64,000 nt of DNA, from NCBI RefSeq assembly GCF_900109575.1, contig NZ_FOAF01000006.1, positions 124,001 through 188,000 of the forward strand. Reading direction: 5' to 3'. Source of the stretch: Olivibacter domesticus. GTDB lineage: Bacteria; Bacteroidota; Bacteroidia; Sphingobacteriales; Sphingobacteriaceae. Both the position numbers and the translations under genes were made by a program. Each line of letters starts with the position of its first letter. Within the stretch, counting starts at the first letter, position 1. The notes beneath the pieces were generated by a model, which did not search any database, was not told the DNA's origin, and saw nothing but the letters and a program-made list of their open reading frames with translations. Below, in pieces: positions 1 to 64,000 of this stretch.

Positions 1-1146
1 ATGTGCCGTTTTGAGCATCTCTAACGCTTTAATCATTTGCTGTATATCATCCATTCGCGAGATTGTTCCATCAAATTTTCTCCCGCTCAAATCACCCTTA
101 TAAACGATTTCCACATCATACCACCTGCTCATCTTTTTCATGACACTTTCGAGCGGTTCATGATTAAAGAAAAAATAACCCTCTTTCCAAGCCAGCACCT
201 CTTCTATATCAATTTTATGCACTTCAATTTCTTCTCCTTGATCTCGAACCCTTGCTTGCTCTCCCGGTTTAAGCAGACTTTTATTATCACCCTTTGCTAC
301 TTGCACACTACCTTCCAGCAAGGTGGTGTGCACTTGCTGATCATCTGGGTAGGCACTCACATTAAAGTGTGTTCCTAAAACCTTTACCAGCACGTTTTTC
401 GCTTCCACAAAAAAGGGCTGTTCCCTTTTTTTCGCCACCTCGAAATACACTTCCCCCGTAATGGATACCTTACGCACTCCTTCCGTAAATTTCACTGGAA
501 AACGGATAGAAGAGGCGGCATTGAGCCACACCTTGCTTCCATCAGGTAACACTGCTTGGTATTCGCCCCCGGCCGGTGTGGTAATCGTGTTTTGTAAAGG
601 GATCGTGTTTTTTGCATCCACTGCCGTTGCCTCATACATTAATGTTCCCTTATCTATTTGTAAGCGCGCGTCTCCTTGCATCACCAAGGCTTTGCTGGAA
701 GAAGAATCCAATTCAATTGTTTTGCCATCCGCTAAGGTTAACACCGCCTTTTTGCTTCCTGGAACAATTTTGCTTGCAAGGTTAGCTTTAGAAGATGATT
801 GACCTGGCCATTTAAACTCAACTTTGAATATTACAAGCATCAGTATTATGCTTGCAGCAATACTCGCGCTCGCCCATAAGGTCTTCCGCAATTTCTTCTT
901 TGAAAAAAAAGATCGCCTCCCCCGATTAAATCGTTCATCACGCATAATTGCTTGATAGATCTCTCCACTGGGTACCTCTTGATCCTTCGCAAATTCCAGT
1001 TCTTCGCTCAGTTGGTTGATCACATCCGCTAAGGTTTTGTCTTCGTAATGTTGATGAATATAATCTACCAATTCCTGATAATCTGCTGGCTGAATCTGAT
1101 TTTCAAGATAAGCAGTAACCAATAACAATAAGCGATCTTTCGTCAT
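1..1146 (-). CDS. FecR family anti-sigma factor (partial, C-terminus outside window)
   Basis: Open minus-strand frame from ATG at 1144-1146 to the window edge, 382 codons without a stop. A cytoplasmic N-terminal region (about residues 1-88) is followed by one membrane segment (about 91-109) and a periplasmic FecR domain (about 180-275) with the motifs TPAGGEYQAVLPDGSKVWLN and TLLEGSVQV. The start of a DUF4974/secretin-like C-terminal domain follows (FFNHEPLESVMKKMSRWYD). Proteins of this family bind an ECF sigma factor and sense a TonB-dependent receptor, usually SusC-like; that receptor would lie beyond position 1. The sigma gene is 88 bp upstream, so the two probably form a FecI/FecR pair. 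Only the last residues are missing. Confidence 0.93.
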   Translation of the reverse strand, partial: MTKDRLLLLVTAYLENQIQPADYQELVDYIHQHYEDKTLADVINQLSEELEFAKDQEVPSGEIYQAIMRDERFNRGRRSFFSKKKLRKTLWASASIAASIILMLVIFKVEFKWPGQSSSKANLASKIVPGSKKAVLTLADGKTIELDSSSSKALVMQGDARLQIDKGTLMYEATAVDAKNTIPLQNTITTPAGGEYQAVLPDGSKVWLNAASSIRFPVKFTEGVRKVSITGEVYFEVAKKREQPFFVEAKNVLVKVLGTHFNVSAYPDDQQVHTTLLEGSVQVAKGDNKSLLKPGEQARVRDQGEEIEVHKIDIEEVLAWKEGYFFFNHEPLESVMKKMSRWYDVEIVYKGDLSGRKFDGTISRMDDIQQMIKALEMLKTAH

Positions 1147-1234
1147 GCGTTTTTCTATCCTTATAAAAAGCTATAATAGCTTTATAAGAGAGTTAACGTA
1201 TCAAATGAAAAGAAGGGTAGGGAAATGGTAAAAA

Positions 1235-1828
1235 TTATTTCACAAAGGAACAATAAAAGATAAAGGCAACATATAATACATCGTATCTTGCGAGTTGAGA
1301 CTTGATGGATTTCAGTGCACAAACCAGGTGGTATTTAACCGTATTTTTAGAAATGTGTAGCTCTTTAGCAATCTCCTCATAAGAAAGGCCTTCCATTCTA
1401 CTCAATTTAAAAACCATTTGCTGCTGTTTAGGTAGGCTTTTCAAGATGTCCGCTGTAATCTGTTGCAGATCCTTCCACAACACCGTGTCCTCGGTTTCGT
1501 TGCTTAGGGTTTCCTGCACAGTCATCAACTCCCGCTGCATACGAGAGGCGCTTGTTATACGCCGAAAGGCATCGATGGTTAAACGCCTTGCCTTGTTAAA
1601 TAGATAGGGATATAGCGGTAGTGTTTCTGATAAATCTTGCCGATGAATCCATAAACTCAGAAAGGCCTCCTGCGTAACCTCTTTACTAAGCTCATCGTTT
1701 TTTAGGAAAGCATAGGCAAAGCGATAAACCGCCTGATGATATTGTTGGTAAATCGACTGAAAAGCTTGTTCGCTTCCATTGCGGAGTTGTGCAATTAACA
1801 AAGGGTTTACACTCAGAGGGGGCGGCAT
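1235..1828 (-). CDS. ECF RNA polymerase sigma-70 factor, FecI-like
   Basis: 197 aa. Sigma region 2 spans about residues 22-90, with the typical helix around FLSLWIHRQ and YLFNKARRLTIDAFRR. Region 4 spans about 125-180 with LPKQQQMVFKLSRMEGLSYE and the recognition helix SKNTVKYHLVCALKSIK. This is the Bacteroidota 'sigma-70 family, expansion family 1' architecture. It starts at an ATG (1826-1828) with no clear Shine-Dalgarno. The FecR-type anti-sigma gene follows in the same direction after 88 bp, so the protein is probably held by that FecR and drives an uptake or SusCD operon beyond the window. The last residues are hydrophobic (YVAFIFYCSFVK), slightly longer than usual. Confidence 0.92.
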   Translation of the reverse strand: MPPPLSVNPLLIAQLRNGSEQAFQSIYQQYHQAVYRFAYAFLKNDELSKEVTQEAFLSLWIHRQDLSETLPLYPYLFNKARRLTIDAFRRITSASRMQRELMTVQETLSNETEDTVLWKDLQQITADILKSLPKQQQMVFKLSRMEGLSYEEIAKELHISKNTVKYHLVCALKSIKSQLARYDVLYVAFIFYCSFVK

Positions 1829-1883
1829 ATTTGGCTATCAGTTAGTATGTAGCTAGCAAATATAATATTTCTGAGTAAAGCGC

Positions 1884-1921
1884 AAAAAAAAAGCTACCCC
1901 AATCAGGAGGTAGCTTTTTTT
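1884..1921. terminator. Bidirectional intrinsic terminator
   Basis: Inverted repeat AAGCTACC (1891-1898) / GGTAGCTT (1909-1916) with a 10-nt loop, flanked by an A-run on the left and a T-run on the right. It can therefore end transcription on either strand. It lies just downstream of the minus-strand HTH gene and upstream of the sigma factor gene, so it separates the two. Confidence 0.8.
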
Positions 1922-1940
1922 GAATATCATACAGATGCTA

Positions 1941-2327
1941 TTATCTTGCTATGCGTTGTACAATGCCGGACGATTGCATAGAAAGTGCTTGCGTGTAATC
2001 TTCCAGTAAGTTAATATATTTGTCTTTCCAATAATTAACTTTTTCCATCTCTTCAACAACATTTACTTCAGCAGAAAACTTTTTCTGACTAAATGCTTTC
2101 TGAAACTCTTCCGATGAAAATAGTTCAGGAAATTCTACTGAAAAGTCATGCTTAAGTGCACAACCTATTTTAAAGATAATGTCTGTTTTAAATTTAGGTT
2201 GGTTGAACCAGTTATAAATAGATCGTCTATTTACACTCATCAATCTTGAAAGTTCACTGATACTGTAACCGTTTCTTCTAATGGTCCTTTCAATGATTTC
2301 ACCATAATGCTTATCCATACTCTTCAT
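1941..2327 (-). CDS. Small helix-turn-helix DNA-binding protein
   Basis: 128 aa. The N-terminal 60 residues form a Cro/FIS-like HTH (RRNGYSISELSRLMSVNRRS followed by IYNWFNQPKF), predicted to bind DNA. The remaining ~65 residues are polar and helical (VEEMEKVNYWKDKYINLLED), probably a dimerisation helix; I do not recognise a named family for them. A second in-frame ATG (MDKHYGE, at 2316-2318) could be the true start. The gene stands alone, ends at a strong terminator, and has a palindrome about 80 bp upstream that could be an autoregulatory operator. Target genes are unknown. Confidence 0.8.
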   Translation of the reverse strand: MKSMDKHYGEIIERTIRRNGYSISELSRLMSVNRRSIYNWFNQPKFKTDIIFKIGCALKHDFSVEFPELFSSEEFQKAFSQKKFSAEVNVVEEMEKVNYWKDKYINLLEDYTQALSMQSSGIVQRIAR

Positions 2328-2775
2328 TTTTTTTACTAGGTAGTTTGTGATGACAAAGTAACAACCTTTAAAAGGATTTAGCTAGAGGATATTTCACATA
2401 TCGACACAGGAAAATTCCTGTATTTTACATTTATCATAGGAAATATAGATATATTTTGTATTATTTTTTGCGCCTTTTAGGACGGATGTACGTTTTATCA
2501 CAATCTAAGCATACAAAGCCTTGTGTTCGCATGAAGCAATGAGAAATAAAAAAACCGCGTAAAAATTTATTCGAGTCCATCAACCTATTCAAGCCAGATC
2601 TTTATCCACCTAACTCACCGAAAAATTCCTGCCATTTACCGAGTTCTTCTTTCTGTTGGCCTAATTCTCATAGGCCAGCGATGCCTTATACGCTAATTTT
2701 GAATCAACAAACAAGCTTAACGCATTTAACAACAACATAAAAGAAAACAAATTATAAATTTTAAAAAACAATATT
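2328..2775. other. Divergent intergenic region with candidate promoters
   Basis: 448 bp between the divergent HTH gene and the secreted NTF2-like gene, with no credible ORF. It holds the palindrome at 2407-2420 and a related half-motif (AAAATTCCTG) at 2622-2631. An octamer TAATTTTG at 2694-2701 matches the Bacteroidota -7 consensus TAnnTTTG and could serve the plus-strand gene at 2776, but I see no good -33 element at the expected spacing. A purine-rich stretch just before 2776 resembles a Bacteroidota leader. Confidence 0.4.
2407..2420. promoter_or_regulatory. Palindrome, candidate operator
   Basis: CAGGAA-AA-TTCCTG, a 6-bp perfect inverted repeat with a 2-bp centre, 80 bp upstream of the HTH gene start. 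Its right half with flanking bases recurs at 2622-2631. The size and position fit an operator for a small dimeric HTH protein, possibly autoregulation; this is inference only. Confidence 0.3.
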
Positions 2776-3204
2776 ATGAAAACGTTCATCACACCTTTCT
2801 TCACAGCCATCTTAATTATATCAGCAAGTGCTTTTGCCAAGGCAGAAACTGATCCATCCCTGTTAGCAACCGCAGATAACAGTGTACATGTCTATATTGA
2901 AACCATCACCAAAGGAAATGTAACACACGTCAACGAGCTTTTCAGCAAACAATTTCGTCATAACACGAATGCCAATGGTAAGGTTATCACCCACAGTAAA
3001 GAGCAGGTTATAGGCTTTATTAAAGGACACCAAAACGTAAAACAAAACTGTAGCACTTCGTATACCGTGCTAGAGCAGAGCGGCGATTATTCTGTTGCTA
3101 AAGTGGAAATGAAATACCGTGATTTTACTAAAATAGATTATGTAACGCTAAGCAGAGAAGGCGCTGATTGGAAAGTGAATCAGGTGGTTACTACCTACGA
3201 ATAA
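2776..3204 (+). CDS. Secreted NTF2/lumazine-binding-like protein (paralogue 1)
   Basis: 142 aa. An N-terminal signal peptide (MKTFITPFFTAILIISASAF, cleavage likely after AKA, about residue 23) precedes a single small alpha+beta domain of the SnoaL/NTF2 or 'putative lumazine-binding' type. The domain has the features VHVYIETITKGNVTHVNELF near its start and WKVNQVVTTYE at its end. Such domains are common secreted proteins in Bacteroidota, and their ligand is usually unknown. It is a clear paralogue of the gene at 3972-4436; for example both share NGKVITH and AKVEMKY. A strong terminator follows. Exact function is not predictable. Confidence 0.8.
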   Translation: MKTFITPFFTAILIISASAFAKAETDPSLLATADNSVHVYIETITKGNVTHVNELFSKQFRHNTNANGKVITHSKEQVIGFIKGHQNVKQNCSTSYTVLEQSGDYSVAKVEMKYRDFTKIDYVTLSREGADWKVNQVVTTYE

Positions 3205-3248
3205 AATCACATCTTCCAGTAGGAAGTCTATTATATAAATAAGTGTCT

Positions 3249-3285
3249 GAGCGGTTGCTATTCGAATAGCAACCGCTCTTTTTAT
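3249..3285 (+). terminator. Strong intrinsic terminator
   Basis: A perfect 30-nt palindrome at 3249-3278 (arm GAGCGGTTGCTATTC) followed by TTTTT. It ends the transcript of the secreted protein gene 45 bp upstream. Confidence 0.9.
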
Positions 3286-3397
3286 AGTATTTTCAACATT
3301 TTCTCTCTATATCTCCTTAATTCATGTACCTTTTTTTCATCAATTGTTTACTTTTTAAGGTATTCAAGCTTCTCGCCAATAGGCTCGAGGTTCCCGT

Positions 3398-3556
3398 AAA
3401 AAGGTACCCAAAACCTCCTGGCTTAACCTGCGAAGCAAGCTTCATTGCCCTTAAAACTAACACAACAATGAAAAACCTTCTTTCTAAGGAACTACCACTA
3501 CTTAGATTATGCTATCCGAAGGTTTTGAGGCCAGTTTTTAGCTAACGAGCGGCTAT
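3398..3556. repeat. Dispersed repeat C, copy 1 (degenerate)
   Basis: Shares two blocks with the copy at 3799-3925: AAAAAGGTACCCAAAA plus CTCCTGGCT at the left, and CCGAAGGTTTTGAGGCCAG plus TTTTTAGCTAACGAGCGGCT at the right. The middle is diverged. A third, weaker copy is at 40709-40822. No gene is encoded. It is probably a family of intergenic repeats in this genome. Confidence 0.65.
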
Positions 3557-3798
3557 TTCCAGGACAATTTCTTCCTAACGCCCAAATTATTAGATAAGGA
3601 CTAAGATGTTTTTTCACACATCAAAACTACAAAATTCATCATTTCGTCTCTACTCTTTATCTATTGGTCTATTCGTTAAAAATAATAGTTTCTAGCACCA
3701 TAGCTTTACCAGTATAAGCTATCAAACAGTGTGTTATCGAAAAAATAACGATTTTAAGCTGAGATGTTTCCACTTCATTACATTACCAATGTCGTATA

Positions 3799-3925
3799 CC
3801 TTTTTTCCGCAAAAAGGTACCCAAAAACTCCTGGCTGCAAATCTTCTTTCAACGTTAGCCCTTTGCTTAGCTTGTGCTGACCGAAGATTTGAAGGCCAGT
3901 TTTTAGCTGACGAACAGCTGTTCCT
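3799..3925. repeat. Dispersed repeat C, copy 2
   Basis: The best-preserved copy, running from CCTTTTTTCCGCAAAAAGG through CTTTGCTTAGCTTGTGCTGA to the GGCCAGTTTTTAGCTGACGA block. It matches copy 1 at both ends and the copy at 40709-40822 in its left and middle parts. Short ORFs across it are spurious. Confidence 0.65.
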
Positions 3926-3971
3926 TCGACAATTTATCCGATAGTTACTTAGTTAACCCTTAAACAACAAT

Positions 3972-4436
3972 ATGATGAAGATTATGATCAAAATCACGCT
4001 TGCAGTTATGATAGTTATAGCTGTTAGCACAAGCTCTACCAACGCAAGCATGAAAGATTCAATTAAACAGACCGCTACTGACGTTCTGGGAAGATACATC
4101 GAGACGGTGGTATACGGTATCGTTGAAAATATAGGAGAGCTATTCAGTGACCAATTTCGTCAGCGTACCACTGCAAATGGCAAGGTGATTACGCATACCA
4201 AAAGCCAGCTGATCAATTTTATAAAAAAACATCAGCATATAGAACAGGACTGTATTACCAGCTCTGCCGTTCTCGAACAAAACGACGGATGCTCCATCGC
4301 TAAAGTGGAAATGAAATACCTTGAATTTACCCGGATAGACTATTTGATGCTAAGTCCGGAAGGTAAGAAATGGAAAGTCAATCAAATAGTGACGACCTTC
4401 AGGGACAATAAAACCGATGTTTCCGAGCAGCCTTAA
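3972..4436 (+). CDS. Secreted NTF2/lumazine-binding-like protein (paralogue 2)
   Basis: 154 aa. A signal peptide (ITLAVMIVIAVSTSSTNA, cleavage about residue 25) is followed by the same small alpha+beta domain as the gene at 2776, with shared NGKVITHTK, AKVEMKYLEFT and WKVNQIV. I judge the two about half identical by eye, so this is an old duplication. The start could be any of the ATGs at 3972, 3975 or 3984. Its stop codon overlaps the stop of the convergent anti-sigma gene (shared TTAA at 4433-4436), with no terminator between them. Function unknown; it may bind a small ligand in the periplasm. Confidence 0.8.
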   Translation: MMKIMIKITLAVMIVIAVSTSSTNASMKDSIKQTATDVLGRYIETVVYGIVENIGELFSDQFRQRTTANGKVITHTKSQLINFIKKHQHIEQDCITSSAVLEQNDGCSIAKVEMKYLEFTRIDYLMLSPEGKKWKVNQIVTTFRDNKTDVSEQP

Positions 4437-5248
4437 ATTTTAACAGCAACCACCATTTGGTCGAGTGTTGGTTGCTCTACTCCTCCTTCTTTCTCTATCG
4501 TTATCGCAAACATTTCAGCCCGTTCGGCAGTATTCATCTTCTGCAAGACACTCAGATCATCTTTGGTATAAACACCCGCACTAACGGGCTTTCCATCTAC
4601 AATTGCCCACAACTGGTATTGCTTACCAAGCGGTAGAGCAGGGAGATTTTGTGGCAATAGAAACACTTCTTTTGTTGCCTTATCCCAATAAAGTGTAGCA
4701 GCGCTCTTCTCATGTCCCGGAACTCCTGCCAGATTATATTTAATAACAGAAGCCTTTGTCGTTACCAACAATTCCTCTTCCTTATTTTTAAGCTGCTCCC
4801 TAAAGTTCACGTTCTCCACTAAGAGGTTTCGTTCCTGTAGAGCAAGATCAGCTAATTTTGACTTCAGCTCCTTAACGGTATTTATATGATAAATGGTACC
4901 AATAACTAAGAGCAAAGCACATGCAGCAGCCATCAGTGCATACCAATTGGTAGACCTCTCATTCGGGCGATTGTTGTCTATTGGCATCTCTTGTGATGTA
5001 TCCATTGCCTCGTCTACTAAACCTTCCTGCACCAAGGTATTTAAGATAGTCGACTTTAATGCTACAGGTGGATGCTCCTGATCTTCTAAAGCCAATTTGC
5101 CCAATGTTGCCTGTGTTTCATCTAAAGCTTGCTGAACTTCCGGATATTTCGAACATACCTCTTCCAGCACGCGAATTTCTTCATCCGTTGCCATTCCGAG
5201 CACGTATGCTTCAATAACTCCTGACGATATGTATTCTTTAATATCCAA
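4433..5248 (-). CDS. Membrane anti-sigma factor, RskA/anti-sigma-K family
   Basis: 271 aa. The N-terminal cytoplasmic part begins MDIKEYISSGVIEAYVLG and carries a zinc-less anti-sigma helix domain. One membrane segment lies at about 102-121 (WYALMAAACALLLVIGTIYH). A coiled coil (about 124-165) and the periplasmic RskA C-terminal domain follow (AATLYWDKATKEVFLLPQNL, then YQLWAIVDGKPVSAGVY). It should sequester the sigma factor encoded 1 bp upstream. The start codon is TTG: an in-frame stop lies two codons upstream and no ATG fits. It converges on the NTF2-like gene with overlapping stops. Confidence 0.9.
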   Translation of the reverse strand: MDIKEYISSGVIEAYVLGMATDEEIRVLEEVCSKYPEVQQALDETQATLGKLALEDQEHPPVALKSTILNTLVQEGLVDEAMDTSQEMPIDNNRPNERSTNWYALMAAACALLLVIGTIYHINTVKELKSKLADLALQERNLLVENVNFREQLKNKEEELLVTTKASVIKYNLAGVPGHEKSAATLYWDKATKEVFLLPQNLPALPLGKQYQLWAIVDGKPVSAGVYTKDDLSVLQKMNTAERAEMFAITIEKEGGVEQPTLDQMVVAVKI

Positions 5249-5249
5249 T

Positions 5250-5798
5250 TTAATTCAATATTTGCTTTAGCTGCATCAATGCGGCTCGCGCTCTTGTTTT
5301 AACAGTTCCTAAGGGAATATTAAGCTTTTTTGAAATTTCATCCTGTGTATATCCCTGAAAATAGGATAGCTCTATAATAATACGATGATCATTAGCCAAA
5401 CGTTCTATTATTTTCTGCAATCCTAAATGATCGGTTTTTATATAGGTAACGAAATTTTCATCCACCGTATTACCTACCTGTTCTTCCAAGCTATTCGTTA
5501 CTTCGTCTTTTTTAGATTGACTGGATCGCTTATAATCGATCGCTGTATTTCGGGCGATGTTTATCATCCATGTAAACAATCGACCTTTAGTCGTATCATA
5601 CTGAAAAATGTTACGCCAAATTTTAACAAATGATTCCTGCAGCACATCATTAGCTTCTTCCCCATCACCTAATATTCGCTTAATAATACCAAATAAAGCA
5701 CCTGCATAATTATCATAAAGATAAATATACGCACGTTGGTCCTTACTTTTCAGCAATAGAACCAATTCTTCATCGGTATAACTGGGTAAGGGTACCAA
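5250..5798 (-). CDS. ECF RNA polymerase sigma factor, SigK-like
   Basis: 182 aa. Region 2 lies at about 22-90 (AYIYLYDNYAGALFGIIKR; DVLQESFVKIWRNIFQYD; GRLFTWMINIARNTAIDYKR). Region 4 lies at about 125-178 (YFQGYTQDEISKKLNIPLG; TVKTRARAALMQLK). It pairs with the RskA-type anti-sigma gene 1 bp downstream, so the two are co-transcribed. The start is TTG at 5796-5798, directly preceded by an in-frame stop, so no ATG is possible nearby. The divergent ferritin-like operon starts 128 bp away and is a likely regulon member, as in other Bacteroidota loci with this arrangement; that is inference. Confidence 0.9.
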   Translation of the reverse strand: MVPLPSYTDEELVLLLKSKDQRAYIYLYDNYAGALFGIIKRILGDGEEANDVLQESFVKIWRNIFQYDTTKGRLFTWMINIARNTAIDYKRSSQSKKDEVTNSLEEQVGNTVDENFVTYIKTDHLGLQKIIERLANDHRIIIELSYFQGYTQDEISKKLNIPLGTVKTRARAALMQLKQILN

Positions 5799-5926
5799 TT
5801 AATGTATGCTGTTTAACCTTGTTTTAGAAACCATATATCTTTTGTCTGGAGTAATATACGAGTATTTTTTCGTTTTGGTTTTGTATTGCTGCTTTTTTTA
5901 TCACGCTCATTATTTCAGCGCTATTC

Positions 5927-6739
5927 ATGAACACAAAGAAACAAAAAAACAGCAACGGTAAATCCAAGCCTTCCTTATTATCGTATATCTTCTTAAAAGG
6001 AAATATTTTAAATCAGTTACCTATGAATGATCAATATTTAAAAGAAAAAGAAGATCTGTACAGTACAGAAAATTCAACAACTACCGCCTTAAAAAGACGT
6101 TCTTTTCTGAAATATGCTGGTGCAAGCATGGCTGTTACCGCATTAGCCGTTGCAGGCTGCAGTAAAGACGATAATGATTTCCCGGGGATGGATGAAGGCG
6201 TATATTTGGGAAAAGGAGACATTGCTATATTAAATTATGCTTACGCACTGGAGCAATTGGAAGCAGCCTTTTATACCAAAGTTGCAGAAACACCTTACAG
6301 CGGTATTTCAGAGTTAGAAAAAGCCTTGTTAACCGACATTCGCGACCATGAGATTGCCCACCGCGAATTTTTCAAGGCAGCTTTACAAACAAGCGCCATT
6401 CCAAATTTAGAAGTCGATTTCTCTTCCATAAATTTTGGCAGCAGAGATAGTGTTCTTGCCACGGCGAAGGCATTTGAAGACTTAGGAGTTTCGGCCTACA
6501 ATGGTGCAGGTCAATTAATAGAAAAGGGAGAATATCTATTATTAGCCGGTAAGATTGTTTCTGTAGAAGCAAGGCATGCCGCTTTAGTACGCGATCTAAT
6601 TCAGAACGGAAGTTTTGCTGGAAGCGATGTCATCGATATGAACGGATTGGAAAAATCGCTGAGCCCATCGAAGGTGCTTACCGCTGCAGCTCCATTTATT
6701 AAAACAAAAATTAACGCCAGGGATTTACCTACTTACTAA
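5927..6739 (+). CDS. Ferritin-like domain protein with Tat/lipoprotein signal
   Basis: 270 aa. An N-terminal cytoplasmic extension precedes a twin-arginine-like signal (KRRSFLKYAGASMAVTALAV) ending in a lipobox cysteine (AVAGC, about residue 78). The mature part is a four-helix ferritin-like domain (PF13668 type). Its metal-ligand pattern is visible in order: LEQLEAAFYT, DHEIAHREFF, AFEDLGVSAY and VEARHAALV. It is probably an exported diiron protein on the membrane; substrate unknown. It forms an operon with the next gene (10 bp apart) and is divergent from an ECF sigma operon. A start at an internal ATG (MNDQYLK) is possible. Confidence 0.85.
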   Translation: MNTKKQKNSNGKSKPSLLSYIFLKGNILNQLPMNDQYLKEKEDLYSTENSTTTALKRRSFLKYAGASMAVTALAVAGCSKDDNDFPGMDEGVYLGKGDIAILNYAYALEQLEAAFYTKVAETPYSGISELEKALLTDIRDHEIAHREFFKAALQTSAIPNLEVDFSSINFGSRDSVLATAKAFEDLGVSAYNGAGQLIEKGEYLLLAGKIVSVEARHAALVRDLIQNGSFAGSDVIDMNGLEKSLSPSKVLTAAAPFIKTKINARDLPTY

Positions 6740-6749
6740 TTTGAAAGCT

Positions 6750-7580
6750 ATGAATCTTTTTGAAATAATTAAAAACATTGAACAGGTGGATGCCGAGATC
6801 CATGAAAGATTAAATCCACGTCGCGCCGCCATAAAAGCACTCAGCTCTTTCGGCGCAAAGGTAACACTTGCAGCCATACCACTCGCCATGGGTGGCTTAT
6901 TTAAAAAGGCATACGGACAAACCATCCCGCAAAAAATAATAGACGTGCTGAACTTTGCTTTAACGCTTGAGTACTTAGAAGCCGAATTTTACACGAAAGG
7001 ACTAGCAGCTGGCGGATTGATTCCCAACGCTACGGCTCAAGGTGCCATCACCGTAATCAAAGAACATGAAGACCAGCATGTTGCCTTTCTTAAAACAGCA
7101 TTGGGATCAGCCGCTGTAGGTAAACCAACATTTGATTTTACCGCAGGAGGAGCCTTTTCGGATGTATTTACTAATTACGATACCTTTTTGGCCGTAGCCA
7201 ATGCCTTTGAAGATACCGGTGTAAGAGCCTACAAAGGGCAAGCAGGTGAATTAATGGAAAATGATGACATACTCCGTTACGCGTTAAATATCCACTCTGT
7301 TGAAGCCAGACACGCGTCGCATATTCGGCAGATGCGCAGGGCAAGAGGTGGTGCTGCCGCCAATCTAAAACCTTGGATTACCGGCGCGAATGACACAGGT
7401 GTAGGCGCGGTAGATCATGTTTATGCCGGAGAAGACAATAAAGTACAAGCAGGTGCCGATATTACCTCGCTCAATGGCATAGGCGGAAAGCTCAGTGTTA
7501 ATGCCGCTACAGAAGCATTTGATGAGGCACTGTCTAAAGAAGCTGTACTGCAGATTGCCGGACTTTTTATTGTGAATTAA
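6750..7580 (+). CDS. Ferritin-like domain protein, second of tandem pair
   Basis: 276 aa from the ATG at 6750; a TTG at 6741 is also in frame but less likely. The N-terminus (RLNPRRAAIKALSSFGAKV) carries a twin-arginine motif and a hydrophobic stretch ending at KAYGQ, so it is probably exported. The ferritin-like domain shows LEYLEAEFYTKG, EHEDQHVAFL, AFEDTGVRAYKG and VEARHASHIR, the same carboxylate/histidine ligand order as its neighbour. This second form lacks a lipobox cysteine, so the pair may be one membrane-anchored and one soluble subunit. A terminator follows 42 bp downstream. The physiological role of this family is not established. Confidence 0.85.
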   Translation: MNLFEIIKNIEQVDAEIHERLNPRRAAIKALSSFGAKVTLAAIPLAMGGLFKKAYGQTIPQKIIDVLNFALTLEYLEAEFYTKGLAAGGLIPNATAQGAITVIKEHEDQHVAFLKTALGSAAVGKPTFDFTAGGAFSDVFTNYDTFLAVANAFEDTGVRAYKGQAGELMENDDILRYALNIHSVEARHASHIRQMRRARGGAAANLKPWITGANDTGVGAVDHVYAGEDNKVQAGADITSLNGIGGKLSVNAATEAFDEALSKEAVLQIAGLFIVN

Positions 7581-7621
7581 CCTATAACCTGTTGAATGAT
7601 AGAAAGGGATATGTGTGTTGT

Positions 7622-7652
7622 AAAAAAGAGGTGCTTCACGGCACCTCTTTTG
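7622..7652 (+). terminator. Intrinsic terminator of ferritin-like operon
   Basis: Stem AAAAGAGGTGC / GCACCTCTTTT (7624-7634 and 7641-7651) with a 6-nt loop; the 3' arm ends in T residues and the left arm is preceded by A residues. It lies between convergent genes and may act on both strands. Confidence 0.85.
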
Positions 7653-7686
7653 ACATACCAGATTTTATCTCTTAAAATGTCTTTCT

Positions 7687-7872
7687 CTAAACATCTTTTG
7701 GTTGGAAGCCTCGTTCTACATCATCCTTAAATCGCTTGATCTTCTCTTTCCATTCCGGTGCTTTTTCTTTTATATCATCCACCATTGATCTTCCGTTCAC
7801 ATCTTTTTTAGTTGCATATTTGTACGCTCCATATGCTGCTGCTCCTAGCAGCAGTGTTCTTAATAATCCCAT
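7687..7872 (-). CDS. Small YtxH-like stress protein
   Basis: 61 aa. An N-terminal glycine/alanine-rich hydrophobic segment (LLRTLLLGAAAYGAYKYA) precedes a charged amphipathic helix (EKAPEWKEKIKRFKDDVE). This is the pattern of short YtxH-domain proteins, which are membrane-associated and often stress-induced in Bacteroidota. It starts at an ATG at 7870-7872 and stands alone. Function is unproven; a membrane-surface role is inferred from sequence character only. Confidence 0.7.
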   Translation of the reverse strand: MGLLRTLLLGAAAYGAYKYATKKDVNGRSMVDDIKEKAPEWKEKIKRFKDDVERGFQPKDV

Positions 7873-7965
7873 AGTCTTAAGTATTTATTTGGAGTTAACA
7901 AACTAAGGTAGAAAATGTTTAGCCTCTCTCCATTTTAAGAAACAAGCTCCAACTGTTCTGTCTGT

Positions 7966-8718
7966 TCAGATACTAATTTTGCGCGTTAAGCTACTATTTT
8001 TAAATGAAGCCTTCTCCAACAAGCCTATTACTTTCTTATCGATAGCAAAATTATTAAGTGCTTTTAAGTGGCGTTCATGATGAATATCCGTTCCAATGAA
8101 ATCTACCAAACCAGCCTCGAGCAACTGAATCGCCGTATGTTTTTCATTTTTGCCGTAATAGCCAGTCAAAGACAGGGCATTAATCTGTAGTAAAGCCCCT
8201 CTATCCTTCATTCTTTCCGCTTTTCCCGGCCTATTAAAAACGAAGTGATAACGTTCTGGATGTGCCACTATCGGTTTGTAACCATGCGTTTGCATATCAA
8301 ACAATACCGTACTCAAATTAGGCGGTTCTGCCATAAACATGGTCTCCACCAACACATAATCATCTGCCAATTTAAGTAAAGGGCCCTTCTCCATCAACCC
8401 TTCAAATTCACCATCCATCATATATTCTGCCGCATATTTAATCTCTACGTCGAGCCCCTCTTTATCCAGGGCTTCTTGCAGGCTTTTGGCCGCTGTAGCA
8501 ATCGTTTCCGGTGTATTCGGATGAATATCACTGATAATATGCGGTGTAGCAATAAATCTTTTATAGCCCAAAGCCATTAACCCTTTAATTAAAACAATCG
8601 AAGCCTCTACATCTTTCGCACCATCATCAATACCCGGCAGTATATGCGAATGCATGTCGGTATGTAATATTTCAGCAATAGGAAAATTTATCGGAGCGGA
8701 TTTAAAAATAGAAAGCAT
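7966..8718 (-). CDS. CpsB/YwqE-type PHP-domain tyrosine phosphatase
   Basis: 250 aa, normal length for the family. The PHP metal site is visible at the N-terminus as DMHSHILPGIDDGAKD (residues 21-36), with further ligands in RFIATPHI, KPIVAHPERY and DFIGTDIHHE. Enzymes of this family use Mn to remove phosphate from the tyrosine-rich tail of BY-kinases and so control polymer length and export. The likely substrate is the Wzc-like kinase at 34296-36665, since the gene closes the same locus. It lies 154 bp after the membrane dehydratase gene, with a hairpin between, so it could have its own transcript. Confidence 0.9.
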   Translation of the reverse strand: MLSIFKSAPINFPIAEILHTDMHSHILPGIDDGAKDVEASIVLIKGLMALGYKRFIATPHIISDIHPNTPETIATAAKSLQEALDKEGLDVEIKYAAEYMMDGEFEGLMEKGPLLKLADDYVLVETMFMAEPPNLSTVLFDMQTHGYKPIVAHPERYHFVFNRPGKAERMKDRGALLQINALSLTGYYGKNEKHTAIQLLEAGLVDFIGTDIHHERHLKALNNFAIDKKVIGLLEKASFKNSSLTRKISI

Positions 8719-8801
8719 TGTGTTTAGCGATTAAAAATGAATAAAAGTAAAGTTTACTGCATATATTATAATTATGATTAAAAATTATCTGAATGGAAGC
8801 A

Positions 8802-8838
8802 AAGGTTATTCCAAAAAATTATTGAAGGGAATAACCTT
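8802..8838. terminator. Inverted repeat, possible terminator/attenuator
   Basis: AAGGTTATTCC (8802-8812) pairs with GGAATAACCTT (8828-8838), an 11-bp perfect stem with a 15-nt AT-rich loop, 34 bp downstream of the dehydratase gene. No T-run follows on the minus strand, so a simple Rho-independent terminator is not certain. Confidence 0.4.
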
Positions 8839-8872
8839 GTTCATAAAAATCGGTTGAGAGGAGGAAAAATTT

Positions 8873-10783
8873 CTAAATCAACTCATTTTCCTCATCGAGT
8901 TCTTCGAATGGCGAATTTTTACTTAAAAATTCAGGGACAATAGTCTTCATTTGTTTAACTAATGCCATATTATCAGAACCTTTACTCAATTCCAGGAGTT
9001 TATCAATCTCCAAGGTAGCGTCTACGTAATTGTGGTTAATTACGCGTGCTATGCTGATTTTTTCATGGTGTGTAGGCAACGTAAGCTCTTCTGAATTCAG
9101 CAACTCTTCATAAAGCTTTTCTCCTGGTCGTAGTCCAGTATATACAATATCAATATCGGTTCCTGGTTCATAACCAGCAAGCTTAATCATTTTACGCGCA
9201 AGGTTCACAATCTTAACCGGTTTACCCATATCAAACACAAAGATCTCCCCCCCTTGCCCCATGGTTCCAGCCTCCAGAACCAGTTGCACGGCTTCCGGAA
9301 TCGTCATAAAATAACGCGTAATCTCTGGGTGCGTAACCGTTATCGGTCCGCCTTTTTCTATCTGCGCCCTAAATCTCGGGATGACAGAGCCATTTGACCC
9401 TAATACATTTCCAAAGCGCGTGGTTATAAAACGTGTATTTTTATTGAAATGCGCGTTGTTTAAACTCTGTGTATAAATCTCAGCAATGCGCTTAGAGGTT
9501 CCCATCACATTCGTTGGATTCACTGCTTTATCGGTAGAAACCATGACGAATTTCTCCACGCCATATTGAACAGACAGGTCCGCCATGATACGGGTACCTT
9601 TCACATTGGTACTCACCGCTTCATAAGGGTTGTTTTCCATTAAAGGCACATGCTTATACGCAGCTGCGTGATACACCACCTGCGGACGTAGCTGCCTAAA
9701 CAATTTCTCCATACGCTGTACATTGCGTACATCAGCAATCACAATTTCACAGTTGATGTCGGGGAAGTTTTCCTCCACTTCCAACTGCATATCATGCAAG
9801 GGTGATTCCGCTTGATCACAAAGAATCAACAAGCGAGGATGATACGTCATGACCTGGCGAACGATTTCGGAACCAATAGATCCCGCCGCACCTGTCACCA
9901 ATACTACTCGATCAAATAAATCTGCCTTTACCTTTGCATTATCTATTTCGATAGGCTTCCGCTGCAGGAGATCTTCAATTTTAAGATTTTTGATCTGCGA
10001 TTCACCAATCGTTCCCGACAGCCATTTATCAGGCGTAGGAGCCGTAACTACTTGAATCCCGATACGTAGACAACGCTCTATCACTACCTGTTTATCCCGT
10101 TCCCCTAGTTTATCATTTAATAACAGGAGCTGGTCGACATGCTTTGTTTCTTTTAAGAGCCCAAGATCCTTAATATGGTATACCTTCTTCTGCTCCACTA
10201 AGCTATTTAACCTAGAACGATCTGTATCAATAAAGCCTATCACAATAAATTTAGAGGTCACACTGCTCTCCAAAGCCCGTTTCACCAGCACGGCCTTATC
10301 ATCTGCTCCATAGATCAACACCCGTACTCGATCTCTTTTTGAAAGACGATCGTGAAAATATTGAAAAGTACCTTTAGCTGCAATACGCAGAAAAATCAGC
10401 AAAGAAGAACCAATAAAGAAATTAATTAGGAGCACCTCTCTCACACGAAGGGAATGTATGCCAAAGTAAGGCTCCACAACGGCGATAATTAACAAGGTAT
10501 AAATAATACTCGATGTTAAAATAGCTGTGAATATGCGCAACATATCACGCATATTGGAGTAGCGGATTAAGCCTACGTGCACTTTCAAAACCAAGAAAAC
10601 GGGAATACAAACCGCCACGTATAAATTTGTATAAATTAAAAAGTGACCGCGTAAGATATCCGGGAACTGAAATTCTTCAGAAATAAAATAAGCCAACACA
10701 AAAGACCAACTGGCTAATACTAGGTCGATTAAAAAGATAATCCACCGGGGGAGCACCTTATTATCTAGTAAAATTTTCCTCAT
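8873..10783 (-). CDS. Membrane-bound nucleotide-sugar 4,6-dehydratase (CapD/PglF/WbpM type)
   Basis: 636 aa. About four N-terminal membrane helices (residues 10-130) are followed by a CoA-binding-like Rossmann part and a C-terminal SDR domain. The NAD motif is VLVTGAAGSIGSEIV (about residue 295) and the catalytic stretch NPTNVMGTSKR has Met in place of the usual Tyr (MxxxK), typical of long FlaA1/PglF dehydratases. It should convert UDP-GlcNAc to the 4-keto-6-deoxy sugar at the inner membrane face, feeding the epimerase and WecA-type transferase of locus 1 (UDP-QuiNAc or FucNAc route). It is separated from that block by a 621-bp gap, so it is probably transcribed separately. Confidence 0.9.
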   Translation of the reverse strand: MRKILLDNKVLPRWIIFLIDLVLASWSFVLAYFISEEFQFPDILRGHFLIYTNLYVAVCIPVFLVLKVHVGLIRYSNMRDMLRIFTAILTSSIIYTLLIIAVVEPYFGIHSLRVREVLLINFFIGSSLLIFLRIAAKGTFQYFHDRLSKRDRVRVLIYGADDKAVLVKRALESSVTSKFIVIGFIDTDRSRLNSLVEQKKVYHIKDLGLLKETKHVDQLLLLNDKLGERDKQVVIERCLRIGIQVVTAPTPDKWLSGTIGESQIKNLKIEDLLQRKPIEIDNAKVKADLFDRVVLVTGAAGSIGSEIVRQVMTYHPRLLILCDQAESPLHDMQLEVEENFPDINCEIVIADVRNVQRMEKLFRQLRPQVVYHAAAYKHVPLMENNPYEAVSTNVKGTRIMADLSVQYGVEKFVMVSTDKAVNPTNVMGTSKRIAEIYTQSLNNAHFNKNTRFITTRFGNVLGSNGSVIPRFRAQIEKGGPITVTHPEITRYFMTIPEAVQLVLEAGTMGQGGEIFVFDMGKPVKIVNLARKMIKLAGYEPGTDIDIVYTGLRPGEKLYEELLNSEELTLPTHHEKISIARVINHNYVDATLEIDKLLELSKGSDNMALVKQMKTIVPEFLSKNSPFEELDEENELI

Positions 10784-11404
10784 CAGATTCGTTGTTTATT
10801 TTGTTCATTTTTTATGAAGTCAGAAAAAAAAATCACTTAACGTGATTACCATTTATATGCCAAAAAACCATTTTACAAGCTTCTTAACAAACGTTTAATA
10901 TCTAGTTAACAACACGAGCCAACCAATTGTTTTTCAGGTTATTTTGTTCAAAAATAAACAAAAACCAACCAAATCTAGTTGCCTAGTAGATTAATTATTT
11001 TAACCTTAAAATAAGCATCAATTTTAGAATAAATTACACACTTTATCAATCGCTGGAAATAGGTATATTTCTAAAAGATTTCCCCTTACATCTCACTATT
11101 TATTCTCAGTTTTTTACAGTTTATATAACTTCTATAAAAAGAAGTGTGATGCTAAGAACAAAATTTGTGCCGTAAATAACAAATTGTACCAAGCCATATA
11201 CGGAAGGGTAAAAGAGAACCTGATTTTATAAATAAAGATTTTTTCCTTTGGAGAAGCTCCTTGCTGATTTTTTATTACTATTAAAAAAAAGACAAACTGT
11301 ACTATAACAGGTACACCTAAAATAAAAATCTCAAAATTAAGTATTTTTAGCTAACTTTTTATGTATACAAAACTATACAAAACATACTCATTAATTCAAA
11401 AAAA
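10784..11404. other. Long AT-rich intergenic region upstream of dehydratase gene
   Basis: 621 bp without a credible ORF on either strand, strongly AT-rich. Octamers complementary to the Bacteroidota -7 consensus lie at 10949-10956 and 10970-10977 and could drive the minus-strand dehydratase gene, though I find no good -33 partner. I see no terminator hairpin for the upstream gene. It may hold a long leader or the scar of a lost gene. Confidence 0.4.
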
Positions 11405-11923
11405 TCACGCTTTTAGCACGGATGCTGGTTCAATTTCAGCAAATGATGCTATGCTGACTCTCCGCATTATAACGGCATTCGAATGAATAAGTACTCCATC
11501 TTCAACGGTGGCCCCAGCACCTATATATACACCTGGATAGGTTGTTACGTAATCTTTAACGATGGCATCATGATCGATCGTTACATTTGCATTTATGATA
11601 ACATGTTTACCTATTTTAGCTCCTGGTTGAATAACAGCACCAGCCAGTACGACAGACCCCTCCCCAATTTCAACATTTTCAGCCACCGTAGCCGATGGAT
11701 GAATGAGACTCATGAAGGAATGTGCATAACAATGCTCCGCTACTCTTTTACGTATTGACGGAGCACCTATGGCAATTAGTAGTGGAATCGTTGATAAATA
11801 AGTAGGCACATAAGGATGTTGCTCGTCAAAAAACCCAACTACAGAATAACCCAGTCGTTTTGCACAATCTTGTAAAACGACGCTATGCCCTCCTTTTCCA
11901 TATAATAGAAGAGACTTCTCCAT
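11405..11923 (-). CDS. PglD/NeuD-type sugar O/N-acyltransferase
   Basis: 172 aa, somewhat shorter than the usual ~210 aa. The N-terminal nucleotide-sugar-binding Rossmann part is present (LLYGKGGHSVVLQDCAKRLG; VVGFFDE) and is followed by left-handed beta-helix hexapeptide repeats (VEIGEGSVVLAGAVIQPGAK; GKHVIINANVTIDHDAIV). It should transfer an acetyl or related group to an amino sugar. It overlaps the WecA-like gene upstream by 1 nt (TAATG), so translation is coupled, and it is the last gene of the compact part of locus 1. The exact acceptor is not known. Confidence 0.8.
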   Translation of the reverse strand: MEKSLLLYGKGGHSVVLQDCAKRLGYSVVGFFDEQHPYVPTYLSTIPLLIAIGAPSIRKRVAEHCYAHSFMSLIHPSATVAENVEIGEGSVVLAGAVIQPGAKIGKHVIINANVTIDHDAIVKDYVTTYPGVYIGAGATVEDGVLIHSNAVIMRRVSIASFAEIEPASVLKA

Positions 11924-12879
11924 TATAAATTGTATTTTTTAAGAAGATTGTGTTTAATCAATAAATAAGCAGCACTAAGAAGCAATAAACAAGCTATTGA
12001 AAATGTAACCTGTGTAATCAGCGTATATTTTGTCATATAAATAACGGCCACTCCAATTAATGTTTGAATTGCACCATAAGCAAATGAAACACCCAATTTG
12101 TTGATTTTCGCTTCATTGGCTAAATATTGATATAGATGCGAACGATGTGCTTCAAAAATATTCTCTTTCTTATATAGTCGTCTTAAGATTGTCCATACCG
12201 TGTCTACACCATACGTAGCTAAAAACAACAAATAAATCAGGTTACCTGATGATAAAATTAGTAGTGACAAGAAAAAAATCAATATAAAAGCCATGCTAAC
12301 ACTTCCCACATCACCGGCGAAGCACTTGGCTTTTTGTCTGAAATTAAAAAAGGCAAACACGAGATTACCAATCGCCACACAATATAATAATTGTTCATCC
12401 ACATAAGGGGTTTCTCTATTTGTTAGCCACAATAAAAACAAAACAGCGAAGCTATATGCTGTTGTGATGCCATTAATACCATCCATGAAGTTATAGGCAT
12501 TTATCACCCCAATTATGACGATGACGGCTATTGGCAGCATAAACCAAGTTAAACTAAAAAGTTCAATTTGATATAATAACAATAGTACTGAGACGAGATG
12601 GATTGTTATTCGCAATTTATTAGAAAGCGTAAATATATCATCTAGAAAGCTAATTAAAGCCATAAGTGTAAGTCCAAAGAAAAAATAAGGATACTGAAAT
12701 TCAGACCAGAAAAAGTAAATAAATGTTGCTATATAAAATATAATCCCCCCTCCTCTAATAGTAATAGATGTATGAGAACTACGATGATTAGGTTTATCAA
12801 TAATATTGAAATGATCAGCTATGCGAAAGTAGCTAATTTCTAAGATCAACAAAACTCCAGTAATAAGAAAGTAGATCAT
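11923..12879 (-). CDS. Polyprenyl-phosphate HexNAc-1-phosphate transferase (WecA/WbpL family)
   Basis: 318 aa, about ten membrane helices. Family motifs are visible: the DD pair in FLDDIFTLSNKLR, NAYNFMDGINGI, FAGDVGS and the C-terminal HRSHLYQYLA. It should start repeat-unit synthesis by moving a HexNAc-1-phosphate from UDP-sugar to undecaprenyl phosphate. Together with the overlapping epimerase gene (4 nt, ATGA) it resembles the WbpL/WbpV pair used for QuiNAc or FucNAc initiation. It is the likely initiating enzyme of locus 1, whereas locus 2 uses a WcaJ-type enzyme. Confidence 0.88.
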   Translation of the reverse strand: MIYFLITGVLLILEISYFRIADHFNIIDKPNHRSSHTSITIRGGGIIFYIATFIYFFWSEFQYPYFFFGLTLMALISFLDDIFTLSNKLRITIHLVSVLLLLYQIELFSLTWFMLPIAVIVIIGVINAYNFMDGINGITTAYSFAVLFLLWLTNRETPYVDEQLLYCVAIGNLVFAFFNFRQKAKCFAGDVGSVSMAFILIFFLSLLILSSGNLIYLLFLATYGVDTVWTILRRLYKKENIFEAHRSHLYQYLANEAKINKLGVSFAYGAIQTLIGVAVIYMTKYTLITQVTFSIACLLLLSAAYLLIKHNLLKKYNL

Positions 12880-13790
12880 ATTATTTCAGCAATTTTATCT
12901 AATACCCTGGATGGGGTCCAACCAAGTTCCTTTACAGCCTTCGAATCATCAAATGTTAATGGCGAAGTAATTTTTTTCAGTTTTATCGAATTTAAGGGAA
13001 ACCTTTCTCCAAGTAAATCACCGAGGAAACCAAGACATCTAGCAAGCCACATTGAGATTTTTTTAGGTTTTCTTTTTCCAATAGATGTACTAATACGAGT
13101 TTCCAGCTCACTAAAACACGGGTGGTAACCATCTGTTAAATTATAAACACCTCCCAATTCAATCAGTTTAGGTATTATTTCTGTTATATCCTCCGCCCAA
13201 ACTATACTTTTATTCGCGTCTGCTTTTCCTATGCTTAGATACTTTCCAGAACGTATACCAGTAATCATCGCGCCTAAATTGCCAGGAGGATTAGGACCGG
13301 CTACTAGTGGTAATCTCAAAATGCTCAGTTTAACTCCTCTAGCTCCACACCATTCAGTTAACCACTTTTCGGCCATAATTTTACTTTGAGCATAAGGGGT
13401 TACCCCGTTTAAAGGGTGTTTTTCCGAAATCAGATTTCCGAAATCTCGCCCATAAACCGATACCGTACTAATAAAAATAAAAGCTTTTGGAAGTTGTTTG
13501 ATCTGTTCGAGTGCTGCACAAATATTTTTTGTCCCTTCAAAATTAACATCATAAAATTCCCTTACTTCTTTCGAAGATTTAGGTACTGAATGAGCTTTCC
13601 CAGCAGCATGGATAACAACGTCTATTTTTAAGTCACTAGGAAAAACAAAGCTGCTCGTAATATCAGCGCTAACTTCTTGCTTATCTCTACCAAGACCATA
13701 AATTTCGTTGCCTTGTTTATTCAATTTTTCTTTTAAAATTGCACCTAAGAATCCGCTCGCGCCAGTTAGAAGTAAATTATTTCGATCCAT
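12876..13790 (-). CDS. NAD-dependent epimerase/dehydratase (WbpV-like SDR)
   Basis: 304 aa from the ATG at 13788-13790, chosen because GAGGAGG lies 3 nt upstream; an earlier ATG at 13806 would place that motif inside the gene. It has the SDR Rossmann motif LLTGASGFLGAIL, the catalytic Tyr-x3-Lys in PYAQSKIMAEKW, and FISTVSVYG before it. The family reduces or epimerises 4-keto-6-deoxy-HexNAc (for example to QuiNAc), which would use the product of the dehydratase at 8873-10783. It overlaps the GT gene upstream and the WecA-like gene downstream, so all three are coupled. Confidence 0.85.
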   Translation of the reverse strand: MDRNNLLLTGASGFLGAILKEKLNKQGNEIYGLGRDKQEVSADITSSFVFPSDLKIDVVIHAAGKAHSVPKSSKEVREFYDVNFEGTKNICAALEQIKQLPKAFIFISTVSVYGRDFGNLISEKHPLNGVTPYAQSKIMAEKWLTEWCGARGVKLSILRLPLVAGPNPPGNLGAMITGIRSGKYLSIGKADANKSIVWAEDITEIIPKLIELGGVYNLTDGYHPCFSELETRISTSIGKRKPKKISMWLARCLGFLGDLLGERFPLNSIKLKKITSPLTFDDSKAVKELGWTPSRVLDKIAEII

Positions 13791-14976
13791 GCACCTCCTC
13801 CAGAACATTTAACATCTTATTTGCCAAATAATCTTTATCGAAGAACTCTTTTGCCGTCGATAATGCTCGATGTCCCATCTCATTAATGATTTCTGGATTA
13901 TCAGCCATCCAAATCAATTTGTTTGCTAGCTCCTCAGGATCATTCGGGTTAAGTGTGTAGCCAACCTCATGTTTCAATAAAAAATCCTTCATCCATCCCT
14001 GAGTATTTTGTATCACTGGAACCCCAGCCGCCAAGGACTCGAAGAATTTATTCGGAGAAGAGGTGTCTAGCACTGGTGTACCTTTCAACGGTACAAGAGA
14101 AGCAACAGCGTTTTGTACATAACCAACTAGTTCGCTTTTTGGCATTAAACCTAGGCGAATAAAATTTGAAATACCTTCTTCTTTCGCCTTTTGCTCCAGC
14201 TCTTCTCTTTGTTGTCCTTCACCGATTAACAAAATTACAATGTCATCTCGACCAATTTGCTTTAAATATCGTGCAGCTTCAAACAACCAATAAGAATTAT
14301 TGACCATTCCTATGTTCCCTGTATAAACTGCATACTTTTTTGCTTTTACATATGAAGCATCAAAACTCACCGGATTGGAAAACAAGGAGATATTCGCCGC
14401 ATTTGTAACATCAGTAACCTTCGTGAGATTAAACCTTCTTTTTATGTTTTGGGTCATCCCCGGAGATAAAGTAACAATGTGAGATGAAGCTAAATAACAT
14501 TTTTTCTCAAACCAATAAGCGAAGCTCTTTATTGTTCGATTTTTTATAATCCCCAACTCTATAGCACCTTCGGGCCATAAATCCCGTGTCTCGAAAACTA
14601 GTTTTCGTTTTCGGATATACCGTGCTATCAATCCTGGTAACCCAACTGTGATTGGTCCTGACGAAGCAATCACTACATCGGCTTTCAATGTCAAGGCATA
14701 GTAACACGACAGCACACTGTAGGCTATGAAAGACCATATCCTCTTTAAAAAGGATTGTTTGTTGTCGATCCGAACATTTAGTACCTTCACATGAACTCCT
14801 TCAAAATATTGATCTTCGATTAACCTTTTTGCTTTAATATCTGATTTACTATATACGCTTGATACAACAGTAACTTCATGCCCTGCCTTTACCCATTCTT
14901 TAGCGAATTCGTAAACTCTGGTACCCCAAGCACCTTTAGGAGTTGAAAAGTATTGATAGAAATAAACAATTTTCAT
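13777..14976 (-). CDS. Glycosyltransferase family 4, WbuB-like
   Basis: 399 aa with a GT-B fold. The N-terminal motif YFSTPKGAWGTRVYEFAKEW is typical of WbuB/FnlD-type GT4 enzymes that act on FucNAc/QuiNAc-type sugars. The donor site follows as KYAVYTGNIGMVNN, LIGEGQQREEL and the EX7E region SSPNKFFESLAAGVPVI. It is cytoplasmic, at the membrane face. It sits directly before the epimerase and WecA-like genes (14-nt overlap), so it probably adds the second sugar to the lipid-linked first sugar. The exact linkage cannot be read from sequence. Confidence 0.87.
   Translation of the reverse strand: MKIVYFYQYFSTPKGAWGTRVYEFAKEWVKAGHEVTVVSSVYSKSDIKAKRLIEDQYFEGVHVKVLNVRIDNKQSFLKRIWSFIAYSVLSCYYALTLKADVVIASSGPITVGLPGLIARYIRKRKLVFETRDLWPEGAIELGIIKNRTIKSFAYWFEKKCYLASSHIVTLSPGMTQNIKRRFNLTKVTDVTNAANISLFSNPVSFDASYVKAKKYAVYTGNIGMVNNSYWLFEAARYLKQIGRDDIVILLIGEGQQREELEQKAKEEGISNFIRLGLMPKSELVGYVQNAVASLVPLKGTPVLDTSSPNKFFESLAAGVPVIQNTQGWMKDFLLKHEVGYTLNPNDPEELANKLIWMADNPEIINEMGHRALSTAKEFFDKDYLANKMLNVLEEVHGSK
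13794..13800 (-). promoter_or_regulatory. Unusually strong Shine-Dalgarno for the SDR epimerase gene
   Basis: GAGGAGG on the minus strand, 3 nt before the ATG at 13790. Most genes here show no such motif, as usual for Bacteroidota, so it helps decide the start. Confidence 0.6.
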
Positions 14977-15023
14977 TAAAAATAAAGTGATGTATGTAAG
15001 CGTAAACTTTATAAGCTGTTTAA

Positions 15024-16109
15024 TTATAACTTTAAAATAGCATCTATGATTCTTTCCGCTGTTTTACCATCCCAAAGCTCAGGGATGCTACCTTTTTTCC
15101 AGTTACCTTCAAGAAGCTTTTCGAATGCAGGAGGAATAGCCGCCGGATTCGTACCTAATAATTCATTGGTACCAATATTACATGTTTCAGGTCGTTCTGT
15201 ATTATCCCTTAAAGTCATACAGGGTATGCCCATAACCGTTGTTTCTTCTGTGATACCGCCTGAATCCGTCACAACAGCCTTAGCATGTTGAACAAGATAG
15301 TTAAATTCCAGGTATCCTAACGGATCGATCAGATGTAGATTTGGAGCCTTAATACCTGCATTTTCGAGCATCTTCGCAGTACGCGGATGAACAGGAAACA
15401 CTAGAGGCATTCCATTAGAAGATTCGACAATGGTGTTTATAAGATTGTTAAGAGAGTCCTCTTGATCTACGTTAGCAGGACGATGCAACGTCATTACAAT
15501 ATATTCTTTTACTCTCAATCCCAAAGTATTCCACACATCGGGCTGCCTAAACCTAGGCATTTGTTTAAGCAAGGTGTCAATCATGGTATTTCCAACAAAG
15601 AATATCCGTTCTTCTTCTACGCCAGAAGTTTTTAAGTTTCTATTGGCTATTTCAGAAGTTGTAAAAAAATAGTTCGTTATGCTATCGGTTACCAATCTAT
15701 TTATTTCCTCAGGCATTGTCCAATCACCCGATCTAATGCCTGCTTCAACGTGAGCCACCCTTGTACGTAGTTTTTGCGCAACAATTGCACAAGCCATTGT
15801 TGAGGTTACATCTCCAACCACCAAAACCAAATCAGTTGGATTTTCCATGAGCTCTTTTTCGAAACGAACCATGATAGCAGCCGTCTGCTCAGCCTGACTA
15901 CCTCCACCTGCTTCTAAATTGGCATGCGGCTCAGGAATTCCCAATTGTTCAAAAAAATCGCCACTCATTTTTTTATCATAGTGCTGTCCAGTATGTATTA
16001 AGCGATAATCAACTTCTACTCCTTGTTCTTTTCTAATTTTTATAACATCTATGATAGGAGCTATTTTCATAAAATTGGGACGAGCCCCAGCAATTATTGT
16101 TATTTCCAT
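15024..16109 (-). CDS. wecB: UDP-N-acetylglucosamine 2-epimerase, non-hydrolysing
   Basis: 361 aa. Signature motifs are GARPNFMKIAPII at the N-terminus, LVVGDVTSTMACAIVAQ, HVEAGIRSGDWTMPEEINR and AVVTDSGGITEETTVMG. The enzyme interconverts UDP-GlcNAc and UDP-ManNAc (or acts on a 6-deoxy analogue, as WbjD/FnlC does). With a dehydrogenase at 32903 in the same locus it could lead to UDP-ManNAcA; with the 4-keto-6-deoxy enzymes it could lead to L-FucNAc. These alternatives cannot be separated here. It lies 47 bp upstream of the WbuB-like GT, and that pairing favours the FucNAc/QuiNAc side. Confidence 0.9.
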   Translation of the reverse strand: MEITIIAGARPNFMKIAPIIDVIKIRKEQGVEVDYRLIHTGQHYDKKMSGDFFEQLGIPEPHANLEAGGGSQAEQTAAIMVRFEKELMENPTDLVLVVGDVTSTMACAIVAQKLRTRVAHVEAGIRSGDWTMPEEINRLVTDSITNYFFTTSEIANRNLKTSGVEEERIFFVGNTMIDTLLKQMPRFRQPDVWNTLGLRVKEYIVMTLHRPANVDQEDSLNNLINTIVESSNGMPLVFPVHPRTAKMLENAGIKAPNLHLIDPLGYLEFNYLVQHAKAVVTDSGGITEETTVMGIPCMTLRDNTERPETCNIGTNELLGTNPAAIPPAFEKLLEGNWKKGSIPELWDGKTAERIIDAILKL

Positions 16110-16137
16110 ATTGTATCTAAATAGAAGGGGTCAAATT

Positions 16138-17229
16138 CTAAAAGTTAACATTTTTTTCATATACATCTATAATACTGTCCCAAGAAAATTTTCCTGCTTG
16201 TTTAACAGCTTTTATACTCTTTGAATTGTAGTCATTTATAATATTGTCAATTAAAAGCGTCAACATTTCGGGATTATTCGGCTCACAAGAATACCCTACC
16301 TCACCGTCGCTAAAGTATCCGTCAATGCCTTCGTTTTTAGTATAAATCACTGGTAATCCTTGCGACATTGCTTCTAAATAACTAATACCAAATGTCTCCT
16401 TAAATGACAACAATACAAAGATGTCACAGGATCTATAAATTTTGAGTAACTTAGCCTTATCAGACACTTCACCATAGTAAACTGTCTTATTTTTATTTCT
16501 TAACCGCGAATTGAATCCTTTAAAATCAACATTATTAATATTTGATCCAACAACATGAAGTTCATAAACCCGATCATCGTGGTTTTCTAAAAAATTCATT
16601 AAAATATTTAAATTCTTATTGTCATCAATTTTTCCAACAAAAAGCAATTTAACTACCTGATTCATTTCATGTGATTTATTTTCACCTAGCAGGTTCTGAA
16701 TCCAAAAATCATCAAGCCCATTTGGTAAAATGAGTCTTTGTTTTCCAACAGTGAATGGATAGAGAGTTTCAATTCTAAATTTATAAGACGGGGATAAGAA
16801 AATCACTAGTGATGCTCGCCGTAGCACCATTGCTCCCAACACCTTAAAAATTTTATTTGGAATAAAAAAATTAACATCGCTATTACGAATTGTAATAACC
16901 AAAGGCTTTTTGTTTAAAATAGAAATAAAAAAACCAACTAGCCCATCACTAATTAAAGTATGCGCATGGATGTAATCGAACTGAGAGGAACTAAAAAGCT
17001 TCCTAACTTTTAATACACTTTTCCAAATTTTGCTAAAGAAAAACTTCTTATCCCATTTGTTATAAATATTAAAGTATTCAATTTCCTCATCATTGAAATT
17101 TTTTTTCGCCCCCTTATAAACCGGAATATAGTACAAGTGCTCGTCTCTAAGGCTGGAAACTTTTTTTCGAAAATGATAATGGATACGATTGGTAAAATAA
17201 TAGCTATTAATATGGAGACCTCTTCCCAT
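16138..17229 (-). CDS. Glycosyltransferase family 4
   Basis: 363 aa with a GT-B fold. The N-terminal Rossmann part is slightly short, starting MGRGLHINSYYFTN after an in-frame TAG, so the start is fixed at 17229 or later. The C-terminal donor site is clear: KLLFVGKIDDNKNLNILM, IYRSCDIFVLLSFKETFGIS and EAMSQGLPVIYT (the EX7E glutamates). It is a predicted cytoplasmic transferase of one residue of the locus 1 repeat unit. Donor and linkage are not predictable. Confidence 0.85.
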   Translation of the reverse strand: MGRGLHINSYYFTNRIHYHFRKKVSSLRDEHLYYIPVYKGAKKNFNDEEIEYFNIYNKWDKKFFFSKIWKSVLKVRKLFSSSQFDYIHAHTLISDGLVGFFISILNKKPLVITIRNSDVNFFIPNKIFKVLGAMVLRRASLVIFLSPSYKFRIETLYPFTVGKQRLILPNGLDDFWIQNLLGENKSHEMNQVVKLLFVGKIDDNKNLNILMNFLENHDDRVYELHVVGSNINNVDFKGFNSRLRNKNKTVYYGEVSDKAKLLKIYRSCDIFVLLSFKETFGISYLEAMSQGLPVIYTKNEGIDGYFSDGEVGYSCEPNNPEMLTLLIDNIINDYNSKSIKAVKQAGKFSWDSIIDVYEKNVNF

Positions 17230-17268
17230 CTAGTTCGTTACAGTTAAATCTAAAATTATTAAGTCAAT

Positions 17269-18453
17269 TTAATTTTGCTCTACTTTATTATTGGAAACAG
17301 AAAATTTACCCTGTGCATTTCTTTGCTGAATAAAATGATTCTGATCGAATCTAGACACATTAGCCTTAGAAGACACATTATTTTTTAAACTTGAAATTGT
17401 TTTCCTAGTTACTTTTTTATTTATACAAATGATTTGATTATCATAAATTTTGGCCTCTTTTGAAGGAATGCCTCGGATAACAACGGCTAGGGCACCGTCA
17501 TTTAGCCTAATTGTGTTATTATGGATTAGCAGGTCAGAGCCTGCCAAATCTGTACCATCATTTCTATCCTTACCTCCGTGCATGTCGATTGCCCATGTTC
17601 CATTATTATTTTCCATAAATTTATTATAGCACACCTCGTACCCCGTATTTTTCCGGCCTGTTCCCGCAACTGAGTGCCTATTAAAATCAAATAGGTTAGC
17701 TTTTATTAAAGCAGTTGAACCATCTAAGACCACTCCGTATCCGAGCCCAAAACGTTGATTATGATGAATATAATTATGATGTATATTTGATCTAACCCCC
17801 TTACCGCGCAAATGAATAGCTCCGTAGGTCCATCCATATAATTCACAATTGTCTATCTCAAGGTTTTGATGCCAACTTGTTACTCCATCAGACACAGGCA
17901 CTCCATACATATTTTTACGATAGTAATTAAGTCTATTTTTCTTTAAATCCTCGGCGGATTTACCCGCTAATGCATTACCCTTAGCGTATATTTCGGTATC
18001 GGGCCCTTCGATCCGAATACCAGTTATTCTTATGTCGTTCCCTCCTGTTCCAATCAAGGGCCTAGTTCCGTTAGTTTTAGTAAAAAGAAGAGCTCCCTTG
18101 CTATTTCCCTTTCCTCTACCACTAGCTAAAGTAACCCCACCCGGAATTATTAATTTTTTCACATTACTTAGGTCAATTACCGCATCATCTTTAATATATA
18201 CCACTTCTCCCCTTTTAGACCTTTTTAAGGCATCAATTAATTCGGTTTTATTTTTCACATTATAGGTGCGTTTATTTACAATGTTTTTATACACAGGAGT
18301 ACCATTGTTAAGTCCTCCAACATACTCACCATCAACAACGTCGTCACTTATTTGTACATTTTTTGAACGATTTAAATTTACAGACTCGCCTTCCACATTA
18401 ATTGTAACCACGTTAAAGAAGAAAGTGGTCCATATCAGAATTAAATATCTCAT
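17269..18453 (-). CDS. Secreted right-handed beta-helix protein, possible polysaccharide lyase
   Basis: 394 aa. A signal peptide (LILIWTTFFFNVVTINVEG) leads to a parallel beta-helix of the pectate-lyase type, visible as repeating short strands: RITGIRIEG, NLEIDNCELYG, NIHHNYIHHNQRFGLGYG, YEVCYNKFMENNNG and LIHNNTIRLNDGA. Such proteins bind or cleave acidic polysaccharide in the periplasm. Its place inside the GT block (33 and 39 bp from neighbours) argues that it acts on the polymer made here, like AlgL or AlgG in alginate loci. I cannot identify catalytic residues with certainty, so lyase, epimerase and binding roles remain open. Confidence 0.75.
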   Translation of the reverse strand: MRYLILIWTTFFFNVVTINVEGESVNLNRSKNVQISDDVVDGEYVGGLNNGTPVYKNIVNKRTYNVKNKTELIDALKRSKRGEVVYIKDDAVIDLSNVKKLIIPGGVTLASGRGKGNSKGALLFTKTNGTRPLIGTGGNDIRITGIRIEGPDTEIYAKGNALAGKSAEDLKKNRLNYYRKNMYGVPVSDGVTSWHQNLEIDNCELYGWTYGAIHLRGKGVRSNIHHNYIHHNQRFGLGYGVVLDGSTALIKANLFDFNRHSVAGTGRKNTGYEVCYNKFMENNNGTWAIDMHGGKDRNDGTDLAGSDLLIHNNTIRLNDGALAVVIRGIPSKEAKIYDNQIICINKKVTRKTISSLKNNVSSKANVSRFDQNHFIQQRNAQGKFSVSNNKVEQN

Positions 18454-18486
18454 ATCAAAAAAATTTACATTATGGCAATAATATTC

Positions 18487-19710
18487 TTATAAAGATTTCA
18501 ATTTTTCCACCAAATTATCATAATTGGTTTTTGCTACAAACTGACTCTTCCATGTGATAAATGCTTGATTTCTTCTTTCCAAATAAGACCGGTCCTCGAT
18601 CTCAAGTATCTTGTTTAGTAACTCCTCTGAATTAATTGTAACGGGGACAATAAAACCATTTGTTTCATTAACACTTTCTGCCGTTCCGCCAACATTAGTT
18701 GCAATAACAGGTATTCCAAATGACAACGCTTCCATTATACTTACAGGCACACCCTCGTGCAGGCTTACATTGATAAACCAAGTAACCTCATTCGTTTCAT
18801 AAAAATTATATATTTGTTCCTGGGTAGACCAGCCGTGCAAATATATTTGTACATTCTCCCTCAATGTTTCTTTGACTTTCTTCTTTAGAGCCTCAAAAAG
18901 CATTCCATCACCAAAATGATGCCATTCAATTTTTTTACTACCTTGATACTTTAAAAGGGCCTCTGCAATTAAGTCAACACGCTTTATAGGATCGACTCTA
19001 CTACAGGATACTATTCTTATTAAAGAACTATCATAGTTGTATATTTGAGGTCCTTTATTGTTATCCACACCTAAATAATTTAGAAAAATTTTTCTCTCAT
19101 TTATATTATAATGTGACTTCAGCGTTTCAGCAATGTCTCTAGATATGGGCAAAAGTAGGTCTGAGCTATCATATATCTGCTGTCTTAAAGGAAGATAATT
19201 ATTATTTACTTCTAAATAAAAGTCTGACCTATGCATTCTTATAACCTTGACTTTCTGCTTACATAAACTCGTTACAAATAAAGGCGCTTCCGCCCAATAC
19301 GAGTATAACATACACTTTTTATCTATTTTCTTTAGCCTTTCTTTCAGCGTAGCATAAGACGTTCTAAAACTAAGTAACGAATTGAACCATTTTTTTATAT
19401 TGAAAACAGAAAGGTATACCTTTTGTTCAAATAAGTCTTTTATATAATAAGAAACTGGACTAAAGTTAAAAATACCACTAAACACCCTAATTGCCTTGTT
19501 TTTTGAAACAAAGGTTGGATATACATCAACATTGATCGGTACTTTGCGTTTACTTTCGTTACTTGTTGGGTTGTACAACGGGTAAATAATAACCCTTTCA
19601 AAAGCTACGGACAAATATGGCAATTCATTTTCAAAAAATGTTTCTTTGTTCCCGTATGGAAAAGAAGCTGTAAAACAAATCAATACATTATCCTTAATCA
19701 TTTTTGGCAT
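18487..19710 (-). CDS. Glycosyltransferase family 4
   Basis: 407 aa with a GT-B fold. The C-terminal half has the donor-site pattern RIVSCSRVDPIKRVDLIAEA, WHHFGDGMLFEAL and the EX7E region NVSLHEGVPVSIMEALSFG followed by PVIATNVGGTAE. The N-terminus (LICFTASFPYGNKETFFENE) is typical of bacterial GT4 enzymes that recognise lipid-linked acceptors. The start overlaps the polymerase gene by 17 nt; an ATG 9 nt further in (MIKDN) is an alternative. It is a locus 1 repeat-unit transferase of unknown specificity. Confidence 0.87.
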   Translation of the reverse strand: MPKMIKDNVLICFTASFPYGNKETFFENELPYLSVAFERVIIYPLYNPTSNESKRKVPINVDVYPTFVSKNKAIRVFSGIFNFSPVSYYIKDLFEQKVYLSVFNIKKWFNSLLSFRTSYATLKERLKKIDKKCMLYSYWAEAPLFVTSLCKQKVKVIRMHRSDFYLEVNNNYLPLRQQIYDSSDLLLPISRDIAETLKSHYNINERKIFLNYLGVDNNKGPQIYNYDSSLIRIVSCSRVDPIKRVDLIAEALLKYQGSKKIEWHHFGDGMLFEALKKKVKETLRENVQIYLHGWSTQEQIYNFYETNEVTWFINVSLHEGVPVSIMEALSFGIPVIATNVGGTAESVNETNGFIVPVTINSEELLNKILEIEDRSYLERRNQAFITWKSQFVAKTNYDNLVEKLKSL

Positions 19711-21028
19711 GTGCTAATTGGTTAGTACTTTGGTTCTTAAAACTTTTATCTGTAAGTGTAAATGCAAAGAGAATCAAAAAGAAAGTTTTTACAATGCCCG
19801 AAGCAGCTATAACAAAAGGCTCTTTAAATTCTCCAATAATAATTACTAGTCCAAGACACACTATACCCGTCCAATAATGCTTACCTAAAGAAGTACCTAA
19901 TAATTGTTTCAGAAACACAAAAACTTGGCTATAAAAAACGATAACCATGATAATTCCGCCTGCAAAAATAAGTCTCACAAACCCTACATCCGAACCGACT
20001 ACACGGCTCTTTCCTCCTCTTCCAACTCTACTAGCGTCCCATATCCCTTCCCCAAAAATTAAGTCAACATCATGTTCAGGAAAAAAAAACATATTACTTA
20101 AAATGTTCGTTGATGTTGTTTCCAGTTTACCACTTTTATTATAGGTTTCAATCGCCTCAAACGCTCTATTAACTACTCTTTCCTTAAAAAGTGCAAGCTT
20201 TTGTTGAGGTATGAAAATCTCATAGTTTGTGGCGATTACTACGACGCAGGACATTATTAATATAGAGTAGAAAAAGGTTTTGAAAAAGGATTTATTATTT
20301 ATTGCAAATTGGAAAAGATAGCTCAAAATAAAAAGAATACAGAAGATCATCCCCGTCCTTGCAATAAAGATTGTGGATAGTGTAATAATTATTATAGCTA
20401 ACAAACAAATAATGGTACTAAGTTTGCCCCTTTCTTTCTTTTTAAAGACACAAAAATATATTACGGAGATCCATACTCCTAAACTTTGCAAATAAGATAA
20501 TGCTGCGTTGACGGATGTACTGAATCCTCTTGTGCGGGTCGCGGACAAAGCTCTTTCGTCCTCAACAACCATAATTTTGTTCGTAAATTCTCTAAAACCG
20601 TCGCTTACAAATGAGAGAAAAATCAATATTGATTGTAGTAGAAATATCTTAACTAGCAACATACAAATCTGATTTAATGTATATTTTCGATCTAAATAAA
20701 ACCACACTAAAAAAGAGCCTACTACGCATTCAAAATAAAACAGGAATCTCTGATATAAGAAAACCCACGAATAGTGCCCAGAAAACACTGTGACAGCATA
20801 GTAATGAGTGCTAATAAGAATCCAAATTACAAAAGTATATTTGACAAATTTATTGGCGAGTAATTGTTCCAAGATCCTTCTTTTATTAAGAATAACTAAT
20901 AGAAAGATAATCACCAATTTTGACCCTGCAAAACCAGTGAATTTAAACGTCACACCATAAATAAACAAGAAGACTAGTGTGAAGTCTAAAGAATATTCCA
21001 ACCAACCAATATTTCTCTTTGTTATCAT
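19694..21028 (-). CDS. wzy: Wzy-like polysaccharide polymerase
   Basis: 444 aa with about eleven hydrophobic segments and little else. A long periplasmic loop lies at about residues 275-350, including LFKERVVNRAFEAIETYNK and FGEGIWDASRVGRGG. This topology is that of O-antigen/capsule polymerases and ligases. As the locus also has its own flippase (24187-25584) and chain-length kinase, I call it the polymerase. Assignment rests on topology and context, since these proteins share little sequence. The large loop's RVGRGGKSR stretch could bind phosphate or uronate. Confidence 0.75.
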   Translation of the reverse strand: MITKRNIGWLEYSLDFTLVFLFIYGVTFKFTGFAGSKLVIIFLLVILNKRRILEQLLANKFVKYTFVIWILISTHYYAVTVFSGHYSWVFLYQRFLFYFECVVGSFLVWFYLDRKYTLNQICMLLVKIFLLQSILIFLSFVSDGFREFTNKIMVVEDERALSATRTRGFSTSVNAALSYLQSLGVWISVIYFCVFKKKERGKLSTIICLLAIIIITLSTIFIARTGMIFCILFILSYLFQFAINNKSFFKTFFYSILIMSCVVVIATNYEIFIPQQKLALFKERVVNRAFEAIETYNKSGKLETTSTNILSNMFFFPEHDVDLIFGEGIWDASRVGRGGKSRVVGSDVGFVRLIFAGGIIMVIVFYSQVFVFLKQLLGTSLGKHYWTGIVCLGLVIIIGEFKEPFVIAASGIVKTFFLILFAFTLTDKSFKNQSTNQLAHAKND

Positions 21029-21050
21029 CTATCTCATACTTGGAAATCAA

Positions 21051-22106
21051 TCAGATAATCTGTTTATACAAAAAAGCTAATATGCCTGGCGTTTTTATTT
21101 TAAGAGAAAAGGAGCTTTTTAGACTACATCGAAAGAAAAAAATAAAAATCTTATATTTTCTTGTAACTATTTTCTCCACCACCCTTAAATTATATATCTG
21201 TGCTAACGAACGTCTCATAGATTCTATTAAATTAGACTCCTCCTTCGTCAATAAAAGGCGATAGGTTACTATCTCTCCCCATAATAAGAATCCTTGCAGT
21301 TTCTTTAAATATTTTTTCTTTCCTTGCTCTATAAGTTTACCAGAAAAAAGCTCTATATACTTTATTGTAGATTTAACCTGCTTGTCAATAAATTCATCCT
21401 TATTCCACACACCACGATCTTCGTCCATACGATGCAAAACATCATATTTAGTTTTTATTTTCAAATACTTAAAGGACAAATTCTCATTTAACAGCGCTCG
21501 TGTATGCAATTCCGGATCTTGCAATCTCTGAAAGCTTTCATCAAACCCATTTAGGCTCTCTAATGCTTCTCTTCTCCATAAAGGTCCAGAAGTATGCCAC
21601 AACAGATTAAATTTTAAAAAACTACCTAAACAAAACTTATGTTTATTACTTGCCAAGAAAAAATTTATTATTTCAATAAAATCGGGCTTTGCTTTTGCAT
21701 AAATATTTTCAATGTTTGTCTTAAAATATGCCACATTAAATATATAATATGAAAAATTTGGGTATTGTTTCACACATTCAATTCTCTGAGATAAGCATTG
21801 TCTTACTAACAAATCATCAGCATCTAAGAACAAAACAAAATCTCCCTTAGCTAATTGAATACCTATATTCCGGCATACAGAAGCACCTTTATTCTGCTTA
21901 TAGTCACTCCTTTTTATTAAATATATATTGTCACTTTTTGATTCCAATATAATTTTTTGTACTAGCTCATAGGAACCGTCATTGGATCCGTCATCAATTA
22001 TTAACAACTCCCAATTTTGGTATAATTGACTTTGCACTGAACTGATGGTACTTTCGATATACTTGGCTTTATTGTACAGCGGGCAGACTACCGTAATCTT
22101 ATTCAT
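21051..22106 (-). CDS. Glycosyltransferase family 2
   Basis: 351 aa from the ATG at 22104-22106; the preceding TTG codon is ignored. It has a GT-A fold with VVCPLYNKAKYIESTISSVQ, LLIIDDGSNDGSYELV and the DXD-type FVLFLDADDLLV at about residue 97, then GPLWRREALESLNGFDESFQ. It is an inverting transferase using an NDP-sugar and a divalent metal at the inner membrane. The C-terminus is basic and hydrophobic (YKIFIFFFRCSLKSSFSLK), suiting membrane contact. It is a locus 1 repeat-unit enzyme; donor unknown. Confidence 0.87.
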   Translation of the reverse strand: MNKITVVCPLYNKAKYIESTISSVQSQLYQNWELLIIDDGSNDGSYELVQKIILESKSDNIYLIKRSDYKQNKGASVCRNIGIQLAKGDFVLFLDADDLLVRQCLSQRIECVKQYPNFSYYIFNVAYFKTNIENIYAKAKPDFIEIINFFLASNKHKFCLGSFLKFNLLWHTSGPLWRREALESLNGFDESFQRLQDPELHTRALLNENLSFKYLKIKTKYDVLHRMDEDRGVWNKDEFIDKQVKSTIKYIELFSGKLIEQGKKKYLKKLQGFLLWGEIVTYRLLLTKEESNLIESMRRSLAQIYNLRVVEKIVTRKYKIFIFFFRCSLKSSFSLKIKTPGILAFLYKQII

Positions 22107-22129
22107 CAATTGAAATTATTTGGCTCTAA

Positions 22130-22801
22130 TTATTTACCTTCTCTTACTAACAGGTCTAATTCCTCATGTCGGCTTATTATTTCTTTAACAGGCCAATTCC
22201 ACCAAGCCAGTCTTAATAGTTCTTGAATAACATTTTCCTTAAATCGATATTTAATTAATTTTGCCGGACTCCCCCCGACAATGGCATATGCAGGTATATC
22301 CTTTGTCACCACGCTATTGGCGCCAACTACTGCTCCCGTACCTATGGTAACGCCACTTAAAATCACGGCATTTGACCCTATCCAAACGTCGTGTCCTATA
22401 TTAACATCTCCTTTAGAGATTGTATCTTCAATATTATTTTCCAGAATATTTTTATTCAAGTAATACGTGGTAAATCTGTTTACATTATGGTTGTATTCTT
22501 GAATGATAACATTCCTTGCTATCGAACAATAATTCCCAATAGTAATTTTATTAATGTTAGTTTCTAAAACAATATTAGGCCCCCATATTGACGTATTTTC
22601 ACCAATTTCAATCTTTCCGTTCATATGAGCTTTGTAAATTTTACAACCGGCGCCTACAATTATTTCACCACTAATTATTGATCCCTTTAAAGTGATACCT
22701 TTACCCAGTTTAATGTTCCGGCCAATTATCACATTAGAATCTAGTAAACTCCTTTTTAGAAAGTGATTGATCCTATTTTTCAATCTAGATATTAATCCCA
22801 T
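22130..22801 (-). CDS. Hexapeptide-repeat acyltransferase (CatB/XAT-like)
   Basis: 223 aa. A left-handed beta-helix is built from hexapeptide repeats ([40 protein letters not shown]), with the CoA-site pattern [20 protein letters not shown] and [16 protein letters not shown] at the C-terminus. The active-site His is probably in NHNVNR. It should O-acetylate a sugar of the repeat unit or a precursor. It is one of seven such acyltransferases in the two loci. Acceptor unknown. Confidence 0.85.
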
Positions 22802-22831
22802 GAATCTTCTAATTAAATCCTTTTATATATG

Positions 22832-24190
22832 TTAAGCAATTGATTTGATTATCCCGACAAGTTCAGCTCCCGTTTTGTCGCATGCGTCAATTGCATCTCC
22901 TGTTTCGAGGTAATGACTAAACGTTTCAATCCCAATGGGATCAACAATCAGACTCTTAACTCCTAATAATCCAGCTTCTATAATAGAACCCGAATACTTT
23001 GAAATATGAAGGAAACAATTCCTTAATATAACTGGCAATGGATAATCTGTCGCTTTTTCTATTTCAAAATTAGAAATATTTAGACCTTCCAACTGTTTTC
23101 TAATGCCCTCTTTTCCTTCCATCATCCTTGGATGCAAACGTATCCACCATTGATATTCTGTCGAAGAGAGTTGAATAGCGTCAATTATATTATTTTGCAA
23201 TTCCCGCTCTTGTAAAGTTACAAGAATAATACGTGTTTCTCTGGGAAAGTAATAAGTGCCATCTTTAGAATATTTATTTACAGCATAATCGATCCATGGG
23301 TTGCCTCCATTTATTACAGAGATAAAATTTGATTTTAAAGCCCACTTTTCTATCAAATTAGTAGATGCTTGATCCCAACACCAGAACTTTTGTGGAACAT
23401 TCCCAAAAAAACCTTTTTTTGGAAGCGTAGAAAAATTATACATCGGATGTAATGGTCCTTGCCCTCCGTGCTGCATATCTATATTGCTAATACCCATAGC
23501 ATTAGCCGCATAATGCATCCCAAACATAGCATTATCATAGTAACACAGACCAGTTACATTAGCAGGTTTATGCTTTTTAAGAATCATCTTAAAAATACGG
23601 GAATAGATTAACACAGAATTGTATTTGGAGTAAATAATATTTTTATAATTATCTGGGAGTTTAATAACATTTGCTTGGACATCTTCTAAAAATGAATCGT
23701 AACTAGGAATATGCATTTTATCTTTCCCATGAAACGACTTTATTAAGTAAAAAAAATCATAAAAATCTTGTACAAAAAGAATCTCATTTGAGTTGGAATA
23801 GTTTTTTGTAAAGTCTCTAGCACCATATTCAATTTCAAGATGATCTCTGTTTTTGCTTGTATTAATAAGCGGTAAAAAAAACCTATTGATAAACACACCG
23901 TCATGTTCTATTCGGTGAGAAGCGGAACCACAATACACATTATTTATAGTGATAGGCTGCTTAAGAACAAATGCAAAAACGGAGCGGAAAGATTTCAAAA
24001 TATCAAAAGCCTTTTTTATAATGTTACGTCTCTTTCGCTGTATATCGGGTTTGGTTTGGCTTTTATACCACCTAAAAAATATGTCCATTTTAATAATTGG
24101 CCAAAGATCTATGTCTCCTATTTTCCATTCATTTACTGGGTATTTTATTTCCATCGTTGAAATAAAATCTATAACATCCTTTCTTTTCAT
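22832..24190 (-). CDS. Uncharacterised surface-polysaccharide protein, possible GT-B glycosyltransferase
   Basis: 452 aa, not a family I can name with confidence. No signal peptide or membrane segment is apparent. The central part has MGISNIDMQHGGQGPLHPMY, a Q-H-G...H pattern reminiscent of capsule/Kdo- and sialic-acid-type transferases, and the C-terminus has WWIRLHPRM and HISKYSGSIIEAGLLGVKSL, like the donor-binding end of a GT-B enzyme. It overlaps the flippase gene by 4 nt (ATGA). In a locus with a complete nonulosonic-acid pathway but no other obvious transferase for it, this is the best candidate for the CMP-legionaminate transferase. That is inference. Confidence 0.55.
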   Translation of the reverse strand: MKRKDVIDFISTMEIKYPVNEWKIGDIDLWPIIKMDIFFRWYKSQTKPDIQRKRRNIIKKAFDILKSFRSVFAFVLKQPITINNVYCGSASHRIEHDGVFINRFFLPLINTSKNRDHLEIEYGARDFTKNYSNSNEILFVQDFYDFFYLIKSFHGKDKMHIPSYDSFLEDVQANVIKLPDNYKNIIYSKYNSVLIYSRIFKMILKKHKPANVTGLCYYDNAMFGMHYAANAMGISNIDMQHGGQGPLHPMYNFSTLPKKGFFGNVPQKFWCWDQASTNLIEKWALKSNFISVINGGNPWIDYAVNKYSKDGTYYFPRETRIILVTLQERELQNNIIDAIQLSSTEYQWWIRLHPRMMEGKEGIRKQLEGLNISNFEIEKATDYPLPVILRNCFLHISKYSGSIIEAGLLGVKSLIVDPIGIETFSHYLETGDAIDACDKTGAELVGIIKSIA

Positions 24191-25584
24191 GATAGCCTTA
24201 TTTTCCTTATAACAAATAATATTACCAACAACATGCTGAAAGAAATGAGAACCTTTGATATTAGTGCCAACTCAACAAGAAAATATGCGGCAAATGTCAA
24301 AATTATTGTTAAGCTAAGCCAAAGCAATGGATAATAATTAAGAACTTTCGTTTCTTTATATTCCTTGAGAAAATAACCAGCGTATCCCATATACAATAAT
24401 GCGATAAATGTTGTAAATGCTGCCATTTTATAGCCAAAAAAACCTATTAAAATAAAATTTAAAATTACATTCACTATACCCGCGATAAATGTTACTTTCA
24501 AAAGAACTTTAGTTTTTTCGTTATACATTAATCGGTAATTTGCACCGAAATACATCGGTCTATAGTTGTATGCCATAACAATAACGATCCCCAACGGGTA
24601 AACCCTAGATAATTCCTTATTCTTAATTAAAAAATAAAAGATCTCCTTCAACCAAATAGAAAGTAAAAAGGTAAGGGCTAAAAAAAACGCTTGTAAAACA
24701 AAGATTAAACTTCTCGCACTTTTTTCATTTTTATTTTTGTAAGCCTGGTTTAACATTGGACCTAATGCCTGCCCAGCGGCAATACCTAGTTTTTGAATTA
24801 AATTAGCCACGGTATATGCTGCGTTATATTTACCGATATCTCCTGTATTCACATCTAGAACTTTCATTACTGCACGATCAGAGGTGTCAAGTAAATATGC
24901 AGAATAATAATGAGGAACTGTTGGAAGCGAAATTTTTAAGGAATTTTTTATATATCGCAATTTAAAATTAAAAATTGGCGAAAAACCAAGTTTTCGATTA
25001 AGAGGCCACCAATACGAAAGTTGATTAAGCATAGTTGATATACAAATAGACCAAAACCACCCCATATAGCCCATTTTGAATCCTGCAATAAATAGAACAT
25101 TCAAACCAACACTAATAAAACCAAAGATAGCTGATCTTATAGCAACTTGAAATGGTTTTTGACGCAATTGATAGTACATTGTTCCAATTATTGATGTAGG
25201 TCCAAAAAATACAATTGGCAGTACATTTAATATTATTATCCCTAAACTGTCCTTAGACGCTTCTGGAGGAATAAAAAAATAGAGGAGAAGTCCTAGTAAT
25301 ACAGAAAAAGGAAAATTCCATAAAATTAAAAAGCCATATATCTGACGCCATGCCCATTTATATTGCCCAGGTGATTTGAAGAAGCTATTTGATAAAATCA
25401 CATTCAAACCTAAATTTGCTAAAACTGCTATACTTCCTGCAATTGCAGTTATAACTCCATAAACACCAAAATCAATTTCTGAAAGATGTTTCGTTATTAT
25501 AGGTAACGCAAAAATTCCGGCGATCTTAGATACTTGAGGCGCTAAACCATAAATTGCAGTATGTGAAAATAACTTTTTAAACAT
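24187..25584 (-). CDS. wzx: Wzx-type oligosaccharide flippase (MOP superfamily)
   Basis: 465 aa with about twelve to fourteen membrane helices. The N-terminus KLFSHTAIYGLAPQVSKIAG with LSEIDFGVYGVITAIAGS is typical of polysaccharide flippases, and a basic cytoplasmic loop carries NAAYTVANLIQKLGIAAGQA. It should move the lipid-linked repeat unit of locus 1 across the inner membrane. It overlaps both neighbours (4 nt and 8 nt), so expression is coupled to the putative transferase and the acyltransferase. Locus 2 has its own separate flippase at 52848-54284. Confidence 0.88.
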   Translation of the reverse strand: MFKKLFSHTAIYGLAPQVSKIAGIFALPIITKHLSEIDFGVYGVITAIAGSIAVLANLGLNVILSNSFFKSPGQYKWAWRQIYGFLILWNFPFSVLLGLLLYFFIPPEASKDSLGIIILNVLPIVFFGPTSIIGTMYYQLRQKPFQVAIRSAIFGFISVGLNVLFIAGFKMGYMGWFWSICISTMLNQLSYWWPLNRKLGFSPIFNFKLRYIKNSLKISLPTVPHYYSAYLLDTSDRAVMKVLDVNTGDIGKYNAAYTVANLIQKLGIAAGQALGPMLNQAYKNKNEKSARSLIFVLQAFFLALTFLLSIWLKEIFYFLIKNKELSRVYPLGIVIVMAYNYRPMYFGANYRLMYNEKTKVLLKVTFIAGIVNVILNFILIGFFGYKMAAFTTFIALLYMGYAGYFLKEYKETKVLNYYPLLWLSLTIILTFAAYFLVELALISKVLISFSMLLVILFVIRKIRLS

Positions 25585-26077
25585 TAATTTTTTTCATTCT
25601 AATTAACTTTGCAGGCACTCCTCCGTAAATGGACCAAGGCTCTATATCTTTAGTCACCACAGAATTTGCACCCACTACGGCATTTTCTCCAATTCTAACA
25701 CCCGGATTGATAAATACATTTGCCCCAATCCACACATAATCTTCAATAACTATGTTTCCTCTCTTGTCAGGAGCATTTTTTTTATCTTTAAAATCCCAAT
25801 TAGGATCTTTTGAACATGTGTACATTCTAACGTTATGGCTGATACTACACCCCTTCCCAATAGTCACTTTTTGTCTCTTGAAAACTTGAATTGTTGAGAG
25901 ACTTCCAATATACGATCCTTCATCAATAATTAATTCCCCATCACCATAAAACAGTATATTATCACCATTAAATCTAAATGAGTCATGGATGTTGTATTTT
26001 CTTCTTAATTCATCTTGGCGTTGTAATTCACTCCAATGCTTTAATTGGTTAAAAATTTTAATCAGGATCCTCTTCAT
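25577..26077 (-). CDS. Hexapeptide-repeat acyltransferase (maltose/colanic-type)
   Basis: 166 aa from the ATG at 26075-26077; a GTG one codon upstream is less likely. The left-handed beta-helix shows ELIIDEGSYIGSLSTIQVFK and IGKGCSISHNVRMYTCSKD (catalytic His in SHNVRMY), then IEDYVWIGANVFINPGVRIG and the C-terminal SIYGGVPAKLIRMKK. It should acetylate a hydroxyl of a repeat-unit sugar. It lies between the CMP-sugar synthetase and the flippase and overlaps both. Acceptor unknown. Confidence 0.85.
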   Translation of the reverse strand: MKRILIKIFNQLKHWSELQRQDELRRKYNIHDSFRFNGDNILFYGDGELIIDEGSYIGSLSTIQVFKRQKVTIGKGCSISHNVRMYTCSKDPNWDFKDKKNAPDKRGNIVIEDYVWIGANVFINPGVRIGENAVVGANSVVTKDIEPWSIYGGVPAKLIRMKKINV

Positions 26078-26765
26078 CACTATAATTTATTGTATTCCTA
26101 TTTAGTAAAAATTCCACATATTCAAAATCGTCTAGTGTATCTATATCTATAGAATTTCTTCTGTCCATAATATAAGCATATGATTTGGCTGTATAATATT
26201 TTTCGGTTTCGATTAATGTCCTTTTGAATATATAAATAGCTCCATTTGGAAAAAAACTTGGACGCTCTAATTGTCGGTTGTTGATAGACTCTTCAAAAAT
26301 ATTTTCAAATTTTCCGTCAGGAGTAATGTATTTATGCCACTTTATTGGATGGTGTTCTTGACAATAACTAACAACAGAATCGGCATTCTTTTCATAGAAG
26401 ATGGAGATAGCTTTGTCTATGTCTAAATTTGTTCTAAGCGGACTAGTAGGCTGTAGTATTACAACACTATCGACAACATCGTCTTTATTTATTTGTAGCC
26501 AATTCATTGCGTGTTTATATACATCTACAGAACGGGCTGAATCTGTAGAAAGTTCGGACGGACGCAAGAACGGACACTCTGCACCATACTTAATGGCGAT
26601 CTTTGCAATCTCGTCACTATCTGTACTAATAATTACGCGTGTAATGTCTTTAGCTTTTAAAGCCGCCTCAATAGTGTAGGCGAGTAAAGGTTTTCCTGCC
26701 AATAATTTAATATTTTTGCCAGGCAGTCCTTTTGATCCGCCCCTCGCTGGAATAATCGCTAACAT
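26058..26765 (-). CDS. legF: CMP-nonulosonate (legionaminate) cytidylyltransferase
   Basis: 235 aa, acylneuraminate cytidylyltransferase family. The N-terminal nucleotide loop is IIPARGGSKGLPGKNIKLLA, and VVILQPTSPLRTNLDIDKAI and the metal-site region YIMDRRNSIDIDTLDDFEYV follow. It activates a nonulosonic acid with CTP to give the CMP-sugar donor. The set of neighbours upstream (LegB, C, H, I, G and PtmE types) favours legionaminic acid rather than sialic acid. The pathway ends here and the flippase and transferases follow. Confidence 0.87.
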   Translation of the reverse strand: MLAIIPARGGSKGLPGKNIKLLAGKPLLAYTIEAALKAKDITRVIISTDSDEIAKIAIKYGAECPFLRPSELSTDSARSVDVYKHAMNWLQINKDDVVDSVVILQPTSPLRTNLDIDKAISIFYEKNADSVVSYCQEHHPIKWHKYITPDGKFENIFEESINNRQLERPSFFPNGAIYIFKRTLIETEKYYTAKSYAYIMDRRNSIDIDTLDDFEYVEFLLNRNTINYSDEEDPD

Positions 26766-26770
26766 TATTA

Positions 26771-27817
26771 TTAAAACTTAATCTGTTTAATATCCTTTTG
26801 TGCCTTCTCAAAGTCTTCATGTTTCCCCACATCTAACCAATATCCTACCAAGGGATATGAAACAACTTTATATTTTTCTTTAATAATTAGTTCCATTAAA
26901 TCGGTAGTGTTGAAAAATGAATTTGAAGGTATATGTTTGAGAATTTCTTTTTTCATCAAGTAAATTCCACCATTGGAATAATACGTATATGTAGGTTTTT
27001 CTTTAAAGTTATGGATTACACCATCGTTTGTTTCCAATACGGCATAGGGAATATCTACGTGATACGGTATCGTCACAACGGAAAAATCCGCGCCTTGCTT
27101 TAAGAAATCTAGAAAAAAATGCTCATAGTCTAGATTCGTTAATACATCGGAGTTCGTGATTAATACGTAGTCATGTAAAAAATTATTGATCTTCGAAACG
27201 GCACCAATTGTTCCCAATGGCACATCCTCCCACACATATTGTATGTTCACATTACGATCTCCCCCATCTCCGAAATGATTTTCAATCTGCTCTCCTAAAT
27301 ATTTAACGGAAACCCAAAAATCATCGATGCCATATAATGCCAAACGGTCTAAATTGTGCTCCATAATAGGTTTATCACCTACTTTTAATAAGGGCTTGGG
27401 TGTGTTGTCTGTTAAAGGTTTTAATCGTTGCCCCCTCCCCCCTGCCATAATAACCGCATCAACAGGTAGATAGGATTTCGTTTCCCTAAAATTAATTACA
27501 TTAACAATTTTGTTGTCATTATCTAAAATAGGCAGTATTCTAAAACTACCTTCTCTATAAGCAATGACACGTTCAATATCGGCCTCCCCCTTCCGTAAAA
27601 ATTTGGGGTTGGGTTGAATAATTTCATCAACAGGCTGATCTATGGACAAACCTTTAATTAAGCCCCTCCTTACGTCTCCATCCGTTAATGATCCAACAAG
27701 TTGATCTTGCTCATTCACCACAAACATGATGGCATCTCTTGCAAGCAAATCAAGCTGTATTAATGCCGATTTTATACTCGCCCCCGATAAAATTAAATGA
27801 TCCCGGTAATTTCTCAT
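26771..27817 (-). CDS. ptmE: CBS-domain nucleotidyltransferase, PtmE-like (GlcN-1-P guanylyltransferase)
   Basis: 348 aa. An N-terminal CBS-domain pair (about 1-115: FVVNEQDQLVGSLTDGDVRR, ILPILDNDNKIVNVINF) is followed by an NTP-transferase domain (about 118-348) with VIMAGGRGQRLKPLTDNTPK, KVGDKPIMEHNLDRL and YVLITNSDVLTNLDYEHFF. This fused architecture is that of Campylobacter PtmE, which makes the GDP-amino-sugar precursor of legionaminic acid. The CBS pair probably senses an adenine nucleotide. The gene sits 1 bp after LegG. Specificity for GTP and GlcN-1-P is inferred from the family and context. Confidence 0.85.
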   Translation of the reverse strand: MRNYRDHLILSGASIKSALIQLDLLARDAIMFVVNEQDQLVGSLTDGDVRRGLIKGLSIDQPVDEIIQPNPKFLRKGEADIERVIAYREGSFRILPILDNDNKIVNVINFRETKSYLPVDAVIMAGGRGQRLKPLTDNTPKPLLKVGDKPIMEHNLDRLALYGIDDFWVSVKYLGEQIENHFGDGGDRNVNIQYVWEDVPLGTIGAVSKINNFLHDYVLITNSDVLTNLDYEHFFLDFLKQGADFSVVTIPYHVDIPYAVLETNDGVIHNFKEKPTYTYYSNGGIYLMKKEILKHIPSNSFFNTTDLMELIIKEKYKVVSYPLVGYWLDVGKHEDFEKAQKDIKQIKF

Positions 27818-27818
27818 A

Positions 27819-28916
27819 TCAAATAGTTTTCAAGACACTAAGAACGGTCTCTGCCGTATTTTCTTTATAGTAGATATTAGAACCTGTATAATCTCCTTTG
27901 GATAACATTAAATTGGCGGTATCTTCCATAGCAACTGAATTAAACGAACAGTTAAATGTATTTTCACTTTGTGCACGCCCCTTTTGGCGATCACCTACAT
28001 TGATGACATATTTATTAAAAGAGGCTGCCTCAATAATTCCACTTGATGTATTTCCTAAGAGAAACCTACAGTAAGACATGGCCGAAAAATAATTTATTTT
28101 GCCAAAGTTTTCAATCAGTTTCACTTTTTCAGGATATTCTAATTGCAGTTGAACCAATACATCCCTAAAAACGGTTCCCATCGTATCTGCGTTGGGCATT
28201 GTAATAACCAGGTCGATCTTTTTTGCTATATTTCTTAATGCTGAAAACATTTGAACAGCATAGACTTTATTCATTCCTGTAGAAACTGTTTCGGGATGAA
28301 AGGTGATCAGCACAAAATCACTGGGAATATTAAATGTTGCTCTGAATTCATCTTCGGGTACCAGTTCCATTTCCTGATATCCATCTAAACTTAGGGAACC
28401 TACCGTATAAATTCCAACATCGTCTCCCTTAATTGCTTTTACTCTTTCTGAAAATGGTTGGGCTGCCGTAAAATGCAAAGAAGAAGCCAAGCTTATTTGA
28501 TGTCGGTAAATATTATCCACTGCACCCAGTGTTGTTTCGCCTCCATGAAAATGTGCGAATTTAATATTATAGGGGATACCTGCTTGCACTGCTGCAGACA
28601 TTTCAAAACGATCTCCCAAACACAATACGAGGTCATAATGATTCGCCCTCCAAAAATCAGCAAATTTCAGATTTGTTAACCCATAGGCTGTAGCGATAGA
28701 GGCCTCATCATCATTCGTCAATAAAGAACTAATTGTATGAACATTACGGAAGCCATTTGCCAAAATATTATCAAGCGTATAGCCATGGAACTTAGAAAGA
28801 TGGGTACCAAAAGCAATGATTTCCAACTCAAAGAAAGGATCCTCCTTTAGTTGATTTAGTAGGGGTAAATAAATGCCAAAATCTGCTCTAGAACTGCTAA
28901 GTACGCCAATTTTCAT
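27819..28916 (-). CDS. legG: Hydrolysing NDP-sugar 2-epimerase (NeuC/LegG family)
   Basis: 365 aa. The N-terminal signature is GVLSSSRADFGIYLPLLNQL. Other family motifs are LVLCLGDRFEMSAAVQAGI, FAHFHGGETTLGAVDNIYRH, LITFHPETVSTGM and LLGNTSSGIIEAASFNKYV. The enzyme removes NDP and inverts C2, giving 2,4-diacetamido-2,4,6-trideoxymannose in the legionaminate route. It overlaps the synthase gene by 4 nt. By sequence alone NeuC (UDP-GlcNAc) and LegG cannot be told apart; the LegB/LegC neighbours decide for LegG. Confidence 0.87.
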   Translation of the reverse strand: MKIGVLSSSRADFGIYLPLLNQLKEDPFFELEIIAFGTHLSKFHGYTLDNILANGFRNVHTISSLLTNDDEASIATAYGLTNLKFADFWRANHYDLVLCLGDRFEMSAAVQAGIPYNIKFAHFHGGETTLGAVDNIYRHQISLASSLHFTAAQPFSERVKAIKGDDVGIYTVGSLSLDGYQEMELVPEDEFRATFNIPSDFVLITFHPETVSTGMNKVYAVQMFSALRNIAKKIDLVITMPNADTMGTVFRDVLVQLQLEYPEKVKLIENFGKINYFSAMSYCRFLLGNTSSGIIEAASFNKYVINVGDRQKGRAQSENTFNCSFNSVAMEDTANLMLSKGDYTGSNIYYKENTAETVLSVLKTI

Positions 28917-29941
28917 GATAAGTCTGACCAGTTTAGTTTATCAAATGCTTCCTTATCATGTGCAATTGCTCTACCTATTACCCGTTCCCATTCCATGGCA
29001 GAAATTCCATCTCCAGGGCGCAATGCTATGATATTATCTTCCGTCAGTATATCTCCTTGTTGCAAGGTTTTACTGAGGTGTATACTTTTTCTCGCAATCT
29101 CTTTATTTTTTACTTCACTCTTACTTGGCTCTTTTCTTCCGTTGCCAGCTATCGCTAATTCTATATTTCGAATTGCTTGTACCATTGCTTTTAGCTCCTG
29201 GGGTTCTAAAGAAGCTTTATGGTCCGGACCTGGAAGATTTCGGTCGAGGGTAAAATGTTTCTCGATAACTGTTGCTCCCAGTGCAGTAGCAGCAATAGGA
29301 ACTTCTATACCCAATGTATGATCAGAATAACCGATAGCAACGCCAAATGCGCGACCAATGGTTTTCATTGCTTTTAAGTTTACATCCTCCATCGGCGTAG
29401 GGTATTCGGTATTACAATGTAAAACCGTAATACCTTTCCGTTTTATACCGAAGGTACGCAGAACATGAATAGCATCTTCGATCTCTCCCAAAGTTGCCAT
29501 ACCGGTCGAGAGGATCACAGGCTTCCCTAGCTGCGCAATTGCTCTCAGATAAGGATAATTAGTAATTTCCCCGCTGGGTACCTTGAAGCGATCTAAACCA
29601 AGTTGGTTTAAATATTTTATGCCTTCTACGTCGAATGCCGTTGAAAAGAACGCTACACCTTTTTGATCGGCGTATTTTATTAGTTCATGATGATCACTAT
29701 CACTTAACTCTAATTTCTTAAGCATATTAAATTGCGAATCATCCGTATCGCCTATATTTTTTGCTTGGTAATCAGCCTTTTTAGCCTTCGGACTAACAAT
29801 CGTTTCTGCTTTAAATGTTTGGAATTTTACATAATCTACGCCCGCTTCAACTGCGGCATCAATTAACTGGAAAGCCTTCTGTATATCCCCATTGTGATTA
29901 ACGCCTGCTTCAGCGATAATTAGTACTTTATTTTTACTCAT
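28913..29941 (-). CDS. legI: Nonulosonate synthase, LegI (NeuB family)
   Basis: 342 aa, normal length. The N-terminal TIM barrel has LIIAEAGVNHNGDIQKAFQL, KFQTFKAE, KVPSGEITNYPYL and VIEKHFTLDRNLPGPDHKAS. The C-terminal antifreeze-like SAF domain (about 285-342) has IIALRPGDGISAMEWERVI. It condenses PEP with the 6-carbon mannose derivative to give a nine-carbon acid in the cytoplasm. It overlaps LegH upstream and LegG downstream by 4 nt each. The product is probably legionaminic acid, from the pathway context. Confidence 0.92.
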   Translation of the reverse strand: MSKNKVLIIAEAGVNHNGDIQKAFQLIDAAVEAGVDYVKFQTFKAETIVSPKAKKADYQAKNIGDTDDSQFNMLKKLELSDSDHHELIKYADQKGVAFFSTAFDVEGIKYLNQLGLDRFKVPSGEITNYPYLRAIAQLGKPVILSTGMATLGEIEDAIHVLRTFGIKRKGITVLHCNTEYPTPMEDVNLKAMKTIGRAFGVAIGYSDHTLGIEVPIAATALGATVIEKHFTLDRNLPGPDHKASLEPQELKAMVQAIRNIELAIAGNGRKEPSKSEVKNKEIARKSIHLSKTLQQGDILTEDNIIALRPGDGISAMEWERVIGRAIAHDKEAFDKLNWSDLS

Positions 29942-30558
29942 ATTGCTTTTCCTGGATTACCTACAATTGTTTGATTGTCTGGAATGTCTTTTATAATAAC
30001 GGAACCGGCGCCTATTGTTACATTATTTCCAATTTTGATGCCCTGTTTAACTACCGCGTTTGCTCCAACAAAAGAAAAATCTCCAATTGAAACATTCCCG
30101 GCAATTACTGCTCCAGGAGCTACATGCACCGCATTACCTAAATTGCACTCATGTTCAATTATACATCCTGTATTTAGTATACAATAATCACCTAGTTTTG
30201 CCTTCGTGTTAATAACAACGTTTTTTGCAATAAAATTACCTAGTCCAATATCTATATGCCGACTTAAATTGGCAGAAAGGCTGATAACATTCACTACAAG
30301 TTTATTATACTGTCTGGCACGTAGAGCGACTGCGTTTCTTATATGGTTATCTCCAATACCAAGTATATAGACTAATGGTTTAGACCATCCTTCAAAATTG
30401 TCATCTCCTTCAAAGCCTAAATAATCTAACTCAAATAAATTATTTTCAACCGGTTTTTTCTCCGCATAAAACTTTAGCGGCATGCCTGCTTCAATAGCAG
30501 TTTCGCCGACTACTAAGCCATGACCCGAATAACCGATTAATACTATATCAGATAACAC
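29938..30558 (-). CDS. legH: N-acetyltransferase LegH/NeuD type
   Basis: 206 aa, PglD/NeuD fold: an N-terminal nucleotide-sugar-binding Rossmann domain (LIGYSGHGLVVGETAIEAG) and a left-handed beta-helix with active-site NTGCIIEHECNLGNAVHVAP (His and Glu of the PglD catalytic pair) and NQTIVGNPGK at the end. It should acetylate the 4-amino group made by LegC. The start is GTG, overlapping the end of LegC by 11 nt; I see no usable ATG. Alternatively it could be the NeuD-type O-acetylase, but its place between LegC and LegI favours the N-acetylation step. Confidence 0.82.
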   Translation of the reverse strand: MLSDIVLIGYSGHGLVVGETAIEAGMPLKFYAEKKPVENNLFELDYLGFEGDDNFEGWSKPLVYILGIGDNHIRNAVALRARQYNKLVVNVISLSANLSRHIDIGLGNFIAKNVVINTKAKLGDYCILNTGCIIEHECNLGNAVHVAPGAVIAGNVSIGDFSFVGANAVVKQGIKIGNNVTIGAGSVIIKDIPDNQTIVGNPGKAI

Positions 30559-31690
30559 TACTTGGTATATTTACAATGCGTTCCTCTAAATAAATTGCGT
30601 TCTTCTGATCATCCCGCTGGCAATTAACATACATAGGTAAACGAAACATTAATTGCCATATGGGTCGTGTCATTACTTTTTGTGAATTTGTCAATTCCAA
30701 AAAAGCATCTCGTTCCATTTTGTCTCCCATTTCCAAAGACATTAACCAATAATTTGCCTCGGTATGCTCGAGTTCCGTTCTAAATTTTATTCCCTCCTTG
30801 CCAAAAAAACCAGCATATTCTATAGCTTGTTTCCTTTTAGCTGTTAAGAATCCTTCAAGCTGTTCTAATTGCGCACAAGCTAACGCAGCATTCACATTGG
30901 GCATCCTGAAATTATATCCCAGCTCATCATGGAAAAATTCATAAGGGTGTGTTTTTTTCGCGGTAGTGGTTAGGTATTTCCCCTTCTCCCCTATAGCTAA
31001 ATCATTCGTTACAATGGCCCCCCCCCCACCACAGGTCACCGTTTTATTCCCGTTAAAAGAGAATATCCCTAATTGGCCGAAACTTCCTGTGGGCTTGCCC
31101 TTGTAAGTACTACCTAAAGATTCAGCGGCATCTTCCACCATCGGAATGTTCCACTTCTGGCAAACTGCGATTAATTCATCAAGGTGTACGGGAAAACCAA
31201 AGGTATGCATTGGTAAGCAAGCGGCGATCCGTTTACCGGTAGATTTATTGTAACATCCATCTTCTCTTACCTCGCCAAATGAATCTAAAAAATCTTCCAT
31301 TGCTTTCGGCGAAAGCCCCATAGTATCGAGGTCTACATCCAAAAAAATTGGATGGGCTCCATTATAAGCTATTGCGTTGGCTGTTGCAATAAATGTCAGC
31401 GCCTGCGTGATCACTTCTTCTCCTTGCTTCACTCCCGCCAATCTTAAGGCTACCTGTAGCGCTGCTGTTCCATTCACCACGGCTACGGCCTTATTTGTCT
31501 GGGTGATAGACTGCATCATTTGCTCAAACCGATCTACATATGCCCCAACGGAAGAGACAAAAGTAGAATCAATTGTATCTATTAAATATTCTTTCTCTTT
31601 GCCTCTGAAACGAGGCTCATGTAGTGGTATAAAATCTGCAGATTTATAAAAATCGCGAATAAATTCGATAGTATGTTGAAAATTGGCCAT
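30548..31690 (-). CDS. legC: PLP sugar aminotransferase LegC
   Basis: 380 aa, DegT/DnrJ/EryC1/StrS family. The PLP lysine is Lys216 in FSFNGNKTVTCGGGG; the cofactor-binding VEDAAESLGSTYKGKP and the substrate-side FGFPVHLDELIAVCQ and NVNAALACAQLEQL are present. It aminates C4 of the 4-keto-6-deoxy-GlcNAc nucleotide made by LegB, 2 bp upstream. The N-terminal extension (FIRDFYKSADFIPLHEPRFR) is characteristic of LegC-type members of the family. It overlaps LegH by 11 nt. Confidence 0.9.
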   Translation of the reverse strand: MANFQHTIEFIRDFYKSADFIPLHEPRFRGKEKEYLIDTIDSTFVSSVGAYVDRFEQMMQSITQTNKAVAVVNGTAALQVALRLAGVKQGEEVITQALTFIATANAIAYNGAHPIFLDVDLDTMGLSPKAMEDFLDSFGEVREDGCYNKSTGKRIAACLPMHTFGFPVHLDELIAVCQKWNIPMVEDAAESLGSTYKGKPTGSFGQLGIFSFNGNKTVTCGGGGAIVTNDLAIGEKGKYLTTTAKKTHPYEFFHDELGYNFRMPNVNAALACAQLEQLEGFLTAKRKQAIEYAGFFGKEGIKFRTELEHTEANYWLMSLEMGDKMERDAFLELTNSQKVMTRPIWQLMFRLPMYVNCQRDDQKNAIYLEERIVNIPSSVI

Positions 31691-31692
31691 GC

Positions 31693-32880
31693 CTACATCT
31701 TTGCATCTAAGTATTTACCTGTTTCTTTATGCCCGAAGTTCGGGATCATCTTATGAAACAAATCTACCATTTCATCTTTGGTCCATGACTTCGATTTCTT
31801 CAGTTCTTGGATGGTTGAACTAAACAAAAGAAGTTTATCTTCTTCCACATTTAGTTCATTCTTTATAACGCCTAAATTATCAAAACGGGTCATGTCAAGC
31901 ACTTCCTTCTCCGTAAAAAACTCTTCAAAGTCCTTTTCTCCAGTGGTATCACTTTCTGTAAACAAGCAGGGCCATTTATTCTCTTGGGGCAATGTTTTCA
32001 CTAGCTCACGAGCCTCGTCTTCAGATTGACAGATATAGGGCTCATAGCCCAACTCGTTCAAATATTTAACGGCAATATCGGCGAACGTGATCAAATGAAG
32101 ATTTTCGCTTAATTTTGGGAAAAAGATATCTCTATTTTCTCCAAAAATGCAGGACATTAAACAAAGTTCTCCCGACTCTTTAGGAATAACAAAATAACGT
32201 TTGATGTCATTCGGTGCCACGATTGGTTGACGTTTTTGTATCCGTTGATTAAAACCGTGAAGTAAGGAACCGTCCGAGAAAGCTACATTGGCAAACCTAG
32301 CAGTTGAAATAGCAATCTCTTTACTCCTACGCATTAAATACATCTCCATAATACGTTTAGAGGCACCCATCATGTTTACGGGATTGGCGGCCTTATCGGT
32401 CGATACGCAAAAATATTTTTTAGCCCCTTTATCTATTGATTGTTGAATGGTTTTATCGGTGTTAAACACATTCACTTCAATCATCCGCATTAAGGTGAAG
32501 GGATCTTTCTCGCTTCGCACATGCTTTAAAGCAGAAAGATTTAAGACATAATCATATTTTCCGTCTGCTTCGATAAAAGCATCATATTCTAACGATCCGA
32601 TATCTAAGGCAAAGGTCTGAAAATCTCCATCTATGTATCCGAAAGAACTCCGAATATCCCGAACTAGCTCCACCATATTATTTTCACTGATATCTACTAC
32701 ATGGAGTTTTTTAGGATTTCTTTTAAAGATTTCTTTTGTAACAGCTTGTCCGATTGATCCAGCTCCACCAATAACCAAGAAACTAGACGTTGATACAATC
32801 GACTTTAAGTCCTCTTCGTACTGTTGAATATCATTTATAAATAACTCTTGTGTCCTACCAATTAGATCTAAAACGTTCAT
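31693..32880 (-). CDS. legB: NDP-GlcNAc 4,6-dehydratase LegB
   Basis: 395 aa, soluble extended SDR. The NAD motif is FLVIGGAGSIGQAVTKEIF, followed by LNLSALKHVRSEKDPFTLM, VSTDKAANPVNMMGASKR with the dehydratase-type Met-x3-Lys, and ARFANVAFSDGSLLHGFNQR. It makes the 4-keto-6-deoxy sugar that LegC aminates. Unlike the dehydratase at 8873-10783 it has no membrane helices. It is the first gene of the legionaminate block; GDP-GlcNAc is the likely substrate because PtmE is present, but UDP-GlcNAc cannot be excluded. Confidence 0.88.
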   Translation of the reverse strand: MNVLDLIGRTQELFINDIQQYEEDLKSIVSTSSFLVIGGAGSIGQAVTKEIFKRNPKKLHVVDISENNMVELVRDIRSSFGYIDGDFQTFALDIGSLEYDAFIEADGKYDYVLNLSALKHVRSEKDPFTLMRMIEVNVFNTDKTIQQSIDKGAKKYFCVSTDKAANPVNMMGASKRIMEMYLMRRSKEIAISTARFANVAFSDGSLLHGFNQRIQKRQPIVAPNDIKRYFVIPKESGELCLMSCIFGENRDIFFPKLSENLHLITFADIAVKYLNELGYEPYICQSEDEARELVKTLPQENKWPCLFTESDTTGEKDFEEFFTEKEVLDMTRFDNLGVIKNELNVEEDKLLLFSSTIQELKKSKSWTKDEMVDLFHKMIPNFGHKETGKYLDAKM

Positions 32881-32902
32881 GTATTTATAGCTTTTTTAGG
32901 GT

Positions 32903-34222
32903 TTACAACCGACCATCAACTAGTGCTCTATCTAAACAAGCTTTCGTGTCAAAAATCACCCCATTGTTCCTTTTGATCTTATTGAAATCGTAGCTTAAGA
33001 ATTCATTATGAGAAACGGCAACAATAATCGCATCATATACAACACCATCGTCTAATTTACCCAAAATATTCACTCCATATTCATGTTTTACTTCAGCGGC
33101 ATCTGCCCATGGATCGAATATATCCACCTCTAAACCGAATTGTATTAGTTCATGATAAATATCAACCACTCTTGTATTCCGTACATCAGGGCAGTTTTCT
33201 TTAAAAGTAATCCCCATAATTAAGGCCCTCGACCCTTTAATTTTATGATCCTTTTCGATCATGAGTTTTACTACCTTGTTAGCTACGAATGGCCCCATAT
33301 TATCGTTTACTCGACGACCGGATAAAATAACTTGTGGATGATAACCTAATGATTGTGCCTTATGTGCTAAATAATAGGGGTCCACTCCGATACAGTGCCC
33401 CCCCACTAAACCAGGTTTATACTTTAGGAAATTCCATTTAGTTCCAGCAGCTTCGATCACATCATGTGTATCGATCCCGATACGATCGAAAATCAGTGAA
33501 AGTTCGTTGACAAACGAAATATTCACATCCCTTTGAGCATTTTCGATTGCTTTAGAGGCTTCAGCCACCTTAATATTAGCGGCCTTGTGTGTCCCTGCTT
33601 CAATAATGGAGCGGTATAAATCGTCCACACGCGAGGCTATTTCAGGTGTCGATCCAGAGGTTACCTTTTTGATTTTAGTCAGCGTATTTATTTTATCACC
33701 AGGATTAATTCTTTCAGGCGAATAACCCGCATAAAAATCTTTGTTGAATTTTAATCCGGAAATTTTTTCTAAAACAGGTACACAATCCTCCTCTGTACAA
33801 CCTGGATATACTGTTGATTCATAAATTACAATATCACCCTTTTTCAATATCGATCCCAGCATTTCCGACGCCTTGATCAAAGGTCTTAAATCTGGCGCTT
33901 TAAATTGATCGATTGGAGTCGGAACGGTAACGATAAAAGTATTATAATTTTTTAACTCCTCTTTATTTGAAGAAAAACCTAAACCGATTTCACTTTTCTT
34001 ATCTCTCTTTAAAGAAATAACACCTTTTAGATCGTCTAAATTCGCCTCTTGTGTACGGTCTTTACCTTCACTTAATTCTTGAACACGATCATGATTAATG
34101 TCAAATCCTAAGACATCATACTTCTTCCCGAATTCAATTGCTAATGGAAGACCGACATAACCTAAGCCTATGATGGCGATTTTTGCGTTCTGTACAGTTC
34201 CGTTTCCGGCTTGTTTGCTCAT
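32903..34222 (-). CDS. UDP-N-acetyl-hexosamine 6-dehydrogenase (TviB/WbpA type)
   Basis: 439 aa. The N-terminal Rossmann fold has IAIIGLGYVGLPLAIEFGKK, the centre has YESTVYPGCTEEDCVPVLE, and the catalytic cysteine is in PGLVGGHCIGVDPYYLAHKA. The C-terminal domain has MGITFKENCPDVRNTRVVDI. The enzyme oxidises C6 of UDP-GlcNAc, UDP-GalNAc or UDP-ManNAc in two NAD steps to the uronic acid, giving an acidic polymer. The TVYPGCTEE motif resembles TviB/WbpO. It lies 22 bp before LegB, between the export genes and the sugar genes. Confidence 0.9.
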   Translation of the reverse strand: MSKQAGNGTVQNAKIAIIGLGYVGLPLAIEFGKKYDVLGFDINHDRVQELSEGKDRTQEANLDDLKGVISLKRDKKSEIGLGFSSNKEELKNYNTFIVTVPTPIDQFKAPDLRPLIKASEMLGSILKKGDIVIYESTVYPGCTEEDCVPVLEKISGLKFNKDFYAGYSPERINPGDKINTLTKIKKVTSGSTPEIASRVDDLYRSIIEAGTHKAANIKVAEASKAIENAQRDVNISFVNELSLIFDRIGIDTHDVIEAAGTKWNFLKYKPGLVGGHCIGVDPYYLAHKAQSLGYHPQVILSGRRVNDNMGPFVANKVVKLMIEKDHKIKGSRALIMGITFKENCPDVRNTRVVDIYHELIQFGLEVDIFDPWADAAEVKHEYGVNILGKLDDGVVYDAIIVAVSHNEFLSYDFNKIKRNNGVIFDTKACLDRALVDGRL

Positions 34223-34295
34223 AAGTATGTATATTATTTGAATTGATTCTAATTTTAATCTTTTTTTGAAAAAGCATATTGATTTCAGAAATGTT

Positions 34296-36665
34296 TTACC
34301 CTCTTTTTAAATATTTTTTAAAACGAGCAAACCAATTCCTTTGTTCATCTAATTCAGCGCCATAACCATAACCGTAGCCATAGCCATAGCCGTAACCGTA
34401 GGAGTTTTCTTCCTTAGCATCATTTAACACGATATTAAGGTTAGGAATTTTTTTGTGTTCGTAGACATCCTTTACAATATGCAACTGCTGTTTAAAAGTA
34501 TAATTATATCGTACCATGTAAATCCCAATGTCAGCTTGTTTTGCTAGTGTAAAAGCATCTGCCACCTGTCCTACTGGGGACGTATCTACAATCACATAAT
34601 CAAACTTTTCTTTTAGTGCCTTAAATAGTTCGTTGATTCTAGAACTTAGTAGCAGCTCAGCAGGATTTGGAGGTATAGGCCCCGCAGCTACGACAGACAA
34701 ATTATCCACTAATTTTGTATCAGTTATTAAATCATTTACTTGCAATGAATTATCAACTAGATAGTTTGTAATTCCTTTTTTGGGAACTGGAATACCAAGG
34801 TCCTTAATTAATTTAGGCTTTCTAATATCAAACTCTAATATAACTACCTTTTTATCAGTTAAAGCTATACTGGCTCCCATATTAATACTAAAAAAGGTTT
34901 TCCCTTCCTTTGTCATACTAGAAGTTACCAAAATAACTTTATTCTCTTTCCCTATACTTGCAAACTGAAGATTCGTTCGAATTAATCTAAATAACTCAGC
35001 AATGGGTGTTCTGCTAGATCTATGTACTACCAGAGTATGACTTTCGTCTTCACTATGGATTAATTCCCCTAAAATCGGCACAGGAACTATGCCTTCGACG
35101 TCACTAATTAATGTGACCTTATCATTCAATATATCCCTGACATAAAGAAGTCCAACGGGAAATAATATTCCTAAAAAGACAGCAAACAAAATTATGAGCA
35201 TTTTCCTTGGCTTTACTGGGCGGTCTCCAGACATAGCTGCGTCTATAATTCTTGTGTTCGATACAGATGAGGCTAAAGAAATTGCTGATTCTTCCCGTTT
35301 CTGCAATAAATAGCTATAAAGTGCCTCTTTAATGCCTTGTTCTCTCTGAATTTCCAATAAATTTCTTTCGATGGACGGGACATTTTGAATACGTGATTTG
35401 AATTGTCCCGAATTATTTTTCAAGTTGTTTACCGTTATTTCTAAGCTATTCGCTATATTTCGAAGATTCTCAAGAATATTTGTTCTTAAATTATTCAATT
35501 GTTCTTCTAAACCTCTCACCAATGGATTATTTTGTTGTGTAGTACGCAAAAGGCGCTGTCGTTCTAATTGCAATTCGTTAAATTTACTTATCAAGCCATT
35601 AAGTGTCTGATCTTGAATACCTAGAGTGCTAGGAACTAGTTCGTTTTTAGTTTCATCTTTACTTAAATATTGCTCTATAGATTTCAAAATACTAAGTTGA
35701 GTTTGAAACTCTGCTTGCTTCCTGCTATAGTCACCCGCTTCTTGTAAATACTGTTGAGCTTCAGCACTTACATTGGTTATTTCGTGCTCCCTTTTATATT
35801 TTTCTACATTCTTTTCAACATCAGAAAGCTCTCGAACTAAAAAGGAAAGACGCTCGTCGATGAATTTAACTGTGTTATCTGCTAACTGATTTTTATCCTC
35901 AATTGCTTCTCTATTATAGACTTCAACTAATTTATTTAGTATATCAACACCCTTAGCGGGCACAGGATCAATTAGGCTTAATGACAAGACACTTCCTTCG
36001 GCGTTCACCATAGATATCTCAACTGCTCCACTATAATATGCTGCAAGTTTCCGTAGATTATTAAATTTCACTCTTATTGATTGATCTGATGCCAGAGTTC
36101 CTATATTGGTGATTGTAAATGTTCCAAATGATTCATGTATTTCGGATCCGAAGGAATAATCTTTCTTACCTTCGTCACTCTCCAAAGTAAATTTCCCCCC
36201 ATTTTTTACATGTATCAAAATCCCATCTTCAAACTCAAATGCTTTTGGTTTTAAATCCCGAATTATAAATTTTAAAGGCAGGCCTGTTCCATAGAGTTCA
36301 GTTTTTTTAACAGTTCCTTCGTCGAAACAACTCACCTGGAGATTAAGCTCAGTTAACACTCTCTGCATAAGAGTTTTACCCCTTAAAACCTCCATTTCGT
36401 TGTTAATGTTTTGATTAGATTTGAAGACATCCAAATCGGCAAAAACATTAGCGGCACCCATATTTGGTGCTTTTTTATCATCTTTGATCAATAGAGTTGT
36501 GCTGATGTTATATTCAGGAGTATTATATCTTAAATATAAGAATGTTAAAAGCAAAAAAATAAGGCAAGATATAGCAAACCAATGCCAATGTCGAAGATAG
36601 TTGAGTAACAATACTTTCAGATTAATTTCGTTCTCCGAAGATACAGTTTGATGGTGATCGTTCAT
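34296..36665 (-). CDS. wzc: Wzc-like polysaccharide co-polymerase and BY-type tyrosine autokinase
   Basis: 789 aa. There is an N-terminal Wzz domain with membrane segment about 26-46, a long periplasmic coiled coil (about 265-470), a GNVR/second membrane segment at about 490-515, and a cytoplasmic BY-kinase. Walker A is near residue 583 (VTSSMTKEGKTFFSINMG), Walker A' in VVILEFDIRKPK, and Walker B near 691 (YVIVDTSPVGQVAD). The C-terminal tail is a run of Gly-Tyr repeats (about 760-774), the autophosphorylation cluster. It controls chain length and export with the Wza-like protein 10 bp upstream; CpsB at 7966 should reverse the phosphorylation. Confidence 0.93.
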   Translation of the reverse strand: MNDHHQTVSSENEINLKVLLLNYLRHWHWFAISCLIFLLLTFLYLRYNTPEYNISTTLLIKDDKKAPNMGAANVFADLDVFKSNQNINNEMEVLRGKTLMQRVLTELNLQVSCFDEGTVKKTELYGTGLPLKFIIRDLKPKAFEFEDGILIHVKNGGKFTLESDEGKKDYSFGSEIHESFGTFTITNIGTLASDQSIRVKFNNLRKLAAYYSGAVEISMVNAEGSVLSLSLIDPVPAKGVDILNKLVEVYNREAIEDKNQLADNTVKFIDERLSFLVRELSDVEKNVEKYKREHEITNVSAEAQQYLQEAGDYSRKQAEFQTQLSILKSIEQYLSKDETKNELVPSTLGIQDQTLNGLISKFNELQLERQRLLRTTQQNNPLVRGLEEQLNNLRTNILENLRNIANSLEITVNNLKNNSGQFKSRIQNVPSIERNLLEIQREQGIKEALYSYLLQKREESAISLASSVSNTRIIDAAMSGDRPVKPRKMLIILFAVFLGILFPVGLLYVRDILNDKVTLISDVEGIVPVPILGELIHSEDESHTLVVHRSSRTPIAELFRLIRTNLQFASIGKENKVILVTSSMTKEGKTFFSINMGASIALTDKKVVILEFDIRKPKLIKDLGIPVPKKGITNYLVDNSLQVNDLITDTKLVDNLSVVAAGPIPPNPAELLLSSRINELFKALKEKFDYVIVDTSPVGQVADAFTLAKQADIGIYMVRYNYTFKQQLHIVKDVYEHKKIPNLNIVLNDAKEENSYGYGYGYGYGYGYGAELDEQRNWFARFKKYLKRG
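34360..34402. repeat. Hexanucleotide repeat coding for (Gly-Tyr)n tail
   Basis: About seven consecutive units of the type CCATAG/CCGTAA (plus strand), encoding alternating Gly and Tyr near the kinase C-terminus. The units differ in third positions, so slippage is possible but damped. Changes in copy number would stay in frame and alter the number of phosphorylatable tyrosines. Confidence 0.75.
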
Positions 36666-36675
36666 TTATAAAAAT

Positions 36676-37458
36676 TTATAATGCTCTGGTTATAAACAAT
36701 GAAATTGCAGTAACTGAAGTAGCTATCGCGGCCACAATACGCAATGTTCTATCACCGCTTGGATCGCGATATTTTGTCGGTTCCACGTATAAAATATCAT
36801 TCTGCTTCAAATAAAAATAAGGAGAATTCATAATGTCCTTTTTTCCCATGTCTAATTTAACAGTCGTTCTTAAACCATTTTCCTCTCTAATAAGCAATAA
36901 ATCGTTCCTTTTTCCGTACATTGTCATATCCCCAGCCATCCCGAGAGCTTCTAGGATATTTACTTTTTCATTGGGTATTGTGAATGTCGATGGATTACTT
37001 ACTTCACCTATAACAGTTACCTTAAAATTCAAAAAACGCACGTTAATGATGGGATCTTTAACATAATTATTAATTTGTTTAATCATTTCGATTCGTGCTT
37101 CATCCCTGGTAAGGCCAGCTAGTTTTATTTGGCCAATTACTGGAAAACTTATAAATCCGCTTCTGTCAACTAAATAGCCCTCACTGTTTAATTGCCCCCC
37201 GCTTGGATTAGTATTTCGAGCGCCATCAAATGTCTGCAATGTACCACTATTAAACAAAGTATTTGACTCTGGATTTAATGTATTTACCGTAATGCGAAGT
37301 ATGTCTCCTGTTTGAATTTTTGGTTCCGGAATTTCTGGGAGACGTTCCTGAACAGCAATAGAATCAGGAAGATCCTTAAAATAAACCAAATTCCTTTTTT
37401 GTGAGCAAGATGAAAACAAAAGAAGAAAAATAAAAAGAATTCCCAGTAAAGATCTCAT
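36676..37458 (-). CDS. wza: Wza-like polysaccharide export lipoprotein
   Basis: 260 aa. A lipoprotein signal peptide (SLLGILFIFLLLFSSC, lipobox Cys about residue 18) precedes a Poly_export domain (IPEPKIQTGDILRITVNTLN; GFISFPVIGQIKLAGLTRDE) and one SLBB domain (KVTVIGEVSNPSTFTIPNEK). A C-terminal membrane segment (about 238-256) is typical of Bacteroidota Wza-like proteins, in place of the helix barrel of E. coli Wza. It forms the outer-membrane export channel with the kinase encoded next. It is the first gene of locus 1; its promoter must lie in the repeat-containing gap upstream. Confidence 0.92.
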   Translation of the reverse strand: MRSLLGILFIFLLLFSSCSQKRNLVYFKDLPDSIAVQERLPEIPEPKIQTGDILRITVNTLNPESNTLFNSGTLQTFDGARNTNPSGGQLNSEGYLVDRSGFISFPVIGQIKLAGLTRDEARIEMIKQINNYVKDPIINVRFLNFKVTVIGEVSNPSTFTIPNEKVNILEALGMAGDMTMYGKRNDLLLIREENGLRTTVKLDMGKKDIMNSPYFYLKQNDILYVEPTKYRDPSGDRTLRIVAAIATSVTAISLFITRAL

Positions 37459-37873
37459 ATAACTAATTAAGGTGATAAATTAGGAGCTAAAGGCTGCTAA
37501 TAGGCAGCAATATTTGCTCAGTTTAAAAGCGCAAATATGCGAATTAATTTTAGATAGTTGTTTTTTATATATTAAGATATGACTAAGCAATCGTTTAATA
37601 TAAAACATTGGTTGATTATTTTGTCCCTCGTTAATTGTTTGCCGTATGAACAAGAATTGTTCCAAAACCGTGAAAGTTCTACAAAAATGTCTCAAAGTTC
37701 ACCATTTCATTAAATAGTCATGTTTTTTTCTATTGCATACTATCTCTTTATCATTTACAAAACATCTACAAAATATTATTTGCAATGTATGCTTTTTTAG
37801 ACGATCAAGATATATAAATATCAATATGCAAAAAAATGAGAAAAGTGAGAAAGTTACAATACCTAGAAATAGG

Positions 37874-38181
37874 GATTTATTTTCCACTTGGAACGCACCC
37901 AAGTGGCAAGGTGCTTTGGCTGGCTTGCGACCTTGCCATACGTGGCCGACAGGCCTGGTCGCAAAAACAGCCACTCCTACACGCAAAGCAGCCCTTCGTT
38001 TATTTTTTTGCTTTTATAGGTCTAGGCTTCGCCAAAATAAATACGCGGGACCTGACGACTGCCGATGACTTCCTCTGCAAACCTAGGCCGTTTGCATTCT
38101 TCGGAACGGTGCTTTCTTCCTACAATAAAACACCGTTTTCTCCAGTAACGCTTTCAACTCCTGCTGTTCTCTTGTGAATAG
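37874..38181. repeat. Structured ~308 bp repeat A, copy 1
   Basis: About 98% identical by eye to 38668-38975, with sharp ends (ATTTATTTTCC... to ...CTCTTGTGAATAG). It is rich in perfect stems: CCACTTGG/CCAAGTGG (37883-37890, 37898-37905), TTGCGACC/GGTCGCAA (37925-37932, 37957-37964), GCAAAC/GTTTGC (38077-38082, 38090-38095) and AACGGTG/CACCGTT (38105-38111, 38131-38137). GC content is well above the surroundings. It is a non-coding mobile or dispersed element, or a structured RNA; no transposase is encoded. Confidence 0.85.
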
Positions 38182-38289
38182 ATTTAAATATCACTTTACC
38201 TATGATGCAAACATCAAGGCTTAATAATCTTCACTAGAAAACAGCTTCCTTTTTTATTCTGTGCAGCCGCGCCTATCTCAGTCACCCCT

Positions 38290-38378
38290 TCGCTTCCTCA
38301 CAGAATTATACCCAATACAATAAGCTGGTTTTCTTAACGCTCTCCGCCAGTAGTCGGACAAGCTCTTATTAGGCCGGT
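38290..38378. repeat. Dispersed repeat B, copy 1
   Basis: Begins TTCGCTTCCTCACAG and ends with a conserved core at about 38334-38377 (TTAACGCTC, then CCGCCAGTAGTCGGACAAG, then CTCTTATTAGGCCGG). The same blocks occur at 40876-40963. TCCG/CGGA can pair within the core. Non-coding. Confidence 0.7.
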
Positions 38379-38469
38379 ATTCCCCACACATAGGCCTTGA
38401 CTTTCCAAGTGCCGTAGCTTCTTTGCCTTCTATTCGATAAGTTACTTCTCCCAATCGGCATTGCTAACA

Positions 38470-38667
38470 TTAAAATCTATACATTGCGCCCAGCTGTAGG
38501 TGCCAGTTGGTTTTATTAAAGGTTTCATAGCGCCAGAAGTTTTCTAGCTCTGGTTTTTCTTCATATTGGTACTGATAATTATTAGCATGGATGTATTGTA
38601 TTTTCCCGGTAAAAATAAAATTCTTATAATCATAGACTCCATTGGCGGCCATTCCAAAATCTACCCC
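38470..38667 (-). pseudogene. Truncated copy of the wzi 3' end
   Basis: 198 bp encoding the last ~65 residues of a Wzi-family protein, ending LQLGAMYRF and stop. It is about 94% identical in DNA to the 3' end of the complete gene at 38990-40681 and almost identical in protein, with most differences silent. Homology stops exactly where repeat A copy 2 begins (38668); an open frame runs on into the repeat but that part is not Wzi. The rest of the gene is missing, so it is a remnant of a duplicated or disrupted wzi gene. Confidence 0.85.
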
Positions 38668-38975
38668 ATTTATTTTCCACTTGGAACGCACCCAAGTGGC
38701 AAGGTGCTCTGGCTGGCTTGCGACCTTGCCATACGTGGCCGACAGGTCTGGTCGCAAAAACAGCCACTCCTACACGCAAAGCAGCCCTTCGTTTATTTTT
38801 TTGCTTTTATAGGATCTAGGCTTCGCCAAAATACATACGCGGGACCTGACGACTGCCGATGACTTCCTCTGCAAACCTAGGCCCTTTGCATTCTTCGGAA
38901 CGGTGCTTTCTTCCTACAATAAAACACCGTTTTCTCCAGTAACGCTTTCAACTCCTGCTGTTCTCTTGTGAATAG
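38668..38975. repeat. Structured ~308 bp repeat A, copy 2
   Basis: Second near-identical copy of the hairpin-rich element, between the truncated wzi tail and the stop codon of the full wzi gene (15 bp away). Differences from copy 1 are a few single bases and a 1-bp indel near 38813; one (GGCCG to GGCCC) shortens the GCAAAC/GTTTGC stem. No terminal inverted repeats, target duplication or transposase are visible. Confidence 0.85.
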
Positions 38976-38989
38976 CTTGCAATAAGCTA

Positions 38990-40681
38990 TTAAAAACGAT
39001 ACATTGCGCCCAGCTGTAGATGCCAATTCGTTTTATTAAAGGTTTCGTAACGCCAGAAGTTTTCTAGCTCTGGTTTTTCTTCGTATTGGTACTGATAATT
39101 ATTAGCATGGATATATTGTATTTTCCCGGTAAAAAGAAAATTCTTATAATCATAGACTCCATTGGCAGCCATACCAAAATCGACCCAGTTAGCACGCATG
39201 TCTTTTGGCGTGCTGTAAAAGAAATCGTTATTGTGCACCATTCGCTCAAACTGAACACCTACTTGTTTCATCCCCCTTAATATACTCACATTTAAGGCTT
39301 GTACATCATTCCCTAATCCCATTCCTGCTCCCATGATCTGCCCTAAATTGGTATAACCATCACGCACCTGGTAGTGGCGATACCATGTACCAGCCGGCCG
39401 TATATCTGCAGAACGCCCTGGAGACATTTGGGTCATCTCGAAGTTAATTTGCAAGAGATCTTTGTGATAATTTTGCAAATCAATTAATTTTCGTAGTCCA
39501 AAGGTATAAGCCCTCGAATGGCTCGACATGACTGTTAAATCGCGGCCGTTCCATGGATGGTCATTTCTTCCGTATTCGCCATAAATTTCAAACTGGGCTT
39601 CTGGGATCACCCAACGCAAAAAGAAAGAAACTAATTGATCTTGTCCTTTGGCATCGGCTGTACTCCCACTATCGATTCCACCACTAAAGCTAGCTTTTGA
39701 ACCCGATTGGAAAAAGGGTATATAGTCTCCCAATTTATTCCCCATATCCTCGCTATAGACGGTAAAAGCACGCGTCAATCCCAAAGTTAAGCCCGGTACC
39801 CATTTAGGTTGATAGCTCAAAACAATACCTGAAAAATAACGCCAATCATCTGGCTTTGGATTATAATATTGGCTAAACTGATCAGGGGTAAGCGGTTTAG
39901 GCGAAAAACCAGAAGTTTTTAATCTGCCTCCCACCATTTGTCCTTCAAAGGAACCAATCGGTGTACGGATGGGCCTCGTAGTGTTAATAGTAGCATGCAG
40001 AAAACCTGGGGCACTGTTACTCATCAATAAGGAGTTACGCATCCCTGGCCCCCACCATAAATTCTCGGTAGAAATACCAATAGATATAGGATGAAAATTC
40101 AAACGCACACTGCTCTGTCCGGGAAGAAATTTAGTATAGCTTCCTGTACCAAAGCGCTCAGGCGCGTCAATCTGATTACCGATACGATTCCACCAAAGTC
40201 GCCAATCTGACTCATACCTCCCTTCATACCCCTGATAATCCCGATTCTGTGCAAAGACAAACTCCGGCCTAAGCTGAATACTCAGCCATTTATATTCTGC
40301 ATACACCCCAGCACTCAGCATAGTTTGATAACCTACTGCGGGAATCATACCCCCATCATTCCAACCATAGGGGAAAGCACTTGCCAGTTGGTTTTGCCAA
40401 ACAGCAGGCATGACTTGCATAAAACCTTTGCCATTGGGGAACTGATAAATACTGTTATCGGTATAGGAGCTATCTGGATTAAAAATATTACGCTGCTTTA
40501 GTACTTGATTAGTAAGGGGCCTCACAGAAAAGGATACCGTAGAATCAAGCTTGCCAAGAAGCTGTTGCCGCCTATAGTAATCTTCTAGTACTGGTGTACC
40601 CACGGGAAGAACCTGAGATCTTAGGGAAATACTAGACCCGAGTAAAAGAATGATAAGAGATAGTCTTATGTATTGTCTCAT
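38990..40681 (-). CDS. wzi: Wzi-family capsule assembly outer-membrane protein (1)
   Basis: 563 aa. A signal peptide (LSLIILLLGSSISLRSQ) leads to a predicted outer-membrane beta-barrel (Caps_assemb_Wzi family), ending in an aromatic C-terminal strand WHLQLGAMYRF as barrel proteins do. Alternating strands such as FEGQMVGGRLKTSGF and FEIYGEYGRNDHPWNGRDL are visible, and the family stretch VRLNFHPISIGISTENLWWG. In E. coli K30 Wzi anchors capsule to the cell surface. It is a paralogue of the gene at 41052 and lies between the two polysaccharide loci, so it could serve either. A truncated extra copy of its 3' end lies 320 bp downstream. Confidence 0.9.
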   Translation of the reverse strand: MRQYIRLSLIILLLGSSISLRSQVLPVGTPVLEDYYRRQQLLGKLDSTVSFSVRPLTNQVLKQRNIFNPDSSYTDNSIYQFPNGKGFMQVMPAVWQNQLASAFPYGWNDGGMIPAVGYQTMLSAGVYAEYKWLSIQLRPEFVFAQNRDYQGYEGRYESDWRLWWNRIGNQIDAPERFGTGSYTKFLPGQSSVRLNFHPISIGISTENLWWGPGMRNSLLMSNSAPGFLHATINTTRPIRTPIGSFEGQMVGGRLKTSGFSPKPLTPDQFSQYYNPKPDDWRYFSGIVLSYQPKWVPGLTLGLTRAFTVYSEDMGNKLGDYIPFFQSGSKASFSGGIDSGSTADAKGQDQLVSFFLRWVIPEAQFEIYGEYGRNDHPWNGRDLTVMSSHSRAYTFGLRKLIDLQNYHKDLLQINFEMTQMSPGRSADIRPAGTWYRHYQVRDGYTNLGQIMGAGMGLGNDVQALNVSILRGMKQVGVQFERMVHNNDFFYSTPKDMRANWVDFGMAANGVYDYKNFLFTGKIQYIHANNYQYQYEEKPELENFWRYETFNKTNWHLQLGAMYRF

Positions 40682-40708
40682 TTTTGTACTTAATTTTTTT
40701 ATTTACTT

Positions 40709-40822
40709 TTCTTTTTTCCGCTAAAGAAAAGTAACAAAAGAAAACTCTCAGCTTAAAATCTTCTTTGAAAGTTCCTGCCTTTACTTAGCTTCTGCTACCC
40801 GAATATTTTGAGGCTGAAATCA
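40709..40822. repeat. Dispersed repeat C, copy 3 (degenerate)
   Basis: Resembles the copy at 3799-3925: TTTTTTCCGC, then AAAATCTTCTTT, then CTTTACTTAGCTTCTGCTA, CCGAATATTTTGAGGC. It is 37 kb from the other copies, so this is a dispersed family rather than a local duplication. Non-coding. Confidence 0.55.
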
Positions 40823-40875
40823 TTGTTTATGATTGTTATCCCTTTCAGACCTTTTATGCCTCTAGCTATCATTTT

Positions 40876-40963
40876 TTCGCTTCCTCACAGCATATCCCCA
40901 GCAACAGTTTATTTTTTTAACGCTCATCCGCCAGTAGTCGGACAAGTTCTTATGAGGCCGGCC
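40876..40963. repeat. Dispersed repeat B, copy 2
   Basis: Shares TTCGCTTCCTCACAG at the left and the core TTAACGCTCATCCGCCAG, TAGTCGGACAAG, TTCTTATGAGGCCGG with 38290-38378; the part between is diverged. Non-coding. Confidence 0.7.
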
Positions 40964-41051
40964 CTATCCCACGTCACTAAAGCCCCGTTACCTTTCTACC
41001 TCCGTACTTATGTCTTATGTCTTGATACTTATATCTTGCTACTTTAACCCA

Positions 41052-42788
41052 CTAAAACCGATACATCACACCTAACTGTGCTTGAAAATTAAATTTATCT
41101 ACATGCCCAAATTTCCAAAAGTCGCTGTTTACGGGATTTGGCTTCTCTACTATTTCATACTGATAGTTGAATGCATGAATGAAATGCATACGGGCACTGA
41201 ACAAAAAGTGTTTATAATCCCACTGCCCAATTAATGCGGCTGATAAATCCACCCAATTGCGCCGATAGTCTTGTTGATCGGCTACCGCCTCGTAAAGAAA
41301 GTCGGCATCATGTTCCTGTCTTTCTAATTGTATGCCTAGTTGTTTCATCCCCCTTAACCAAGAAACATTTAGACTTTGCAAGCTACCTCCTGGCCCTATA
41401 CCCGCTCCTAATACCTGACCTAAATAGGTATAACCATCTCGCACAATGCTATGGCCATACCAGCTTGGACTACTGCGAATTGCAGATGTACGGGTACTAC
41501 CTACATCTGTAAGCTCTATATTAACATTTAGTAGATCTTCTCCTTTTAAAGGAACTAATTTACGGAAACCTAATACATAACCTCTGGAATGCTCTAATTC
41601 CAACATACGGTCTCTGCTGTTAAAAGGTGGGTCATTCCGCCCATATTCTACGTAAAACTCTGCTTTACCTTTCGGCATCACCCAACGGGCAAAAAATGAC
41701 GCGTATCGATCGCGTTTACGCAGCGTCTCTCGGTCAATGGCATTGGGTTCGCCGGGGTTTGCTGGTGGCCGCCCTTCAACAGTGGAAGAGGATTTCGACC
41801 CGGGGCCTAAAAAGGGCAAATAGTCGTTTAGCTTAGAGCCCATATCATCGCTGTATACCACGAAGCTCTGCGAAAAACCTAAAGATAAGCCTGGTACCCA
41901 TTTGGGCTGATAGGAGAAGATAGCGCCCGACAGATAACGCCAATCATCTGGCTTGGGCACATAAAATTCATCGTAATGATCTGGATTACCTAATGGCGTT
42001 GGTGTATACCCCGAAGCCTTGAGTTTGCCGGCAATTAACTGCCCTTCAAAATATCCGATGTTTGTTTTAACGGGTTTGGTGGTGTTTAATGTCAAATGTG
42101 GAAAGCCTGGCGCAGTATTACTCATCAACAAGGAGTTGCGCATTCCCGGCCCCCACCAGATATTCTCGGTAGACAGACCGAAGGATACGGGATCAAAGGT
42201 GATACGAACACTGCTTTGCCCTGCCAGTAACTTGGTATAGGTGCCATCTCCAAAACGCTCGGGCATGTCTATATTATTATGGAAAGAATACCAAAGATCC
42301 CATGCGGGACGGGTAGTGCCGCCGTAACCTGCATATGCTTTATTTTGTGCAATTACCAATTCCGGACGGAGCTGAATGCTGAAAAATTTATAACGTGCAT
42401 ATACGCCTGCACTGAAAAGGGTTTGGTAGCCTACATTGGGAATCATCGCGCCATCATTCCACCCGGAGGGATAGGCGCTGGTATATTGATTTTCCCAAAT
42501 TACAGGTAACAACTGTACACGGCTTTCACCCGGTACATCCCACATGATACTTTTATCTACGAAAGAAGAGCTATCGGGATCGTACACATCTTGCACTTGT
42601 AAAGCCTGTACCGTAAGTGGGCGTATATTAAAAGATATGGTAGAATCTAGTTTACCCAACAATTGCAAACGTCTATAATAATCTTCTAGTACGGGGGTTC
42701 CTACTGGAAGCGTTTGCGCATGCAGGCTGGTATAAACGCTACTGAAAGATAAAAGAATAAGGCCAAATAACTTGGTAAAAATCTTCAT
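41052..42788 (-). CDS. wzi: Wzi-family capsule assembly outer-membrane protein (2)
   Basis: 578 aa. A signal peptide (LILLSFSSVYTSLHAQ) precedes the same beta-barrel family as the gene at 38990, with shared TLPVGTPVLEDYYRR at the mature N-terminus, FGLSTENIWWGPGMRNSLLM and the aromatic C-terminal strand FQAQLGVMYRF. It is slightly longer through an insertion around residues 340-360 (STVEGRPPANPGEPNAIDRE). It should sit in the outer membrane and bind exported polysaccharide. Two diverged Wzi proteins next to two polysaccharide loci suggest one for each polymer, which is inference. Confidence 0.9.
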   Translation of the reverse strand: MKIFTKLFGLILLSFSSVYTSLHAQTLPVGTPVLEDYYRRLQLLGKLDSTISFNIRPLTVQALQVQDVYDPDSSSFVDKSIMWDVPGESRVQLLPVIWENQYTSAYPSGWNDGAMIPNVGYQTLFSAGVYARYKFFSIQLRPELVIAQNKAYAGYGGTTRPAWDLWYSFHNNIDMPERFGDGTYTKLLAGQSSVRITFDPVSFGLSTENIWWGPGMRNSLLMSNTAPGFPHLTLNTTKPVKTNIGYFEGQLIAGKLKASGYTPTPLGNPDHYDEFYVPKPDDWRYLSGAIFSYQPKWVPGLSLGFSQSFVVYSDDMGSKLNDYLPFLGPGSKSSSTVEGRPPANPGEPNAIDRETLRKRDRYASFFARWVMPKGKAEFYVEYGRNDPPFNSRDRMLELEHSRGYVLGFRKLVPLKGEDLLNVNIELTDVGSTRTSAIRSSPSWYGHSIVRDGYTYLGQVLGAGIGPGGSLQSLNVSWLRGMKQLGIQLERQEHDADFLYEAVADQQDYRRNWVDLSAALIGQWDYKHFLFSARMHFIHAFNYQYEIVEKPNPVNSDFWKFGHVDKFNFQAQLGVMYRF

Positions 42789-42911
42789 TTAATTGGTATT
42801 AGCAAATGATGTTACACAACACAACAAAAATTGTGCAAATTTTTACACAAAGAAAATAATTAAATATGTATAAAAGCAGATTAGGTGTAGATTTTTACCA
42901 TTTGGTACATT

Positions 42912-44084
42912 TTATGATGAACGGGTGATTTTTCTTGTAATGGCTATTACTTCTTGCTCGTTATTGTTTGAAGCCTTAAAGTCGGTTTTCTCTAAACCTA
43001 AAATCTCTTCAAAATGATTTAGGTATTGGTGTACAATCATCTCCCAAGAATATTTGTGTTTAATTTTTCCTTCATTTGCCAAAAGATAATCTTGATGATC
43101 TTTTTTATCTTTCGCAGCTAACAACTTGGCAACGCCTTGATAGTTCTTAAAATAGAAGGCATCTTCGCCCAGGATAGATTTATTAAAGATATTATCATGC
43201 GCACAAATCAACGAATTGGAGGCCATTGCTTCTAATAAAGAGGGATTGGTACCTCCTACGGTATGGCCATGAAAATATAAATTAGCGAAATAGCGTAGGT
43301 TGTTTAATACGGCCATATCGAAGATACCGCCAATAAAACGTATATGGTTATATGCTTTAAACTTGTGTTCTAAGTATTTACCGAAAGGTGTATCGGTTTT
43401 TCCCACCACCAAAAAGGGTTGTTCTCGGCCAGATGCTACCACACCGTCTAATATCATTTCGATATTATTTTCTGGTTCCATCCGGGCAACTAACATATTG
43501 TATTGAAAAGGAAGCACCCGGTAAGTGGCCAGGAAATTCATGTCGGCTTCTCTAAATAAATCTGCCCCGTATGGGATAAAAAGAGAGGGTTTTGAGTATT
43601 TATGTCTTAAATAAGATTGTATACCCACCGAATCGGCAATAAGATGATGGCTGTATTTAACGGCTAGTGTTTCTGCATATTTTAAGAAGCGTTGTACGTG
43701 CTTGTTATACTTCGTACGCTTCCATTCCAGGCCATCCATGTTGGTGGTTACAACGGATGTTTTCATAGGCATTAACCAGCCCCACACGGAGCTACTGGTA
43801 TAACCTAGCTGCAATATGATATCATACTTACGTTTTCTAGCATCCAAAATGCAATTTAGATCATAGATAAACTGACCGGCAGTTCCTATTCTATATTCTA
43901 AATCCCTGCAATGGATAATTTTCACACCGTGCCATTCTTTCCCTTGATAAGGGTGATTATGGGAGTTATAAACGGTAATTTGGTGCCCCTTCTCTACCAG
44001 CCCCTTTGAAAGATAGGCTGCAAATTGCTCAAAGCCTCCATAATAGTTTGGCACGCCCCGTGTACCTAGGATTGCTATATTCAT
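42912..44084 (-). CDS. Glycosyltransferase family 4 with DUF1972 (rhamnosyltransferase-like)
   Basis: 390 aa. The N-terminal DUF1972 domain is clear (NIAILGTRGVPNYYGGFEQF; YDIILQLGYTSSSVWGW; VVTTNMDGLEWKRTKYNKH) and is followed by a GT4 donor domain (YNMLVARMEPENNIEMILDG; FHGHTVGGTNPSLLEAMAS). Family members such as the pneumococcal Cps2T/WchF add rhamnose to a lipid-linked glucose. It is the last gene of locus 2, after a 265-bp gap, and could be separately expressed. With a WcaJ-type starter in the same locus, a role as second-sugar transferase is likely. Confidence 0.85.
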   Translation of the reverse strand: MNIAILGTRGVPNYYGGFEQFAAYLSKGLVEKGHQITVYNSHNHPYQGKEWHGVKIIHCRDLEYRIGTAGQFIYDLNCILDARKRKYDIILQLGYTSSSVWGWLMPMKTSVVTTNMDGLEWKRTKYNKHVQRFLKYAETLAVKYSHHLIADSVGIQSYLRHKYSKPSLFIPYGADLFREADMNFLATYRVLPFQYNMLVARMEPENNIEMILDGVVASGREQPFLVVGKTDTPFGKYLEHKFKAYNHIRFIGGIFDMAVLNNLRYFANLYFHGHTVGGTNPSLLEAMASNSLICAHDNIFNKSILGEDAFYFKNYQGVAKLLAAKDKKDHQDYLLANEGKIKHKYSWEMIVHQYLNHFEEILGLEKTDFKASNNNEQEVIAITRKITRSS

Positions 44085-44349
44085 ATTACATTTTTCTCAA
44101 AACACAAAAACGGGCGTGTCATAAAGTATAAAATTCACAATTTTTCATTAAATCCAAATTTACATTTTCAGTAGCGGCATCAACATCGTATCGAACATCT
44201 ATGTTTATCGCTACTTTAGGCCTACTTACTATAGAACGGCGAATACCCTTAAAATGTTACAAATGTAATAATTATTTGTTTTATTTAATTGATTGAACAT
44301 ATAAAATCAAATTGTTATTTTGAGATAATTAACGTAAAAAATAGATACT

Positions 44350-45420
44350 TTATCTTTTCTTAATCGCCTTTTTTACGCCGTCCAACGGTCTAAAGCCATT
44401 TTTACCTGGTGTTAACCAAGCGCCTTCCCCGATTTCATTCCAAGCATATAGCAAGGCAACACCATCAACGGATGATCTTGGATTTTTTTTGAGCCACCTT
44501 ATACAGCCCTCTACAGATCGTTTTACAGACTCCACAGAGAAATCTTTATAAAAGGGGGCGGTAGCATAGCTGTTGGCACTGTTTGCCCAAGGTCGGGGGT
44601 CCCATCCCAGTGTCGATACCGGGATATATTTTACCGATGTGTTTTTAGGAAAGCTGTTCCAAAACTGCTCTTCTTTTTGTTGAAGCGCGCTAATCGGAAT
44701 TTCCCTTGTTCCTGCATTCAATGCCAGTGTATGATAGTTATAACCCGTTACGATATCGAAACCGGTTTCTGCCGCTAAGGCCGCATTGGTTGGCAATGCA
44801 CATAACGCAATGGAAACACCGGGAAGGCCGGCCTTTTTTGCTGCAGCGCGTAACTCATCCATCGCTTGTTTTAGTCGCTCTTTGGTTTCGAAATGTTTGA
44901 TTAATGAGGCATATTCGTAAAATATGAGCAGCGGTTTACCTGCAACGCGAAGATAGGAAGGGTCTTTAAAATAGGAAATCCAAATAGGGATTAGATCTGG
45001 CCAATCTTTAGGACCAATTTCCGAGTATTGATGATTGGTAACGGTTAAGCAAAAATCCAATTTCTTTTTCTGCGATGAACGTAAATAATAGTTGAACGCA
45101 TTATTTAACGGTTCTTTTTGATATTTATCTTTACCATGGTAAAACCAGCAAAAGCTAAAAAATGATAAACCTGCATTGGCCGCTTCATTGATTTGCTCAT
45201 CAATAGATTTTTGTGAGCTGTTGAGCCAACCCCATACCGGTTCGCGATCAGCAAACTCCGTTTTCAACGCGTTTGTAATATGATTGCTATAGGTACCTGT
45301 CCAACCATCAAAATAATAGGCACCAATTTGCACTTTCTTTTGTGCCGAGCAAGAAATGCTGAAGCTAATACTAAAGAATGCTAATACAAAGAAGCTTCGT
45401 TTTAATAGACTGAAATCCAT
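44350..45420 (-). CDS. Exported GH99-like (WbsX-type) lipoprotein
   Basis: 356 aa. A signal peptide with lipobox (FFSISFSISC, Cys about residue 24) leads to a GH99/WbsX-like TIM-barrel domain: GAYYFDGWTG, FSFCWFYHGKDKYQ, LDFCLTVTNHQYSE, KPLLIFYEYASL, VTGYNYHTLA and ALLYAWNEIGEGAWLTP. Cytoplasmic WbsX-type domains occur in glycan loci with glycosyltransferase-like roles, but this one is exported, so a lipid-anchored endo-glycosidase acting on the nascent polymer is more likely. The E in WNEIGEGAW is a plausible catalytic residue. Substrate unknown. Confidence 0.8.
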   Translation of the reverse strand: MDFSLLKRSFFVLAFFSISFSISCSAQKKVQIGAYYFDGWTGTYSNHITNALKTEFADREPVWGWLNSSQKSIDEQINEAANAGLSFFSFCWFYHGKDKYQKEPLNNAFNYYLRSSQKKKLDFCLTVTNHQYSEIGPKDWPDLIPIWISYFKDPSYLRVAGKPLLIFYEYASLIKHFETKERLKQAMDELRAAAKKAGLPGVSIALCALPTNAALAAETGFDIVTGYNYHTLALNAGTREIPISALQQKEEQFWNSFPKNTSVKYIPVSTLGWDPRPWANSANSYATAPFYKDFSVESVKRSVEGCIRWLKKNPRSSVDGVALLYAWNEIGEGAWLTPGKNGFRPLDGVKKAIKKR

Positions 45421-45487
45421 ACGCTGTAAATTTTTAATATGTAATAGGAAGAACTCAATGGGGTATCATTCCCAATAACCATATACA

Positions 45488-46156
45488 TTATTCTCGCATC
45501 TTAATTACTTTAGCCGGCACGCCTCCTACAATCGAATACGGAGGAACATCTTTGGTTACTACACTACCCGCCGAAATTACACTTCCTTTCCCAACGGTTA
45601 CACCCGCCAATATAACGCTATTGGAAGCGATCCAGCAATCGTCTTCGATCTTCACAAATTCCCGTGTGACGCCCTGCTCTTTCATGGGTATATTAATATC
45701 TGCAAAATTATGATTTTCTGAATAGATACTTACCCGTGGAGAAATCATGACATTATTGCCAATTTCAATATAACCGGAGCACCCGATATAGGCATAAGAG
45801 CCAATATTGGAATTATCGCCCACCTTCAATCCTTCGCCAATTTCTCCTCCTCCATAAAAATTAGTGGGCCGAATCAAGGCGTACCGACCTATTGAAACGC
45901 GATCGCCCAACACAATGCCTCTTTTCGATAAACAATTAATCTCACAATAGTCTTCTGCGATAAATTCCTTGCCTACACTTAAATAATGGGGCTGCCTAAT
46001 GACGGTGTTTTTGCCTACTAAGAGTAAAAGACCTTTCGATTGTTTAAAGAATAGTCGTTTAACGATCCCTCTAATCAATAAGGGTATTAACCAAAGAAAC
46101 GTTGAAATAAGCGATCTTTTATCCCAATGCTCGAATCTTTTTTTTGTATCGTTCAT
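45488..46156 (-). CDS. Hexapeptide-repeat acyltransferase
   Basis: 222 aa. The left-handed beta-helix is preceded by a basic hydrophobic N-terminus (about 1-40, [20 protein letters not shown]), which may attach it to the membrane. It has [16 protein letters not shown]-like coils, the active-site region [20 protein letters not shown] (His in NHNF), [19 protein letters not shown] and the C-terminal [15 protein letters not shown]. It probably O-acetylates a lipid-linked sugar of locus 2. It lies 15 bp after the SGNH hydrolase gene, which may remove the same kind of group in the periplasm. Confidence 0.85.
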
Positions 46157-46171
46157 TCAAATGATGCTAAT

Positions 46172-46846
46172 TTAATACCGAGCAACTGCTTTCCATATCT
46201 CATCGGCAATCAGCCGCATGCCCTTATCCGAAGGATGCATTCCTACTGATTGATTTGTGAACAAGGCCGCAGCTGTTGCTCCCTTTTTTGAGGACAGCCC
46301 GGAAAGGTTAACGACCTTCCAGCGTGCTGTGGCCCCAGTTTTTTTGATAATGTCTGAAACTGCTCTATTTTCCCAGAAAGTAGTGGTAATACAGACTCTG
46401 ACAGCTTTACCCTGGCTAACATAGCTTACCAATGATTTTAGTCCCTTTTCTAAGGATTGTGTTGAAAGCATACCCGTTGGTACATTCTCTCCAAGCCTAA
46501 CAATAATCAAGTCGGGTGCAAATCCATCTATTACTTTGCTTAATGATGCTTTGTCGAAATCCCAGTATTTCTGTTCAAAGGTACTGGCAATATTGGCATA
46601 TTTTACCTGTACATTTTTATTTTTGGTTTTAAATTTGGCCTCCAACAAGTGTACAAAATCATTTTCTTCCTTGCTTGCAGCCATTCCCCAATTGCCCTTC
46701 CATCCAATATCTGGAGCTGGGCCATGAGCAGTAATGCTGTTCCCTAAGATTAAGACTTTTTCAACTGCTTTTACTTGACAAGCGGAAATCGTTATCGCGA
46801 ATAGGGTAACTAAGAGTAGAAATCTTCTTCTTATAATTTCGAACAT
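46172..46846 (-). CDS. Exported SGNH-type hydrolase/esterase
   Basis: 224 aa. A signal peptide (FLLLVTLFAITISAC; possible lipobox at Cys23) precedes an SGNH fold with block I VLILGNSITAHG (Ser37), a glycine/asparagine region GWKGNWGMA, block III RLGENVP (Asn121) and block V GMHPSDKG (His204). The Asp that normally sits three residues before the His is Val201, so it may use a Ser-His dyad. It is probably a periplasmic or lipid-anchored esterase that removes acyl groups from the polymer; the neighbouring acyltransferase supports this. The role is inferred. Confidence 0.75.
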   Translation of the reverse strand: MFEIIRRRFLLLVTLFAITISACQVKAVEKVLILGNSITAHGPAPDIGWKGNWGMAASKEENDFVHLLEAKFKTKNKNVQVKYANIASTFEQKYWDFDKASLSKVIDGFAPDLIIVRLGENVPTGMLSTQSLEKGLKSLVSYVSQGKAVRVCITTTFWENRAVSDIIKKTGATARWKVVNLSGLSSKKGATAAALFTNQSVGMHPSDKGMRLIADEIWKAVARY

Positions 46847-46918
46847 AATTGAATCATAAATTTAATTACTTAACAGAAATTTATTCCCTGATTATACAGG
46901 CAAAGATAATATAAATTG

Positions 46919-48055
46919 CTAACTTATTAATAATGATTGTGCTGGAGCCTTCGAGCTAGTTAAGCTGCTTTTGGACATATAAAGCAAATATGCCAGCATA
47001 ATATAAAAAGAATTGGACACAAACTCTTGTGTAAAATAGGTTGAAAACAGCATGTAAAAAACAAGTGTGATGGCGATGTAAAATTGTCCTTTCTTGAGAT
47101 CATAAAACACCATACTCAACACCAGAACGATGTATAAAAATAAACCAATGAAACCGTATCCATGTAAAATGAAAGCATAACCGTTTTCGATATCCAAGCG
47201 ATGCGTCCAGGTAGTCTGGTTGGCAATTTCTGTGCTGACAAACACCGAGCCTTTACCAAACAAATAAACAGGGATAGAGCCGCTTTCCCAAAACGACATC
47301 GTAAAGCCTTCTAAGAGCTCATTTCGAGCATCTAATGTAGAGAAGTTAAAGAAGAAGAAAACGAGTTCTTGAAAAAAGACGATGATAAATGCCAAGGTGG
47401 CAATGGAAAAAATAGAAATGGCTACCCGATCTTTAAAGCATGCGATTAGGAGATAAAACAAAAATGTCGACCTATTTAACGTAGCAACCATCGCTAAGAA
47501 GGTGATAAAATAAAAGAATCGATGCATTCCACTCTTCAGCTCTCCCCGCTCCTTTCTATTAAAGTAAATCATCATCCATAAAATACAATAGGTACCAAAT
47601 GTTTGTTGGGTAGGCGTGAAACCTAAAGCGGCTTTGACGAACGGCATTCCCTTGGAGGCCATGGAGGTTACAAATGTATTGGGAATAAAATAGGAACTGA
47701 CATAGACGATAAGACCGAGTATGCTATGCAAAATCAATGCATTGTACAGCCCCTCCTCTAGCTTTCTTTTCTTTTTGATAGTGGCTACAAAAAAAATGCC
47801 TACAATGGGAAAATAAAGCATGGGATCAAAAATTTCATTGAAAACACTACCCAGGATACTGATGCTCAATATGGCACCACATATCAGTAAATATCTCCAC
47901 TGTATAAAGGGTTTGTAGAAGCCCGCTAAGCTGATATAGGTTACGAATACGATTAAAACTAATTTATCGATAGGTAACGGAAATAGGGTGTTTGCTGTTA
48001 ACAAAAACAAAAACACTGTTATCAGAATTTCGCTAGTCCTGCTTCTTTTATTCAT
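46919..48055 (-). CDS. wzy: Wzy-like polysaccharide polymerase (locus 2)
   Basis: 378 aa with about ten hydrophobic segments and a periplasmic loop near residues 240-285 (NFSTLDARNELLEGFTMSFW; GKGSVFVSTEIANQTTWTHR). The topology matches O-antigen/capsule polymerases of the Wzy/WaaL group. The locus has its own flippase and chain-length protein, so polymerase is the natural reading. Sequence similarity in this class is low, and the call rests on topology and context. The C-terminus is serine-rich and short. Confidence 0.75.
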   Translation of the reverse strand: MNKRSRTSEILITVFLFLLTANTLFPLPIDKLVLIVFVTYISLAGFYKPFIQWRYLLICGAILSISILGSVFNEIFDPMLYFPIVGIFFVATIKKKRKLEEGLYNALILHSILGLIVYVSSYFIPNTFVTSMASKGMPFVKAALGFTPTQQTFGTYCILWMMIYFNRKERGELKSGMHRFFYFITFLAMVATLNRSTFLFYLLIACFKDRVAISIFSIATLAFIIVFFQELVFFFFNFSTLDARNELLEGFTMSFWESGSIPVYLFGKGSVFVSTEIANQTTWTHRLDIENGYAFILHGYGFIGLFLYIVLVLSMVFYDLKKGQFYIAITLVFYMLFSTYFTQEFVSNSFYIMLAYLLYMSKSSLTSSKAPAQSLLIS

Positions 48056-48085
48056 AATAGGATTAGAATGACCACCAGGTGTACA

Positions 48086-49225
48086 CTACACCACATGATC
48101 ACCAAAAAAGGAATTAATTTTTCTTTGATAGTGTATTTTTAAGAAATGTTCCTCAAACCGCTTCAAACCATTTTGTCCCATTTGTTGCCTTAAATTTTGA
48201 TCATTGATTAATGCTGTCAAATTATTAGCAAAGGAAGTGACATTTCCCGATGAAATCAAATAACCGGTTACTTTATCTACGATCGCTTCTGCTGCACCGC
48301 CATTATTGGTTGCTATTACTGGTTTTGCAACACGCATGGCCTCTAAAACGGTTGTTGGAAAAGGATCTTTCATAATGGAAGGAACGACTAAGATATCACT
48401 CTCCTGCTGCCAACTGGTTACATCGGGGATAAACGCTACGTATGATATATGTGGCTGGTATATATGCGTAGCGATATCCTGCTGCAATTTTTCTACAAAA
48501 TGGTCACCTCCAGGTGCTGCTCCTCCAATGATATAGAAATGACATTTCGCCGCTGTCTGCTGATCCAGCAAATTGATTGCATCTAAGAAAAACCATATAC
48601 CCTTTTCGGGCTTTATTCTACCGATCAGTGTAATTTTAATTTTTGCGTCATGCTGGACGGCTAAATTTGGTGAAACAGATGGGATTCCATTTCTTATAAC
48701 AGTAACCTTCTCATTGACCGTTTTTTCTGGAACAAATACGGCCAAGTTATCTTTAACGGCATTTGACACAGCAATTACCCGATCTGCCCACCGTAAACTG
48801 AGTTTATTAATGAGTATGGCGGCAATTTTCGGGCTTTCAATAATTTCATGTACATGGGTTACGCTCTTTAACTTTAAGCTCCTACACATTCTCAGGCATA
48901 GAAAACAGGCTAAAGTATTAATATAAGCTAGTTCGATATGATGTTGCTTAATTATATTTTTTAGGCTTCTATACGAGGATAGATAGTTTCTTAAAGATGT
49001 GAAAATACCCGTCAGCGTAAACATTTTTCTGGACACTGTTGGTAATCGTTCTAAAACAATAACCTCAATAGTGGGTATCAACTCTTGTATATAGCTATTG
49101 AATGGACCGGTGCTGGGAAGGACCAACACAAGTTGGTTTTTAACGGCTAATATTTCTAATGTTTCGGCTAGAATTCTATTCGCACCATATAAATCTGAAC
49201 TACCATTTATTACTAATATGCGCAT
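48086..49225 (-). CDS. Glycosyltransferase family 4
   Basis: 379 aa with a GT-B fold. The N-terminal LVINGSSDLYGANRILAETL is characteristic of bacterial GT4 enzymes, and the donor site is IKITLIGRIKPEKGIWFFLD, LVVPSIMKDPFPTTVLEAMR with the EX7E glutamates, and PVIATNNGGAAEAI. It is cytoplasmic, with no membrane segment. It is a repeat-unit transferase of locus 2 lying 15 bp after a second GT-B-like gene; donor unknown. Confidence 0.88.
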   Translation of the reverse strand: MRILVINGSSDLYGANRILAETLEILAVKNQLVLVLPSTGPFNSYIQELIPTIEVIVLERLPTVSRKMFTLTGIFTSLRNYLSSYRSLKNIIKQHHIELAYINTLACFLCLRMCRSLKLKSVTHVHEIIESPKIAAILINKLSLRWADRVIAVSNAVKDNLAVFVPEKTVNEKVTVIRNGIPSVSPNLAVQHDAKIKITLIGRIKPEKGIWFFLDAINLLDQQTAAKCHFYIIGGAAPGGDHFVEKLQQDIATHIYQPHISYVAFIPDVTSWQQESDILVVPSIMKDPFPTTVLEAMRVAKPVIATNNGGAAEAIVDKVTGYLISSGNVTSFANNLTALINDQNLRQQMGQNGLKRFEEHFLKIHYQRKINSFFGDHVV

Positions 49226-49240
49226 GTCTTTGTTTAAAAA

Positions 49241-50215
49241 TTACCCAAAAAGGGTATCCAACCAATTGTCTAATCTCAGATAGTCCAAGTTTTTAGCATC
49301 ATGATAGGTCGTTTGAAAAAAATCTTCCGGAATGGCTAGCTGTTTCCAATCCGCGACGTGAATTTGTTTAGGATCGTAAAAAGCTTCATTTTTAATCTTC
49401 TCGTTGGTGGTCAGCAATTTCTTGCCCGCTCCTAAAGCTTCTATTACCCGCATGGAAAGTCCTGCTTGATTTACGTTGCTAAAATCTACGATAACGGTAC
49501 TTTTTCTATACAGGGCCAACACCTCTTGGTATGACAAAGAATGAAAAGAGCAAAGATTTAAATCGATCGCTTTCCCTTTCATCTTTTGGGTATAATAGTG
49601 CAATTTCTCCAAATAAATATGGTATTTTAGAGATAGCTTGTTTGCCTCTGCATAGATGATTAATTTTTTTAGCCCTTCATACCGCTCTGGCAAAAACATG
49701 CCTAACACCAATAAATCATACTGCTCTTCTTCCCTTATATTTCTCAGATCGGCCACCACTTTCGTATAAAATAAGGGTAAATAGTTTAACCCATATGCTT
49801 GGCTATCTGTTGGGTCAAAAGTTGCTACTTTATCAAATACAGGTAATAAATTTTCGTAGTGCATTCTTTTCATAGAATCCCACTGGTAAAGAATGCATTT
49901 AATGCCCGGGTTCAGCTCCTTTATTCGCGCAACAAATGCTGGTGGAAACAGCTCCCCTTTTATTAATAAAAAATAGTCATAGTGGTTATCTTTATAATCT
50001 TCCAATAAACGAAAATAGTATCGATCTTGATAGCCTTGATATGCTTTACGACCGAGTCTTTTGTAGAACTTTGACCGGACCGTATAGTCCCGTTCGGGCA
50101 AAAAATCAACAATGGCTCCTTTATGTTCTAATTCTCGTATGATCTCTTGGTGATAGTGATAAAATATAGGACCAATAAACAATATCCGCTTTTCTTTTAA
50201 ATGATGAGTTGACAT
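49241..50215 (-). CDS. Putative glycosyltransferase, CgeB-like GT-B fold
   Basis: 324 aa. The N-terminal RILFIGPIFYHYHQEIIREL and YDYFLLIKGELFPPAFVARI, with LYQWDSMKRM and KVATFDPTDSQAYGL, resemble CgeB-type GT-B proteins. The C-terminal VDFSNVNQAGLSMRVIEALG and KKLLTTNEKIK look like the donor end. It is smaller than normal GT4 enzymes and lacks a clear EX7E motif. Context inside locus 2 between an SDR epimerase and a GT4 gene supports a transferase role. I am not certain of the family. Confidence 0.6.
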   Translation of the reverse strand: MSTHHLKEKRILFIGPIFYHYHQEIIRELEHKGAIVDFLPERDYTVRSKFYKRLGRKAYQGYQDRYYFRLLEDYKDNHYDYFLLIKGELFPPAFVARIKELNPGIKCILYQWDSMKRMHYENLLPVFDKVATFDPTDSQAYGLNYLPLFYTKVVADLRNIREEEQYDLLVLGMFLPERYEGLKKLIIYAEANKLSLKYHIYLEKLHYYTQKMKGKAIDLNLCSFHSLSYQEVLALYRKSTVIVDFSNVNQAGLSMRVIEALGAGKKLLTTNEKIKNEAFYDPKQIHVADWKQLAIPEDFFQTTYHDAKNLDYLRLDNWLDTLFG

Positions 50216-50233
50216 GGATAAAGTGTTAAGGGG

Positions 50234-51370
50234 CTATTTAAGTAATCCTTTTGCTCTCATTTCATTGATGGATGCTTCATAGGAATTCTCCATTATAGAC
50301 TGTGTGATGACCCATTGGCAAAACTTCCGCAATCCTTCTTCAAAAGGATATAATGGTTTATATGCTAGCAACGTATTAATCTTACTCAGATCGGCATAGT
50401 TATGGCGAATATCACCTAGGCGGAAATTACCGGAGATATTTAATGGTACGTCTATATGATAATTTTCAATGAGCAACTTGGCGATGGTCAGTACATCTGT
50501 AGACACTCCTGTCCCCACATTAAATACTTGCCCATTGGCTTCTTCTTTTTCTAATCCCAATAACGTTGCCTGCACAACATCATCAATGTAAACAAAATCA
50601 CGGCTTTCTTTTCCATCCTCAAAAATATTAATGGCCTTATGACTTCTGATGAGGGTAGAAAATATGGACAATATACCAGTATATGGATTCTGAAGTGATT
50701 GCCCTGGGCCGTAAACATTTTGATATCGGTAGGCAACTGGCTCAATACCAATAGTAGGGCATACCGTCATAATCATTTGTTCTTGATTTTGCTTGGTAAT
50801 ACCGTATACGGACGATGGGTGGATTTTGGAACTTTCATCCGTTGCCTGTAAACTTAAGGGATTGCCTTCTTCATCCAAAAGATCGAATTGGCCATTACTC
50901 ATTTGTTCAGCAGCGCGATGATGGGGATATACGATTTCACCTTTTTTGTTGAGGTATTTTCCTTCACCGTAAATGGAGCGAGAAGACGCAATGATGACCT
51001 TCTGCACCTGATGGGTTTTGCTATTGGCTAATATATCCAACATTAATGCCGTTCCTCCAATATTCACATCTGAATAGCGTGCAATCTGATACATCGATTG
51101 CCCCGTACCGGTCTCAGCTGCTAAATGAATGATAGCATCCTGATTGATTAAGGCCTTTTCCCAATCGGCTTTTTCGGTGACAGATCCTTCTATAAAATGT
51201 ACCTTATCTTTTATAGACAAATACAAATAAGATTGTTCTTTTGCCTTCTCACCATGAATTTGTGGAGACAGGTTATCCAAAATAGTAACCGTATATCCTC
51301 GCTTTAATAATGTTAGCGCTAAATTCGATCCAATAAATCCTGCTCCTCCGGTTATTAAAATGTTTTTCAT
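50234..51370 (-). CDS. NAD-dependent nucleotide-sugar epimerase (dTDP-L-rhamnose 4-epimerase-like SDR)
   Basis: 378 aa, extended SDR. Features are NILITGGAGFIGSNLALTLL, IHLAAETGTGQSMYQIARYS, VIIASSRSIYGEGKY, the catalytic SSVYGITKQNQEQM (Tyr-x3-Lys) and RYQNVYGPGQSLQNPYTGIL. An insertion after SIYGEGKY (KGEIVYPHHRAAEQMSNGQF) is typical of the WbiB/Tll-type epimerases that make 6-deoxy-L-talose from dTDP-rhamnose. Other substrates such as UDP-GlcA cannot be excluded. The dTDP-rhamnose genes are not in the window. Confidence 0.8.
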   Translation of the reverse strand: MKNILITGGAGFIGSNLALTLLKRGYTVTILDNLSPQIHGEKAKEQSYLYLSIKDKVHFIEGSVTEKADWEKALINQDAIIHLAAETGTGQSMYQIARYSDVNIGGTALMLDILANSKTHQVQKVIIASSRSIYGEGKYLNKKGEIVYPHHRAAEQMSNGQFDLLDEEGNPLSLQATDESSKIHPSSVYGITKQNQEQMIMTVCPTIGIEPVAYRYQNVYGPGQSLQNPYTGILSIFSTLIRSHKAINIFEDGKESRDFVYIDDVVQATLLGLEKEEANGQVFNVGTGVSTDVLTIAKLLIENYHIDVPLNISGNFRLGDIRHNYADLSKINTLLAYKPLYPFEEGLRKFCQWVITQSIMENSYEASINEMRAKGLLK

Positions 51371-51396
51371 GTTCTATTTAAACTTACTTACGATGA

Positions 51397-51990
51397 CTAA
51401 ATGAAATTTCCATTACTATCAGTTCGGCGCCATTGCGCTTCTTGCATGCAATAGCGTTTTATGATCTTTGCTGGTGCACCCACCGCAACACAGTAATCGG
51501 GAATATCTTTGGTGACAACACTGTTGGCACCTATAACACATCCTCGCCCAATGGAAGCACCTATAACGCATACATGCTCACCAAGCCAGCTCCCATCACC
51601 AATATGCATGGATCGTAGTTGTTTGATGGGCTGATCTATTATGGCCATATGTATGGATTCATAGCTGTGTAGATTATCTGCTATGTATACTTTATCTGCC
51701 GTGAGTACCTGACTACCAAACGTGATTTGCCCAGTGGCATAGATGTGATTAAAATTGCCAATATGGGTGCCATCACCGATAGTTAAGGATGCTTTTTCTC
51801 CGGTTAATGAATTGGCAGCAAGCCATGTTTTGTATCCTACCCTAACTCGACTACCGATAAACATACGCGAAGTTCCATCCAGCTGCAGGGGTGAACGGAT
51901 GTAGGCCCTGTTTCCTAATTTTCCAAACCTAAGCTTGTAGACCGGAAAAATAAACAGGTAATAGAACAGTCGACTGAATTTACTTATCAT
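51397..51990 (-). CDS. Hexapeptide-repeat acyltransferase
   Basis: 197 aa. The N-terminal basic hydrophobic helix (FSRLFYYLFIFPVYKLRFGK) is followed by the left-handed beta-helix with FIGSRVRVGYKTWLAANSLT, VYIADNLHSYESIHMAI (possible active-site His), SWLGEHVCVIGASIGRGCVI and YCVAVGAPAKIIKRYC. It probably acetylates a sugar of the locus 2 unit at the membrane. It overlaps the GT2 gene by 11 nt. Acceptor unknown. Confidence 0.83.
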   Translation of the reverse strand: MISKFSRLFYYLFIFPVYKLRFGKLGNRAYIRSPLQLDGTSRMFIGSRVRVGYKTWLAANSLTGEKASLTIGDGTHIGNFNHIYATGQITFGSQVLTADKVYIADNLHSYESIHMAIIDQPIKQLRSMHIGDGSWLGEHVCVIGASIGRGCVIGANSVVTKDIPDYCVAVGAPAKIIKRYCMQEAQWRRTDSNGNFI

Positions 51991-52840
51991 ACAATAAAAT
52001 CTTTATATTGACCTTAAGCATTCCCCAAGCGTATTTTATTAAACGATTAACTCCCAAAACTTTGAAACGAAGGGTTGGAAAAAAATGTATATTTCGATAA
52101 TATGTTAATAACATGGCTCTCATGAGCGCTTTTTGTGTCTTGAGCGATGCACTGCGACCAGAGCTACTTCCGGTATGCACACGATATAATGACACGGCTT
52201 TATCATAAAATGAAATTGCTTTCAAAGATGCAGCTCTTTGATAGAAAAACCAATCTTCCGCCCTTAAATCTTCCGGATATGGACCTATTTTTTCAAAAAT
52301 CGATCGATTAATCATAACTGTTGCTCCGGAAATAGAGGGATTCATGATAGTTTCGTAAAGAATACCATCATCGTTTAAGTAATTGTGCTTGTTCCCCTTA
52401 TTATATCCTGTCATGCTGCTTGGCAAAATGATACGGTTATGCTCATCTACCACTTGGGCATCACTTACTAAAACCAGCTTACCTGCATGCTCCAACTTTT
52501 CCAATAGTTGTACGCGTTCCGCTATGGTATTGTTGATGAGCGCATCATCACTTGCTAATAATACGATATATTTTCCTGAAGACCGACGAACCATCTCGTT
52601 CAGGGTGGCGCAAACACCTTTATTCTCGCGATTGATAAATAGTATGGATAATAAGTGCTGATGACCTGCTACCCACGCTTCGATGACCTTCGCAGACCCA
52701 TCGGTGGATCCATCATTTGCTATAATAATTTCCTTGTTAGGGTAATCATCTGCCAGAATACTGGCTAATGATTGCGTTATAAAGGGCTCATGATTATAAC
52801 AGGGAACAATGATGGACACTAAAGGTTGCTTATTGGACAT
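51980..52840 (-). CDS. Glycosyltransferase family 2
   Basis: 286 aa with a GT-A fold: PLVSIIVPCYNHEPFITQSL, EIIIANDGSTDGSAKVIEAW and the DXD-type KYIVLLASDDALINNT (about residue 90-105), then GATVMINRSIFEKIGPYPED and RAEDWFFYQRAASLKAISFY. It is an inverting transferase of the inner-membrane face. It lies 7 bp after the flippase gene and overlaps the acyltransferase gene, suggesting that sugar transfer and acylation go together. Donor unknown. Confidence 0.88.
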   Translation of the reverse strand: MSNKQPLVSIIVPCYNHEPFITQSLASILADDYPNKEIIIANDGSTDGSAKVIEAWVAGHQHLLSILFINRENKGVCATLNEMVRRSSGKYIVLLASDDALINNTIAERVQLLEKLEHAGKLVLVSDAQVVDEHNRIILPSSMTGYNKGNKHNYLNDDGILYETIMNPSISGATVMINRSIFEKIGPYPEDLRAEDWFFYQRAASLKAISFYDKAVSLYRVHTGSSSGRSASLKTQKALMRAMLLTYYRNIHFFPTLRFKVLGVNRLIKYAWGMLKVNIKILLYDK

Positions 52841-52847
52841 ACTATCT

Positions 52848-54284
52848 TTATTTTTTTACAATTCTATTGAACACGTATTTCAACTCGTCTAACTCCTTTA
52901 CTTTCAATAAAAAAGCCGTCAACAGATAAGCAATTGCAGCAACGGAAACGGCAACAATGAGCTGTATTAATGGAGAGGAGAATAAACGCATGCTCAGGTA
53001 GCTCAGGAATGCCATAACCATGGTACAAATAATAATGCTAAAGCAATCTTTTATCTGTTTAATGGCGCCATAAGCATATAAGCGACCAGGCATATAGGTA
53101 TTGATAAAATAGCTTATAAAAGTATTGATGAAACTACCGATCACCACGGCTTTCGTGCCCATAGGCAACGTAATGACCATGGTCAATACAATCAGCGGCA
53201 ACTTACATAAATCGGTCTTTAGAAAAAGATCAGACCGCCCTACAGCATTTAACAAATTGAGGTTTAAGGCACTGATGGGCATAAATAATTTCGCCATGCA
53301 TAGCCATTGTAACAAAACAACGGCGGGTAACCATTTCTCGGTAAGGAAAAGTCGCACGAATGGTTCTGATACGACAGCAAAAAGTGTCATGGCCGGGAAA
53401 ACGATAAAAGCGGTCATAGACAGTAATCTGCTATAAACAGATACTAGCTTTTCACGATCGTCCTGAATGGAGGTGAGTAATGGAAAGGTAACATTTGTGA
53501 TGATGGCATTAACCGTTCCTGCAGACATCTCTGCTAGCGTGTTTGCACGTGTATAATATCCCAACGCTTTTGATTGATACCACTTGCCTATCATGATGGT
53601 ATAAATATTATTTAAGACAGTTGAGTATAAGCCCGCCAGCAATATTTTTGAGCCATATCCGAACATCTCGCGAAAAGCTTGTACAGAGAATTCCCAGCTG
53701 GGCCGCCACTTCATGCTAAACCACATCAATATAGTGGTTGCAGCGGCAAGAGATAATGTTTGTGCTGCCAATGCCCATACCCCGTAGCCATGATAAGCCA
53801 TATATAAACTTATCGCTCCACTAATAACGATGGCTATTACATTTATCTTCGCAGGGGTTTGAAAATCGATTTCGATCATTAACTTAGCACGATGAACCAC
53901 CACTAATGCCGCTACAATAAACTGTAAACTAAGCACTCGCAGGAGCAGTATGAGTGCTGGCGTATCATAAAATTCGGCAATCGCGGGGGCAGCGAAATAT
54001 AATATTAAGTATATCAGTACACTAACTGCTAAATTGAAATAAAATACCGTGCTAAAATCTGTCTGTGTACAGTTTTTACGCTGCACCAAAGCCCTACTAA
54101 ACCCGCTCTCTATAAATAAGCTAGATATGGCAATAAATACCGTTAGCATACCTATTAAGCCGTAGGCCTCTGGACTTACTAAACGTGCAATAATAATGCT
54201 AATGATGAAACTAATGCCTCTAACTAATAAACTCTCCAACGAATTCCACGCAAGACCATTAAATGCTTTTGCTTTTAGCGACAT
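52848..54284 (-). CDS. wzx: Wzx/WzxC-type flippase (MOP superfamily)
   Basis: 478 aa with about twelve to fourteen membrane helices. The N-terminus AKAFNGLAWNSLESLLVRGI and IARLVSPEAYGLIGMLTVFI is typical of the lipopolysaccharide/colanic-acid WzxC branch, as is LVQRKNCTQTDFSTVFYFNL. It should export the lipid-linked repeat unit of locus 2, including any phospho-modification made by the genes just upstream. It starts 2 bp after the opine dehydrogenase gene. It is a different branch from the flippase at 24187. Confidence 0.9.
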   Translation of the reverse strand: MSLKAKAFNGLAWNSLESLLVRGISFIISIIIARLVSPEAYGLIGMLTVFIAISSLFIESGFSRALVQRKNCTQTDFSTVFYFNLAVSVLIYLILYFAAPAIAEFYDTPALILLLRVLSLQFIVAALVVVHRAKLMIEIDFQTPAKINVIAIVISGAISLYMAYHGYGVWALAAQTLSLAAATTILMWFSMKWRPSWEFSVQAFREMFGYGSKILLAGLYSTVLNNIYTIMIGKWYQSKALGYYTRANTLAEMSAGTVNAIITNVTFPLLTSIQDDREKLVSVYSRLLSMTAFIVFPAMTLFAVVSEPFVRLFLTEKWLPAVVLLQWLCMAKLFMPISALNLNLLNAVGRSDLFLKTDLCKLPLIVLTMVITLPMGTKAVVIGSFINTFISYFINTYMPGRLYAYGAIKQIKDCFSIIICTMVMAFLSYLSMRLFSSPLIQLIVAVSVAAIAYLLTAFLLKVKELDELKYVFNRIVKK

Positions 54285-54286
54285 AA

Positions 54287-55417
54287 TTAATCGATGGTAA
54301 TATTCTCCTGCTTTATTACGGTGTCTAATTCTGATGAACTTATTGCGCCACTCTGCTTTATATCTTTACCAACTAAGCGGCCGTTGACGAGGTACTCCTT
54401 CCCCATCATACGTTGACCCCATTCAATAATTTCATCAATTTGAGGAGTTGCTACATGAAGATGCTTCGCAATTGATTTAACAATAATTATCCCGTATGGA
54501 AAATCTTCCTGAAAATACCTGTTGTTAAAATTAGGCACATACCCGCCTAATTGAGGATACATGGAAACTTTTATGCCCTTAAAAGCACTGATAGACCTTA
54601 TTTTAGCAGTTAAAGATTGTGCGTCATAGCTCTCATAATACGTTAAAAGTGACGGGATCTTTTCTATTTTTGTAGGGAATTCTCTTAACACCTGCTGAAA
54701 TTCTTCATCGCAGGCAATAAGTGTTGCAGAACTATGATCGGTCCATTCTTCATAAAAAGAATATTCCTCTTCGTAAATTTTCCCTGGCTGATAATCTCTA
54801 AAAAGACTATATAGGCGCGCGGGGTGAAGCAAAGGATTGCTATTGGTTAATGTTGCCTCCAAAATATGATTTAACTTGATAATCGGGAGGTCAAACATCT
54901 CTTGTAACACAGAAACAATTTTTGGCTCTGCATGCACATTGGAAAAGGCCACCTTTAGCTCCTTTTTATACCCTAATAGTTGAGCCGATTTTCCATATTG
55001 AGCCACTCGCGCAATAAAAGGGACGCGCTGAAAACCAAACAATCCAATATGCTTGTCTAAAATTTTTTGCGCCATTATTAAGAATCCTGTACTGGAAACG
55101 ACCGAACCTACGACTGTGCCAATGTTGATATGATCTTTTATTTTTTCTAATGTTTCCTGGATAAGGAAACCGGGAAGACAAAATAAAATAAATTGGCTTT
55201 GAGGAATAACGTCTGCTGGATTATCAGAAATAACTGCTAATTTTCCTTTATATTCTTTTTGAAAATCATCTGTTACGCGAATAGTATGGCGCCAAGACGC
55301 TGGTTTGCTTGTTAACAGGTTTACGGTGTAGCCTTTGCTCGCAAGAACTCCAGCTATCACATGCCCCAAGCCTCCCCCTCCGCAAATACATACTTTTAGT
55401 CGCTGTGTTGGTTTCAT
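54287..55417 (-). CDS. Octopine/nopaline (opine) dehydrogenase family protein
   Basis: 376 aa. The N-terminal NAD(P)-binding Rossmann fold has VCICGGGGLGHVIAGVLASK and FILFCLPGFLIQETLEKI. The C-terminal octopine-dehydrogenase domain (about 180-330) has LTNSNPLLHPARLYSL, containing the conserved His-Pro of the active site, and FYEEWTDHSSATLIACDEE. Family enzymes join an amine and an alpha-keto acid by reductive N-alkylation. The start codon overlaps the stop of the nucleotidyltransferase-PLP fusion (ATGA), so the two are made together. I infer that it adds a 1-carboxyethyl-type group to an amine made by the fusion protein. Such an enzyme is unexpected in a polysaccharide locus. Confidence 0.82.
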   Translation of the reverse strand: MKPTQRLKVCICGGGGLGHVIAGVLASKGYTVNLLTSKPASWRHTIRVTDDFQKEYKGKLAVISDNPADVIPQSQFILFCLPGFLIQETLEKIKDHINIGTVVGSVVSSTGFLIMAQKILDKHIGLFGFQRVPFIARVAQYGKSAQLLGYKKELKVAFSNVHAEPKIVSVLQEMFDLPIIKLNHILEATLTNSNPLLHPARLYSLFRDYQPGKIYEEEYSFYEEWTDHSSATLIACDEEFQQVLREFPTKIEKIPSLLTYYESYDAQSLTAKIRSISAFKGIKVSMYPQLGGYVPNFNNRYFQEDFPYGIIIVKSIAKHLHVATPQIDEIIEWGQRMMGKEYLVNGRLVGKDIKQSGAISSSELDTVIKQENITID

Positions 55418-57216
55418 AAGCTTAGTTCCCTTAAGGCCTTAATTAATAAATTATTATCTTCTTTATTGCGGATCGCTATCCGAACAAAGTTTTGTCCGTT
55501 AAAGCCTGCTTTTGTACTACAATCTTTAATTAAGATGTTTTTAAGCAGCAGCTTTTCCGTTAACGCTAAAGACGTGAATTCTTTCACTTCACATAAAAAA
55601 TAATTCGCCGACGACGGTATAACACGGAGAAATTTAATCGTTTTCAATTTATTATGAAACTTATCACGTATCGTTAAAAATTCCTTACAAGCGCGATAAT
55701 AATCACTTTCATATTTCCCAAATATTTGGAGGTAAAACTCAGCAAAAGAATTGATATTCCAAATAGCAATAGCTGATTGTATACTTTGTACAACTTGTTG
55801 ATCTGCACTTGCCATTACACCTAAACGCAAGCCAGGAACACCGTATGACTTGGAAATACTTTTTACGACAACTAGATTAGGATACTTCTTTAAGACTTCA
55901 TCTGAAAGCATGCTGAAATATCCTGCTGCAAAATCTATAAAGGATTCGTCATACAATAATTTAATCTTACGTTGAAGCGTCCACTGTAATAGTTCTTCAA
56001 CTTCTTCCTTCCTTAAGAAATTACCAGAGGGGTTATCGGGATTGATTAGTAATAACTGCTTGATGGGATGTTCTTCAAAATAGCTAATAAGATCTTTTGC
56101 GCTGTAGCTGAAATCTGCATTAGCCGGATAATATGCAACTATATTTTCCTTTTTTAATCTGTTTGGATATTCTTCGAATGTTGGAAATACAACACCCGTT
56201 TTTACATTGTGATGGCTTAGATACGCCGAAATAAGTTCTGCTGCACCATTGCCAATGGTAATATAATCTGGGTTAACAGAAAAGTACTTACCGGCCAATG
56301 TTCGGTTAACACCAGCCCCTGAAGGATATTCTGTTAACAGGGTATCCATATTTGCCTTTAGCTCGTCTTTTAACCGTTTAGGTGGAAATAGTGGATTTAC
56401 GAGATAACAGAAATCTTTCAATTTCGGAAAGCGCCAATATCCGCCATATCTCTTTTGATAGAGAGAAAGTTTATCTACCTCTGCTGCAAAAAGCGTCTCC
56501 GCATTATTAAGGTCTTGAATATCGTCTATTTCATACCATTTCTCGCCATGTAAGGGAAGCGCTTTTAGCTCGACCTTATCGATCATCATGACAATACGCA
56601 ATACCTGTTCGTAATATTCATTATCACCTAAGGCTTTACTGTAAGCTTTTAGAAAAGGCACGTAATAGCGTTTGGAAAATCGCCTGCTAAATTTATAAAT
56701 ATTTACTGTCTTGTAATAGAGGTCTTTATCATTATAGTTAAACGCTTTTTTTGGAATAAAACTTTGAATACTATTTTCCTTATCAAGCATTACAACGGTA
56801 CCATCCATCCAGCTTTCGTATTTGGCTACTGCCGCTAGCGTTGGATACGGATTTTTAATAATTTCATCTATAATGGCGTCTTCAAAGATAAGATCTGATT
56901 CTATTAATAATGTTTCTTCCTTTAAAAGATAGTCTTTTGCTAAAAAAAGAGAATAGATATTATTGGTTTTATTATAAACAGGATTATCAATATATTCGAT
57001 AGGAGTACCTTGATAATCTGTTCCAAGATACTCTTGGAGTTTGCGTCCTTCATAACCAGTTACAATCACCACACGGCTTAGTTTATGATTACTTAATTGA
57101 GTCAATAATCGATCTATTAGCGTGACCCCATTTACTTTTACCATGCACTTGGTATTATGCCGAGTAAGCTCTCCTAATCTTTTTCCCATACCGGCGGCTA
57201 ATATAATTGCTTGCAT
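55414..57216 (-). CDS. Fused nucleotidyltransferase / PLP aminotransferase-fold enzyme
   Basis: 600 aa, two domains. Residues about 1-245 are a LicC/PntC-like nucleotidyltransferase (AIILAAGMGKRLGELT; VKVNGVTLIDRLLTQL; metal-site LLIESDLIF at about 104-112; WYEIDDIQDLNNAE). Residues about 255-600 are a fold-type I PLP domain close to CobD/HisC, with INPDNPSGNF (391-400), Asp423 in LYDESFIDF, the PLP lysine Lys456 in SISKSYGVPGLRLG, and Arg579. CobD-like enzymes decarboxylate phospho-amino acids, so the domain could make an amino-alkyl phosphate that the other domain activates with CTP. PntC-AEP transaminase fusions are the nearest precedent I know. Coupled to the opine dehydrogenase. Confidence 0.8.
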   Translation of the reverse strand: MQAIILAAGMGKRLGELTRHNTKCMVKVNGVTLIDRLLTQLSNHKLSRVVIVTGYEGRKLQEYLGTDYQGTPIEYIDNPVYNKTNNIYSLFLAKDYLLKEETLLIESDLIFEDAIIDEIIKNPYPTLAAVAKYESWMDGTVVMLDKENSIQSFIPKKAFNYNDKDLYYKTVNIYKFSRRFSKRYYVPFLKAYSKALGDNEYYEQVLRIVMMIDKVELKALPLHGEKWYEIDDIQDLNNAETLFAAEVDKLSLYQKRYGGYWRFPKLKDFCYLVNPLFPPKRLKDELKANMDTLLTEYPSGAGVNRTLAGKYFSVNPDYITIGNGAAELISAYLSHHNVKTGVVFPTFEEYPNRLKKENIVAYYPANADFSYSAKDLISYFEEHPIKQLLLINPDNPSGNFLRKEEVEELLQWTLQRKIKLLYDESFIDFAAGYFSMLSDEVLKKYPNLVVVKSISKSYGVPGLRLGVMASADQQVVQSIQSAIAIWNINSFAEFYLQIFGKYESDYYRACKEFLTIRDKFHNKLKTIKFLRVIPSSANYFLCEVKEFTSLALTEKLLLKNILIKDCSTKAGFNGQNFVRIAIRNKEDNNLLIKALRELSL

Positions 57217-57260
57217 ACTTATGTTGGTTTGTTGTTTAGTTCATAAGATGTTTTAATGAA

Positions 57261-58574
57261 CTATTTTACTGTTTTTATTAATTCATGAAAAATATTCTCT
57301 GTGGCAGTGCCATTATTAGGTGGATTTAAATATTCTTTGAAAAAAGTCTTTCGGGTCTGAAATAGCGGATCTTCTCCTGCCAAAAGCTGAAGGATCGATG
57401 CTCTTAATTCCTCTTTATTATTAACTTTATAATAGTTTCCAAGACATAATTCGCCAAGTTTATTCAGTTTTTTGGGAACGTGCGGACTTTTTAATGTGAA
57501 AATACCCGGTTTTTGCAAGTACAAATATTCCATAATAAATGAAATACTATCGAATACCATAAAATCTGAGGTATAGAAAAGATCTGTATATTCTCCCAGC
57601 TCTAATTGGCCATTAGGAAGTTCTTCCCACATGGTATAATAATTATCTGTACGCTCCTTCCCCCACCCTTCCAGATCATATAATTTTGCTTTCAATATAG
57701 GATGAGGCTTAAATGCTAGTTGAATTTTCCCTTCAAGTTCAGTCGCGATTTTCAACATGAATTCGTGATAAAACAGGAAAGTTGAAAAATCCAATTCTTC
57801 TCTATTATCGATGGTGTGGTGTGGTGCCCAAATAACTCGTTTAACTTGCGCATCTTTTATCTTCCAAACATCGGTTGGTTGATAATTCTTATTAAGAAAT
57901 ACGTCAAGGCTTGGATAACCCGACACCCTTGTATTTATTCCTTTTATTCTCGAAAATGTTTTGGAAAATTCCAGATTAATGGGCGTTTCTACAAAGAACC
58001 GCCATAATAAATTATGAAAAAGTTGATCGTACTGACTTTTCTGCAAGCTACACACAGCACATGAATAGGGAACGTAACAGGTTAGCACGTCCGAAAAGTT
58101 AGTAATGTAATAATCATCTTTTGTTACGTACCTATAGGGATTTGTAAAAAAGACAATATCGGGTTTAAACTCCTGCTTAATATCTAGCCAAGAATCGTTT
58201 TTAGCATTATAAGTGTTCACTACATGATATCCTTTTTCCTGCAGTTTTTTACTTGCAATATTCATTTCCTCCAGCATTTTCTCCTGGCCATAAATTAAAT
58301 ATGGGCAGATAAAAATTACGGGCTCAAAGCGTTCGCTTGCAACAAGTAATTTATATAGTTCATCAAATTTCCAAACTGCACTAAAAACAACAAAAAATGC
58401 CACCTTTATTTTTGCTTTCCCTGCAATTTTTTCTTCTAATAGGCGGTTCTGTTCCTGCTGGCTTTTAATTAACTTTAGCTCTTTGTTACCACCTAAAAAA
58501 AGACGAAAAGCGTATACCTGATCTCTTACAGCTAAAGGGATTATTTTTTTATATAGTGCTTTAAGGTTTCTCAA
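57261..58574 (-). CDS. TagB/TagF-like CDP-polyol phosphotransferase
   Basis: 437 aa from a TTG start; an in-frame stop lies upstream and no ATG is available. The C-terminal GT-B-like domain shows the family features VIWAPHHTIDN, IQLAFKPHPILK and the serine region DLFYTSDFMVFDSISFIMEY. The N-terminal half has KVAFFVVFSAVWKFDELYKL and DIVFFTNPY. CDP-glycerol glycerophosphotransferases move an alcohol phosphate from a CDP donor to an acceptor. Here it lies directly upstream of the predicted CDP-donor-making fusion protein, so I infer that it transfers the modified phosphate to the lipid-linked sugar. It has no membrane segment. Confidence 0.75.
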   Translation of the reverse strand: MRNLKALYKKIIPLAVRDQVYAFRLFLGGNKELKLIKSQQEQNRLLEEKIAGKAKIKVAFFVVFSAVWKFDELYKLLVASERFEPVIFICPYLIYGQEKMLEEMNIASKKLQEKGYHVVNTYNAKNDSWLDIKQEFKPDIVFFTNPYRYVTKDDYYITNFSDVLTCYVPYSCAVCSLQKSQYDQLFHNLLWRFFVETPINLEFSKTFSRIKGINTRVSGYPSLDVFLNKNYQPTDVWKIKDAQVKRVIWAPHHTIDNREELDFSTFLFYHEFMLKIATELEGKIQLAFKPHPILKAKLYDLEGWGKERTDNYYTMWEELPNGQLELGEYTDLFYTSDFMVFDSISFIMEYLYLQKPGIFTLKSPHVPKKLNKLGELCLGNYYKVNNKEELRASILQLLAGEDPLFQTRKTFFKEYLNPPNNGTATENIFHELIKTVK

Positions 58575-58586
58575 TATTACTATCTT

Positions 58587-59684
58587 TTAAAACTTATTAA
58601 TCAATGCGATTACTTCATGAACTTCTTCTTCCCTCAGTACCTGACTAATTGGTAAGCTCAAAACCTCTTCATGAATTTTTTCAGAAATGGGGAAGCTTAA
58701 ATTGCCCCATTCTTTATAAGCTTCCTGCTTATGTGGAGGAATAGGATAATGAATAAGGCTTTGTATATGATGATTTTGCAAATAAGTTTGCAGCTCATCT
58801 CTTTGCGCACATCTTATTACAAATAAATGCCAAACATGCGCCATAGGATTTTTCACCCGCGGCAGCACAATCTTTGGGTTGTTTATTTCGCTTAAATAGC
58901 GATTAGCAACTGCCCTCCTTGAAGCGGTTTCTTCATCAAGATGTTTTAGCTTTATGGCTAGCATTGCCGCATTAATTTCATCTAGGCGGCTATTGGTTCC
59001 TTTATAGAGGTTTTTGTATTTTTCATGGGAACCATAATTTAACAAGGCCCTAATAACTTGCGCTAAATTGGCATCACTAGTAGTTACAGCACCGGCATCT
59101 GCCAAAGCACCCAAATTTTTACCTGGATAAAAACTAAACGCTGCCGCATCGCCCCAACCGCCGGCCTTTTTTCCGTCTAATGCTGCACCATGTGCCTGTG
59201 CTGCATCTTCAATAAGCTTCAAATTATGCCTCTTAGAAAGCACTGTAATGGCAGACATATCTGCTAGTTGCCCATATAGATGTACTACCAGGATAGCTTT
59301 TGTTTTTGACGTGATCTTTTCTTCTATTAACGCAGGATCTATATTATAATCCTCTAAAATTGGCTCTATTAATACAGGTGTCAGGTTATTCGCAGAAATA
59401 GCTAATATACTAGCAATAAATGTGTTAGAAGGGACTAAAATCTCATCTCCGTCTTGAAAAATGCCCATCTCTTTATATGCTCTGATAATAAGAGAGAGCG
59501 CGTCTAAACCATTTGCAACACCTATCGCCTCTTTCGTGCCACAATAAGCAGCAAATTGTTGTTCAAACTGCTGAAGCTCTTTTCCCATTAAAAACCATCC
59601 GGAATCCAACACCCGGGTAAAAGCATCGATAAACTCTTCGCGGTGCTGTTGGTTAATGGCATGTAAATCTAAAAATTTTATCAT
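58587..59684 (-). CDS. fdtB: PLP sugar aminotransferase (FdtB/QdtB type)
   Basis: 365 aa from the ATG at 59682-59684, which overlaps the acyltransferase stop (ATGA). DegT/DnrJ/EryC1/StrS family: [73 protein letters not shown] and the PLP lysine Lys189 in [20 protein letters not shown]. With the FdtA-type cupins it should make dTDP-3-amino-3,6-dideoxyhexose. The chain is of normal length and complete. Galacto or gluco product depends on the cupins. Confidence 0.88.
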
Positions 59685-60232
59685 CACTTCTTTATTTCAT
59701 TGTCTTGCCATGCGTATTGGTCTCCCGTAAGTGGATCAACCAATTGCAGATTCAATAGTATGGCATCTTTTGTAATATATCCTTTATGTCTGGCAGGATT
59801 GCCATACCAAACCGTGTGGGGAGGAATATCTTTTGTTACCACAGAACCAGCGCCAATGAAGGCGTATTCGCCAATTGTTACGCCCGCAACAACGGTACTA
59901 TTAGCGCCTATAGAAGCTCCACGCTTTACAAGGGTACGCTCAAATTTACCCGGATAAACTTTTGATCGAGGGACATAATCATTGGTAAAGGTGGCATTTG
60001 GCCCTATAAACACATAATCTTCCAAGGTTACGCCATCCCAGATCTGCACGCCAGATTTCACTGTTACCTGATCACCTATCACCACATCATTTTCCACGAA
60101 ACAGTTACAGTTGATGTTACATCCTATGCCAATTTTTGCATCCTTTAAAATAACGGTAAACTGCCATACATGAGTGCCTGCTCCAATATGTACTGTCTGT
60201 ACATCTGCCAACTGATGAATAATAGCTTCCAT
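59684..60232 (-). CDS. fdtC: dTDP-3-amino-sugar N-acetyltransferase (FdtC/QdtC type)
   Basis: 182 aa left-handed beta-helix acyltransferase. Features are [80 protein letters not shown] and [16 protein letters not shown]. The N-terminal GTHVWQF and central FTND are typical of 3-amino-sugar acetyltransferases such as QdtC and of WbpD. It should acetylate the amino group placed by the overlapping aminotransferase gene, giving Fuc3NAc or Qui3NAc. Complete and in operon. Confidence 0.85.
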
Positions 60233-60237
60233 TAGTA

Positions 60238-60651
60238 TTATTTTTTAGCGTATTCTAAAAATTCATTATAATCACGAATATAATCTAGTTCATCATAACT
60301 TTCCGATGCCAGTACCAATAAAACCGCGCCTGATGAAAAATTAACTAAATCACGCCAAATGCCCGGCACCACTAAAAGGCCATAGTTTGGCCTGTTTAAA
60401 TGAACGGTTTTCTTTACCGTGCCATCGTCTAAAATAACGTCAAAGCTACCGCTCACAGCTACAATCAACTGCTGGAGTTTATAGTGCGCATGACCTCCCC
60501 GCGTCTCTCCACCGGGCACATCGTAAAGATAATAGAGGCGCTTTACCGAAAAAGGTAATTCTAGCTCGTTGTTAACCGCTGTTATATTTCCAGCCCGATT
60601 GTGTACTTTAGGTAATGTAATTACAGGACAATTATATACGGACGCCATCAT
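60238..60651 (-). CDS. fdtA: FdtA/QdtA-type dTDP-4-keto-6-deoxyhexose ketoisomerase, cupin 1
   Basis: 137 aa cupin (WxcM-like family). The core is RLYYLYDVPGGETRGGHAHY with the two catalytic histidines (residues 54 and 56) intact, then SGSFDVILDDG, NRPNYGLLVVPGIWRDLVNF and the C-terminal YDELDYIRDYNEFLEY. It should move the keto group from C4 to C3. The start is at one of two adjacent ATGs (60651 or 60648). It overlaps the related cupin gene by 20 nt. Galacto versus gluco outcome cannot be read from sequence. Confidence 0.88.
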   Translation of the reverse strand: MMASVYNCPVITLPKVHNRAGNITAVNNELELPFSVKRLYYLYDVPGGETRGGHAHYKLQQLIVAVSGSFDVILDDGTVKKTVHLNRPNYGLLVVPGIWRDLVNFSSGAVLLVLASESYDELDYIRDYNEFLEYAKK

Positions 60652-61051
60652 TTTTTATTTTACAGAATTCATCAAAATCTCTTATATAATCATCTACATT
60701 AAATGACGTGGAAGCAGCAACTAGCGCGACCGCATTTGTGGAAAAGTTTTGCATGCTGCGCCATATCATTTTTGGAACGTAAAGTGCCTTGTATGATCGA
60801 TTAAGTGAGTAAACTTGCTCGCTTTTGCCGTCATTTAAAACGATATCAAAGCTGCCAGACAAGGCAATAATTATTTCTTCTTGTTGTTTAAACGCATGTG
60901 CACCGCGAATTTCACCACCTGGAACATCATAAATCCAATAAGTGCGGGCGATCTCAAATGGAATGTGATTAGACCCCTCCAAAAAAGAAAGATTGCCGCG
61001 ATCATCAAAAATTTTAGGTAATTCGATGAGATAGGATTGATTAAGCTTCAT
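60632..61051 (-). CDS. FdtA-family cupin 2, altered catalytic motif
   Basis: 139 aa, paralogue of the gene at 60238 with the same fold and ends (YWIYDVPGGEIRGAHAF; SGSFDIVLNDG; PKMIWRSMQNFS; VDDYIRDFDEFCK). The first catalytic His (52) is kept, but the second position of the HAH motif is Phe54. It may be an isomerase with another stereochemistry, a partner in a heterodimer, or a non-catalytic subunit. The tandem pair is a recurrent arrangement, as far as I know, in Bacteroidota loci. It is the first sugar gene after the initiating transferase. Confidence 0.82.
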   Translation of the reverse strand: MKLNQSYLIELPKIFDDRGNLSFLEGSNHIPFEIARTYWIYDVPGGEIRGAHAFKQQEEIIIALSGSFDIVLNDGKSEQVYSLNRSYKALYVPKMIWRSMQNFSTNAVALVAASTSFNVDDYIRDFDEFCKIKNDGVRI

Positions 61052-61077
61052 TTGTTTGTTGTATAAATAATATCGGG

Positions 61078-62490
61078 CTAATAAGCATGCTTATCACCTA
61101 CTACCATTCCCCAAAAGGTAAGGAAGATAATTTTTAAATCCAATAAAAATGTCCAATGCTCTATGTACCAAATATCGTGGGCTACTCTGGCCTGGAGCAA
61201 ACCAACGTTGCCAGATTCCCCTCGTAGTCCGTTAACCTGCGCCCATCCTGTGATACCAGGTTTCGCTTGGTGCCTTACTAAATATTTATTAATTACTTCA
61301 ACCGATTCTGTGTTCATGAGGGAAGCATGTGGTCTAGGCCCTACTACACTCATATCGCCGATTAAGACATTAAAAAATTGCGGGAATTCGTCCAGATTAG
61401 TCCTTCGTAAAAAGCGGCCTATCGGCGTTACCCTATCGTCTCCTTTTTGTGCTTGCCTAAATTTGCCATTTCTATCTAAATCGCAACGGTCTGTATACAT
61501 GGATCGGAATTTATAGCAAATAAAACGCTTGTTACGCTTCCCCCAACGCTCTTGTTTAAAAAAAACAGGGCCTTTTGAGTTCAATTTGATGCATATTGCA
61601 ATAATTGGAAATAACCAAGAAAAAACAATTAACAATACAAGTATGCTAAACAACACATCAAAAATTCTTTTTACAAGCTGATTATAGGAATCTTCTAAAG
61701 GCTCCTTCCGAACGCTTATTAAGGGAAAAGATCCTAGCATCGTGATGGAAGACGGATGCGCCATATCTTCGGAAACGGTTAAGCGAGGAACGATTCTTAA
61801 TCTTACTGCATAGGAACCCAATACTTCTGAAATTGATTTAACATCATACTCCTCATTATCAGGCTCTGTAATAAATACTTCATCAATTTGACCTATCTGC
61901 CCGTGGCCTATTGCGATTGAATTAATCTTTTCTATAGCTGCGCCGTTAGCGCGTGAAATTATGCGACCGTTGATGTATTTAACCGCCTCATAACCATATA
62001 ACTGATTTTGCTGCAAGTATCTATAAAAACCTCTGCCAGTAACGCCATCACCAATCACTATTGCCCGTTTACGCAAAAATCCTTTACCATACAAAAAGAA
62101 AAAAAGCTTCTTAATAAAGATTTTGGATACGGGAAGAAATAGGATAAGTACGCTTCCATAGATGAGGGCGAAACGTCTGTAATATACATCTTCTTTAAAT
62201 GCAAATATAAAGAGGATGATGAGCATTACCTGTACAATGATACAGTTAATGCTGTTAAAAATCTCTTTAATTCGAGTGTTGGGAGCCGATTGAGCATACA
62301 ATTGGTAATAACGGCTTGACACATACCAACCACTGAGCAGAAATACGAGAAAACCGACATCAATTAAATTGATTTCTTGGAGACGGTGATCGCTCCCATA
62401 TGTTATCCCTACGGCAAAGGCAATGCACAGCAGACAAACATCCGTAAGAATCTGAATAAAATAATATGATGTACGATTATTAATAATCAT
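61078..62490 (-). CDS. wcaJ: WcaJ-type polyprenyl glycosylphosphotransferase
   Basis: 470 aa. Four N-terminal membrane helices (about 10-130), a CoA-binding-like Rossmann part (AIVIGDGVTGRGFYRYLQQN), one further membrane helix (about 275-300, RIFDVLFSILVLLIVFSWLF) and the sugar-transferase domain follow: KGPVFFKQERWGKRNKRFIC, YKFRSMYTDR, LRRTNLDEFPQFFNVLIGDM and SVVGPRPHA. It starts repeat-unit assembly by moving glucose-1-phosphate (or a related sugar phosphate) to undecaprenyl phosphate. It is the starter of locus 2, unlike the WecA-type starter of locus 1. Confidence 0.93.
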   Translation of the reverse strand: MIINNRTSYYFIQILTDVCLLCIAFAVGITYGSDHRLQEINLIDVGFLVFLLSGWYVSSRYYQLYAQSAPNTRIKEIFNSINCIIVQVMLIILFIFAFKEDVYYRRFALIYGSVLILFLPVSKIFIKKLFFFLYGKGFLRKRAIVIGDGVTGRGFYRYLQQNQLYGYEAVKYINGRIISRANGAAIEKINSIAIGHGQIGQIDEVFITEPDNEEYDVKSISEVLGSYAVRLRIVPRLTVSEDMAHPSSITMLGSFPLISVRKEPLEDSYNQLVKRIFDVLFSILVLLIVFSWLFPIIAICIKLNSKGPVFFKQERWGKRNKRFICYKFRSMYTDRCDLDRNGKFRQAQKGDDRVTPIGRFLRRTNLDEFPQFFNVLIGDMSVVGPRPHASLMNTESVEVINKYLVRHQAKPGITGWAQVNGLRGESGNVGLLQARVAHDIWYIEHWTFLLDLKIIFLTFWGMVVGDKHAY

Positions 62491-62528
62491 GACTGATTTT
62501 AGATAATCTATTAAACGTCCATAACACG

Positions 62529-63620
62529 CTATTCCAATATTGATTGGAATATTCTACGTACTAATAAAATAATGGTACATAAAAAACCGGCAATAAAACC
62601 ACCAATCACCACGCCAGTTACTTTACCTATTTTATTCTTTTCCAAAGGTAATATTGGCTTATCCAATACTTGAATGAGTGGCTTGGCATTGCGTACCGTC
62701 ATCCTAGCTAGCTCTTGATTCTTCACCAATTCTGTAAGGATTGCTGTATTGGCTTGTACATCCACCGTCCTTAACTTGGACGCTACACCAAGAGTTTGAA
62801 AAGCTTTATTGGGATTGGGATTCGCTTCGGTGGCCACCGCTACGCCGCCGATGGCACTATTTAGTTCACGTCTCACAGAATCTACCTGCTTGGTTAATAC
62901 ATCAAGGTTATCCTGTGATTTCTTTGTACGGGTTCTTATATAAAATTCCGTAACATTGCTAATCAACTTTTCACAAAAGGCTTTAGCAAAAAGCTCGTCT
63001 TTTGCATTTACTACAATAGAAAGTATACTTAATTTTTTATCTAACTTATCAATGGTGAGATTATCTTTTAAGATAGCTTTATGATAAATCGCCAACAGAC
63101 TATCTTGCAAAAAGATACGCGACGTGTCAGCAACAAAATGAAAATCTTTCAACTTGGGCTGCTCTCCCCACTTCTCTTTTAGTTTATTCATTTCGGCGTA
63201 TCGATCAACTAACAGCTGCTTTTCACCGTCGAAATTTGCTTCTGTCAATAGTGTTTTTTGAATCATTCGCCGGGATTTTAAAAACTCAACGATATTATCT
63301 TTATTAAACAGCCCTTCTCCCTCCATGCCTCCCAAATTGATGCCGAATTGAGAAGCGATGCCTGCATAAGCACCTAAGGCTCCACTTCCGCCTTGCTCCT
63401 CTTCCAGTACGAAGGTAAGTTCTGCATCATAGGTTGGTTTCTTAAAAACTGCCACTAATAACCCTAGCACAGCGCCTACTATACCTACCAACAAGATTAA
63501 AATCCATTTGCTCCGTAAGTATTGCCACCCTTCTTTAAGCTTAATAATAAGTTCTTTCAAACTTACTTCGTCTTCGGCTTTATTTGTAGCGTTATTGGTG
63601 TTTATATTATTTTCTGCCAT
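62529..63620 (-). CDS. Wzz/GumC-like chain-length protein without kinase domain
   Basis: 363 aa. A Wzz domain with the first membrane segment at about 39-58 (WILILLVGIVGAVLGLLVAV) is followed by a periplasmic helical region (about 120-310, including the coiled coil NLDVLTKQVDSVRRELNSAI), then a second membrane segment at about 334-354 (GVVIGGFIAGFLCTIILLV), and the protein ends 9 residues later. No Walker motifs exist, in contrast to the Wzc-like protein of locus 1. It sets chain length for the locus 2 polymer. It lies 19 bp after the Wza-like gene. Confidence 0.9.
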   Translation of the reverse strand: MAENNINTNNATNKAEDEVSLKELIIKLKEGWQYLRSKWILILLVGIVGAVLGLLVAVFKKPTYDAELTFVLEEEQGGSGALGAYAGIASQFGINLGGMEGEGLFNKDNIVEFLKSRRMIQKTLLTEANFDGEKQLLVDRYAEMNKLKEKWGEQPKLKDFHFVADTSRIFLQDSLLAIYHKAILKDNLTIDKLDKKLSILSIVVNAKDELFAKAFCEKLISNVTEFYIRTRTKKSQDNLDVLTKQVDSVRRELNSAIGGVAVATEANPNPNKAFQTLGVASKLRTVDVQANTAILTELVKNQELARMTVRNAKPLIQVLDKPILPLEKNKIGKVTGVVIGGFIAGFLCTIILLVRRIFQSILE

Positions 63621-63639
63621 TGCTATTGATTTAAGAAGA

Positions 63640-64000
63640 CTATCTAAATAAGGCTACAATTACTCCTAAAGCAGTAGCAATACCGCTTCCCAATCCTACC
63701 CATTGACCAGCATTCATCCGCTCGCGCTCTAACCGTTGTGGAACGAAAATTTCTGACCCTGGTTTAATTTTAGGATAGTTATTAAAGAATATAAACCTAC
63801 TGGTACTTCTGGCAGAACCATTAGCATATACCACATATGATCTTTTACGAAGCGCACGCTGTGAAAAGCCGCCCGCTTGCGAGATGTATTGTTTGAAACC
63901 TTTATTGTTACTGTATACCACTGTAACGGGAGACAGCACTTCTCCACTTACCTTAACCGTTTGCAACTGTTTTGGTACGCGCAAGATATCGCCTTCTTCT
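63640..64000 (-). CDS. wza: Wza-like polysaccharide export protein with SLBB domain (partial, N-terminus outside window)
   Basis: The reading frame is open to the window edge, reading EEGDILRVPKQLQTVKV before any start, so this is the C-terminal ~120 residues of a longer protein. An SLBB/soluble-ligand-binding part (VSGEVLSPVTVVYSNNKGFK; YISQAGGFSQRALRKRSYVV) is followed by PGSEIFVPQRLERERM and a C-terminal membrane segment (about the last 22 residues, WVGLGSGIATALGVIVALFR). The pattern matches long Bacteroidota SLBB-repeat export proteins. It is the outer-membrane export component of locus 2. Size and signal peptide lie beyond 64000. Confidence 0.88.
   Translation of the reverse strand, partial: EEGDILRVPKQLQTVKVSGEVLSPVTVVYSNNKGFKQYISQAGGFSQRALRKRSYVVYANGSARSTSRFIFFNNYPKIKPGSEIFVPQRLERERMNAGQWVGLGSGIATALGVIVALFR

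Follow-up and report, generated by a model that had tools for sequence, protein, structure and literature searches.

What is an octopine dehydrogenase doing in a polysaccharide gene cluster? The question is raised by three genes of Olivibacter domesticus, which lie in a window of 64,000 nucleotides, the whole stretch of DNA that was analysed. A preliminary description had read them as three adjacent genes in one direction, coding for a TagF-like transferase, a nucleotidyltransferase fused to a PLP domain and an opine dehydrogenase, and had proposed that their products make and attach an N-(1-carboxyethyl)aminoalkyl phosphate. The fusion protein and the dehydrogenase are here called FUS and ODH, respectively. 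The features are:

57261-58574, minus strand: TagF-like CDP-alcohol phosphotransferase, 437 aa, TTG start (PF04464)
55414-57216, minus strand: FUS, bifunctional nucleotidyltransferase-PLP protein (Pfam/NCBIfam domains)
FUS residues about 1-245, minus strand: N-terminal LicC/PntC-like nucleotidyltransferase
FUS residues about 258-598, minus strand: C-terminal serine-phosphate-decarboxylase-like PLP domain
54287-55417, minus strand: ODH, octopine/nopaline dehydrogenase family (PF02317, E 1.8e-33)
52848-54284, minus strand: Wzx-type flippase, directly downstream of ODH (PF13440, E 8.8e-94)
58587-61051, minus strand: DegT aminotransferase, acetyltransferase and two FdtA/WxcM-like genes (context)

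The three open reading frames are indeed neighbours on the minus strand, and Pfam matches each of them to the family it had been given. The overlap and spacing described earlier can be read directly in the sequence: ATGA at 55414-55417 is common to the FUS stop and the ODH start, and only 2 bp separate the ODH stop from the flippase gene. By the position of Wzx, the module sits inside a polysaccharide export operon. Since the surrounding cluster contains glycosyltransferases besides the flippase and the DegT aminotransferase, the setting is one of O-antigen or exopolysaccharide synthesis. DegT was called by Pfam, the acetyltransferase and the two FdtA/WxcM-like genes were judged from their reading frames only; together they fit a repeat unit that contains a 3-amino-3,6-dideoxyhexose.

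The proposed pathway would start from L-serine phosphate, which the PLP domain of FUS would decarboxylate to ethanolamine phosphate. The nucleotidyltransferase domain would convert ethanolamine phosphate and CTP to CDP-ethanolamine. Before or after this activation, ODH would use NAD(P)H to join the free amine to an alpha-keto acid, most likely pyruvate, and thus build N-(1-carboxyethyl)ethanolamine phosphate. 2-Oxoglutarate or glyoxylate could be the keto acid instead. The TagF-like enzyme, or LicD in most relatives, would link the group through a phosphodiester to one of the sugars in the repeat unit, which Wzx would export. We hold this pathway, as laid out, to be probable. Linkage, fusions, mutual exclusion of modifiers, catalytic residues, the decarboxylase clade and the lack of a PEP mutase are what sequence analysis has brought to light; against the pathway stands that there is no enzyme assay and no polysaccharide structure from Olivibacter domesticus. 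Of the earlier proposal, the logic of gene set, decarboxylase, nucleotidyltransferase and opine enzyme has thus been upheld by linkage, tree and residues, while the use of ethanolamine phosphate and pyruvate, the sequence of the reactions, the stereochemistry and the acceptor sugar are inferred. The earlier proposal had mentioned a substituent of this type in a Proteus O-antigen. It is documented: N-[(R)-1-carboxyethyl]ethanolamine phosphate (R-Cet-EtnP) is a component of a Proteus mirabilis O-polysaccharide (PMC9630907).

Residues 1-134 of FUS are assigned by Pfam to NTP_transf_3/NTP_transferase. The top solved matches of the domain are LicC (1jyk, E 2.3e-11) and PntC (6pd1, E 1.2e-9), in line with the LicC/PntC-like character it had been ascribed. 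Glu106, Glu229 and Asp231, which are substrate or metal residues, are present in 83/83 FUS sequences. Glu106 aligns with Glu104 of PntC, which contacts the primary amine of the substrate and is an Asp in LicC (PMC6697681). The conservation of this amine-contacting residue favours a putative substrate of the aminoethyl rather than the choline type; the use of CTP and of an aminoalkyl phosphate is itself inferred.

The PLP domain is more demanding. Residues 288-595 are Aminotran_1_2 according to Pfam, with CobD and HisC as the top NCBIfam models. FUS reaches 169 bits with TIGR01140, the curated CobD equivalog, which is below the cut-off of 290.55, and therefore is not CobD itself. The best PDB match of the domain is 6oux; over 342 aligned residues, the latter does not differ from a Sulfurospirillum protein that bears the annotation serine-O-phosphate decarboxylase of norcobamide biosynthesis and whose gene adjoins cbiB and cobU. 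In the tree, the PLP domain of FUS joins this decarboxylase (support 97/98), with HisC in a separate clade (99/99). The PLP-binding Lys456 and Asp423 are found in 83/83 FUS sequences. Ser299, Ser425, Gly459 and Asn487 are equally invariant; they are common to FUS and the serine phosphate decarboxylase and, as a set, absent from CobD and HisC. The tree thus sustains the earlier preference for a CobD-like decarboxylase over an aminotransferase, the activity being inferred. Stand-alone relatives of the PLP domain in the same class adjoin HAD-phosphatase-like genes. Their arrangement matches that of Cj1436 and Cj1435 in the Campylobacter capsule, where Cj1436 decarboxylates serine phosphate (PMC12409886).

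By sequence and by fold search, ODH is a relative of Pecten octopine dehydrogenase (best PDB matches 3c7a/3iqd; Foldseek against 3iqd, E 1e-30). Octopine dehydrogenase makes products of the D-type (R). Its His-Asp dyad and NADH-sensing Arg are kept: His198, Arg300 and Asp305 (Pecten His212, Arg324 and Asp329) occur in 45/45 FUS-associated ODHs. The substrate site is altered. Glu142 of octopine dehydrogenase holds the guanidinium group of arginine (PMC2924402); at this position 44 of the 45 FUS-associated ODHs have Gln, and the position of Trp278 is a gap in all 45. With these guanidinium-binding residues replaced or missing, the predicted amine substrate is probably not L-arginine. Three residues do not vary among the 45: Arg131, which adjoins the Glu142 position, Arg201 and Lys272. 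Of seven comparison ODHs, none has Lys272 and one has Arg131. From their position, without a structure, we infer that the three basic residues line a phosphate-binding pocket.

Do these genes belong together? The FUS alignment was used to scan 84,980 species genomes; the 80 best loci were taken and show 55-61% identity over the full fusion. They are the closest relatives from other genomes, and counts derived from them are not independent samples. ODH lies within two genes of FUS in 44 of these 80 best loci: at +1 in 39, as a C-terminal fusion to FUS in 3 and at -2 in 2. This is the co-occurrence in other genomes that had been anticipated. The 4-bp overlap recurs in at least 16 of the 39 loci with ODH immediately downstream. 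Nucleotidyltransferase, PLP and ODH domains share one polypeptide of about 945 aa in L041, L043 and L058; in L041, Pfam finds the nucleotidyltransferase, then the aminotransferase fold, then Octopine_DH. ODH is also fused to LicD (L069, L078, L097), which places it functionally close to the transfer step, and LicD or a TagF-like transferase accompanies FUS in 64 of the 80. Among 395 genomes of the class only 3, the window's own included, contain ODH homologues (E<=1e-10). An enzyme so rare in the class, yet present in 44/80 FUS loci, is not associated with FUS by chance. Differing flanks, rearranged gene order and two kinds of fusion speak for a functional link over mere inheritance. It appears very likely to us that FUS and ODH act jointly on an aminoalkyl phosphate that serves to decorate a glycan. 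The FUS core is mainly found in gut and rumen Bacteroidota, but also in Fibrobacter, Akkermansia, Clostridia and Fusobacteria.

In 22 of the 80 loci, an OCD_Mu_crystall protein (PF02423), which is not homologous to ODH, takes the ODH slot beside FUS. The two never occur together (0/80; hypergeometric P 1.4e-10 on the assumption of independent loci). The FUS tree requires at least 11 switches between them, and the members of sister pairs such as L058/L062 and L095/L106 differ. The OCD superfamily includes the tauropine dehydrogenase of sponges, which joins pyruvate to taurine (PMC3840593, PMC4113996). That one slot is filled by either of two unrelated, opine-capable families speaks strongly for an opine reaction on an aminoethyl phosphate. 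Taurine corresponds to 2-aminoethyl phosphate with a sulfonate in place of the phosphate.

Other neighbours of FUS, a formyltransferase in L015 and L025 and a methyltransferase in L026, are candidate N-modifiers. In loci devoid of both ODH and OCD, a look for an alternative N-modifier beside FUS brought up nothing but LicD, glycosyltransferases, an alditol-type reductase-cytidylyltransferase or unrelated genes; such loci therefore likely produce unmodified phosphoethanolamine. One might even regard FUS as the fixed part of a modular and widely distributed system of glycan phosphoethanolamine tailoring. Its amine modifiers (ODH, OCD opine synthase, formyl- or methyltransferase) and its transferases (LicD, TagF, CDP-alcohol phosphatidyltransferase) would swap, and the anionic, capped or quaternary head groups would vary among related strains. 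Taken as a whole, this generalisation has our preference, if only a slight one.

The TagF assignment of the 57261-58574 product is weak. Its PF04464 (Glyphos_transf) score of 28.2 bits exceeds the cut-off of 22.1 with partial profile coverage only. A profile built from 7 homologues matches TarL (8va1, E 2.9e-6), and the motifs WAPH, KPHP and SD..D are invariant. A structure search yielded GT-B-like folds, among which TagF (3l7k) came only 31st with a TM of 0.45; the pLDDT of the model is just 65. In most FUS relatives it is LicD that fills the transferase role, and mf1 of the LicD family moves phosphoethanolamine from CDP-ethanolamine (PMC11982090). Of the three-gene set originally proposed, the FUS-ODH core is conserved; the transferase is LicD more often than TagF.

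Of course, the genes could also serve a related chemistry. Threonine phosphate can be used by CobD-like enzymes, and several keto acids are used among members of the ODH family. FUS might form (R)-1-aminopropan-2-ol phosphate from threonine phosphate, or ODH might take a keto acid other than pyruvate, and a different N-carboxyalkyl aminoalkyl phosphate would result. CobD, the threonine phosphate decarboxylase, is after all the top NCBIfam model, though far under its cut-off. However, the tree and the quartet of Ser299, Ser425, Gly459 and Asn487 side with the serine phosphate decarboxylase, and the form made from ethanolamine and pyruvate is a known glycan substituent (PMC9630907), which leaves this variant unlikely, if worth keeping in mind. 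It would be a more radical departure if the PLP domain were an aminotransferase for a sugar or a histidinol-like substrate, and ODH, independently of FUS, supplied alanopine, N-carboxyethyl-lysine or a similar opine for amide linkage to a sugar. Opines of this kind are found in Providencia O-antigens (PMC10609480), and the Aminotran_1_2 fold and the similarity to HisC would fit. Yet HisC is excluded by the tree, and an ODH unrelated to FUS is at odds with the NTase-PLP-ODH and ODH-LicD single polypeptides and with direct adjacency in 39/80 loci. We find this reading scarcely credible; a sugar aminotransferase was rejected for FUS on the PLP tree and the gene fusions. Finally, ODH and OCD might act on the amine of ethanolamine phosphate, or of its CDP derivative, without being opine synthases, be it by another imine reduction or in the oxidative direction. 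Both families consist of ketimine enzymes that depend on NAD(P), and their members are diverse. Both, however, comprise enzymes that condense pyruvate with amines, the catalytic triad of ODH is intact, and an oxidation would serve no obvious end in an operon for decoration; little credence can be given to this idea.

A phosphonate version is also conceivable, in which phosphonoalanine would yield 2-aminoethylphosphonate, to be activated with CMP, N-carboxyethylated and transferred. The PntC match of the nucleotidyltransferase points that way. So does a PEP mutase not more than three genes from FUS in L038 and L070, or elsewhere in the L042 genome, as well as a split version of FUS that adjoins aepX in Bradyrhizobium. 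In the window genome, however, there is no PEP mutase: its best PF13714 match is PrpB-like, lies beside a citrate synthase gene and is without EDKxxxxxNS. The enzyme is likewise absent from 22 of the 25 FUS genomes examined, and in L070 it is accompanied by PPD-like and Fe-alcohol dehydrogenase genes, which suggests a separate hydroxyethylphosphonate group. A phosphonate pathway is thus rejected for this genome, where a phosphate is to be expected, and as an explanation of the module it is quite improbable.

If the N-carboxyethylated ethanolamine phosphate is indeed made, no genetic route would have been described before this module for an opine-type phosphate decoration known only chemically, and it would explain how a zwitterionic phosphoethanolamine becomes an anionic glycan group. 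A single set of assays would reveal a whole group of surface decorations, so far unseen, that are built on the FUS core and may matter in phage binding and immune recognition. The exchange of ODH and OCD further predicts convergent opine synthase activity for uncharacterised proteins of the ornithine-cyclodeaminase family.

How new is all this? The chemistry and each of the enzyme types were already known. In the literature that could be searched, which leaves out most subscription papers, no account of the gene set, of its fusions or of the exchangeable N-modifier slot turned up; within this limit, the earlier remark that no described gene set was known still stands. The predicted product equals the R-Cet-EtnP of a Proteus mirabilis O-polysaccharide, known chemically and without a gene set in the literature searched; the main text on Proteus O14 (PMC5560731) names no gene of the FUS or ODH type. 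An ODH of Proteus mirabilis was considered as an O-antigen gene and rejected: its neighbours, a TonB-type receptor, a cysteine-synthase-like protein and an MFS transporter, form an opine-metallophore-like cluster.

With the Lic phosphocholine pathway the module shares the LicC-like CTP activation of an aminoalcohol phosphate and the transfer to a glycan by LicD (in most relatives) or a TagF-like enzyme. Lic, however, takes up choline, whereas the module would make its aminoalcohol phosphate de novo via the fused decarboxylase and add an N-carboxyalkyl step; Glu106 resembles PntC, which binds a primary amine, not LicC. Neither a LicA kinase nor a LicB choline transporter was noticed next to the module within the window. 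PntC-AEPT of Treponema denticola (Tde1415) also combines a nucleotidyltransferase and a PLP enzyme in one protein. There, the PLP enzyme is a class V transaminase and a PEP mutase is needed; FUS has a decarboxylase-like domain of CobD/HisC fold, and its genome lacks the mutase.

SMUL_1544 of Sulfurospirillum belongs to the same clade as the PLP domain of FUS, and Cj1436 likewise serves the synthesis of a polysaccharide, the capsule. Both are stand-alone enzymes, for norcobamide or a sugar amide, while the decarboxylase-like domain of FUS is fused to a nucleotidyltransferase for the proposed CDP activation. The octopine dehydrogenase of Pecten and the tauropine dehydrogenases, finally, resemble ODH in fold and catalytic His, Arg and Asp, and taurine is the sulfonate counterpart of the proposed substrate. 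In the ODH of the module, however, the guanidinium residues are replaced and new invariant basic residues have appeared, and its proposed role is the decoration of a glycan rather than anaerobic metabolism.

The gene set around FUS, the fusion of a nucleotidyltransferase with a Ser-P-decarboxylase-like PLP domain, in Fusobacterium vincentii predicts a glycan that carries N-formyl-ethanolamine phosphate:

7023-12869 (locus L025): LicD, a multi-membrane (Wzy-like) protein, a formyltransferase, FUS and a downstream gene of 349 aa

Phosphonate genes also lie near FUS and the octopine/nopaline dehydrogenase (ODH). PEP mutase-cytidylyltransferase fusions are found there in L038 (10921-12222) and L070 (3705-7982), accompanied by PPD-like genes and, in L070, an Fe-alcohol dehydrogenase. 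They probably provide a second substituent, a phosphonate, on the same glycan as the FUS-ODH product. In the window itself, two neighbouring similar genes (38990-42788), of 563 and 578 aa, resemble tandemly duplicated copies of a gene for an outer-membrane protein of the capsule-assembly type.

On Rahnella and Priestia plasmids, a CDP-alcohol phosphatidyltransferase adjoins FUS (L027, 7980-10458; L028, 7992-10446), and this neighbourhood suggests de novo synthesis of CDP-ethanolamine for a phospholipid-like product. A lantibiotic cluster lies a few kb from the Priestia copy. Possibly, a lipid version of the FUS/ODH chemistry is encoded by a row of genes on Rhizobium sp. 007 plasmid NZ_CP064190.1:

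2762-8844 (locus L120): a phosphocholine-cytidylyltransferase-like gene, a PLP gene, a CDP-alcohol phosphatidyltransferase, a second PLP gene, ODH and a methyltransferase

Its ODH is devoid of the set Arg131/Arg201/Lys272, which is invariant in FUS-associated ODHs.

ODH also occurs in other settings. In Proteus mirabilis H63 (L121, 4213-9011; replicon of 4.08 Mb, recorded as a plasmid) it is accompanied by genes for a TonB-type receptor, a decarboxylase-like protein, a cysteine-synthase-like protein and an MFS protein, a set resembling an opine metallophore cluster. In a Bacteroidia genome, it is fused to an acid-phosphatase-like domain (PF12689; L114, 907-2682), with FUS not adjacent.

The two halves of FUS have stand-alone relatives in Bacteroidia. 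Nucleotidyltransferase homologues are directly adjoined by a membrane protein resembling CDP-alcohol phosphatidyltransferases (L004, L005, L018, L020, L024). Ser-P-decarboxylase-like proteins in polysaccharide clusters adjoin HAD-phosphatase-like genes (L002, L003, L016, L017, L019, L021); by analogy with the Campylobacter capsule, these pairs would probably serve ethanolamine supply.
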